Of a stretch of 40,449 bases of DNA, positions 1 through 40,449 are shown in pieces; the first letter of the stretch is position 1, and each line of letters starts with the position of its first letter. A model generated the notes under the pieces. The model was not told where the DNA came from and searched no databases. It saw nothing but the letters and a program-made list of their open reading frames with translations. The translations under genes and the position numbers were made by a program. The DNA is from Bacteroidota bacterium (GTDB lineage Bacteria > Bacteroidota > Bacteroidia > Chitinophagales > LD1), in NCBI GenBank assembly GCA_947478005.1, contig CANJVG010000017.1, positions 1 to 40,449 on the forward strand, read 5' to 3'.

Positions 1-879
1 CGGGATGGCTATGTTCTTATTGACTTTATAAGCCCCGAAGAGGCCAAAATTATTGCCGAGAAGTTTTACGAATTTCATGACGACTTACCTAAAGGGTTTT
101 ACTCCGCTGCCTTTAGTGCCGATGAAAAATACAAGCAGGATATTTTTGTGCATACCGAAAAATATTTCCAAAACGCGGTCAATGAAAAATTTCAGGATTA
201 TAAAATATTGGGAAGTACATTTTTGTGCAAAGCAACTGGCGATGACGGCAAAGTTGGTGTTCATCAGGATTGGACAGTTACCGATGAATCAAAATATTAT
301 TCTGCCACGGTTTGGGTTCCCACACTTGATACTACGGAAGAGAACGGTGCATTAAGAGTTATACCCGGCAGCCATTTGTTTTTTAATGATTACAGAAGTA
401 AAAACATCCCAGTGAGTTATCGCGGCAATGAATCGTTACTATGGGAAAACATGATTACAGTGCCCATGAAAGCGGGTCAGGCATTTATTCTTAACCATGC
501 TGTCATACATGGCTCCTCTCCCAATCACACTAACCGAGAACGTTTAGCTATTGCTTACGGATTGGTGCCTAAAGATGCTGATTTGATTTTCTACCATAAA
601 AATGTGGATGAAAAAGGGGATAGAGTAGAGAAGTTTGAAATGCCGGATGATTTTTTTCAACGCTATTATAATTTAGGCGAGCGACCACTGTTTGGTAATG
701 TGGTGGAGGAGTTTGAATATCCTGTACCGGTAGTAAGTCGTCAAAGAATTAAGCAGCTTATCGATGACGAAAAAAGAAGGAGAGGTGGATTTATAGAAGC
801 CGATGATGAAGTTGTAATTCCCGAAAAACATTCGCTCTTCAACTTCGCACGAAAAATAAAAGAAAGTTTATTTCAATAA
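1..879 (+). CDS. PhyH-family Fe(II)/2-oxoglutarate dioxygenase, 5' truncated by window edge
   Basis: The reading frame is open from the first base, so the N-terminus lies outside the window; 292 codons are visible. The fold is the double-stranded beta-helix of the phytanoyl-CoA dioxygenase family (PF05721). The iron site is complete: His88-Gln-Asp90 (HxD, partial numbering), distal His170 in the motif HGSSPN, and an Arg about 10 residues later (near 179-181) that would bind the 2-oxoglutarate carboxylate. The family motif ENGALRVIPGSH lies between them. This family hydroxylates lipids, sugars or small molecules using O2; the substrate here is unknown. A polar, charged C-terminal extension of about 50 residues follows the catalytic core. 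A GT2 glycosyltransferase follows 44 bases downstream on the same strand, which suggests a role in making a surface molecule. An internal ATG at 148 is not the start because homology continues upstream of it. Confidence 0.9.
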   Translation, partial: RDGYVLIDFISPEEAKIIAEKFYEFHDDLPKGFYSAAFSADEKYKQDIFVHTEKYFQNAVNEKFQDYKILGSTFLCKATGDDGKVGVHQDWTVTDESKYYSATVWVPTLDTTEENGALRVIPGSHLFFNDYRSKNIPVSYRGNESLLWENMITVPMKAGQAFILNHAVIHGSSPNHTNRERLAIAYGLVPKDADLIFYHKNVDEKGDRVEKFEMPDDFFQRYYNLGERPLFGNVVEEFEYPVPVVSRQRIKQLIDDEKRRRGGFIEADDEVVIPEKHSLFNFARKIKESLFQ

Positions 880-923
880 TCTGCACAACCCGAAAACATT
901 CTGTTTAAAGTGTTACAAGTTCA

Positions 924-1625
924 ATGAAAGATAACCTAACCATTCAATCGCTCACAATTAGTGTTCCTGCATATAATGACAGTCAGTCGTTGGTTAAGTT
1001 AGTAGAAGAGTCTCAAAATCTATGTAAGCAACTCAACATGAATTTTGAAATGCTGATAATAAATGACGGCAGTCATGATGATACATTGAAGGTAGCGCAC
1101 GATTTGGCCAACAAGTACGGCAACATCAAAATAGTAAACCACGAAAAAAACCTTGGATTTGGGGAGACACTTAAAAAAGTATTCATGCTGCCAAAAACTG
1201 AATGGGTTCTTTTTTTACCGGGAGATAATCAGTTTCCTGTATCTAATCTTCTCAAGTTTTTGGAGATAAAAGATAACTACGATTACATTCTTGGTTTTAG
1301 AAAAGAACGAAAAGATACAGCCAACCGGAAATTGTATTCCTTGTTTTATAACCGCGTGGTTTCTCTTTTGTCCGGCTATAAAGTGAAGGATGTAAACAGT
1401 ATTGTTTTTTATCGCTCAAAAATTTTCGAAACCTTACAACTCAGAGGAAACAGTGCTTTTGTTCATGCCGAATTTTTCATTCGCACATCAAAAGCCAATT
1501 TTAGAATTACAGAAATAGAAGTGGTGCATCAAAAGCGTGAATTTGGTTTCGGGTCGGGGGGAAATTTGAGGGTAGCACTCAACACCTTCAAAGAACTATT
1601 TCTTTATATTGCAGGAAAAATCTGA
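924..1625 (+). CDS. Family 2 glycosyltransferase (dolichyl-phosphate-mannose-synthase-like)
   Basis: A 233-residue GT-A fold enzyme. It opens with the typical nucleotide-sugar binding strand SVPAYNDSQSL (13-23), followed by INDGSHDDT (46-54) and the acidic GDNQF (100-104) where the metal-binding DxD-type motif sits. The size and the single GT domain resemble DPM1/DesV-type GT2 enzymes that load a sugar onto a lipid phosphate carrier. No C-terminal membrane segments are seen, so it is probably a soluble or peripheral cytoplasmic protein. It sits between a PhyH oxygenase and a sugar-modifying cupin whose start nearly touches its stop, so the three are probably co-transcribed. Donor and acceptor are not predictable. 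The family call is firm. Confidence 0.88.
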   Translation: MKDNLTIQSLTISVPAYNDSQSLVKLVEESQNLCKQLNMNFEMLIINDGSHDDTLKVAHDLANKYGNIKIVNHEKNLGFGETLKKVFMLPKTEWVLFLPGDNQFPVSNLLKFLEIKDNYDYILGFRKERKDTANRKLYSLFYNRVVSLLSGYKVKDVNSIVFYRSKIFETLQLRGNSAFVHAEFFIRTSKANFRITEIEVVHQKREFGFGSGGNLRVALNTFKELFLYIAGKI

Positions 1626-1626
1626 C

Positions 1627-2034
1627 GTGAATATTAAGATTGAAAAATGTCCTGCTTACCATGATGAACGAGGTGATTTAATCCAGTTTGTAACGCAGCA
1701 ATTGCTTCAGGAAGAAGCGCTGCATTTCGGCCAGGTTTATCTACTTACGTTTAACGGGAAAGACATTGTTCGCGGCAATCACTATCATAATCATTCGAGC
1801 GAAATATTCTGTTTGATTTCGGGAAGTGTAGAAATGATATTTGAAGATGTGCTTACCAAAGAGCGGATACACAAGAGTTTTACTTCTGACAAAAATGAAT
1901 TCTTCAGAATTTGCATTGGTGAAAAAATCGCCCACTGCATTAAGAGCAGTTCTGACTTTGCGGTGCTGGTTAGTTTTAGCTCCAAGGAATTTGACATGAA
2001 TGAGCAGGATAAAATTCTTTACCCATTGGTGTAA
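1627..2034 (+). CDS. Cupin-domain sugar-nucleotide-modifying protein (FdtA/WxcM or CapF C-terminal type)
   Basis: About 135 residues forming one cupin. The N-terminus carries DERGDLIQFV, typical of dTDP-sugar 3,4-ketoisomerases (FdtA/WxcM). The motif RGNHYHNHSSEIFCLISGSV carries the metal-binding histidines and glutamate seen in the cupin of CapF. Members act on nucleotide-linked keto-sugars during surface polysaccharide synthesis. I chose the GTG at 1627, one base after the TGA of the glycosyltransferase gene. An in-frame TTG at 1609 would overlap that gene and add six residues. The SGNH gene begins three bases after its stop, so translation is probably coupled. Epimerase, isomerase and plain cupin roles cannot be separated by eye. 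Confidence 0.78.
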   Translation: MNIKIEKCPAYHDERGDLIQFVTQQLLQEEALHFGQVYLLTFNGKDIVRGNHYHNHSSEIFCLISGSVEMIFEDVLTKERIHKSFTSDKNEFFRICIGEKIAHCIKSSSDFAVLVSFSSKEFDMNEQDKILYPLV

Positions 2035-2037
2035 GCT

Positions 2038-3198
2038 ATGCATAAGTCGAACGTAAGATTGTGGCTCTTTCGATTTATTCTGTTGCTGATAGTAATCGCA
2101 GCACTTGAAGCCATAGGTTATCTGGGCATGTGGGTCAACAGCCGCTCCTTCGACTATTTGTCCAACAAAAATTATTTCAACATAAGGGCAATGTTATTGG
2201 GCGACAAAAATCCGGAATGCTTTCCACGTTATCTTTCTTTGCCTTATCTAGGATACATACCTTATCCAGGTTATAGAAGACATGGAGTTGTTCAGCACAA
2301 TGAAGGTGGTTATCGTGGTAATATTGTGCCACTTGTAAAAACAGATAAGTTCAGAATTCTTTGTTTGGGGGGGTCTACAACTTATGGACTTGGAGTGGAT
2401 TCGCCTTCGCAAACTTTTCCCGAAAGGTTAAAGGATTTAGTTAATGACTATATCCTTAAAGATAGTTCTCTTCGCAAAAAATATAGTGGTGCAGAAGTTA
2501 TCAATGCAGGATTGGAAGCAGGCAATTCTGCTGAGGAATTGCAACAATATATATTTAAGTACAGGTATTATCAACCCGATGTGGTTGTTGTACACAGCGG
2601 AGTGAATGATGCTTTATTAGTGCGAGATGCAAAACCTGATTTTCAGTTAGACTATACACACTATCGTAGAATGAATTTTCATTTAGAGCCGCTCCCAATG
2701 CCAGCCCGAACGTTGATGAATTCCTACCTGATGAGTTTTTTTACCATACGGTGTTTCTACCACAGTTTTGCCGATAACTCTGGTGATGAATTTCAACATA
2801 GTGGTATGCAAACTTTCTGCAAATGGTCACACATAAATCTGGACAAAGTTTTGAAAAATCAACAATACGAACTCTACCCTTTTTATAAAAACAGCAAGAG
2901 TTTGTATTCGGAAATTACCAATGACAGTATCTCCTTAATCGTCTTTCCCAATGCACTGAATGTAAATTTTGTAAAGGATTCGTCTTATAAGAAATTATGC
3001 GCTTTGCATGCTTCATTGTCGCAAAACCTTTGTAAAAATTTTAATGGTATGTTTGTACCTTTCGACTTTGATTCTATAAAAGACAATTCCTGCTGGTTAG
3101 ATGATTGCCATGTAAATGCTAAAGGCGAAAATTTTAAATCATTAATTTTATTCCCGTTTGTTGTAAATGCTTTAAAACATAAGAATCACCTCAATTGA
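2038..3198 (+). CDS. Membrane-anchored SGNH/GDSL-family hydrolase or acyl-esterase
   Basis: A 386-residue protein. One N-terminal transmembrane helix (about 8-30, very hydrophobic) is followed by a periplasmic SGNH domain. Block I is LCLGGSTTYGLG with the nucleophile Ser113, block III is GVND (188-191), and block V has Asp355 and His358 in LDDCHVN, so all catalytic elements are present. The family removes or transfers O-acetyl and other acyl groups on glycans, lipids or peptidoglycan. The gene starts three bases after the cupin stop and precedes another SGNH-like gene, so the same operon encodes two possible acyl editors. I infer a role in acylation or deacylation of a surface glycan. Confidence 0.82.
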   Translation: MHKSNVRLWLFRFILLLIVIAALEAIGYLGMWVNSRSFDYLSNKNYFNIRAMLLGDKNPECFPRYLSLPYLGYIPYPGYRRHGVVQHNEGGYRGNIVPLVKTDKFRILCLGGSTTYGLGVDSPSQTFPERLKDLVNDYILKDSSLRKKYSGAEVINAGLEAGNSAEELQQYIFKYRYYQPDVVVVHSGVNDALLVRDAKPDFQLDYTHYRRMNFHLEPLPMPARTLMNSYLMSFFTIRCFYHSFADNSGDEFQHSGMQTFCKWSHINLDKVLKNQQYELYPFYKNSKSLYSEITNDSISLIVFPNALNVNFVKDSSYKKLCALHASLSQNLCKNFNGMFVPFDFDSIKDNSCWLDDCHVNAKGENFKSLILFPFVVNALKHKNHLN

Positions 3199-3221
3199 GA
3201 TAGACAACTAATACCATCCGC

Positions 3222-4247
3222 ATGAAAAATGTACTTCAGGGAGTTCTTATTTCTGTTCTATCAGTACTAGTGATTTTTGGAATCTTAGAAACGGTTGTCA
3301 GGTTGTCGGGCTATAAAAGTTTTCCTTATGTTGTATTTCAGATGAGGGGGACAAGAATGGAGCCTCGGCCTTTGTTTAATCCTGACACAGCAGTTGGAAT
3401 AAAATTAGATAGCGGTACTTATAAAATATACTATGAGGATGGCACTTATTGGCAAGCGACCAACAATAAATTTGGGTGGAGAATTACCTCTAACGATACT
3501 TCTCTGTATTTAGAGTCCTGTTTACACCATATTGATATTTTCGGCTGCTCCTTTTCTTATGGTACAGGGTTGGCTGACTCGCAGACCTATCCCTTTTTAC
3601 TGCAACATAGAATGCCTGATTACCGAATTAATAATTACGCGGTACCTGGTCATGGTATGGCACAGAACTTCGTTAAATTGACAGAGCAGATATCTATAGA
3701 CAGTGGGGCTGTTATTGTTTATGCCTATATAGCCGGGCACGATTTCAAAACCAATCATGCCAATAGGAAAAAAATGTATCCCAGTAAAAATTACTTGAAG
3801 GGCTACTATTACTTGTACCTCACAGAATCCCTCGAAGTGGTAAGAACACGGTATGACTATGAGCCGTGGCCTCTGGTTCAATATTCTGCTCTGTTCAACT
3901 TTTTGGAGGATAAATATTTAGCCTTTTTAGACAACGATAAGAGCAGGCATCAAGCATCAAAGAAAGCGGTTGTTTATTTAAACGAACTGTGTCAAAAAAA
4001 GCATGCAAAATTTATCTTTACCGTATTAGACCGAGAGGAAGTCTCGGCTGATATGCTTTTGTTTTGTAAGCAAAACAAAATTGCCTGTGCCGATATTTCG
4101 GTGGATATAAGCACTCCAAAATATAATTTGATGCCTTATGACGACCATCCGAATTTTGCTGCCAATAAATTGTTTGCGGAAAAATTATATGCCTACTTAG
4201 TGCAAAATAATTATGTAACCAAGTACAGCGTGGCAAAAGATAAATGA
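3222..4247 (+). CDS. Membrane-anchored SGNH-like hydrolase, divergent
   Basis: A 341-residue protein built like its upstream neighbour: a transmembrane helix at about 7-29, then an SGNH-like domain. Block I is IFGCSFSYGTGL (nucleophile Ser110) and block V is YDDHPNFAAN with Asp307 and His309. The usual GxND oxyanion block is replaced by YIAGHDF (169-175), so the oxyanion Asn is not obvious and activity may differ from the neighbour. It lies 23 bases after the first SGNH gene and 3 bases before a DUF1800 gene, so it is part of the same run. Confidence is good for the fold and lower for catalysis. Confidence 0.72.
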   Translation: MKNVLQGVLISVLSVLVIFGILETVVRLSGYKSFPYVVFQMRGTRMEPRPLFNPDTAVGIKLDSGTYKIYYEDGTYWQATNNKFGWRITSNDTSLYLESCLHHIDIFGCSFSYGTGLADSQTYPFLLQHRMPDYRINNYAVPGHGMAQNFVKLTEQISIDSGAVIVYAYIAGHDFKTNHANRKKMYPSKNYLKGYYYLYLTESLEVVRTRYDYEPWPLVQYSALFNFLEDKYLAFLDNDKSRHQASKKAVVYLNELCQKKHAKFIFTVLDREEVSADMLLFCKQNKIACADISVDISTPKYNLMPYDDHPNFAANKLFAEKLYAYLVQNNYVTKYSVAKDK

Positions 4248-4250
4248 GCT

Positions 4251-5831
4251 ATGGCAAATGCTGCATCATATAGTCTGAATGCCGTTAGCGGTCAACTGCT
4301 GATGAAAGACCTGCTGCATTTCCTGGGGCGTACTTTGTTTGGCGCGGGGCATAAGGAGTTTAAGCATTTCGAAAATAAAACGGTAGCTGAGTGTTTAGAT
4401 ATTCTTCTCCAACAATCGCCCGCTGCGCCTGCACCGCTGCAGGACGACCCTGATACACAGGATGGGCTGGTGCCTGACGGCTCTACATGGGTCAACGCGC
4501 CCTTTGAAAACGAGGACGTGGACAAGCATAGAAGAACCTACTTGAAGGCGTGGTGGATGGGGCAAATTATCAACCGCGATTTTTCGCTTACCGAAAAGAT
4601 GACCTTATTTTGGCACAATCACTTTGTAACACAAGCCGATATTGTGAAAGACAGCCGCTATTCTTACCGCTACGTAAACATGCTGCGCGCTCATGCGCTG
4701 GGTAATTTCAAACAGCTTGTTCGCCAGGGTACTACTAATGTGGGCATGCTGGTGTATTTAAACGGAAACAACAATAGCAAAGCGGCACCCAATGAAAATT
4801 TCAGCCGCGAGTTGCTCGAGCTTTTTACACTGGGCAAAACGCCCGATGTGCATTATACTGAAGAGGATGTAAAAGCAGCAGCGCGTATACTTAGCGGCTG
4901 GAAAGATGACCGTGAAAACATTTGCGAAAAATTTTACCCTGAACTGCACGACACAGCCGACAAACTGTTTTCGCCCTATTTTGAAAATGAAATTATAAAG
5001 GGTAGAGGCGGAGCCGATGGCGCTAAAGAAATTGATGCGCTGCTCGCTATGATTTTTAAACGAAAAGAAACAGCAGGGTTTGTGTGTAGGAATCTATACC
5101 GCTGGTTTGTAACCGCACATATTGACGAGCAGGCAGAGAGCAAAATTATTCAACCTTTGGCACAAATTTTCATTAAGCATAATTTTGAAATTGCTCCGGT
5201 GCTCCGCGCCTTGCTGGGCAGTGAACATTTTTTTGATGCCACCTTTCGCGGATGCATTGTCAAAAACCCGGTGGAGTTTTTTGTGGGGGCTACCAAACAG
5301 TTTGATATTGTTTTTCCGGCAAGCACTGTAGAAACGCACCTGTGCTGGGCGCATTACTATTTTAATATCGGTGGATTGAGTATGAGTATAGGTGACCCGC
5401 CCAGTGTGGCCGGCTGGCTGGCATATTATCAGGCACCTAAGTACCATCAGTGGTGGATTAATTCATACACCTTAGGTTTTAGAATGAAGATAGCCGATAG
5501 CCTGTATTTAGACGAAGGCACTAACTGCAACGGCATCAACATAAAGTTTGACTACCTGCGTTTTGCTTCTGCATTTGAAAAAGCGGACGATGTAAATAAG
5601 TTAGTGAGCGAAAGTTTAGCCATGTTGTGTGCGGTAAAGATAAGCGAACGCGCTCATGCAAAACTCAAAGGCATTTTGCTCAACGGTTTTAAAAACGAAG
5701 AGGAGTGGCGTGCGAAATGGAATCAGCTTTCGGCAAATGAAAATGATACTGGGCTGAAGAAAGATATGGCTACCCGCTTAAGATTATTTTTTGGCGGCAT
5801 TATGAATATGCCCGAATATCAAATGATGTAA
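4251..5831 (+). CDS. DUF1800 family protein (copy 1)
   Basis: A 526-residue member of PF08811, a family without an established biochemical role. Hallmarks seen: LLHFLGRTLFG near the start (21-31), EKMTLFWHNHF (115-125), NENFSRELLELFTLG (181-195) and YTEEDVKAAARILSGW (202-217). No signal peptide is evident, which fits many family members in Bacteroidota. The next gene starts four bases downstream and belongs to DUF1501, its constant partner family, so the two almost certainly act together. A paralogous pair lies at 8810-11797. The base composition looks richer in GC than the SGNH genes before it, which may mean a different history from the glycan genes upstream. Confidence 0.9.
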   Translation: MANAASYSLNAVSGQLLMKDLLHFLGRTLFGAGHKEFKHFENKTVAECLDILLQQSPAAPAPLQDDPDTQDGLVPDGSTWVNAPFENEDVDKHRRTYLKAWWMGQIINRDFSLTEKMTLFWHNHFVTQADIVKDSRYSYRYVNMLRAHALGNFKQLVRQGTTNVGMLVYLNGNNNSKAAPNENFSRELLELFTLGKTPDVHYTEEDVKAAARILSGWKDDRENICEKFYPELHDTADKLFSPYFENEIIKGRGGADGAKEIDALLAMIFKRKETAGFVCRNLYRWFVTAHIDEQAESKIIQPLAQIFIKHNFEIAPVLRALLGSEHFFDATFRGCIVKNPVEFFVGATKQFDIVFPASTVETHLCWAHYYFNIGGLSMSIGDPPSVAGWLAYYQAPKYHQWWINSYTLGFRMKIADSLYLDEGTNCNGINIKFDYLRFASAFEKADDVNKLVSESLAMLCAVKISERAHAKLKGILLNGFKNEEEWRAKWNQLSANENDTGLKKDMATRLRLFFGGIMNMPEYQMM

Positions 5832-5835
5832 GGCC

Positions 5836-7098
5836 ATGAAAAGAAAAACCTTTATCAAGAACGCAGCACTTGCCGCTTTGCTGCCTTATGCACTCAACGC
5901 CCTTACAGCTTGTAACCGTTTAACCAGCAGCAATCAGAAACGCGTTTTGGTGCTCATTCAATTAGTGGGTGGTAACGATGGGCTGAACACCCTCATTCCG
6001 CTCGACCGGTATAAGAACCTGTTAAAGGCGCGGCCCAATTTGCTTATTCCCGAAAATAAAATTCTCCCGCTCAAGGGTTTTTCGAACGTGGGTTTGCACC
6101 CCGGCTTAGGCGGCATCAAAGATTTGTTTGACAATAAACTGGCTGGTTTTGTGCAGGGCGTGGGTTACGAAAACCCCAGCTATTCACATTTTCGGGCTTC
6201 CGATATATGGCTTACGGGCTCGCAGAGTTCGCAGGTGATTTACACGGGTTGGCTGGCGCGCTATCTCGAAACTATTTTTAAAGGTTACCCTGCAGGCTTT
6301 CCGAGCGATACGCACACCGACCCGCCCGCTATTAAAATAGGAGACACCGGTACTTATCTTTTTCAGGGCACCAGTATGGATATGAGTGTTGTTATTGACC
6401 CGGCTACTCCTTTTGCAGCGCCCGATGTAGATACCGATGCAGGCGAAACCGACAGCTTTGCCGGGCAGGAGGTAAAGAGCATTCGCGAAATTTTATTGCA
6501 AACCAACAAATATGCTCTGGTTATTAATAAGGCGTTGGGTACTTCTATCGAACATTCAAAACTGTATCCTAAACAAGGAACCAATCCGCTGGCAGACCAG
6601 CTGAAAGTAGTGGCTAAACTGATTAAGGGCGGGCTCGAAACACAAGTGTATTTAGTGGACTTAAAAGGTTTCGATACCCACGATGAGCAAGCCGATAAAA
6701 AAGACCCTACCAAGGGCGCTCATGCGGAGCTGATGGCGCAGCTTAGCCAGGGCATCACCTGCTTTTGGGACGACATGAACCGCATGGGGCGAGAGCAGGA
6801 TGTAATGGGTATGACTTTTTCGGAATTCGGAAGAAGAATAATCGCAAACGCAGGTAACGGAACCGACCACGGCTCCTCACAGCCCTTGTTTTATTTTGGG
6901 GCCAATGTGCACGCGGGTATTACCGGCACCAATCCTGTTATTAATGACAACATTACCGCCAACGATAACCTGGCTTTGCAATACGATTACCGCGCGGTGT
7001 TTGGCTCGCTGCTGCGCCAGTGGGCGGGGGCTTCGGCTGCGGCTGTAAGCGAGGCGCTGCCAGGCAGTTTTCCCAATATTAAACTGGTGAACGTATAA
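5836..7098 (+). CDS. DUF1501 family lipoprotein (copy 1)
   Basis: A 420-residue member of PF07394, an alkaline-phosphatase/sulfatase-superfamily-like family of unknown substrate. The N-terminus has basic residues, a hydrophobic stretch and the lipobox LTAC with Cys26, so it is probably exported and lipidated. Family motifs seen: VGGNDGLNTLIP (44-55), KGFDTH (277-282), FSEFGRR, and NGTDHG (Asp344, His345), the last two resembling metal-binding segments of the superfamily. It follows the DUF1800 gene by four bases. Its stop faces the stop of an arylsulfotransferase-like gene. A hydrolytic role on sulfate or phosphate esters is possible, but this is inference only. Confidence 0.9.
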   Translation: MKRKTFIKNAALAALLPYALNALTACNRLTSSNQKRVLVLIQLVGGNDGLNTLIPLDRYKNLLKARPNLLIPENKILPLKGFSNVGLHPGLGGIKDLFDNKLAGFVQGVGYENPSYSHFRASDIWLTGSQSSQVIYTGWLARYLETIFKGYPAGFPSDTHTDPPAIKIGDTGTYLFQGTSMDMSVVIDPATPFAAPDVDTDAGETDSFAGQEVKSIREILLQTNKYALVINKALGTSIEHSKLYPKQGTNPLADQLKVVAKLIKGGLETQVYLVDLKGFDTHDEQADKKDPTKGAHAELMAQLSQGITCFWDDMNRMGREQDVMGMTFSEFGRRIIANAGNGTDHGSSQPLFYFGANVHAGITGTNPVINDNITANDNLALQYDYRAVFGSLLRQWAGASAAAVSEALPGSFPNIKLVNV

Positions 7099-7100
7099 CA

Positions 7101-7115
7101 ATAGTTTGAAACTAT
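7101..7115. terminator. Short palindrome between convergent genes, weak terminator candidate
   Basis: ATAGTTT and AAACTAT flank a single G, a perfect inverted repeat placed between the stop codons of the DUF1501 gene and the opposing arylsulfotransferase-like gene. The stem is AT-rich and short with no clear U-run, so termination is only suggested by position. Confidence 0.25.
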
Positions 7116-7118
7116 AAC

Positions 7119-8711
7119 TTAGTTTACAATCGGCCTCGACACCGAAAACCCGATACCGTATTTGCCTTCTACGCAATAAGTAGCACCCTTTTCGGCTTTA
7201 ATCGAATTCCCTTGACCGGCTTTTTCAATGGCAAGGTTATCTTTTCCTGATAACTTATACCAAGTATAATCCTGAAATTCACCTATAGCTTTCAATAAAA
7301 CGCTTTCTTTCACTATCACCGGTCGCGGTGGTTTAGGCCAGTTTTGCAGCAGGTGTGCCTTGTAGGTATAAATACATTTAGGCAATTGATATACCCCATA
7401 GCTACCATCATGGCGGCTGTACTCTAAAACCGGACGATAATTTTTAGTAGTGCTGGTGTCGCTCTTTTCAAAAAAACCATAACCCACGGCATAGTCGCCA
7501 TTAGGGCTGTAATCCATATTGCCCTGCCCATCTGCCAAATACCTTGTTTTAAGGTCAATGTATTTTACCAGTGTTACGCGCTGTGTTTTTTTATCCATGT
7601 CGAATAATACTCCGCGTGCGGGTTTGTTTCCTTCTCCGTTGGAGTAAATAGAATAAGTAACGGTACTGCCGTTATCGTGAAGCAAATTAAAATCGTGCGG
7701 GTCGAACCATTCAATAGTGTCCTTGCCCGATACAATGGGTAAGTCTGAATAATTGATTTGCCACATAATATGTCCATCGGTTCTTGAGAATTTACCAATG
7801 CCTATTTTCTTCATGGCATAAAGAATGTTGCCGTCATAATCCCATAATGCAGAAGTCAACCTTGTCCATTCTACAATTTCAGCGTGTCTTGAGGCAAATG
7901 CCCTTCCCTTGAGTGTTTCTTTAAACTGAAATATATTCGGGTCTAGATGTTTCATGGGATCCCAGTTAAAAAGCAAATTATTATTGGTATCCAGAATCTG
8001 AATATAATCTACATTGCAGTGCACGGCAGTGTCTTTCGCATTGCAGGTGTAGGAAGTCAGGTTCAGGTAAATACTCTTCTTGGTATCTACCATGCGCTCG
8101 TTGCGTTCGTTCAAACGCAGATCATGAAAATACATATTAAGCCCGTTGAGCTTGCTGCGCACCGTGTCGGTTATTTCCATTTTTTCGTTGAGCAAAACAT
8201 AACCTGCAAACTCGGGGTCTACCAACTGCCCTATACCCTTAGCTTGTTTCGAACGAATTTTGTAAAGCGAAAAATGCCCTGCATGAACTTTTGCATCAAT
8301 CAAAAAATCGAAACGGTATTGCTTCGCCTGCTCATATTCATTAAACACTTCGGGACTGAAATAAGCAGTGGACGCATACCAGCGCGGTGGCCACGGAGCA
8401 TCGGCATCTACAATCTGCACGGTATTTACATAGGGCTTGGCTTCGGTTCTGCCGTCAAAGCGGGCTACATCGGCTGTGGTTAAAATAATTGAAGTGTTTG
8501 AATCGTGATTAGAAAAAGAACTGAGCAACGGAGGCACCCACTGTAACAGGTCATCCATACTGCCTTCGCTCAGCGAATCAATATTGACGGGGTTAACGTA
8601 ATGATTGATTTGCGCTTTATCGCGGTGGCACGATTCAACCAAACTCAGCAATACAAAAAACACGATACCCCACCAAACAGAGAAAGATTTAATACTGAAC
8701 CATGATGCCAT
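7119..8711 (-). CDS. Arylsulfotransferase (ASST)-like beta-propeller lipoprotein
   Basis: A 530-residue exported protein: a hydrophobic N-terminus ending at Cys28 (VESC, an imperfect lipobox), then a long region rich in short beta strands. The segment DPHDFNLLHDNGS, followed shortly by KPARGVLFDMD, resembles the core of the ASST families (PF05935/PF14269), where a His in a propeller carries the sulfo group from a phenolic sulfate donor to an acceptor. A short C-terminal module (about 470-530) could be a separate domain. I cannot confirm the catalytic His. It sits between two DUF1800-DUF1501 pairs on the opposite strand, which hints that sulfate-ester chemistry links them. The ATG at 8711 gives a proper signal sequence. 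Confidence 0.6.
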   Translation of the reverse strand: MASWFSIKSFSVWWGIVFFVLLSLVESCHRDKAQINHYVNPVNIDSLSEGSMDDLLQWVPPLLSSFSNHDSNTSIILTTADVARFDGRTEAKPYVNTVQIVDADAPWPPRWYASTAYFSPEVFNEYEQAKQYRFDFLIDAKVHAGHFSLYKIRSKQAKGIGQLVDPEFAGYVLLNEKMEITDTVRSKLNGLNMYFHDLRLNERNERMVDTKKSIYLNLTSYTCNAKDTAVHCNVDYIQILDTNNNLLFNWDPMKHLDPNIFQFKETLKGRAFASRHAEIVEWTRLTSALWDYDGNILYAMKKIGIGKFSRTDGHIMWQINYSDLPIVSGKDTIEWFDPHDFNLLHDNGSTVTYSIYSNGEGNKPARGVLFDMDKKTQRVTLVKYIDLKTRYLADGQGNMDYSPNGDYAVGYGFFEKSDTSTTKNYRPVLEYSRHDGSYGVYQLPKCIYTYKAHLLQNWPKPPRPVIVKESVLLKAIGEFQDYTWYKLSGKDNLAIEKAGQGNSIKAEKGATYCVEGKYGIGFSVSRPIVN

Positions 8712-8721
8712 ACCGTATATT

Positions 8722-8729
8722 TATTTTTG
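8722..8729 (+). promoter_or_regulatory. Candidate Bacteroidota -7 box (TATTTTTG)
   Basis: The octamer matches the TAnnTTTG consensus of the Bacteroidota primary sigma factor and lies in the divergent gap, facing the second DUF1800 gene. No convincing -33 TTTG was found at the right spacing, so this is a weak call. Confidence 0.3.
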
Positions 8730-8809
8730 CGAAGACAAAAAAAAGATAATTTCAAGCCGCATAACTAAATACCGTGAAAAACATTTCGCGTTCCCACTTT
8801 CTGCTCGAT

Positions 8810-10480
8810 ATGACTACATCGCCTTCGCTTAAAGCGAAGGCCTATGATGAAATGGCAGCTAAAAAAACTGAATCCGGACGCGTTCAATCACCGGTTACCG
8901 GCACAGCCCCTTACACTGGACAATGGGGGCAAACCCAACTCTTGCATCTGCTGCGCAGAACCCTCTTTGGTGTTTCACCTGCCGACTATCTTTCTTTTAA
9001 AAATAAAACAATGGAGCAGTGTTTAGATATTTTACTAAGCCCCTCACCGCTTCCCTCGCCTCCGGTAAATGCTTATAACAACAAAGACTACACCGACCCC
9101 GACATTCCCCTGGGAAAAACCTGGGTAACCGCAGCTTACGGAGATAATAATGGCATGGCCGATGGAAACCGGAAAGCCAATTTAAAAACATGGTGGTTGG
9201 GGCTTATGCTCTCGCAGCCATCTTCCTTAAACGAAAAGATGATTCTCTTTTGGTCGAATCATTTAGCGGTGCAAATGGCGCTTGTAAAAGATGCCCGCTA
9301 CGACTACCACTACTTAACTTTATTACGAACCCATGCGCTGGGCAATGTAAAAACCATGGTGCGGGAGGTAGGCACTTCACCGGCTATGCTCGTTTACTTA
9401 ACTGGAAACAGCAATACCAACACTGCGCCCAACGAAAACTATGCCCGCGAACTGCAGGAACTGTTTACCATAGGTAAAGGAACCGATTCGCATTACACAC
9501 AAGAAGATGTAGCCGCTGCCGCCCGTGTTTTAACCGGCTGGGTAGATGTAGATGAACACAGAATAGGCACGGACTTTAATCCCGCTGCCCACGACACCAC
9601 CGATAAACAATTTTCTGCCTTCTACAATAACACCGTCATTAAAGGCAAAAAAGGTGCAGCCGGTGCCACCGAAACCGATGAACTTATAACCATGCTCTTT
9701 AACCATCGCGAAACGGCTAAACATTTTTGCCGTAAACTCTACCGCTGGTTTGTGTATTACCAAATAGATAGCCACACCGAAACCAACGTTATTAATCCCT
9801 TAGCCGATATACTCATTCAAAACAATTACGAAATAAAACCGGTGTTAAGAGCATTATTTGCAAGTGAACATTTTTACGACCCGCTCAACACCGGCTGCCT
9901 CATCAAAAACCCCATCGAATTGTTGGTAGGAACCTGCCGTCAGTTTCAGGTGGCGTTCCCCGGTGCCGAAGATGTGGTAAAGCAGTATGAAGCGTGGAAT
10001 TTAGGTTGGACATTAAAACTAATGGGCATGGACCCTGGTGAACCCACCAGTGTTTCGGGCTGGCAGGCCTATTACCAAAACCCCGGCTATCAAGAATTAT
10101 GGATTAACTCCACCACCCTGCCCTTGCGCAATTCCAGCACCGACCAACTGCTTTCGCAGGGCGGTTTGCCGGTCAATAACAAAACAAACCTGCATATTGA
10201 CGTGCTTGCATTTACTGCTGAACTGCCCGATGCCTCTTCGCCCGATAAATTAATTGCTGATAGTCTGGCTTTGCTTAGCCCCAATGCTTTCGACCCGGCA
10301 GAAATTGCATTCCTCAAAAAGATTTTGCTTTCGGGGCAACTAAGCGACCACTACTGGACCGATGCATGGAAAGCATACCTGTCAGAACCCAAAAATGAAA
10401 TGACAGAAAGCACAGTGCTAACCCGTCTTCGACAGTATTATACGTATGTTTTACAACGACCCGAATATCAATTGATTTAA
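8810..10480 (+). CDS. DUF1800 family protein (copy 2)
   Basis: A 556-residue paralog of the gene at 4251. Shared motifs: LLHLLRRTLFG, EKMILFWSNHLAVQ, NENYARELQELFTIG and YTQEDVAAAARVLTGW. The frame extends up to a GTG at 8774; I took the first ATG (8810). A later ATG at 8852 fits the shorter N-terminus of the paralog and would leave the hairpin at 8821-8841 just upstream of the start. No signal peptide is seen. It is followed 27 bases later by a DUF1501 partner. Function is unknown, as for the family. Duplication of the whole two-gene unit around an ASST-like gene suggests two substrate variants of the same machine. Confidence 0.9.
   Translation: MTTSPSLKAKAYDEMAAKKTESGRVQSPVTGTAPYTGQWGQTQLLHLLRRTLFGVSPADYLSFKNKTMEQCLDILLSPSPLPSPPVNAYNNKDYTDPDIPLGKTWVTAAYGDNNGMADGNRKANLKTWWLGLMLSQPSSLNEKMILFWSNHLAVQMALVKDARYDYHYLTLLRTHALGNVKTMVREVGTSPAMLVYLTGNSNTNTAPNENYARELQELFTIGKGTDSHYTQEDVAAAARVLTGWVDVDEHRIGTDFNPAAHDTTDKQFSAFYNNTVIKGKKGAAGATETDELITMLFNHRETAKHFCRKLYRWFVYYQIDSHTETNVINPLADILIQNNYEIKPVLRALFASEHFYDPLNTGCLIKNPIELLVGTCRQFQVAFPGAEDVVKQYEAWNLGWTLKLMGMDPGEPTSVSGWQAYYQNPGYQELWINSTTLPLRNSSTDQLLSQGGLPVNNKTNLHIDVLAFTAELPDASSPDKLIADSLALLSPNAFDPAEIAFLKKILLSGQLSDHYWTDAWKAYLSEPKNEMTESTVLTRLRQYYTYVLQRPEYQLI
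8821..8841 (+). repeat. Perfect inverted repeat at the 5' end of the second DUF1800 gene
   Basis: GCCTTCGCTT is followed after one base by its exact reverse complement AAGCGAAGGC. In RNA this would fold into a stable hairpin immediately before the ATG at 8852 or within the first codons if translation starts at 8810. It could slow initiation or act as a leader terminator, although no U-run follows. Confidence 0.5.
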
Positions 10481-10507
10481 AAAAACAGCTCAGCCAAAAC
10501 TGTTCTC

Positions 10508-11797
10508 ATGAAACGCAAAGTATTTCTTAAAACCGTACTTCCCCTTGCTGCCATACCCGTGGCGCTAACTAGTTGCAAATTCAAAAAGGGAGGATTCCTC
10601 GATGCTGTTTTTGGAAGTAATGTGCATGACAATAGAATTCTTGTGCTCGTGCAGTTGCAAGGCGGAAACGATGGCCTTAGCACGATAATTCCTTTAGACC
10701 AATACACCAACCTGAGTGCTGCGCGGAAAAACATTCTTATCCCGGAAAACAAAGTGCTACCCCTGAACGGAACTTCAGTTACCGGTTTTCATCCTGCAAT
10801 GGCAGATTTGCAAAACATGTATAACCGTAAGGAACTCACCTTTATTCAAGGGGTGAGTTATCCCAACCCAAACCTTTCACATTTCAGAGCAACTGATATT
10901 TGGCTCACCGGTTCTGATACTAATACGGTGCTCAATTCCGGCTGGCTGGGTAGATACTTAGATAAAAAATATCCGGGTTACCCGGGCGGCTATCCCAACG
11001 CTCAAACACCCGAGCCGCCGGCAATACAAATCGGTAACATGTTATCAGGAGCTTTACAGGGCAAAGCAATGGGGTTGGGTATTTCGGTTATCAATACGAT
11101 GTCTTTCTACGATATGGTGTTAGGAAAACAGGCAGTTGCTCAATCCACACGCGCTGGTCGCGAATTGGATTTTATGCGTATGGCGGCTAACCAAACACAG
11201 CAATACACCTCGGTTATAAAAGCAGCTGCGTTAGCGCAAAAAAATTTATCCGAGCGTTATCCTTCAAATGGTAAAAACGCAATCGCTGACCAATTGAAAA
11301 TAGTAGCGCAGTTAATTGGCGGAGGATTAAAAACAAAAATTTACATGGTTACACTTGATGGATTCGACACTCATGGCAATCAGGCAAACCCCTCAAATAC
11401 CATCAAAGGAAGACACGCGGAACTATTAGGGCAGCTTTCAACAGCCATAGCTGCCTTTGAAGATGATTTGAAATTAATGGGCAAGCACGATAACGTCTTG
11501 GGGATGACCTTTTCTGAATTTGGAAGGCGTATACATTCCAATGCCAGCAATGGTACTGACCATGGCACTTCGGGACCCGTTATACTATTTGGCTCTAAAT
11601 TAAAAGGCGGATTCGTGGGCAGCAATCCACAAATTGAAGCTAAGGTAAAACCCGAAGACAACCTGTCTATGCAACACGATTTTCGTTCAGTATATGCATC
11701 TGTACTCAAAGGATGGTTTGGCTTAACGGATGAAGAGTTGAAGAATACCTTACTTAGCACCTGTCCGGTATTGGACTTATTTACTTCGAAATCCTGA
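10508..11797 (+). CDS. DUF1501 family lipoprotein (copy 2)
   Basis: A 429-residue paralog of the protein at 5836. It has a lipoprotein-type signal ending in LTSC (Cys23), QGGNDGLSTIIP near 51-62, DGFDTH (His289), FSEFGRR and NGTDHG. It is the downstream partner of the DUF1800 gene that ends 27 bases before it. The two copies share gene order and all motifs but are clearly diverged along their length, so the duplication is not recent. It is probably exported and anchored by a lipid. The enzymatic activity is unknown. Confidence 0.9.
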   Translation: MKRKVFLKTVLPLAAIPVALTSCKFKKGGFLDAVFGSNVHDNRILVLVQLQGGNDGLSTIIPLDQYTNLSAARKNILIPENKVLPLNGTSVTGFHPAMADLQNMYNRKELTFIQGVSYPNPNLSHFRATDIWLTGSDTNTVLNSGWLGRYLDKKYPGYPGGYPNAQTPEPPAIQIGNMLSGALQGKAMGLGISVINTMSFYDMVLGKQAVAQSTRAGRELDFMRMAANQTQQYTSVIKAAALAQKNLSERYPSNGKNAIADQLKIVAQLIGGGLKTKIYMVTLDGFDTHGNQANPSNTIKGRHAELLGQLSTAIAAFEDDLKLMGKHDNVLGMTFSEFGRRIHSNASNGTDHGTSGPVILFGSKLKGGFVGSNPQIEAKVKPEDNLSMQHDFRSVYASVLKGWFGLTDEELKNTLLSTCPVLDLFTSKS

Positions 11798-11903
11798 CCC
11801 TGCTTGCTAATTCTTGGCTTCCCATAAATTTCCTTTTCCCATCGAAAATAGCGGCTCTTTTATTTACATCTTCATAATTCCGACTATTTTTATTTCATTA
11901 TTT

Positions 11904-12719
11904 ATGGAAATAAAATACCTCAGTGATTCCTACGAAAAAATTGCCAAGAGCAGCGATTTGGAATTTGGTAAGAACATTATACCGCTTACTGCCGATAATA
12001 ATTTGCTGAGCAATTCTTCTCTACTGAATGAAAAGGGCTACGGTTTATTTGCCCTCCCCGATTACAAAACCTTTGAGCGTTTAAACGAATACATCACTCG
12101 CTATGTGTTGGAGCGTTTTATGGAATATCAAAAAACTATTCCCACTCATTTTACACTGAGCGAATACCACCATTTGTTAGAGAGCGAAGCTGTTCACTAC
12201 AAGATTTCTACCTGGGCTTTGGATTATAAAATGCTGGGCGATGTGTATTATGATATTCAGCACCAAGCCGAAGAAATGCTGCAATTGAAACTGAAGGTAA
12301 AAAAGATTAATCACATGGGGGTCGAAGGAGAGTATATCGGGTTTCGCATTTTGCGCCCTCTTAAAAACGACCACAATCCTTTTCACCGGGATGCATGGAT
12401 TCCTTATTGGCGCGAAACAGTAAATATATGGTTACCCATTTGCGGTTTTGAAGATGGCAACACGCTACAGTTAATTCCGCAAAGCCACTTATGGAATGAC
12501 GATGAGATATTAAAGACCAAAGCAGGAATGGAACAGGGGGGCAAAAAGTATCACGTACCTGCGGCTATAGGCACGGTCAATAAATTCAGTATTGAAACAC
12601 CTGTGCTGCAACAGGGCGAGGGCATTATATTTTCACCGTATCTGGTTCATGGTAACGGAGTGAACCGAAAGAAAGATGTTACCCGCGTTTCGCTGGAGTT
12701 CCGATTTTGCAGACGATAA
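11904..12719 (+). CDS. Divergent PhyH-like Fe(II)/2OG dioxygenase
   Basis: 271 residues. The core has HRD (His161, Asp163) in NPFHRDAW, then NIWLPICGFEDGNTLQLIPQSH (split by one insertion relative to other family members), distal His249 in LVHGNGVN and Arg261. The N-terminal half is longer and unlike the other PhyH proteins of the window, so it forms its own subgroup. I chose the ATG at 11904; a longer frame reaches a TTG at 11814 but would add a hydrophobic, unconserved leader. It lies about 100 bases after the DUF1501 gene on the same strand and meets an AspH-type oxygenase gene end to end with one base between the stops. The substrate is unknown. Confidence 0.8.
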   Translation: MEIKYLSDSYEKIAKSSDLEFGKNIIPLTADNNLLSNSSLLNEKGYGLFALPDYKTFERLNEYITRYVLERFMEYQKTIPTHFTLSEYHHLLESEAVHYKISTWALDYKMLGDVYYDIQHQAEEMLQLKLKVKKINHMGVEGEYIGFRILRPLKNDHNPFHRDAWIPYWRETVNIWLPICGFEDGNTLQLIPQSHLWNDDEILKTKAGMEQGGKKYHVPAAIGTVNKFSIETPVLQQGEGIIFSPYLVHGNGVNRKKDVTRVSLEFRFCRR

Positions 12720-12720
12720 A

Positions 12721-13476
12721 TTAAAGCAGGCGAAAACGATTTTGCAAAGGCAAATAGAGGTACCAAAAGGCGGTAAAGAAAAAGTGAGCCGTTTTAATAA
12801 TCGGCATCGGTAGTTTTTTCAAACCGGGATTTTTGCCATAAAAAAATTTAAGTGAAAGCGCACCTAACGATTTAGCGCAAACCAACTGTTTTTCATGTGC
12901 ATACTCGGGGCGTACAATATCAAAAACTAAAACAAATCTTCTTTCATCGCTGTCGTTCCAAACATTGTGATAGTGAGCATCGCTGAACATTAATACCTTC
13001 CCTTCTTCCCATCCATGCTCTTCGGCACCTACACGAACGCCACACACCGGATAAGGTGCAGGAATTTTTAAACCCAAGTGACAGCGTATAGTAGTGTTGG
13101 TTTCGCCATTGTGCGGCAATACTTTTGACCTAGGTTCTAATACAGTGATACCCCCGAAAATTAAATCCGGAATAGATTTAAGCAGTGCGTATGTCTTAGG
13201 GTAGCGGACACAGTTTTTATGTTTCTGCCAACCGAAATTGAAGAAGTAAAGATTCTTCCATGCATCGGGCGAGGAGAGATAAGGCGGATTAAGATTGACT
13301 ACATCTATTTCTTCTTCATTGGTGAGCAGCTCAATTATTTCATTTCGAATAATAAGCCAGTTATTTTCTAATTGTTGAATGGCAGGAAAGTCTTTTGAAT
13401 TATAGAAGAAAGCGTGTATACCCTTGTAAGGTTCTTCAATAAGAAAATAAAGTTGCTCTTCTACTGCTGTATTCAT
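12721..13476 (-). CDS. Aspartyl/asparaginyl beta-hydroxylase family protein with hydrophobic tail (second of a pair)
   Basis: About 251 residues of the Asp/Asn hydroxylase family (PF05118). Seen: LPHNGETNTTIRCHLGL with His122, Gly124 and His133; GWEEGKVLMFSD; and YHNVWNDSDERR with His170 and a 2OG-binding Arg. As is normal for this family the iron is held by two His with Gly in the acid position. A C-terminal hydrophobic stretch (FFFTAFWYLYLPLQNRF) may anchor it at the membrane. I chose the ATG at 13476, one base after the TAA of the upstream gene, for a stop-restart arrangement; the ATG at 13494 would overlap it by 17 bases. Bacterial members act on peptides, lipids (LpxO) or small molecules; LpxO-like lipid hydroxylation is plausible but unproven. 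Confidence 0.85.
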   Translation of the reverse strand: MNTAVEEQLYFLIEEPYKGIHAFFYNSKDFPAIQQLENNWLIIRNEIIELLTNEEEIDVVNLNPPYLSSPDAWKNLYFFNFGWQKHKNCVRYPKTYALLKSIPDLIFGGITVLEPRSKVLPHNGETNTTIRCHLGLKIPAPYPVCGVRVGAEEHGWEEGKVLMFSDAHYHNVWNDSDERRFVLVFDIVRPEYAHEKQLVCAKSLGALSLKFFYGKNPGLKKLPMPIIKTAHFFFTAFWYLYLPLQNRFRLL

Positions 13477-13477
13477 G

Positions 13478-14287
13478 TTACTTACCGGTTGCAATGTTAC
13501 TTCCGCCTAATCCTAAAAACGCAAACCTTCTTTGAAAGGGTAAAAATATTCTCCAGATAATGGCGAACAACCAACACATAAAACTATGAACGAAAGTGGG
13601 AAGTGCGCGCACTAATGCTACATTTTTATAGAAGTAAATAAAACTCTGGCTCCCTAAACCTTTGGCGCTGATTTCCATTTTGCGGTGAATCAGGTTTTGC
13701 GGAACAAAATCAATCATCAATAAATATCTTCTTTCGTTGCTTCGGTTCCAGACGCTGTGTTTTTGGACGTTGATGAAGCAAAGCATTTCGCCATCTTTCC
13801 ACCCTCTTTCTTCATTGCCTACTCTTATGGCAATAGTGGGATAGGGTGCAGGAATAATTAAACCCAAATGTGTGCGTACAATTCCATTGGTATCGCCAAA
13901 GTGCGGAGCTAGTTCAGTATGTGGAGGCAAAATACTGATGCCGGCAAAAACAATACTTGGAATCTGGTCAATGACACTGCTAATGAAAGGGAACAGTTTT
14001 TTGTTAGCATGAATGATTCGTGAGAAACTCATTAAGTAAATGAGTGTCCACTCTCCGCCATAGGTTTCAGCATGGGAGATGGAACTCATGCCGGATATAT
14101 GTCCGTGCGCTTTTTCGAACGCTAAAATTTCATCTCTAATTCCTTTCCAGTTTTCTTTGAGCGGTGCGAGTTCAGGAAATAATTCGGGGTCGTAGTAGTA
14201 ATCCAAATGACCGCTGTATTCTTCCTTGGGTGGTCTTACAAAAACCAATTCTTCACCTTCGGGCCAGGTAAATTGTTTATTGGTCAT
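13478..14287 (-). CDS. Aspartyl/asparaginyl beta-hydroxylase family protein with hydrophobic tail (first of a pair)
   Basis: 269 residues of PF05118. Motifs: APHFGDTNGIVRTHLGL (His129, Gly131, His140), RGWKDGEMLCF, and KHSVWNRSNERR (His177, Arg187). The C-terminus carries a hydrophobic helix, SFMCWLFAIIWRIFLPFQ, followed by a basic RRF, matching the tail of its neighbour. This suggests monotopic membrane association, which fits a lipid or lipid-linked substrate. It is translationally linked to the paralog downstream. The pair stands 77 bases downstream of the YbhN-like gene on the same strand, so the three may be one transcript. Confidence 0.85.
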   Translation of the reverse strand: MTNKQFTWPEGEELVFVRPPKEEYSGHLDYYYDPELFPELAPLKENWKGIRDEILAFEKAHGHISGMSSISHAETYGGEWTLIYLMSFSRIIHANKKLFPFISSVIDQIPSIVFAGISILPPHTELAPHFGDTNGIVRTHLGLIIPAPYPTIAIRVGNEERGWKDGEMLCFINVQKHSVWNRSNERRYLLMIDFVPQNLIHRKMEISAKGLGSQSFIYFYKNVALVRALPTFVHSFMCWLFAIIWRIFLPFQRRFAFLGLGGSNIATGK

Positions 14288-14364
14288 AAGTTAAGATTTA
14301 CAGGTTTTAATAATGAAATTCAACAGAACAGTATCGTGCCGAAAGTAAAAATATGTTTTTGATT

Positions 14365-15405
14365 TTATCGCGGTTTCATATGTGCTGAACCAAACAGAAA
14401 TTTCTTTCCCTTCACTACAAAAACAATTCCCATCAACACTTCGGGAATGAAATACGAGAGGTGAACATATACACCAAACAGCGCATAGCTTTGCAAGTTT
14501 TTCACATCGGGCGCTATGGCATATTGCTGTGCTGCCAGTATCATAGCGGAGTAAACACCATAGTGCAATACACCAATATTTCCCGGTGCTGAAGGAACAA
14601 AAGCAATAATCATCATGCTAAGTGAAATAAGAAATGAACTGTACATACCTGCAATCGGAGCGGGAATACCTGCTGCTTTTTGCAACAGAAAAAACTGCAA
14701 GCCGTTTAATACAAAAATGAGCATGAACAGCACGAGGTATTTCCACATCGAACTATGCTGCCGCATGTTGCGCAGATGACTACCGGTGTGCGAATACATT
14801 TTGTAAAGCACTTTTCCGGCTTTACCAAAACGCAATACGATGTGCCAAAAAGTTTTTTCAATGCGAATGTTTTTACCCATAATGATGTAAACAACTGAAA
14901 GGATAAATACTGCCAAAGCGGTATTGCCTAAGGCGTAATAAATATAATGCGGTGCAAATGGTTTGAGCAAAAAGAAAACAATAACCAATACAGCAAAAAC
15001 TTGTGCATCTAACCATTTCTCGGTAATAATGGCGGCAAGCGAGCGGGTGAAAGGCAACTTATTTTTGCGGCTGAAATGCCAGGCACGAACGCCTTCGCCT
15101 AGGTTACCGGGTAAAATACTGTTGTAAAAATTGCCGATGATAAAACTATCATAGGTTTGAATGGAAGCATTTTGTTTTGTTCCGTTTTGCCAAATTAATT
15201 TTGCGCGAATGGAATACAGCCAGAAAGAAAAAACCAACACTACAATTGCGCCTGCGAAATAACAGAACTGCTCACCATGCAATTGAATATCATTTAACCG
15301 CAAACCGCTTTTGTAAAAAGTAAGCCAAAGCAAAGCCGCACTAATTACAAAACCCGGAATGGAACGCCATGGTGCATTTTGTTTTTGAAGGTGGTATTGT
15401 TCCAT
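14365..15405 (-). CDS. Polytopic membrane protein of the LPG-synthase TM/YbhN (UPF0104) family
   Basis: 346 residues with about eight hydrophobic helices. The family (PF03706) is recognised by NSILPGNLGEGVRAW (95-109) and FVPSAPGNIGVLHYGVY in the second half. Related domains move lipids across the membrane: the MprF flippase half and the AglD/Agl-type proteins near dolichol-sugar genes. Here it is the first gene of a - strand group with two AspH-type oxygenases, so a lipid or lipid-linked glycan is a natural shared substrate (inference). It lacks the soluble aminoacyl-transferase domain of full MprF. Confidence 0.85.
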   Translation of the reverse strand: MEQYHLQKQNAPWRSIPGFVISAALLWLTFYKSGLRLNDIQLHGEQFCYFAGAIVVLVFSFWLYSIRAKLIWQNGTKQNASIQTYDSFIIGNFYNSILPGNLGEGVRAWHFSRKNKLPFTRSLAAIITEKWLDAQVFAVLVIVFFLLKPFAPHYIYYALGNTALAVFILSVVYIIMGKNIRIEKTFWHIVLRFGKAGKVLYKMYSHTGSHLRNMRQHSSMWKYLVLFMLIFVLNGLQFFLLQKAAGIPAPIAGMYSSFLISLSMMIIAFVPSAPGNIGVLHYGVYSAMILAAQQYAIAPDVKNLQSYALFGVYVHLSYFIPEVLMGIVFVVKGKKFLFGSAHMKPR

Positions 15406-15465
15406 GAATGATTTTTGGGTTACTCCGTTTAGGGGCTAGGCAATAATAGTTGTTTCGTATTTCAC

Positions 15466-15495
15466 ATAACCGAAGTTTTTGAAAATTCCGGTTAT
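15466..15495. repeat. Inverted repeat in the divergent gap 15406-15578
   Basis: ATAACCG (15466-15472) pairs with CGGTTAT (15489-15495) around a 16-base AT-rich loop. It stands between divergently transcribed genes and could be an operator or a leader hairpin. No clear promoter boxes were found beside it. Confidence 0.3.
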
Positions 15496-15578
15496 ATGTC
15501 TTGCAAAGTTTTCATTCAAAATCATAGAGAACCTATGTTATTTCCTTTATTTAGCGGTTTAAATTTTTTAAAACAAAA

Positions 15579-17195
15579 ATGGCTAAGGTAAGTTTTGCGG
15601 CATTGGGTACAGAGCAGTTGGGCATTAGTATGCTTTCGGCTATTGCTAAGTCAAAAGGGCATGAGGTGAACCTGGCGTTTTCGGCTTCGCTGTTTCACGA
15701 CCGGTTTAATTTAGAGATGCCGGGCATTGCGCCTTTCTTTGATGATACTGCCGAGGTAATAAAGGCCATTGAAAAGCAACAACCCGATGTGTTGGCTTTT
15801 TCTCCGCTCACTTCTACTTATCAGTGGGCATTGCAAATTGCCGCTAAAGCGAAAGAAATAAACCCCCATGTAAAAACGGTTTTTGGCGGAGTGCATGCTT
15901 CGGCTGTGCCGCAATTGCTTTTGAAACGCCCGCAAATAGATTATGTGGTAATAGGCGAAGGCGATGTGGCTTTTCCGCAAATTATACAGGTGGCTACTGA
16001 CGCTGCTTTTAATAAGCCGATTCCGAATACGCGCTACAAAGCAAAAGACGGCTCTATTATCAGCGGCATGCAAACGGGGTTTTTTCAGGATTTAGATTCC
16101 TTGCCTTTTGCCGATAAGCCGTTGTGGGAAGAGCATGTGCGCTTAGGCGATTTGTATTTAGCTATGGCTTCGCGCGGCTGCCCTTACCGCTGCACGTTTT
16201 GTTTTAATAATTTCTTTGCCAAACTGCCCGAAGAAAAATCAGGGAAGTATGTGCGTCTTCGCAGCCCTGAGCACATGATTGCGGAACTGAAGATTGCGCA
16301 GCGCAGATATAAATTGGAAGTAATAGATTTTCAGGATGATGTTTTTACCACGAGTAAAAAGTGGTTGCAGGATTTTCTTTACCTCTACAAAAAAGAAATC
16401 AAGAAACCGTTTCAGATTCTTACACACCCGCGTTATATGGATGAAGACATAGCGAAATGGCTCAGCGATGCAGGTTGTGTGTGGGTGCAGATGGGTGTGC
16501 AAAGCATGGATGAAAGTTTTAAAAAGGACACGCTGATGCGTTACGAGCGAAGCGAAGATGTGAGTGCGGCTATTGATGCCATGAATAAATTTGGCATGAA
16601 GGTAAAGGTAGACCACATGTTTGGGTTGCCCGATGAACCGATTAGTGCGCAGGAGAATGCCAGAAATTTATACGCTTATCATCCTGCCAAAAGAATTCAA
16701 ACGTTTTGGACTTGCTATTTACCGGCTACTGAATTAATGAATGACGCTTTAGCCAAAGGCAGAATTACCGAAGAGCAGGCAAACAAAATAAATGAAGGAG
16801 AAGATTTTTATTTTTTCCGAAATACGGAAAATATTAAGGATGAGAAGTTGATGAATTTGTATAAAGCTTACGAAGTTATTTTCCGCATTATGCCGGTGCT
16901 GCCGGAATCAATCCGAAAGAAATTAATGCCGGAGCATATTATGCGCATGCCGAACTTTTTGATTAGACCGTTGAGTATGCTTAGCGATGTGATTACCGGT
17001 TTTATGATGCGCAATCCTGAGTTTGGCGCTTATGCTAAACACAACCTGTTTCATCTTTGGAAATTCTTTTTGCGCAAAATAGGCATTCGGAACATGGTGG
17101 CTACTAAGGTGGTAAACAATGTGGAGTTTGGTACTTTTCAACCTGAGATGGCTGCGGTTGAAGCGGAAGTTGTTGTTCAATCAAAAGTTGCCTGA
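15579..17195 (+). CDS. B12-binding-domain radical SAM protein
   Basis: 538 residues. The N-terminal part (about 1-145) has the Rossmann-like B12-binding layout with VFGGVHASAVPQLL and YVVIGEGDVAFPQI, typical of class B (BchE-like) radical SAM enzymes. The radical SAM domain begins with SRGCPYRCTFCFN, cysteines 201, 205 and 208 holding the 4Fe-4S cluster. A long C-terminal region (about 400-538) follows. Such enzymes methylate unactivated carbons or rearrange rings in lipid, cofactor and natural product synthesis. The start at 15579 has the normal N-terminal strand. The membrane protein gene begins 20 bases later, so co-transcription is likely. Substrate not predictable. Confidence 0.9.
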   Translation: MAKVSFAALGTEQLGISMLSAIAKSKGHEVNLAFSASLFHDRFNLEMPGIAPFFDDTAEVIKAIEKQQPDVLAFSPLTSTYQWALQIAAKAKEINPHVKTVFGGVHASAVPQLLLKRPQIDYVVIGEGDVAFPQIIQVATDAAFNKPIPNTRYKAKDGSIISGMQTGFFQDLDSLPFADKPLWEEHVRLGDLYLAMASRGCPYRCTFCFNNFFAKLPEEKSGKYVRLRSPEHMIAELKIAQRRYKLEVIDFQDDVFTTSKKWLQDFLYLYKKEIKKPFQILTHPRYMDEDIAKWLSDAGCVWVQMGVQSMDESFKKDTLMRYERSEDVSAAIDAMNKFGMKVKVDHMFGLPDEPISAQENARNLYAYHPAKRIQTFWTCYLPATELMNDALAKGRITEEQANKINEGEDFYFFRNTENIKDEKLMNLYKAYEVIFRIMPVLPESIRKKLMPEHIMRMPNFLIRPLSMLSDVITGFMMRNPEFGAYAKHNLFHLWKFFLRKIGIRNMVATKVVNNVEFGTFQPEMAAVEAEVVVQSKVA

Positions 17196-17214
17196 TATTT
17201 TCTTCCCTAAATTT

Positions 17215-18897
17215 ATGAAGCCATTTTTTAAAGAGCGCGCGGTGGAGTTGGTACTTACCGTTATCGCCTTTTGTTGGTGTGTGTGCTTCTCTACCATTGT
17301 TTTGGATGATTACGGTTCGTTTGCTTACCTGAGCATGCCCACGGGACAATACTGCAATTATCCGCATATTGACCATTGCTACAATGCTTTTCTGCTGGTC
17401 AATAGCTTTTACAAATTTATATCGGTTGCTTTTCCGGCTTACAACGGCATGGGTATTTCGTTTATGGTGCTCCAATTGCTTTCGCTTTATTTATTGCTGC
17501 GCAGTATTAAAAACAGTTTGCTGCAAAATGAGCAGCCGTTGTATATGGTGCGTGTGGTGCAGATTTTATTTGCCTGTTTTTATTTAGAAAACATTTTAAT
17601 TCTGTCGCACACGCGGTTCTCGCTTTTATTTTGCGGCACTGCACTTTTCAACTTAGCCTTTACTCCGGTGCTTCGCAAAAGAGATATACTGCTCAACTCC
17701 ATGCTGTTTATTTTGGGTATGCTTCACCGTCCCGAAAGTAGTATGGGTATGCTGGCATTGGTGGGTATGGGCTTTCTCATTCACCGGTTTGATGTGGTGC
17801 ATTTGCTTAAACGGTTTTTTATTCCTGCCTCGTCAACGGTTTTGTTGTTTACTGTTTTTGCCATTGACTGGCAGCATACCGATGTGTTTGTGAAAAAGAT
17901 AGAGCCGGAAATTGAATACAAGATCATGGATAAGCGGGTGGTGTCTTTAGCCGAAATGAAGACCGCGCAGGACTCGGTAAAATACCAGGCAGCTGTAATA
18001 GGTATGTGGTTCGATACGCGTGTGTTGACTCCCGAATATTTGCGCAGCATTTTGTTGCCGGGTATAAACATAAGTGCCGAACACTTCATCAGAATATTTT
18101 TTCATGTGCTGAAACTTTACGGGCATTTTCTTTTTATTCCATTTATGCTTGCAAGTTTTGTTTTGCTGTGTTTGTTTCCTGGCTCCGGTCGTTCAACGCT
18201 GTTTAAAATCATTCTTTTTCAGGCGGGCGTTTTTTGTTTAATTTTTGCTTTAGATTTTAACGGGCGCTTGGTAGCGGGCAGGCATTTCTTGAATCTGCAA
18301 TTGATTTCACTGCTAATTACCTCGGTTTATTTTTTTAGCGCGGTTCGTGATTCCAATAAAGTAGTAGCACTGGTTTGCCTGTTGTGTATTGTTGGCGTTA
18401 CCGTTATTACGGTGGATGGTTATAAAAATGACGCTGATGCAATAGCCGCTGATACCACCTGTTACGAAGCCGCAATGCAGCAGCTGGAAACTACGTTTAC
18501 TAACCGAACCATTGTGGCTACTATTACTAATATCTATTTAATGAACCACAACTTTACTTTGAAAAACAAAAACTACACTCGCAATAAATTCCTTATGTAT
18601 GATGTGTTTAATTACAGTTTAGCACCTTCGTATATGGCATATTTAAGCAGTCAATGCAACTGTGATGCCGGTGACCCCGTGGCTTTTTATACCTGGCTGG
18701 CAAAACAAAAGGCGCTGTATATGGCTGAGCACGCGCGGTATGAGTTAACCGAGGGATATATGAAATTAGTGCACGGCTTGCCACTGAAGTTTGTGGTGCC
18801 TGCCGATTCGTTGATGAAACCCGCGTGTGTAAGCAGCTCGAACCTGCGATATTTTGAACTGCGAAATGTTGTAATTGCGACCCGCTGGACTCGGTAG
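17215..18897 (+). CDS. Polytopic membrane protein, GT-C-like, tandem family member A
   Basis: About 560 residues with roughly 10 or more hydrophobic helices and a soluble C-terminal part. It resembles GT-C glycosyltransferases in layout: an acidic pair (Asp31-Asp32) in the first outer loop and many helices. It is paralogous to the protein at 19263: compare EPEIEYKIMDKR with EPDIEEQFIARE, and YLRSILLPG with YLRSLILPE. I chose the ATG at 17215; the frame reaches an ATG at 17119 inside the radical SAM gene, but that stretch is a shadow. The last six residues, ATRWTR, look foreign: they are read from the start of a decayed paralog, so the native end was probably lost in a recombination event near 18870. 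Confidence 0.72.
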   Translation: MKPFFKERAVELVLTVIAFCWCVCFSTIVLDDYGSFAYLSMPTGQYCNYPHIDHCYNAFLLVNSFYKFISVAFPAYNGMGISFMVLQLLSLYLLLRSIKNSLLQNEQPLYMVRVVQILFACFYLENILILSHTRFSLLFCGTALFNLAFTPVLRKRDILLNSMLFILGMLHRPESSMGMLALVGMGFLIHRFDVVHLLKRFFIPASSTVLLFTVFAIDWQHTDVFVKKIEPEIEYKIMDKRVVSLAEMKTAQDSVKYQAAVIGMWFDTRVLTPEYLRSILLPGINISAEHFIRIFFHVLKLYGHFLFIPFMLASFVLLCLFPGSGRSTLFKIILFQAGVFCLIFALDFNGRLVAGRHFLNLQLISLLITSVYFFSAVRDSNKVVALVCLLCIVGVTVITVDGYKNDADAIAADTTCYEAAMQQLETTFTNRTIVATITNIYLMNHNFTLKNKNYTRNKFLMYDVFNYSLAPSYMAYLSSQCNCDAGDPVAFYTWLAKQKALYMAEHARYELTEGYMKLVHGLPLKFVVPADSLMKPACVSSSNLRYFELRNVVIATRWTR

Positions 18898-19096
18898 CTT
18901 TTTACACCTGGCTGGCTAAAAACCACGCACTATACATGGCAGAGCCAAACGCTATAGTTTAACTTCACGTTATATGCATCTCGTTCATTGATTGCCGCTT
19001 CAGTTTGAAGCAGATTCGTCTTTCAATAAACCCGATTGTATCGCTAATACACAGTTTGCCAATTCTGAATTGTGTAGGGTAGTGGTAAAAAATTAA
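18870..19096 (+). pseudogene. Decayed C-terminal fragment of another member of the tandem membrane protein family
   Basis: Read in the +1 frame relative to the intact gene's last codons, 18870 onward gives CNCDPLDSVAFYTWLAKNHA, then LYMAE, matching CNCDAGDPVAFYTWLAKQKA and LYMAE of the gene ending at 18897. A frameshift follows near 18950, then SLTSRYMHLVH, a TGA where the intact copy has Gly, LPLQFEADSSFNKPDCIA, and a terminal SELCRVVVKN before TAA. It is therefore the tail of a lost paralog. It accounts for most of the gap between the two intact genes. Confidence 0.8.
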
Positions 19097-19110
19097 ACCT
19101 GTGTGGGTTC

Positions 19111-19170
19111 ATGAAAAACTTTTTTTTAAAGAACGGGCATCCGAGTTGCTATCAATGCAATGCATTTTTG
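19111..19170 (+). pseudogene. Decayed N-terminal fragment of a further paralog
   Basis: ATG at 19111 starts MKNFF. If the run of eight T (19120-19127) is read as six, the frame continues FFKERASELL, matching MKPFFKERAVELV at the start of the gene at 17215. Similarity fades within about 20 codons. This is the head of another lost copy, disabled by homopolymer change and deletion. The rest up to 19262 shows nothing recognisable except a short inverted repeat, CGTAT-TT-ATACG, near 19213-19224. Confidence 0.65.
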
Positions 19171-19262
19171 TAACCGCAAGTAAAGGGCTGAAAATTATTT
19201 AAAGAACTAATCCGTATTTATACGAGATGCGAATAAAAATAAAAGTGCAAATTTATAGCGCA

Positions 19263-21029
19263 ATGAATAACACGACCTCCTCCTTAAGTGAGAAATTAAA
19301 AACGGCTGATATAATTAGTACGATACTCATTACGTTATTATGTTTTATCCTTACGTGGTTCGTGTTTGGCTTTTATTATGTAGAATACGAAGGATTGAAC
19401 ACGAGTTTTTTCAGCGGCAAACTAACTCCCGGCTTGCCCTTTCGTTCAGTTTACTTTTCGGGAAACATTGGCATCTCTTTCATTTACTCGTTCTTTTATG
19501 AACACTTTCCGAATGTGGAGTGGCTTTCATGGATTTATTACAGCTATTTATTCTTCTCCTGTTTCATTGGTCTTTACATAGTTGCTAAACTATTGCCTGC
19601 TAAAACTTCTCTAACGGTAAAGATTCTTCTTCAAGTACTTGTGTATTACCTCGTATTTGCCGACCATCACATTCATTATATCTACACCCGCGTTTCTTAT
19701 ATGTGTTGCGGCCTTTCGTTAATTGGGTTAGTAGTGCTATTTAATTCAATTACTGCCATCAAAGCGCGTTGGTGGATTTTTCTTTTGCTCAATTTGTTTT
19801 TCACCATTGGCGCACTTACCAGAATAGAAGTAGCTACCGCATGTTTTCTTTTGTTATCTGTTTTCGCTGTTTTCTATGCACAAAATATCAAAAAAACTAT
19901 CCTATTGTTTTTATATCCTGCTATTGTAATTGCGGTGATGGCTCTGGCACTTTCTATGGATATTAAAACAGCTACTTTAAGAGAATTCTACAAACAAGTA
20001 GAGCCCGATATTGAGGAGCAATTTATAGCCAGAGAAAACAGAGCTCCGCTTTCGTATATGAAAACGCATAGAGATACCGTGCTCTACAAAACAGCCATGG
20101 AAATGGTTTGGAGCGACCCGCAAAATATTTCCGCAAAATATCTGCGATCACTTATTCTTCCTGAAAAATTAATGTTCACCGATGTTAAGCAATGGAGTCG
20201 CGTATTTCGAAGCTTTTCACAAGTGGGTACAAAATATTGGTATCTGTTTTTGCTCACCACAATGCTGAGTATTGCGGTGCTTGTACAATACGGTTTTGGA
20301 AAATCGTTTCTAAACCGGCTTTACACTTTAGGTTTTGTGTTTTCGTTTTGGGGATTAACTATTGCTCAAATCTATACCGACAAAGTGAACGAACGCTCTT
20401 TCCTTCCATTTCTCAGTCTGTTTATTTTTTGTCATGTAATTTTACTTGTATCTAGTACCGCCACGCGTATTTCGTTATGGCTTTATCCTTTGTTTATTTT
20501 CTGTTCGGTTCTTTTAGGCATTCATGTTTTTGCTTTGAAAGAAGAATCAAACACGCTTAAAACAGATTTGCTCAGGTATCAGGCTAACTATGAAAAAATA
20601 AAAAGGGCAGCAGCCAATAAATACTTAGTCATGAACTCCACTTCGTTCGACTATATATTTTTAAGCAATGTCCCTTTTCATACCTTCAATTTCTCTCCAT
20701 TCAAAAAAATGTATATCACCGATGGATACATCATTCCATTTTTGCCATACTACAAACGTTATCTGGAACAGGAATGTAATTGTGACATCTATGCTTTCCC
20801 GAGTTTCTGGAATTATTTAAAATCAATTCAGCAAGATGTGGTGATTGTTTCTACACCCCACCGAATAAAAGTGGTAAAAGAATATCTAGAAGAAATACAT
20901 CATTTCCCTTTTCCTGTTGTAGAAGATAAGACAGTACAGTTGATGGAACAACGCAAAAGCGACAATAGAGAAACGCATGATGAAATGAAGATGTATGCTT
21001 TTGAGAGGCAGAAACAGGATTCTATTTAG
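19263..21029 (+). CDS. Polytopic membrane protein, GT-C-like, tandem family member B
   Basis: About 588 residues with 10 or more hydrophobic helices, then a soluble C-terminal region holding ECNCDIYAFPSFWNYLKS, which matches the CNCD-WL segment of member A. The shared loop KQVEPDIEEQF and the ordered helices show common descent, though identity is low. The ATG at 19263 places a short polar N-terminus before the first helix, as in member A; an ATG at 19227 would add 12 residues. It converges on the cytochrome gene with an eight-base overlap of stops. A membrane glycosyltransferase role is possible; I could not match it to a named family. Confidence 0.7.
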   Translation: MNNTTSSLSEKLKTADIISTILITLLCFILTWFVFGFYYVEYEGLNTSFFSGKLTPGLPFRSVYFSGNIGISFIYSFFYEHFPNVEWLSWIYYSYLFFSCFIGLYIVAKLLPAKTSLTVKILLQVLVYYLVFADHHIHYIYTRVSYMCCGLSLIGLVVLFNSITAIKARWWIFLLLNLFFTIGALTRIEVATACFLLLSVFAVFYAQNIKKTILLFLYPAIVIAVMALALSMDIKTATLREFYKQVEPDIEEQFIARENRAPLSYMKTHRDTVLYKTAMEMVWSDPQNISAKYLRSLILPEKLMFTDVKQWSRVFRSFSQVGTKYWYLFLLTTMLSIAVLVQYGFGKSFLNRLYTLGFVFSFWGLTIAQIYTDKVNERSFLPFLSLFIFCHVILLVSSTATRISLWLYPLFIFCSVLLGIHVFALKEESNTLKTDLLRYQANYEKIKRAAANKYLVMNSTSFDYIFLSNVPFHTFNFSPFKKMYITDGYIIPFLPYYKRYLEQECNCDIYAFPSFWNYLKSIQQDVVIVSTPHRIKVVKEYLEEIHHFPFPVVEDKTVQLMEQRKSDNRETHDEMKMYAFERQKQDSI

Positions 21030-22188
21030 TAACTGTGTAAGTTTTAACTGCAGTAACTACCCCCAATGAATCGGGAAACCAATATTGTGATTTGTGCACG
21101 AAGGAAATTTTGAAGGTTGAAGCCTTATCTGCTCTCCTGATCGGAAAGGAATATTGAATCGCTTTGCCGTCTAACGGCACATCGTCACCTTCCACACCAA
21201 GCAAATTGTGGTTGCCGAGGTTGGCATACATTTCTTTGTCGAACTGCTGTTTTTTATTGATGCGAATAGTTTTCGAGCCCAGCACATTTGAATCTTTATC
21301 CAGCACATCGCAATTCAGAATCATCTCCGGTCCCGGACTAATCTTATGTGGCATAATGGTGTTTTGCCAGGTTATAATTCCTTGTTTTTTACCAGGCGAA
21401 ACGCAGAAATGAAAATCGTCCATCACCAATTCAATTTTCTCATCAACCTTTCCTTTTCCCTCATGCTGCCAGAAATAATAGTGTGTACCTTTTCCTTTTG
21501 CATCATACTCCTGATGGCAATTGACACAAAGTGCCTGTCCTGTTTTTTGAATGGCAATGATTGGATTCAGATTGCGCACTACATCGAAATGACAGAGATA
21601 ACAAGTGATATTATTAGAGACAAGCATTGGTACAGTTTGCAACCGCGGAATAGAATCATTTGCGGTAAACGTATGTTTCAACGAGCGCACGTTATTGCCA
21701 TCAGCATGGCAACTCATACAATCTATACTGCTTGCGCGTTGAGTACTGTCTTCCCTTGTAAGCGGTCGAGGATGCGCTTCTTTCAAAAGTTCTTCTGCAA
21801 ATTGAAGCGGCTTACCGGTAGTGTCGCGCAAAAGCGTTTCAAACATATTTTGCGGTGTGTGGCAACCCATGCAATGCTCTATGGAAGTATTTACCTGCTT
21901 GGTATAAAAATCGCAATTGTATTTATCGCTATTTACAAATGCCTGATGTGCCAAAAGATTTTTGTAAGCATTGGCATGAGGTCCTTTCATCTCGTTTTCA
22001 TATTCCTGCTTATGACAAGAGGCACACTTTGCCACCTGGTCAACGCGCTTCATTTTTTTGAACTCATCTGTTTGCAAAAAATCGTGGTAAGATTTTTTAG
22101 ACGAATTGTTTGAATGACAACAAATCAAAATGATGGAAATCGTTACTGCTGTAAAAGCGATGAAAACAATTTTTCTGATGGAGAACAT
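21022..22188 (-). CDS. Pentaheme c-type cytochrome, probable lipoprotein
   Basis: 388 residues with an N-terminal hydrophobic segment (6-24) ending in Cys-Cys, probably a lipoprotein signal although the lipobox is imperfect. Five heme motifs are seen: CASCH (55-59), CMGCH (106-110), CMSCH (157-161), CYLCH (196-200) and CVNCH (221-225). The spacing and the scattered histidines resemble cytochrome c554/NapC-linked multiheme proteins. The C-terminal half (about 230-388) has no heme motif and looks like a beta-sandwich. It is nine bases downstream of a radical SAM gene on the same strand. It would carry electrons outside the inner membrane; no terminal enzyme is visible next to it. Confidence 0.85.
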   Translation of the reverse strand: MFSIRKIVFIAFTAVTISIILICCHSNNSSKKSYHDFLQTDEFKKMKRVDQVAKCASCHKQEYENEMKGPHANAYKNLLAHQAFVNSDKYNCDFYTKQVNTSIEHCMGCHTPQNMFETLLRDTTGKPLQFAEELLKEAHPRPLTREDSTQRASSIDCMSCHADGNNVRSLKHTFTANDSIPRLQTVPMLVSNNITCYLCHFDVVRNLNPIIAIQKTGQALCVNCHQEYDAKGKGTHYYFWQHEGKGKVDEKIELVMDDFHFCVSPGKKQGIITWQNTIMPHKISPGPEMILNCDVLDKDSNVLGSKTIRINKKQQFDKEMYANLGNHNLLGVEGDDVPLDGKAIQYSFPIRRADKASTFKISFVHKSQYWFPDSLGVVTAVKTYTVTK

Positions 22189-22197
22189 ACGGCAAAA

Positions 22198-23634
22198 CTA
22201 ATTTTTCCTTTGCTGCAATCTAACCCAATGTAAAGCTTTTTCAATGCGTTTGATGAAACTAGATTTTTCGAAAGGCAATTCGACTAACTGCTTAATATTT
22301 TCGGGTTTGCGTAGCGTGTCAAATTCAATCCATTGCAAATACGCATTTCTATAGCAGAGATTGAAGAGAATAAACTCTAAACGTGCGAAGAACGAAAGCT
22401 TTGTTTTGAAACTTCTCGTCACAATTCCAACGAGTGAATAATACTTGCCTATAAATTCTGTTGCTCCGTTTTGAACATACTTGGCATCAACGCCAATGGG
22501 TAAATAAGTCAATTGATTGCCATCGTAACTCGGAATTTCTTCGTTCAGAAACACTCCTTTTTTCTTTACATACTCATGCACTTTCGTTCCAGGATTGTAA
22601 GTGAGGAAGGTAAGCTTAGCATAAATAATCCCCATACGCTGATAGAATTTGAACAATTCTTCAAAGGTGTTTTTGTGCGTGCCTTCTAATCCTAAAATAA
22701 TACCCGCAGCAATTTGAATTCCATGCGACTGCACCTTTCGAATAATGCGCTCGTAGTTTTCAATATGGTTCGTATTCATTTTGTGAACCGAGTTGAGCGA
22801 TTGCTGGTCAATAGATTCCAATCCGCAATAAATCATTTTGCAGCGACTGTCTTTTAACGCAGCTAACACCTCGTCATTATCCAAAAGCTCAATGCACATT
22901 TCAGCCATCCATCCTAAGGCTCCACTTTCTTTAATCCACCTGGATGATTCAATTACATGATGACTATCCACCCCGAAATTGTAGTCCACCACATTGATGA
23001 ACTTGTCTTTATATTGAGGCAAAATATTTTTCAATGCATCAAGACTGCTCAGGTTGTAGTTTTTCTTTTGCATCGTGTGCACCATACAGAAGATGCATTT
23101 CTCGGTGCATCCTCTTGAAGTTTCAAGCGGATAACCCATGAACTGATAATACTTTTTCGCATCAGGCAAAAAAGAAAAATCGGGTTGAGAGATAGTATTA
23201 CTGTTGTTCTCTCCAAAATATTTTTGCTGAAGATTATTTGCCTTTAAATCTGCCACGAAAGCATCGGCAACAGGTTCAAACAAACCACCCAATACTGAGT
23301 CGGCATATCCCAAACACATATCCGGAAGTAAAGAAGGCAACTCACCGCCCCAAAATATTTTTGATGAAGGAGAAAGTGATTTCAATTTCTTTGAAACTGT
23401 GATTGCCTGTTCAAAGTTTTGAGAAGAAACTTTCAAGCCAAACATCACCACATCTTTTTCGGAAGGAACATATTCGTTATAGTCAATAAAATTGAGGTCA
23501 ACTATTTTTACCGAATATGATTTTGATAAACAAGCAGCAACCGACAAAAGTGAAAGAGAAATGACCCCTTTAGGGAAAGTGGGTAAATCTATAAGAATGA
23601 TATTTTCGTTCCTGTCGTTCATTAAACCAATCAT
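22198..23634 (-). CDS. B12-binding-domain radical SAM protein (second)
   Basis: 478 residues. The N-terminal domain starts with NIILIDLPTFPKGVISLSLL and contains IFWGGELPSLLPD, matching the B12-binding layout. The cluster motif is SRGCTEKCIFCMV with cysteines 176, 180 and 183. Later motifs, YCGLESIDQQSL and AAGIILGLEGTHKNTFEE, fit the SAM barrel. I took the ATG at 23634; the frame runs one codon further to a TTG. Its only close neighbour downstream is the pentaheme cytochrome, and a PhyH gene starts divergently 68 bases away. It is not a close relative of the radical SAM protein at 15579. Confidence 0.88.
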   Translation of the reverse strand: MIGLMNDRNENIILIDLPTFPKGVISLSLLSVAACLSKSYSVKIVDLNFIDYNEYVPSEKDVVMFGLKVSSQNFEQAITVSKKLKSLSPSSKIFWGGELPSLLPDMCLGYADSVLGGLFEPVADAFVADLKANNLQQKYFGENNSNTISQPDFSFLPDAKKYYQFMGYPLETSRGCTEKCIFCMVHTMQKKNYNLSSLDALKNILPQYKDKFINVVDYNFGVDSHHVIESSRWIKESGALGWMAEMCIELLDNDEVLAALKDSRCKMIYCGLESIDQQSLNSVHKMNTNHIENYERIIRKVQSHGIQIAAGIILGLEGTHKNTFEELFKFYQRMGIIYAKLTFLTYNPGTKVHEYVKKKGVFLNEEIPSYDGNQLTYLPIGVDAKYVQNGATEFIGKYYSLVGIVTRSFKTKLSFFARLEFILFNLCYRNAYLQWIEFDTLRKPENIKQLVELPFEKSSFIKRIEKALHWVRLQQRKN

Positions 23635-23702
23635 CAAATTTGAAAGCTATTTTAGGCAAATAGTTTTCGCTCACAATATGAGTTATTTTTTCTTCCCCCG
23701 CT

Positions 23703-24509
23703 ATGTTTAACAACCCTACCATAGAACAGAATCTTGCTCAAAACGGATTTGCGGTTATAGATGCAAATCTGCTGAACGAAGTTGATGAGTTGCAGAAGTA
23801 TATAGCTGAGCATTTCGCATTTGCTGGAACTGATTTCTATTACAGTTTACTTGCCAATACTTTCGAGCAGAACATAGTTCTTCAAAGTTTCATTAAAAAA
23901 ACGTTGAAAAATTTTTACGAAACCCAATTTATCGGTTACAGAACAATCACTGAATCTTTTCTAGCTAAACCTGCAAATGCATTCGATGAGTTATTGCTTC
24001 ATCAGGATTGGAATTATACTGATGAAGGGAAATATCCTGCATACAACATTTGGATTCCTTTAACGGATGTAACGGAAGAAAACGGCACCTTGTTTTTTTT
24101 AAAAGGAAGTCATTTGTGGTTTAATAATCTGCGTTCAGCTACATTGCCTACGGCAAGACTCAGTATGAATATTTTTTCTCTTGAGCAAATTGAATCAGTT
24201 ATGGTAAAGAAAGGGCAGGTACTTCTTTTTAATCCCGCAGTTTTTCATGGTTCATATCCCAACAATTCTTCTCAAAACCGAATTGTAGTAACCGCAACGC
24301 TCTTGCCACAAGAGGCTCCGTTTCTTTATTATCAGCAGAGTGAATTGCTGGGAGAAGTGAAAGTGTTTCAATTAAGTGATGATACTTTTTTCAAGAGCTT
24401 GAAAACAATTGCAGTTGGTGGAAATCCCGATGCAACGGAAATAAACCGCTTAAAATATTCGCATCAGACTCTAAGCTATGAAGATTTGAGAGAAAAATTA
24501 TTGACGTAA
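23703..24509 (+). CDS. PhyH-family Fe(II)/2OG dioxygenase
   Basis: 268 residues, the usual PhyH length. Iron ligands His100, Asp102 (LLHQDWNYTDE) and His182 (VFHGSYPN) are present, with Arg193 for 2-oxoglutarate. The motif ENGTLFFLKGSHLW lies between them. HQDWxxxDE links it to the edge-truncated protein at 1-879 and to the first domain of the protein at 28107, rather than to the three tandem copies that follow. Its stop faces the stop of the halogenase-like gene with three bases between. Likely transcribed from the divergent gap 23635-23702. Substrate unknown. Confidence 0.92.
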   Translation: MFNNPTIEQNLAQNGFAVIDANLLNEVDELQKYIAEHFAFAGTDFYYSLLANTFEQNIVLQSFIKKTLKNFYETQFIGYRTITESFLAKPANAFDELLLHQDWNYTDEGKYPAYNIWIPLTDVTEENGTLFFLKGSHLWFNNLRSATLPTARLSMNIFSLEQIESVMVKKGQVLLFNPAVFHGSYPNNSSQNRIVVTATLLPQEAPFLYYQQSELLGEVKVFQLSDDTFFKSLKTIAVGGNPDATEINRLKYSHQTLSYEDLREKLLT

Positions 24510-24512
24510 AGT

Positions 24513-25394
24513 TTATGACCAGTAATAAATTTCTTTGTTGTCTTTAGAGAAGTTTAGAAACCCTCCGAAAGTAATTCGCGGAATAGTTCCTTTAATATCT
24601 TCTACGCGGTGCCAGATTGGCCCTCCTGAAAAGACGAGAATATCACCCGGTTGTGGCCTTACCGAAAAACGGTGCACATCTTTTACATAGATAGGATTGT
24701 CATTGTTGTCAATGACAAATTCATTGTTCTCAGGGCTTTCTTTACGTTTTACTTTATCCCAAAGCATATCATAGATAGTCAACTCGCCACCCGCATCAGG
24801 TTGTTGCAGCACCACGAAATAGCTCAATTGGTCATCCATATTAATATCGTTTTTTATCAGGGAGTAGTAAAACATGCTTTGCGCCTGAAATAGATTTCCG
24901 CAGTGAACATGAAGTCCGCCCATGTTTGGATAGAACATTCTGAATGTGCCGGGTGCTACTTCTTTGTCTTTTATTTTATTGTGCGGAATACTTACATGAT
25001 AATTTTTTGCAGCAGATTTGAAGAAGTTATCGAGTTTGCGCGCAAGATTACCAATAGAAGAGTTTGTTTCCTTATACTTATCAAAAAGCGAAAGTTTATT
25101 GTAGTAAGCTTCTAATCTTTCTGCGGTATCGGTAATGATGGCAAAAGGCGCAGGGAACATTTTGCCAGAAGGAGTTGGCATAAATTCGCTTTCATCCAGA
25201 TTCGTAAGAAAATTTTTGATCTCGTTTACTTCCTCAGCGGTGAACACATTTTTTGTGATAAAACCATCGAGTTCGTGGTTTTTAATTTGACCAACCAAGT
25301 CGCCACGTTGTTCCAATTCTTCAAACGGAACTTCGATAAAATTGAAAAATATTTCATCGCCATATATACGTGCTGTGTTTGTTGTATTTTGCAT
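24513..25394 (-). CDS. Fe(II)/2OG enzyme resembling WelO5-type halogenases, HxG at the iron site
   Basis: 293 residues, close to the length of the cyanobacterial hapalindole/welwitindolinone halogenase WelO5 (about 290 from memory). Similarity to WelO5 as I recall it runs through the protein: LDGFITKNVF, VHCGN, DQLSYFVVLQQPDAGGEL, GDILVFSGG, WHRVE and RITFGGFLNFS. The iron site reads His164-Cys-Gly166, distal His262 and Arg273 for 2-oxoglutarate. The acid of the usual HxD/E triad is Gly, as in WelO5 (His164/Gly166, by my recollection), where the vacancy accepts chloride. A second His (162) precedes it and could alter the site. I chose the ATG at 25394; the frame extends to a TTG at 25430. It is transcribed opposite the PhyH genes on both sides. 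Halogenation is an inference; hydroxylation with a two-His site remains possible. Confidence 0.75.
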   Translation of the reverse strand: MQNTTNTARIYGDEIFFNFIEVPFEELEQRGDLVGQIKNHELDGFITKNVFTAEEVNEIKNFLTNLDESEFMPTPSGKMFPAPFAIITDTAERLEAYYNKLSLFDKYKETNSSIGNLARKLDNFFKSAAKNYHVSIPHNKIKDKEVAPGTFRMFYPNMGGLHVHCGNLFQAQSMFYYSLIKNDINMDDQLSYFVVLQQPDAGGELTIYDMLWDKVKRKESPENNEFVIDNNDNPIYVKDVHRFSVRPQPGDILVFSGGPIWHRVEDIKGTIPRITFGGFLNFSKDNKEIYYWS

Positions 25395-25492
25395 TTGAAT
25401 ATGATTGAAATCAGAAAATAATTCTGTCAAACTTAATTATTTTCAAGTTTCAAAATAAACACAAGAAGACAAACTTCTTTCGAGATAGAACA

Positions 25493-26380
25493 ATGAGTGC
25501 GGTGACCCCTCTTTTTAAAAATGAAACCTTACAAACCCTGTTTGAAAAAGACGGATTTGTGAAAGTGCCTTTGCTCAATCTGCAACAGGTAAATGAGCTT
25601 AATGATTTTTTTGCAGCACGTAAAGAACTACATGCTACCGTTGACAATCTTCATCACACTACTACCGATACACAAAATCCGGAATTGATTAAGAGCGTAG
25701 ATGCAAAAATCAAATCGGTTTTACTTCCTGAGTTAGAAAAAGTGCTTGTTGATTTTAAAGGATTAGCCGGCTGTTTCCATATTAAAGAGACCGGCACTGG
25801 TTCTGAAACCGGCATACATCAAGACCCAACTTTTGTTGATGAAAATAATTTTTGTAGTGCGAATGTTTGGGTGGCATTGCAGGATATTGATAAAATAAAC
25901 GGCAATCTTTTTTTTGTGAGCGGCTCTAATCGTGCTGTCACATCTCTACGTGTTACGCCTGCGTTTCCGAGTTATTACGAAAGCTTTCAACAGACTTTGC
26001 CTGAAATGGCTACACATGTCTCTCTTAAAAAGGGAGAAGCGGTGATATTCAATAACGCAACTATTCACGCGGCTACGGAAAATTTATCGAACGATATTCG
26101 CTTGGCAGCCACGCTACTTATTTGCTCGGCACCGGCTCAGTGGCTTTTATATTATCAGGAGAAGGGAGCCGCAAATGATAAGATTGAAAGGTATCATTTA
26201 GATGTGGATACGTTTTTCTCTATCGCGAACAACGGGCGACCGAATAAAAGTGCATTTGCAGAGTTTGTCACTTATGAATATCCGCAGTTAACTAAAGAGG
26301 AATTTTTAAAGCGGATAGGGGTTAAGAAAAACTACCTGCAATGCATTGCCGATTTTTTTAGAATGAATAGTGTAGTATGA
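25493..26380 (+). CDS. PhyH-family dioxygenase, tandem copy 1
   Basis: 295 residues. N-terminal signature KDGFVKVPLLNLQQVNEL, iron ligands His109, Asp111 (GIHQDPTFVDE) and His192 (TIHAATENLS), Arg203. The usual GSH segment reads VSGSNRAV, a Gly-Ser-Asn variant. It is the first of three tandem copies sharing NGFVK/DGFVK, HQDxxFVDE and N-V-WVALQD. Its stop overlaps the next start (ATGA). It begins about 100 bases from the divergent halogenase-like gene. Copies 1-3 are different enough to serve different positions or substrates. Confidence 0.92.
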   Translation: MSAVTPLFKNETLQTLFEKDGFVKVPLLNLQQVNELNDFFAARKELHATVDNLHHTTTDTQNPELIKSVDAKIKSVLLPELEKVLVDFKGLAGCFHIKETGTGSETGIHQDPTFVDENNFCSANVWVALQDIDKINGNLFFVSGSNRAVTSLRVTPAFPSYYESFQQTLPEMATHVSLKKGEAVIFNNATIHAATENLSNDIRLAATLLICSAPAQWLLYYQEKGAANDKIERYHLDVDTFFSIANNGRPNKSAFAEFVTYEYPQLTKEEFLKRIGVKKNYLQCIADFFRMNSVV

Positions 26381-27252
26381 AACCATTGTTCCAATCAGCG
26401 GCACAGCAAACTGAGTTTGAGGAAAATGGTTTTGTGAAAGTACCTTTGCTTTCTGCAAGTGAAGCAGAAGAATTGTTGACTGCTTATCAATCGATAGCCG
26501 CGGCACATGAAAAAATAAATATCCCTTACATCACTACCAGTCACTCAAACGATTCTGCTTTGATAAAGCATGTGGACGCAGTTTTGCAAAAAGTAATAGC
26601 ACCGGTTTTAAGTAAGGTATTGAACAATTATAATTTGCTATTCGGCAATTACTTAGTAAAAATGCCTGTGACGAACTCTGAAACAGAACCCCATCAGGAT
26701 ATTACGTTTGTGGATGAAACAGAATTTGCTTCCGTAAATGTTTGGGTGGCGTTGCAGGATACGAATGAAGAGAATGGCTGTATGTATTTTTTAAAAGGAA
26801 GCCATGACTTAATGCTAACTTTAAGACCAACGCATGATTATCCCTGGGCTTATGAAAATGTGAAAGGGGAAATTAAGAAACAATCACAAGTTTTTACTGC
26901 GAAAGCAGGAGATGCATTTATTTTTAATCATGCGGTTGTTCATGGTTCGTTTCCAAACAGAACAAAGCAACCAAGAGTAGCTGCGGTGATTGCTGCTTAC
27001 CCGTGCGATGCACCATTGCTTCACTATTATTTACCGGAAGGAGAAAAAAATAAAGCGCAGGAATACAGCATGACGAAGGAAGCCTTTCTTCATTTTAAAA
27101 AAGGTGAACCACCTGCCAAAGGAGTATTCTTGAAGGAGGTAATTTTTGATTTTAAACAATTAAGCAAAACAGAATTTGATTTGCTGATGAATAAAAAACC
27201 TAACCCTGTTTCCCTATTTAGTGCAGTAGCTAAATTTTTGAAAGGAAAGTGA
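26377..27252 (+). CDS. PhyH-family dioxygenase, tandem copy 2
   Basis: 291 residues, with NGFVKVPLLSASEAEEL at the start, His106 and Asp108 (EPHQDITFVDE), WVALQDTNEENGCMYFLKGSH, His189 (VVHGSFPN) and Arg200. It starts inside the stop of copy 1 (ATGA overlap) and ends one base before copy 3, so translation is coupled. Full active site, normal family length. Its N-terminal and core motifs are closest to copies 1 and 3, consistent with local duplication. Confidence 0.92.
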   Translation: MKPLFQSAAQQTEFEENGFVKVPLLSASEAEELLTAYQSIAAAHEKINIPYITTSHSNDSALIKHVDAVLQKVIAPVLSKVLNNYNLLFGNYLVKMPVTNSETEPHQDITFVDETEFASVNVWVALQDTNEENGCMYFLKGSHDLMLTLRPTHDYPWAYENVKGEIKKQSQVFTAKAGDAFIFNHAVVHGSFPNRTKQPRVAAVIAAYPCDAPLLHYYLPEGEKNKAQEYSMTKEAFLHFKKGEPPAKGVFLKEVIFDFKQLSKTEFDLLMNKKPNPVSLFSAVAKFLKGK

Positions 27253-27253
27253 T

Positions 27254-28162
27254 ATGAGCAAGCCGAAAATTTTTCGTGATGAAAAACTGCAAAACGAATT
27301 TGATGAGAATGGTTTTGTGAAATTTCGCATGTTTAAACCAGAGCAGGTGAAGCGGCTGCACGATTTTTATTTGCAAACACAGCAGCAACACGAAACAGTT
27401 ATTGACAAAAGAAAGTTTCATGCCACCAATGATACCGATAATGCTGCACTCATAGATAGCGCAGATAGTTTTATTAAGGAAGTAATGCTCGAAGAAATTG
27501 ACAAGCACTTACGTAACTACAAAACCATTGCGGCCAACTACTTGCTCAAACAATCTTCACCTGAATCTGAACTTGGTCCGCACCAAGATTTACGGTTTGT
27601 GGATGAAGTAAAATTTTACTCGTTCAATATTTGGGTGGCTACTGAGCCTACTGATAAACGGAATGGTTGTCTTCGGTTTCTAAAAGGCAGTCATCGTTTT
27701 CATGATACTATTCGCGCCTTGCCTACTTATCCATGGAAGTATGAAAGTGTGATCAGAGAAATACCAAATTATTTTACGGATGTAACTACTGAAGTAGGAG
27801 ATTGCATTATTTTGAATCATGCCTGCATTCACGGGTCGTATCCTAATTTATCGGGGCAAACGAGAATAGCGGCTATACTTGCCATGATACCGGAGGGCGC
27901 TTCTATCTGTCATTATTTTTTGCCTGATGGAAACCCCGCCAACAAAGTTGAAAAGTATGCGATGACGCTGAATGATTTTATCAACTTGAAAGGAGGGCAG
28001 CGGCCTGAACATGCTGTGCTGGAAGAAACATTTAAGTATGATTTTTCGCCTGTGGAAGCGGGGCCGTTTTTAAAATCTATTGCTAATAAAAAGTCACCAA
28101 AAAATAATGGATACCAATTTATCAGAAACCAAATCACCGCCTTATTTAAAGGCGTTAGATGA
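27254..28162 (+). CDS. PhyH-family dioxygenase, tandem copy 3
   Basis: 302 residues. NGFVKFRMFKPEQVKRL at the start, His110 and Asp112 (GPHQDLRFVDE), NGCLRFLKGSH, His193 (CIHGSYPN), Arg204. The active site is complete. The C-terminus is positively charged and ends after the start of the next gene, which overlaps it by 56 bases. Such a long overlap supports a tightly linked operon and argues that the order of these oxygenases has been stable enough for overlapping ends to form. Confidence 0.92.
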   Translation: MSKPKIFRDEKLQNEFDENGFVKFRMFKPEQVKRLHDFYLQTQQQHETVIDKRKFHATNDTDNAALIDSADSFIKEVMLEEIDKHLRNYKTIAANYLLKQSSPESELGPHQDLRFVDEVKFYSFNIWVATEPTDKRNGCLRFLKGSHRFHDTIRALPTYPWKYESVIREIPNYFTDVTTEVGDCIILNHACIHGSYPNLSGQTRIAAILAMIPEGASICHYFLPDGNPANKVEKYAMTLNDFINLKGGQRPEHAVLEETFKYDFSPVEAGPFLKSIANKKSPKNNGYQFIRNQITALFKGVR

Positions 28163-29795
28163 ATTAGGTTTTTGCACTTTTCCGGTTTTTGAAAACAACG
28201 AAGTGGAGCAATTGCTTTTGTTGTATCACAGCCATTTTGGAGAGCGAAGTATCAACGCCCTTTACGCTTCGCACAATTCAAATCCGGTGGAGCAGAGTTT
28301 GTATGTAAGCAGAGAGATAAAAAATATAGTGAGTGAATCGCTGCAAAGTATATTTCCTGATTATGAATATTTCCTCGGACATTTTATGGTTAAGGGGGCT
28401 AATGTTGAGAAAGAGTTTTCGCTGCATCAGGATTGGAATATTCTAGATGAGTCGAAATATAAAAGCTATCAGGTTTGGATTCCCTTGCAGTTAAGTTACC
28501 CTGCTAACGGAGGGATTTTTGTAGTGCCGGGCAGTCATCAGTTTTTTGGCAATTACCGCAGTGGCAGTTATGGAATTCCTGTGGTGCCATTTGATGAAAA
28601 GGTTAAACCATTGATAAGCGATATCATAGTGCCTGCCGGAAATGCATTGGTGTATCACAATGGTTTGTTTCATGCTTCGTATCCGAATACTACTGATGAA
28701 ATTCGAATTGCGGTGATTGCCAACTTTGTAGAAAAACGTGCTCCTACTTTCTTCTTTCATCAAAATAAAAAAGCCAACGCCACCGAACTTTACGAGATAA
28801 CCGGAGAGACTTTGATTGCGCAATTGCCGCAATTTGAAAAGGGAATAGTAGACAGTAGTTACATACTCAATAGCACTGTGCCTCTTTGCAAAACAGATAA
28901 CGCACAAATTACTTCTGCCGATTTGGTATCGCATTACGAAAAAAAATTTGGCAAAAAACCTGCAGCGCAAATCAAGCAGCTGCACATAACGGTGACAGAG
29001 GAATTGGAGCAAAAGTTAAATGAAGACGGCTACACCGTAATTGATTTGCTTGATGCAATGCAGGTTGATTTTTTCAAAAAGGAATACAATATTCACTTTG
29101 GAAATATTGATAGAACTCCGGGACGATTCACCACGCTGCAAGACACCGATGCTGTGATGAAAAAGCAGATTCACGATTTTATTGTGCAACATAGTGATGC
29201 ACCAATGCGTAAATATTTCAAAGACTTCATTATTCCTGTTTCCCAGTTTTATACTAAGAAGGCGCACACCTGTGGCGATATTGATTTGCATGCCGATAGC
29301 ACTTTGTTGCTTAATCATCAGTTAGAGCCGCACTATGCTATCTGGATTCCGTTGGTTGATGTAGATGCCAACAACGGCACACTCACCGTTATTCCAAGAA
29401 GCCATCGCGTGAACGGTGCTTTTTTTAGCGGCACATTTGCCTGTTATCATCAGGCGCATTTAGATTGGTTGCGCCAATTTGAAGTTCCTATAAAGCTAAA
29501 AGCGGGGCAGGCCGTTATTTTCGATAACAATGCTTTGCATAATTCTACGGCTAACCAAACCGATATTAACCGCTTGTGTTTTACTTTCAGAATAACTCAT
29601 ACCGCCTCGCAGTATTATAGTTTTGTGGGTGACGGAAACGATATTGTGGTGTATGAAGAGGGACACAATTTTTACATGGATAGCAACTGGGATGGGGAAA
29701 ATAAAAATCCCAATGCTAAATATGCAGGCACATTAAAAAATAGTCTCGCCAAAATTTCGAGGGAAGAGCTTCATAAAATTTTAATGCCGAATTAA
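28107..29795 (+). CDS. Two-domain PhyH fusion protein
   Basis: 562 residues holding two complete PhyH domains. Domain 1 (about 10-260): His107, Asp109 (LHQDWNILDE), His189 (FHASYPN), Arg200. Domain 2 (about 290-562): His395, Asp397 (LHADSTLLL), PRSHR, His478 (ALHNSTANQ), Arg489. Both iron sites look active. Domain 1 resembles the HQDW group (proteins at 1 and 23703); domain 2 is of the HAD type, like the protein at 32473. It is therefore a fusion of two different lineages, not an internal duplication. I chose the ATG at 28107 over an upstream TTG at 28080. The ABC ATPase starts three bases after its stop. Confidence 0.92.
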   Translation: MDTNLSETKSPPYLKALDELGFCTFPVFENNEVEQLLLLYHSHFGERSINALYASHNSNPVEQSLYVSREIKNIVSESLQSIFPDYEYFLGHFMVKGANVEKEFSLHQDWNILDESKYKSYQVWIPLQLSYPANGGIFVVPGSHQFFGNYRSGSYGIPVVPFDEKVKPLISDIIVPAGNALVYHNGLFHASYPNTTDEIRIAVIANFVEKRAPTFFFHQNKKANATELYEITGETLIAQLPQFEKGIVDSSYILNSTVPLCKTDNAQITSADLVSHYEKKFGKKPAAQIKQLHITVTEELEQKLNEDGYTVIDLLDAMQVDFFKKEYNIHFGNIDRTPGRFTTLQDTDAVMKKQIHDFIVQHSDAPMRKYFKDFIIPVSQFYTKKAHTCGDIDLHADSTLLLNHQLEPHYAIWIPLVDVDANNGTLTVIPRSHRVNGAFFSGTFACYHQAHLDWLRQFEVPIKLKAGQAVIFDNNALHNSTANQTDINRLCFTFRITHTASQYYSFVGDGNDIVVYEEGHNFYMDSNWDGENKNPNAKYAGTLKNSLAKISREELHKILMPN

Positions 29796-29797
29796 GC

Positions 29798-31099
29798 ATG
29801 AGTGAAACGCAGGCCAACGCGGAAATAGCTATTGACGTAAAGAATATTTCGAAAGAATATGTTCTCGACAAAACGCAATCGAAGAACTCCGAAGAACATT
29901 TTTTTGCCTTGACGGATATTTCATTTACGATTCACCGTGGCGATGTGTTAGGTATTATAGGAAGCAATGGTTCGGGTAAATCTACCTTGCTAAAAATTTT
30001 AAGCCAGATTACAAAACCAAGTTCGGGCGAGGCTCGTTTTTACGGGTCGGTTACTTCAATTCTGGAAATCGGCACCAATTTCCATCCTGACTTAACAGGG
30101 CGAGAAAATGTGATGGCACAACTGAAATTAGCCAATTGCAACCTAAATGAATTTGATAATCTTCACAACCAAATACTTGATTTTAGTGAAATTGGTGAAT
30201 TCTATGACCAACCAGTGAAATTCTATTCGAGCGGAATGTTTTTGCGATTGGCATTTTCGTTAGCCTTTCATATTTCTGCTGATATACTGATACTCGATGA
30301 AGTTCTCTCTGTAGGCGATGAAGGTTTTCGATTGAAGTGTTTTGAGTTGCTGAGGCTATTTACCCAACAAGGGAAAACCATTTTATTTGTTTCGCATAAT
30401 CGTTTAGAAATTCTCGAGCTAAGCAATAAATGTTTGTGGATAGACAAGGGACAGATAAAAAGAATAGGGACACCATCCGTTGTTTTAAGTGACTATTTTG
30501 CGATGCATCGCGATAATTACGATGGTCAAAAACCAATAATTCTATCTGATGAACTAAGCATTGATACACAATCTAATGCGGACGGAACTGTTGATCTGCG
30601 TTGGCACAAAGAAACAGCACCTGGCAATGAAAATATATCAATCCGACAATTGTCTGTAGGCTCTTTTAATGGTTTTGGAAAATTATTTCATTCCACTCCT
30701 ATCAAAATCAGGTTCGTTATAGACAAAAACAAACCAGGTATTTTGATTGGCGCGTTCTTCTTTGTGCAGGATGTATTTTATCAGCCTGTTTTGGTAGGTC
30801 ATTTTTTAAATAATTTAAAACAAAACGATCTTAGCCATCAATTGAAAAACGTGGTGGGGCTAATAGAAATTACCTGTGTAATTCCCGCCAATTTTTTAAT
30901 GCCCGGCAAATATTATCTACTTCCGCGATTTGGCATGGAAGAAAAAGAGTGGAATATCACATCGGAAGAAGCATTTCGTTTTTCTGAAAAACTTCATTTC
31001 ACAGTTGAGGCGGAATCCGGGTACAAGGATCTGATAGGGGACATAAGCAAAGGCTCGGTTCGCCCACCATTAGATTGGGAAATCACAAAGTTGAACTAA
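29798..31099 (+). CDS. Wzt/TagH-like ABC transporter ATPase with C-terminal recognition domain
   Basis: 433 residues. The nucleotide-binding domain has Walker A GSNGSGKST (55-63), the signature YSSGM (143-147), Walker B ILILDE (163-168) and the switch His200 in VSHN. The early GTNFHPDLTGRENV loop is typical of polysaccharide exporters (Wzt/TagH/RfbE). Residues about 245-433 form a separate beta-rich domain like the C-terminal Wzt domain that reads the non-reducing end of the glycan in some O-antigen systems. It is translated right behind the two-domain PhyH gene, which suggests the oxygenases act on the exported polymer. No Wzm-type permease is visible in this window, so the partner must be elsewhere. 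Confidence 0.9.
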   Translation: MSETQANAEIAIDVKNISKEYVLDKTQSKNSEEHFFALTDISFTIHRGDVLGIIGSNGSGKSTLLKILSQITKPSSGEARFYGSVTSILEIGTNFHPDLTGRENVMAQLKLANCNLNEFDNLHNQILDFSEIGEFYDQPVKFYSSGMFLRLAFSLAFHISADILILDEVLSVGDEGFRLKCFELLRLFTQQGKTILFVSHNRLEILELSNKCLWIDKGQIKRIGTPSVVLSDYFAMHRDNYDGQKPIILSDELSIDTQSNADGTVDLRWHKETAPGNENISIRQLSVGSFNGFGKLFHSTPIKIRFVIDKNKPGILIGAFFFVQDVFYQPVLVGHFLNNLKQNDLSHQLKNVVGLIEITCVIPANFLMPGKYYLLPRFGMEEKEWNITSEEAFRFSEKLHFTVEAESGYKDLIGDISKGSVRPPLDWEITKLN

Positions 31100-31159
31100 T
31101 GTACTTTTATAAACTGTCATGGCAAAAGGCATTTGTTATACTAGTTAGGTTTTGATATT

Positions 31160-31588
31160 ATGGACAAATTATTTCAAAATGTTTTAGTAGGTATCGGTTA
31201 TGTCGTTCTCTCTCTGCTCATAGGAGAACAGCACCCGTTTACACTGGTACCTATGTATAACAACCTGCCCAACTATGCTTACTCCTTTTACCTATCTGAT
31301 GATAAAGGTCAAATCCTTCCTTTTGCAAAATATTTTAAGTGTGCCGATGATTATCCGGCTCATACCTATAACGCCATTTGTGAAAACAAAAAGATTAGGT
31401 CGGGCAACCGATTGGAAACAAAGCAACAACTATCGGAAATTGGGAAACAAATGATTGCTGACCTTAAAGAGCACCAATTTGCTTTGCTTCCCAAAAGCAG
31501 GATTCAACTGCACCGGATATGTTATTTCCTGGAAAGAGATTCGCTAAAAAAGGATGACTACCTAATGTATGAAGAGCTTAGCTATTAA
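31160..31588 (+). CDS. Small protein of unknown function, upstream partner of HTTM-like gene
   Basis: 142 residues. A hydrophobic N-terminal segment (about 5-22) is followed by HPFTLVPMYNNLPNYAYSFYLSDDKG and a charged remainder, with no motif I recognise. It overlaps the next gene by 20 bases, which indicates coupled expression with the HTTM-like membrane protein. The N-terminal helix suggests it is membrane-tethered with its bulk outside the cytoplasm. It lies 60 bases after the ABC ATPase gene and may share its transcript. Confidence 0.6.
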   Translation: MDKLFQNVLVGIGYVVLSLLIGEQHPFTLVPMYNNLPNYAYSFYLSDDKGQILPFAKYFKCADDYPAHTYNAICENKKIRSGNRLETKQQLSEIGKQMIADLKEHQFALLPKSRIQLHRICYFLERDSLKKDDYLMYEELSY

Positions 31589-32435
31589 CAAGATGCAAAG
31601 TTCGGAATCGGCTTGGTTTTTCATCAAACTATCGCTACTCTTTTTCTTTATGAGCAATATGTTCATCATGATGGCAGATGTTTCATCCGCCTGTCCATTT
31701 CCAGTGGGGGTTTGTAAACTATATAGTTTTTCAATACTCTTTTCCTTACCGGGTAAGGTGTTACTTCATGCACTTCTGCTTGTATTGGCATTGTTCTATC
31801 TTTTCGAAAAGAAAATGTCTTTTGTCACGTTGGGGCTATTTTTTCTTTCGTGTATCATTATCAGTTATCATGAATCGAACGGCAGGTTTCATCACGCCAC
31901 CATTTTTTCGCCAATTTTTGCGGCTCAAAGTTTTGCCTACTGGAAAAAACGAAGTAGGCCTGAATTTGATTTGGTGCAGTACCGAGTTCAGTACAGCATC
32001 CAAATGATTGCTGCCACTTACACTTTGGCCGGTATTTCAAAGCTTGCTACTTCGGGTTTTGGTTGGATAAACAGTGGTGAAGTCTTTGCTCTGCAGGTGG
32101 TGAAAAACTATTCCTTCATTTATTTTGCACAAGGTACAAAAGCTGCGCTTGACCATGGTTACCATATTGCAAGGTTAATGTTAGAGCACCAATACCTGAT
32201 TCGGTTTTTTCTGGCATCATCACTATTGCTTGAACTATTCTGTTTTGCCGCCTTGATCTCTAACAGCGTTCGCAGATGGTATGCACTTGGTTTATTGCTT
32301 ATGCATACCGGCATTTGGTTATTGATGGGAATACCCTTTGGGGTGGTAGCTATGCCAATGATTATTTTCTTTCTAAACCCTCTTTACTGGTTGTATAAGC
32401 AAGTGGCAGGAGTGATTAGTTCTGCAAAGGTTTAG
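31569..32435 (+). CDS. HTTM/vitamin K gamma-carboxylase-like polytopic membrane protein
   Basis: 288 residues with about seven hydrophobic helices. The segment IQMIAATYTLAGISKLATSGFGWINSG (quoted in part: YTLAGISKL then FGWINSG) matches the HTTM pattern in which a helix ends in AGxxKL before a Trp-Gly turn. Soluble lumenal carboxylase domains are missing, so it is only the membrane part. Bacterial HTTM proteins have no fixed role. The ATG at 31569 lies inside the end of the small upstream gene. It converges on the PhyH gene at 32473 with 37 bases between. Confidence 0.65.
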   Translation: MKSLAINKMQSSESAWFFIKLSLLFFFMSNMFIMMADVSSACPFPVGVCKLYSFSILFSLPGKVLLHALLLVLALFYLFEKKMSFVTLGLFFLSCIIISYHESNGRFHHATIFSPIFAAQSFAYWKKRSRPEFDLVQYRVQYSIQMIAATYTLAGISKLATSGFGWINSGEVFALQVVKNYSFIYFAQGTKAALDHGYHIARLMLEHQYLIRFFLASSLLLELFCFAALISNSVRRWYALGLLLMHTGIWLLMGIPFGVVAMPMIIFFLNPLYWLYKQVAGVISSAKV

Positions 32436-32472
32436 CTGAAAAAGAAATTGAATTGACTTCTCATATTTGGAA

Positions 32473-33327
32473 CTACTGCTTCCATTTATTCAAAAAGTGC
32501 AGCCACCAAAACTTTTCCATTAGCGGGTCGATATACTTCACGGTGTCTTTGGGCAATATTGCTTTTAATGTTTCGGTTTCGGGTTTTTGAAAGTGGGTAT
32601 AGCGAATGTAAAAATCGCTGGAGGGCACTTCATACACTCTAATTTCATCGGTGCCCTCGGGCATACAATAGTGAATGACCGGAGCCTGTTGGGGTACAGT
32701 AGTTAAGTTAATGGCCGGTCGGGTTTGTTTGCTTTTATTGGCCGGAGAATAATGCAGTAATCGATGATTATAAATCAGCGCATCACCTGCATTCATCGGC
32801 ATCAGCTTGCCATATCTTTTTTCCCAAACATGGTCGCGGTCGCGAGTGCTTTGACGAATCAATGGGCCACGGATAAGATTGGTGACCTTGTGTGAACCTT
32901 CAATCAAACCAAAGCATCCGTTCTGTTCATTTACATCTACCAAAGGAATCCAGATAGCTGCTGAGGAAAAAAGGGTTTCATCGACATAGGTCCAGTCGGC
33001 ATGTAAATCCATGGCTACCGTTGGGTCAGGATTTTTGACCATGAAGTTGCCGAACAGCGGACGGTAGCTACTCAGATAACTGCCGGCTTTGGGAAACACC
33101 AGTGTTGAAATGGTATCGTGAACCTTTTGCTTATACTCAACATTACTGCTGAAATGAGAAGTATGAAATGGTCCTTCGAATTGCTTTTGGAACTGAAGAA
33201 ATAGGTCATTCAGTTTTTGAACTTCTTCAGCACTCAACAAGGAGCGCAACAGCACATATCCCTTTCGGTCAAATTCTTTTTGCAACAAATCATTTGTAAA
33301 AACCCGACTCACCGGCATATCACTCAT
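32473..33327 (-). CDS. PhyH-family dioxygenase (HAD type)
   Basis: 284 residues. KEFDRKGYVLLRSLLSAEEV at the start, His109 and Asp111 (DLHADWTYVDE), NGCFGLIEGSH, His192 (LLHYSPAN), Arg203. The HADW motif and the sequence around IWIPLVDVNEQNG group it with domain 2 of the fusion at 28107. The start at 33327 overlaps the stop of the preceding PhyH gene (ATGAGTGA); an ATG at 33318 would leave one base between them. Both genes form a - strand pair pointing towards the HTTM-like gene. Confidence 0.9.
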   Translation of the reverse strand: MSDMPVSRVFTNDLLQKEFDRKGYVLLRSLLSAEEVQKLNDLFLQFQKQFEGPFHTSHFSSNVEYKQKVHDTISTLVFPKAGSYLSSYRPLFGNFMVKNPDPTVAMDLHADWTYVDETLFSSAAIWIPLVDVNEQNGCFGLIEGSHKVTNLIRGPLIRQSTRDRDHVWEKRYGKLMPMNAGDALIYNHRLLHYSPANKSKQTRPAINLTTVPQQAPVIHYCMPEGTDEIRVYEVPSSDFYIRYTHFQKPETETLKAILPKDTVKYIDPLMEKFWWLHFLNKWKQ

Positions 33328-34255
33328 CTTTTGGCTTATGCTTTTTAATAAGGCGCAGAAGTTCCTTTTCACTCAGTTCAAAAGGTTCAAACTTCACCTT
33401 GGTTTTCTTCCATAATGTTTCATCGGGTTTCGAAATAAAATCGTAGCCATAGTAGAAGTTTTCGTCCACCACATATTTTTCAATCAAACTACCGTCAATG
33501 TCTTTATTGCGGAAATAATAAATCAACTCATAGTTTTTGCGCAGCACAGTTATGGTAATCGCATGACGAATTTCTTTTGAAAGGTTTGGTGCACTGGCGT
33601 GAATAACCGCAGGGTCAAACACGATGACATCACCCGCTTTCACGGTTACTGGTTGGGTATGTTTGTAAAGGGTTTCGATATGATTTTTAAACTGCCAAGG
33701 CACTCCCAAACTGCGTTGTGTATTGCCCCAAAGATGGCTACCTGGCACAAATGAAATATGTCCATTTTCCATCGTTACATCGCAAAAAGGAATCCACACA
33801 AAAAGACAATAATCTTTTTCCTCGTCTATAACAGTGCTATCTTGATGAATCAACAAATCGCTCTCTATATGTGGGGGTTTAACTTGATAGGCACCACCCG
33901 TATGCTCATCAACCTTCTGCATATTAAACATGCGCGGCAAAACAGTCGCAGCATTTTTGTTGATGACGTCCTGTGTTTTCTTTCGTATTTCAGGATTGAA
34001 CAATCTGCCGCTGTTTAATAAATTTTTTTCGAGTTCAAATCCTTCAAGCTTCGAAATTTCGGCAAACGTTTCCATGAAGCTTTTTATTTCTTCGGGCTTC
34101 AGAACGTTTTCGATGACACACCAGCCATGCGTTAAATAGTACTGATGTTTGTCTTCATCTAAAAAAAAACCTTCTTTTCTAACCTCTAAATGTGGGTTAG
34201 TTTTCGGTCCCTTCATCTGGCCAAAAAAAGAAGTTAAAAGCGAACGAATGCGCAT
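33320..34255 (-). CDS. PhyH-family dioxygenase
   Basis: 311 residues with a basic N-terminal extension of about 35 residues before the fold. His137, Asp139 (LIHQDSTVIDEEK), ENGHISFVPGSHLW, His219 (VIHASAPN), Arg230. It is the first gene of the - strand pair and belongs to neither the triplet nor the HADW group. A candidate -7 box lies about 37 bases upstream. The active site is complete. Confidence 0.9.
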   Translation of the reverse strand: MRIRSLLTSFFGQMKGPKTNPHLEVRKEGFFLDEDKHQYYLTHGWCVIENVLKPEEIKSFMETFAEISKLEGFELEKNLLNSGRLFNPEIRKKTQDVINKNAATVLPRMFNMQKVDEHTGGAYQVKPPHIESDLLIHQDSTVIDEEKDYCLFVWIPFCDVTMENGHISFVPGSHLWGNTQRSLGVPWQFKNHIETLYKHTQPVTVKAGDVIVFDPAVIHASAPNLSKEIRHAITITVLRKNYELIYYFRNKDIDGSLIEKYVVDENFYYGYDFISKPDETLWKKTKVKFEPFELSEKELLRLIKKHKPKDE

Positions 34256-34291
34256 AGCTAAATTTGTTTAGTAAATATGTTTCCTAGCACC

Positions 34292-34299
34292 AAAAATAG
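34292..34299 (-). promoter_or_regulatory. Candidate -7 box (TATTTTTG on the - strand)
   Basis: Read on the - strand the octamer fits TAnnTTTG and lies 37 bases before the ATG of the PhyH gene at 34255. A TTG about 24 bases further upstream is somewhat too far for a good -33 element, so the call is weak. Confidence 0.3.
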
Positions 34300-34353
34300 A
34301 AAAGTAAAGTTGCACCTTACTCCAATAGTTCCTTATTTACGGTAGGTTATTGT

Positions 34354-35170
34354 CAAGAATAAAATTTGCTCAACGCTTCTTCTGTAACTTGGTTTCCACC
34401 ATATTTTTTTGTTCAATCAAAGGATATTTATTTTTCAAAATCGGATTATCAAATTCATTATGCGCAAAGAAGTTAGTATCTACTGCTTAAATCTCGACTT
34501 CATCTTGGCTTTCGGTCAATCTGATATATTGAATCTTTGCTTTCTTATGAATAACACTCCCATGAAAAACAGGACGCGTCTCCAGAATTTCATTTGGATA
34601 TGAACCATGAAGTGTCTTTTCTAAATAAACAATCATATCACCTGCCTTTGCCCTCACGGAAAAAAAATCTTTCTTCAATTTTGGGGAGAGATGTGCGGAA
34701 GGCCATATTGAAAATATAGGCAAACACTCCATGAATAGTTGATGGTTCTTAGGTACCACAAACAAGGTTTCATTGCGCCATTTACATCAACCAATGGTAC
34801 CCAAATATTGCGGTATTGAAATTGTTCCTCGTTAAATATACTAATGCCTCTATGGATAGGATATTCGCTATCTACCATCGGATTTTTTGCCATAAAAGGG
34901 CTGCTGGAAACACCCAATCGTAAAACAAGTTTTCAAAGTGTGGTTTACAAACCGCAATTACCTTTTCGGAAATGGCTGACCCATTCTCTTTAGGTAGATG
35001 CGTTGTGCTATTCCAAAAAATATTGTCATGGAGACTATTATATGGTTATCGTGATATAATTTGTTCAAATATTCAACTTCATCTGTTGAGAACAGCGAGG
35101 GGATGTGAACAAAGCCTTTGTCGTTAATTTCCTGTTCTAGTTTTTCATCTTTATAAGCAGGGGCTAACTT
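34354..35170 (-). pseudogene. Multiply frameshifted PhyH dioxygenase pseudogene
   Basis: Read on the - strand from 35170, homology to the intact PhyH gene at 35320 extends nearly end to end but hops frames: KLAPAYKDEKLEQEINDKGF, a shift near 35045, NIFWNSTTHLPKENG, a shift near 34895, YPIHRGISIFNEEQFQYRN, a shift near 34775, then FVVPKNHQLF and KTLHGSYPN, a TAA after DEVEI where the intact copy has Tyr, and a last shifted piece ending VTEEALSKFYS before TGA at 34354. The initiator ATG is replaced by AAG. The acid of HxD is Gly (HRG). It is clearly a dead paralog of its divergent neighbour. Confidence 0.88.
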
Positions 35171-35282
35171 GTAGTTGGTTTTATGGTTAGTGTAATCACA
35201 AAGAGTAAAAAAGCGGAAAAAAATTAGACTATTAGAAACGACCATAGGACTTACAACACCTTTCTGAATGCTGTTTTTTTTT

Positions 35283-35304
35283 TAAATTTGTTGTATAACA
35301 ATTT
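35283..35304 (+). promoter_or_regulatory. Candidate promoter with overlapping inverted repeat upstream of the PhyH gene at 35320
   Basis: TAAATTTG at 35283-35290 matches the TAnnTTTG -7 box exactly and stands about 30 bases before the ATG. From 35284 the sequence forms an imperfect inverted repeat, AAATT-GTT / AAC-ATTT around GTAT, where a repressor dimer could sit over the transcription start. The -33 region (TTTCTG at 35261) is poor. Based on pattern only. Confidence 0.45.
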
Positions 35305-35319
35305 ATAAAAACAAAAACA

Positions 35320-36165
35320 ATGCTGGCACCTACTTTTAAAGACGAAAAACTAGAACAGGAAATTAACGACAAAGGCTTTGTTGTTATTCCTAGCTTTCTA
35401 GCAAAAGAAGAAGTGGACAAACTCTTACTCATATATAATACAAGCCATAAGGAGCGAGAAATTGGGTGCTGGAACAGCCTTTATGATTTACCTACAGGTA
35501 TAGGAGAAGAAATTTCTACACAAATAAAAAATGTAGCCGAACCACATTTAGACAAGCTATTCAACGATTGGCAATTTCCGTCTGCGCTTTTTATAGTAAA
35601 AAACCCCGGACAGAATCATGAAAGTTTAGTTCACCGCGATGACACCTTGCATGATGAAGCGGAAGTTCAATATCGCCAATGTTGGGTACCTTTAGTGGAC
35701 TTAACTACTGAAAACGGGGCATTGTATATGGTTCCTAAAAGCCATCAGCTTTTTACAGATAGCAGACCTATGTTTTCCAAATGGCCATATGAACATTTAA
35801 GGCCACGGCTGGCGCAAGAGTTTGAAACCATCTATGCCAAAGCAGGAGACTTGATTGTCTATTTAGATAAAACATTACATGGTTCTTACAAAAATACGAG
35901 TAACGAAACCAGACCTGTTTTCCAAGGAGGTGTTATGCATAAACATGCACTGCCTTTATATACTCGCTATGTAGCGGATAGAAATGAGGTGGAAATATAT
36001 CAGGTTGATCCACAGTTTTTTTTCAATAAAGAATACATGAATCCTGTGGTCAACAAAAAATATCCCCTATTAAAAGTGGAGAAATATATCACTACGGAAA
36101 TTACAGAAGCACAGGTAGACGATTTTTTTAGCAAGCATTTGCATAGCGAAGAAGTTACTGCCTAG
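35320..36165 (+). CDS. PhyH-family dioxygenase (HRD type)
   Basis: 281 residues. FKDEKLEQEINDKGFVVIPSF (first part: FKDEKLEQEI), His105, Asp107 (LVHRDDTLHDE), ENGALYMVPKSHQLF, His187 (TLHGSYKN), Arg198. All ligands are intact. It is the living twin of the pseudogene that starts divergently about 150 bases away, so the two arose by an inverted duplication. The intergenic stretch holds a good -7 box. The C-terminal tail is acidic, unlike the basic ends of the tandem triplet. It converges on the TMTC-like gene across a hairpin at 36204. Confidence 0.92.
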   Translation: MLAPTFKDEKLEQEINDKGFVVIPSFLAKEEVDKLLLIYNTSHKEREIGCWNSLYDLPTGIGEEISTQIKNVAEPHLDKLFNDWQFPSALFIVKNPGQNHESLVHRDDTLHDEAEVQYRQCWVPLVDLTTENGALYMVPKSHQLFTDSRPMFSKWPYEHLRPRLAQEFETIYAKAGDLIVYLDKTLHGSYKNTSNETRPVFQGGVMHKHALPLYTRYVADRNEVEIYQVDPQFFFNKEYMNPVVNKKYPLLKVEKYITTEITEAQVDDFFSKHLHSEEVTA

Positions 36166-36203
36166 TAAAAGCGGCAATGCCCTGAATGTTTTTTTACCTT
36201 CTT

Positions 36204-36238
36204 TGCATAAAGCAAAAAAATATTTTCTGCTTTATGCA
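36204..36238. terminator. Strong inverted repeat between convergent genes, probable bidirectional terminator
   Basis: TGCATAAAGCA (36204-36214) and TGCTTTATGCA (36228-36238) are exact reverse complements, giving an 11-bp stem around a 13-base AT-rich loop. It stands in the 143-base gap between two stop codons facing each other. A run of seven T at 36189-36195 lies on the far side for transcripts of the - strand gene. Position and stem length support a terminator or 3'-end stabiliser. Confidence 0.6.
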
Positions 36239-36308
36239 CTGCTCCACCCCATTAGTTTGTGATTAGAATCAAACACCACTCCTGCCTTACTTCGTAGCCG
36301 AAATTTTT

Positions 36309-39176
36309 TTACTTACTTGGTCTAACTTCCATTACTTGCTGTAACAACTGCATAGAAACTGTATTATTAGGACTTACCACTAATGCCCTTTGTAAATAAA
36401 TTTTTGCACTATCGTTTTTATTTGCAGCAATAAATGCTCTACTAATATTTACTAAAGGATCAACCAAAGTAGGAAACCGTTTAACCGCAACTGTATTTAC
36501 CGCAATTGATTTTTCATACTCCTTCAATGTAAAATAGATATAGCTCAATGTTTCATAAGAAGAATAATCGTCTGGTGTTTTTCCTATTCGACTTTCAAAA
36601 TAAGGAATGGCTTCGTCATTGCGTTTGCTTTCTACTAATAGTTTTGCTACAAATAAATGCGCATCGCTGTTAGTTGAGTCTATAGCAATAGCCCGTTTAA
36701 AATAAACTATGGCGCTGTCCGGAATATTTAAAGTAGCGTAGCTTCTGCCCAAGTCAAATGCCACATTATAAAATGGCGGATAAATTTCAATAGCTGATTT
36801 AAAATGAGCGATGGCGTCTATTCGAATTTTTTGTTGTTCTGCGGCATCGTTCATGTCAAAAGAACTTTTCATTAGATGTACTGCTAACAAATTATGCGCT
36901 TGCGATGAATTGGTTACATACTTTATATCCTTTTGCATTAGGGTAAGGTCATCCTTCCAATCAAAATTTCGCGAAAAAGTGAGTAGGGAATATAGGCAAA
37001 GTATACCTGCAAAAGAATATTTGAAGATAGGGGATAACTGAAACACATCTTTCGGTCCGCTTGGATTTGTTGATTGGTCATTCACTTTTCCTATTTTGAA
37101 AAGGATGGACATAAGTAATATACTCCAACCAATAGATGGAATGAGCATATACCTATCGCCAACTATACCTGGTATGGGCATAAAATAATTGGTAAAAGGG
37201 AGCAGAGAGATTAAATAACATCCAATACCAAAACTAATAAACGGGTTGTGTTTCAAAAAACAAACACACACACCGAAAAGTATCAGATGTATTAATAGGC
37301 TGATTATAGGAAGGAATTCCGTTATTTTTTCGGGGGCAATAAATTTATACCCATAATAAAACGCCAACGGATAAGGTAAAATTGTTTTGGTGAAATAATG
37401 AAGCAAAATATGTAACGAAGTTCCTGTTTTTGTCTGCCAGTCGGCATAAAAAGAAATAGGTTGCTCTACAAAATGGATTGGTCGGTCCAATTTTTCTTGC
37501 AACACGTTTGTATTTACCGTTTTACCTATAGCCACTACTTTATCTCTTGCTCCAGGTAAAGGGCTTAAGTACGGAAGGTTGCCCTTGCCAGCCAGCGAAA
37601 GAAGCAAGGCAAAAGCAAAACCGGTGTATAACCACGCAGTTATTTTATGCCCTTTGCCAATGTAAAGGGTGTACAATAAAAATACAGCTAGAATAGAAAA
37701 AATATTATTTGCCCATTTGGTGAATGAAGCTACACCATATAATACCGGGAAAATAGAAGAGAACGAGTGAGATATAGCCCATGCTGACAAAAATATAATA
37801 GAGACCAAACTACACAAAAGAAGTATGCGCAATCGCCACTTTTTAAGTCTCATTGACGAAATTACAAGAGGGGTTATAAAGGCTAAGTGATCATCCACTT
37901 CACTGGGCATGTGAACAATGACAAAAAGCAAAGCAATTGTAGCTGGTATTCTTAACTGCTTTTTGCCGAAGAAAACGAAATACGACAGCACAAGATTCAA
38001 AACAGCGTAATAAAATTCGTCTTTGTAAGGAAATGGATGGTGGAGAATAGACAATGCTAAAAAGAGAATTAGCAAGGTATTTGCCCACCAACTCCATTTT
38101 TCGCTACCTATAAATACGAGTGCGATTAGAAGAAAAACTGATACTATGCTGATTATAGGTTGTATGAAAAGAATCCCTCCTACAAGTGTACACACAAGAA
38201 ATAAAGTAACGAAAGCGGGAGCCAGTGAAAAATAATCTTTAGGAGGAACAGCATTTTTGAAAAAGTCTTTCCAACTTTCGTTTTCTATATTTTTAATTTC
38301 AACTGGCTCATGCTTTCTGAAAGCTGAGCTTGTAATAGCACGTAATCCTTCCATTATCAGATTTAGGCGAAGCACCAGATAGGTTAAAAGACCACCAGCT
38401 ATTAGGCCAGAAATAATTTCGACTTTCCGGGCCAAATCAGGTAAATTCAACAAAAAAAATACGGGGAGTGAAAGTAAAATAGAAACAGTTATGACAGACA
38501 AAAAATTTATTTCTGTAAACATCAACAAAGCAAATGGAATAATAACTGCAAAAGAGAGAAAAGTGATTTTGTTCATGAGCGCCAAAGCAAAAACTAATGG
38601 TAAAAGCAGTAGCCATATTTTTTTTCCTGGTTGAATTGACTTGAATGCTACTATAATTGTCAACAAGCAGAAAATCAAACCCAGTATTTCATCTCGGTTT
38701 TTAATACTATCTACTACTTCGGTATGTGAAGTGTGCGCAGCAAATAATAAAGTGGCTGCAAAACTAAATAGCGGTGTAAACTGTTTCGATATTTTCAGCA
38801 GTGCTTTGTAAAGCGATACACACAACAACGCATACAACAACAAATTGATTAAATGACTTACAAAAGGCTTATCACCAAATAAAGAATGCTCTATAGCGAA
38901 TGAAGCCAGCACTACAGGGCGATATTCATAAGCGTAACCCATTTCATCTTTGTAATAGGGAGAAGTGAAAATTTCAGGAATGGCAGATATGCCTTTTGAA
39001 GTAAGCCGATGATTGCGCGTTACTAGCTCATCGTCCATGTTATATCCATTGAATAAAGAATTGGAGTAGAGCAGTAAACAGAAACCTGCTATAATTATTT
39101 CGAAAAAATGTGCTCGAAAAAAAGAAGGTGTAGCTTCTTTTTTGGGCATTTTTATCTTTTCTGGTTTCTTTGCCAT
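36309..39176 (-). CDS. TMTC-like polytopic glycosyltransferase with C-terminal TPR repeats
   Basis: About 955 residues. A first helix (about 24-40) leads to NSLFNGYNMDDELVTR with Asp48, Asp49 and Glu50, the acidic first-loop motif of GT-C enzymes such as TMTC/PMT protein O-mannosyltransferases. About 15 or more hydrophobic helices follow. The last 200 residues are tetratricopeptide repeats (AIAHFKSAIEIYP, SAIVYFKRAIAIDSTN, EAIPYFESRIGKTPDD, SAKIYLQRALVVSPNN). Bacterial proteins of this layout are common and mostly uncharacterised. I chose the ATG at 39176 (MAKKPEK); the frame continues to 39263, but that stretch is not protein-like. It stands alone, with the repeat array upstream of its start. 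Confidence 0.8.
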   Translation of the reverse strand: MAKKPEKIKMPKKEATPSFFRAHFFEIIIAGFCLLLYSNSLFNGYNMDDELVTRNHRLTSKGISAIPEIFTSPYYKDEMGYAYEYRPVVLASFAIEHSLFGDKPFVSHLINLLLYALLCVSLYKALLKISKQFTPLFSFAATLLFAAHTSHTEVVDSIKNRDEILGLIFCLLTIIVAFKSIQPGKKIWLLLLPLVFALALMNKITFLSFAVIIPFALLMFTEINFLSVITVSILLSLPVFFLLNLPDLARKVEIISGLIAGGLLTYLVLRLNLIMEGLRAITSSAFRKHEPVEIKNIENESWKDFFKNAVPPKDYFSLAPAFVTLFLVCTLVGGILFIQPIISIVSVFLLIALVFIGSEKWSWWANTLLILFLALSILHHPFPYKDEFYYAVLNLVLSYFVFFGKKQLRIPATIALLFVIVHMPSEVDDHLAFITPLVISSMRLKKWRLRILLLCSLVSIIFLSAWAISHSFSSIFPVLYGVASFTKWANNIFSILAVFLLYTLYIGKGHKITAWLYTGFAFALLLSLAGKGNLPYLSPLPGARDKVVAIGKTVNTNVLQEKLDRPIHFVEQPISFYADWQTKTGTSLHILLHYFTKTILPYPLAFYYGYKFIAPEKITEFLPIISLLIHLILFGVCVCFLKHNPFISFGIGCYLISLLPFTNYFMPIPGIVGDRYMLIPSIGWSILLMSILFKIGKVNDQSTNPSGPKDVFQLSPIFKYSFAGILCLYSLLTFSRNFDWKDDLTLMQKDIKYVTNSSQAHNLLAVHLMKSSFDMNDAAEQQKIRIDAIAHFKSAIEIYPPFYNVAFDLGRSYATLNIPDSAIVYFKRAIAIDSTNSDAHLFVAKLLVESKRNDEAIPYFESRIGKTPDDYSSYETLSYIYFTLKEYEKSIAVNTVAVKRFPTLVDPLVNISRAFIAANKNDSAKIYLQRALVVSPNNTVSMQLLQQVMEVRPSK

Positions 39177-39310
39177 GGGCATAAATATAAAGGCATTAGG
39201 GACATAGTAGTGGGAGAATGGAAATTCCTTGCTCCACGCTATTGCTGTCCGTCCGGTCAGCATTGTGGAAAAAGAGCTCCACCTAACTACATTTCTGCCT
39301 GCAATCCACT

Positions 39311-39470
39311 ATTCGAAATTCATCCGAAGCCATTTGAGGTCTTTTCGTAAGCAATAGATAACTTTCCGAAAGCTTTTGGGAAGTTCCGAAAAGCATTTTA
39401 GAACTTTCCAAAAGCTTTTTCTTTTTCCCAAAAAGCATTTGGAATTCTTCCGAAAGCTTTCGGAAACTTA
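39311..39470. repeat. Degenerate tandem repeat with a period of about 21 bp and palindromic AAGCTT cores
   Basis: Seven copies of a core close to CCGAAAGC start at 39324, 39345, 39366, 39386, 39408, 39428 and 39450, a spacing of 20-22 bases. The last unit contains the perfect 18-base palindrome TTCCGAAAGCTTTCGGAA (39448-39465). On the - strand one frame stays open through the array (39283-39501) and reads as seven-residue units such as KLSEEFQ, MLFGKKK, KLLESSK and MLFGTSQ. It lies in the leader region of the TMTC-like gene. Confidence 0.75.
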
Positions 39471-39662
39471 TCTTATTCTTTAGAAAAAACAACGAAATCA
39501 TTAAAATAATCCATTTTTAAACAAAATGCCACCTTTTTCCTAAACCACGTGTTGACGGACCCGTCAGGCAATGATTTTTTTCTGAAAGGCCTTTGGTCGG
39601 GTTTGACAATGGACGGTTTAGAGCTAAATGATGGGTTGTCGGGGAATGTTGGAAGTGCCGTT
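39471..39662. other. Intergenic remainder between repeat array and solute-binding protein gene
   Basis: Together with 39177-39470 this makes a gene-free stretch of 486 bases. Here I see a small inverted repeat TGACG-GACC-CGTCA (39553-39566) followed within about 10 bases by a T-run, and the palindrome AAAGGCCTTT (39585-39594). Either could mark a transcript end. No protein-like frame is convincing. Confidence 0.35.
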
Positions 39663-40449
39663 TTACTTATCCAACCAAACAGTTCTAAAACTACGATACT
39701 CCATACCGTTGTTGTCGAAGTTTTTTACATAGGGTTGAATCAGGCGTCTGTTGGCCGAATAATAGATAGGGAGGAAAGGCGCATCGTCAATCAACATCTG
39801 GTCGAGTTGGTTGTAGAGTTTGTTGCGGAGTTCGGCATCGGGTGTGGCAATTGCTTTTTCAAACAGCGCATCATAAGTCGGGTTTACATAACGCGTAGGG
39901 TTCATGTAGCTGCTTTCTTCCATGGTCTTGGGTACATTTTTGCCATAAAACAGATTGAGGAAATTGTTCGGGTCGGGGTAATCGGCCACCCAACCAAAAC
40001 GCCAGAAATTGGTTTTACCAGTCTCCACATTATTGGTATGCTGCGCCCAAACCACTTGCGAAATTTCGACATCAATATTCAGGTTTTCGCTCAGCATCTT
40101 CTGAATGGCTTCGGCCACTTTTTCGTTGCGCCCTCCGCCACTGTTTATTTCTAAAGTAGTTTTAGGAAAGCCCTTGCCATCGGGGTAACCGGCCTTAGCC
40201 AGATAGTCTTTGGCTTTCTTCACATCAAAAGCATAACCCTTCACCGCATTGTTGTCATAACCCGGCATGCCCAGCGGCACAAAGCCATTGAAGCAAGGGA
40301 TGCCCTCGCCTTTGGCGGTATAGTCGGCAATCTTGGCGCGGTCAATGGCGTAGTTGAAAGCTAAGCGCGCATTCTTGTTGCTGAAAACTTTATCTACAAA
40401 AAGGAACCCGTAAAACTGGGTAGCAAATTCGGGCTTCACCTGCAAAGCA
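39663..40449 (-). CDS. Extracellular solute-binding protein, family 5 (oligopeptide/nickel type), N-terminus outside window
   Basis: About 262 C-terminal residues are visible and the frame is open to the right edge, so the start is missing. Family features (SBP_bac_5, PF00496): NKNARLAFNYAIDRAKIADY, FNGFVPLGMPGY, the stretch VKKAKDYLAKAGYPDGKGFP with LEINSGGG, FWRFGWVADYPDPNNFL, and DAPFLPIYYSANRRLIQPYVKNF. Such lipoproteins or periplasmic proteins deliver oligopeptides or similar ligands to an ABC importer of the Opp/Dpp type. No importer subunit follows within the window on this strand. It appears unrelated to the glycan and oxygenase genes. Confidence 0.92.
   Translation of the reverse strand, partial: ALQVKPEFATQFYGFLFVDKVFSNKNARLAFNYAIDRAKIADYTAKGEGIPCFNGFVPLGMPGYDNNAVKGYAFDVKKAKDYLAKAGYPDGKGFPKTTLEINSGGGRNEKVAEAIQKMLSENLNIDVEISQVVWAQHTNNVETGKTNFWRFGWVADYPDPNNFLNLFYGKNVPKTMEESSYMNPTRYVNPTYDALFEKAIATPDAELRNKLYNQLDQMLIDDAPFLPIYYSANRRLIQPYVKNFDNNGMEYRSFRTVWLDK

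Follow-up and report, generated by a model that had tools for sequence, protein, structure and literature searches.

Can an Fe(II)/2-oxoglutarate enzyme encoded by a member of the Bacteroidota, with a glycine in place of the acidic iron ligand, be an aliphatic halogenase of the kind known from WelO5? The question is raised by an open reading frame at 24513-25394 on the minus strand (293 amino acids and a stop codon) of a 40,449-nt window, which is one entire contig of the source genome. In WelO5, two histidines, 2-oxoglutarate (2OG) and a halide sit on Fe(II); a ferryl species is formed, a hydrogen is abstracted, and chlorine rebounds to a free substrate. The SyrB2-type halogenases of the PhyH family carry HxA at the corresponding site. 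A preliminary description, which gave no strand, had proposed a WelO5-like enzyme with an HxG site outside of its known setting, and the residues it named can all be read back in the open reading frame: the VHCGN stretch with His164 and Gly166, the distal His262, Arg273, and the segments DQLSYF, PDAGGEL and RITFGGF. We consider the protein to be, probably, a carrier-protein-independent Fe(II)/2OG aliphatic halogenase of the WelO5 family, because the acid is swapped for Gly as it is in WelO5 and the swap is kept in the close relatives.

The protein matches PF22814, the Pfam family of WelO5, through its residues 19-293 and across profile positions 1-277 of 277, with 204.2 bits (cut-off 27) and an E-value of 3.9e-60; a match of this strength along the whole profile means that the motif is not there by chance. 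By this Pfam assignment, the protein family itself is not new. A sequence search of the PDB returned six distinct sequences at E < 1 (1.9e-27 to 1.1e-25), all of the WelO5 type: three are named WelO5, and three are named only "Oxidoreductase" while being nearly identical to WelO5 in sequence, two of these being titled WelO5*. Judging by the entry titles, chloride-containing entries are found among these matches. Neither PF05118 (the AspH family) nor PF05721 (PhyH) matched the protein at E ≤ 10, and the "chlorinating enzyme" model TIGR01762 did not match it.

When aligned with WelO5, numbered here so that its last residue is 290, the protein is identical in 74 of 265 columns (28%), and the residues of interest pair as His164 with His164, Gly166 with Gly166, Ser191 with Ser189, His262 with His259, and Arg273 with Arg270. 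All of their codons are on the minus strand: those for H162-V163-H164-C165-G166-N167, which include the proximal His and the Gly replacing the acid, at 24894-24911; Ser191, at the position of the second-sphere residue favouring chlorination in WelO5, at 24822-24824; His262, the distal iron ligand, at 24609-24611; and Arg273, the probable ligand of 2OG, at 24576-24578. In the family alignment described below, His262 and Arg273 are each matched in 38 of 38 residue-bearing rows. With WelO5, AmbO5 and WelO5*, the halogenases of cyanobacterial hapalindole-type alkaloids, the protein thus shares homology along the whole PF22814 profile, the HxG motif, both histidines, the second-sphere Ser, and a C-terminal YYWS. 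It differs from WelO5 in its modest identity, in having Cys for Val165, in its Bacteroidota host, and in its setting of PhyH, radical-SAM, AspH and ABC-exporter genes. The SyrB2-type halogenases have likewise lost the acid, and the same general chemistry is proposed for them, but they belong to PF05721, a family in which the present protein has no place.

An AlphaFold2 model calculated from four sequences had a mean pLDDT of 47, which was too poor for the model to be used for the active-site geometry or the pocket. In a Foldseek search with this model, WelO5 chains filled the 16 top ranks, with E-values between 3.4e-4 and 7.6e-3, and the match ranked behind them had an E-value of 0.22; this ranking is weak support, because the TM-scores were only about 0.32-0.37.

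How widely is the family spread among these bacteria? The source genome has a single PF22814 copy. At E ≤ 0.001, matches were found in 18 of the 30 genomes from its taxonomic family and in 27 of 396 genomes of the order, 18 of the 27 being those same-family genomes. In a sample of the phylum, 5 of 395 genomes had a match and three exceeded the cut-off, namely the source genome itself and two in which only about the last 100 profile positions are covered. The viral contigs that were searched contained no relative of the protein. A plasmid search gave one weak match with the protein as the query and three weak matches with WelO5 as the query; the match on a Photobacterium plasmid, split over two frames, was rejected as a family member. 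The family alignment consists of 39 rows, with 36 open reading frames whose best match in the window is the WelO5-like protein, and three PDB chains; it excludes weak matches in six genomes (G567, G769, G272, G390, G059 and G042), a 33-residue fragment in locus L029, and loci L001 and L003, which are copies of L032 and L035. Two loci deserve a word of their own. In L061, a WelO5-like gene at 2924-3894 (minus strand) is interrupted by stop codons, and the same genome has an intact copy. In L046, three HxG paralogues with an HNG motif stand in tandem at 6351-8965 (plus strand), with an ABC-2 permease and a Wzt-type ATPase as neighbours.

Position 166 is occupied by Gly in 28 of the 39 rows, by Glu in five, Asp in three and His in two, with one gap. 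The protein and 13 relatives form a clade with support of 100/99, and every one of these 14 members has HxG. We infer that Gly166 is held by selection, since the residue is retained in all 14 orthologues by way of four different codons (GGA in seven, GGC in three, GGT in three and GGG in one), and since dN and dS against the nearest relative are 0.032 and 0.751, a ratio of about 0.04.

The tree was built from the 36 rows that were left after three short ones (L045, and L061 twice) had been dropped, and its only rows from outside of the bacterial order are the three near-identical PDB chains. The preliminary description had allowed that the protein might fall among proteins in which an acid elsewhere completes the triad; such a placement did not arise, its 13 clade mates all being HxG. 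Placing it in a "WelO5 clade" proved to be a loose way of speaking. In the best trees the HxG rows cluster without making up one group, and three changes are needed, or four when the motif columns are left out. The HxG side of these free trees also holds an HxE row on a very long branch (L047), an HxD row (L050, 14395) and a pair of HxH rows, so Gly and acid may have been exchanged more than once in the family. A single group of all 26 HxG rows including WelO5, which is absent from the free trees with their long branches, was not rejected either with all 36 rows (p-AU 0.177) or with the 33 rows that remain after L047 and the two HxH rows are removed (p-AU 0.534); for HxG and HxH together against the eight acid-bearing rows, the p-AU was 0.25. 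A loss of the acid shared with WelO5 is therefore possible, and a common HxG group is neither rejected nor shown. The family assignment, the HxG motif and the new setting all stand.

The members with other residues at the iron site are worth considering in some detail. An HxE member scores 169.5 bits against PF22814, an HxD member 201 and an HxH member 168.7, so the Pfam name alone is no proof of halogenation. These HxE, HxD and HxH proteins (in L043, L047, L048, L049, L050, L062, L063, L065, L066 and L067) belong to the same protein family and come from the same bacterial order as the HxG protein, and all ten have a PhyH-like open reading frame within 10 kb; they differ from it in carrying an acid (eight rows) or a His (two rows) at position 166, the acid making a site of the hydroxylase type. 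Three of the loci (L050, L062 and L066) each have an HxG member together with an HxE or HxD member. The HxE paralogue of L043 is encoded at 9520-10392. Because the paralogues with an acid have genes of their own, which in these three loci stand beside an HxG one, it seems that two active-site types are kept in the family for different jobs. The codons GGA and GGG for Gly and GAA and GAG for Glu, all present in the family, differ by one base.

The second-sphere serine is also found in all eight acid-bearing rows, so Ser191 is not diagnostic; it permits chlorination rather than proving it. Two HxG paralogues, at 1922-2740 (plus strand) in L062 and at 1435-2253 (minus strand) in L066, have Val or Ala at the position of Ser189, and so correspond in nature to the S189A variant of WelO5; to judge by them, an HxG site may not in every case lead to selective chlorination. 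Another two members, at 1256-2101 (minus strand) in L063 and at 9692-10540 (minus strand) in L065, have HIH at the iron site and pair with 100/100 support in the tree, the former being the HxH member scored above; perhaps these have a three-His iron site.

The reaction we have in mind for the HxG protein would follow that of WelO5. Fe(II) would be held by His164 and His262, with Gly166 leaving the third protein site open for chloride to bind the iron. O2 and 2OG would then yield a ferryl species that abstracts a hydrogen from an sp3 carbon, and Ser191 would help to keep the oxo or hydroxo group at a distance, the rebound then being of chlorine instead of OH. Published accounts bear on these steps: Ser189 of WelO5 helps the oxo group to relocate, and the S189A variant gives chlorination and hydroxylation in equal measure (PMC5350257); a plant halogenase works without dependence on such a second-sphere residue (PMC12346261); and the chemistry of WelO5 is covered in a review (PMC8407142). 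To guess from the genomic context, the substrate would most likely be a small molecule in free form, a sugar linked to a lipid, or an acyl moiety belonging to a surface glycan or glycolipid, and the neighbouring PhyH, AspH-like and B12-radical-SAM enzymes might modify this same substrate.

An iron site of two histidines does not by itself dictate halogenation. In AspH, according to one report (PMC13168262), the iron is held by H679 and H725 only, water occupies the acid site, and the known substrates are apparently not halogenated; the same report gives D721, four residues before H725, as the residue that stabilises this water, the D721A change destabilising it. The window itself has two genes of the AspH family, and it was a reservation of the preliminary description that AspH-family hydroxylases also lack the acid; in a two-histidine hydroxylase of this sort, water would be where we place chloride. 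AspH belongs to another family, PF05118, which the protein does not match, and the nearest solved family is that of a halogenase. Furthermore, the position four before His262 is Gly258 in the protein and, comparing by sequence alone, Asp in 0 of 38 residue-bearing rows (Gly in 32, Ala in three, Asn in two and Ser in one, with one gap among the 39). The reservation is weakened but not gone, and we regard hydroxylation at a site of this kind as unlikely, though deserving of some weight.

The outcome at an open site could also be something else altogether, such as desaturation, epimerisation, cyclisation or the transfer of a different anion. Many reaction outcomes are known among Fe/2OG enzymes; the HxH and the Ser-to-Val/Ala variants show that the site varies in this family, and the solved PhyH relatives of one neighbouring gene include SnoN and EvdO2. 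Nothing positive in the protein speaks for such an outcome, and Ser191 with HxG fits the chlorinating pattern, so we find it distinctly improbable. The other reservation of the preliminary description concerned His162, two residues before His164, which, like any other side chain completing the iron site, would leave no room for a halide. This residue is His in eight and Phe in six of the 14 orthologues, His in 11 of the 38 residue-bearing rows, and Ala in WelO5. Being so poorly conserved among the orthologues, it was rejected as the third ligand and probably does not serve the family as a ligand; the reservation is weakened without being gone, and we give a completed site of this kind hardly any chance. 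Chlorination by the WelO5-type mechanism thus remains our preferred reading.

What, then, surrounds the gene? The eight PhyH genes counted in the preliminary description are in fact ten, with eleven domains in the window, the first gene being cut by the contig edge; all eleven domains are HxD, with the His and Arg in place, and they are 11 of the 23 PhyH matches of the genome. One of these oxygenases (23703-24509, plus strand; PF05721, E 6.9e-21) is adjacent to and convergent with the WelO5-like gene. On its other side, profile matches identify four more HxD PhyH genes on the plus strand between 25493 and 29795 (25493-26380, 26377-27252, 27254-28162, and a gene with two domains that ends at 29795), followed on the plus strand by the ATPase of a Wzt/TagH-like ABC exporter (29798-31099; PF00005, with TagH as the best NCBIfam match at E 9.2e-53, below the cut-off); two further HxD PhyH genes are at 32473-34255 on the minus strand. 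Two B12-binding radical SAM proteins are encoded, one at 22198-23637 on the minus strand (PF04055, E 2e-14; PF02310, 4.5e-7, just below the cut-off) and one at 15579-17195 on the plus strand (PF04055 and PF02310). The two Asp_Arg_Hydrox genes, of AspH/LpxO/OlsC-like type, lie at 12721-14287 on the minus strand (PF05118; the one at 13478-14287 matches OlsC at E 2.7e-25, below the cut-off), and a glycosyltransferase 2 gene with an FdtA-like sugar gene lies at 924-2034 on the plus strand, by profile matches. A flippase-like protein is also encoded in the window. Short PhyH-like fragments, judged by eye, are seen at 34487-35245, near a similar PhyH gene at 35320-36165.

Similar neighbours are found in the other loci. 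Within 10 kb of the 36 WelO5-like rows there is a PhyH-like open reading frame in 30, a Wzt-like ATPase in 18, and a B12-radical-SAM-like gene in 15, as counted by best window match on contigs of which some are short and with some rows sharing a locus; the six rows with no PhyH neighbour are one each in L035, L044 and L045 and all three of the tandem paralogues of L046. ABC-2 permeases are present in all four WelO5-like loci with a scanned candidate (L041, L046, L061 and L065), the ATPase adjoining the one in L046 having a Wzt C-terminal domain, and L071 of the source genome has an ABC-2 permease beside PhyH genes. A carbamoyltransferase (L043), a DegT aminotransferase (L042) and a Gfo/Idh/MocA gene (L041) occur singly among the scanned loci.

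Could the PhyH enzymes themselves be halogenases of the SyrB2 type? Two neighbouring PhyH proteins have below-cut-off matches to "sporadic carbohydrate cluster" oxygenases and to TIGR01762, yet their sites are HxD. The fetched loci gave 151 PhyH domains, counting those in L070-L072 of the source genome and those of both L001 and L032, which are duplicates. Six of the domains are gapped at the site; of the 145 that could be scored, 137 are HxD and 0 are HxG or HxA, so this candidate was rejected. In six domains (L033, L043, L063, L064, L070 and L071), HxD is replaced by HxN.

The genome has four carrier-protein (PP-binding) matches and the window's contig has none, which is consistent with carrier-independent action, though no proof of it. 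An isocyanide synthase belongs to the hapalindole-type alkaloid pathway. The genome had no match to its family, PF05141, in a search where the control likewise matched nowhere. Since the neighbours are PhyH, B12-radical-SAM and AspH-like enzymes, a Wzt-like exporter and sugar genes, guilt by association suggests a surface glycan, a lipid or a glycolipid. It is tempting to go one step further, and to picture a lineage of WelO5-type halogenases outside of alkaloid pathways that would chlorinate a precursor of a surface glycan or glycolipid in Bacteroidota, with the iron-site residue swapped among Gly, Glu, Asp and His within one kind of cluster, so that one enzyme would be present in natural clusters in matching halogenase and hydroxylase forms. 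We offer this broader picture only tentatively, as a possibility with the odds against it.

Carrier-independent aliphatic halogenases are few, and they are wanted as catalysts. The WelO5 group is tied to alkaloids, with the named cases coming from cyanobacteria, in sources that include the review PMC8407142. In searches of open-access literature, no listed title or abstract opening dealt with a Bacteroidota relative of WelO5. What is new here is the spread of the family in these bacteria, its PhyH-rich setting, and the natural series of Gly, Glu, Asp and His at the iron site; the occurrence of these versions in similar loci provides natural pairs with which the conversion of a hydroxylase into a halogenase can be tested. 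Chlorinated cell-surface molecules would also be indicated if the reading of the context is true.

Two other features of the window may be mentioned. At 17119-21029, two proteins of about 600 amino acids are encoded that have no Pfam match at E ≤ 0.01, and relatives of these are found near 16 of the 36 WelO5-like rows. Pairs of DUF1800 and DUF1501 genes, at 4251-7098 and 8774-11797, flank an arylsulfotransferase-like gene at 7119-8711.
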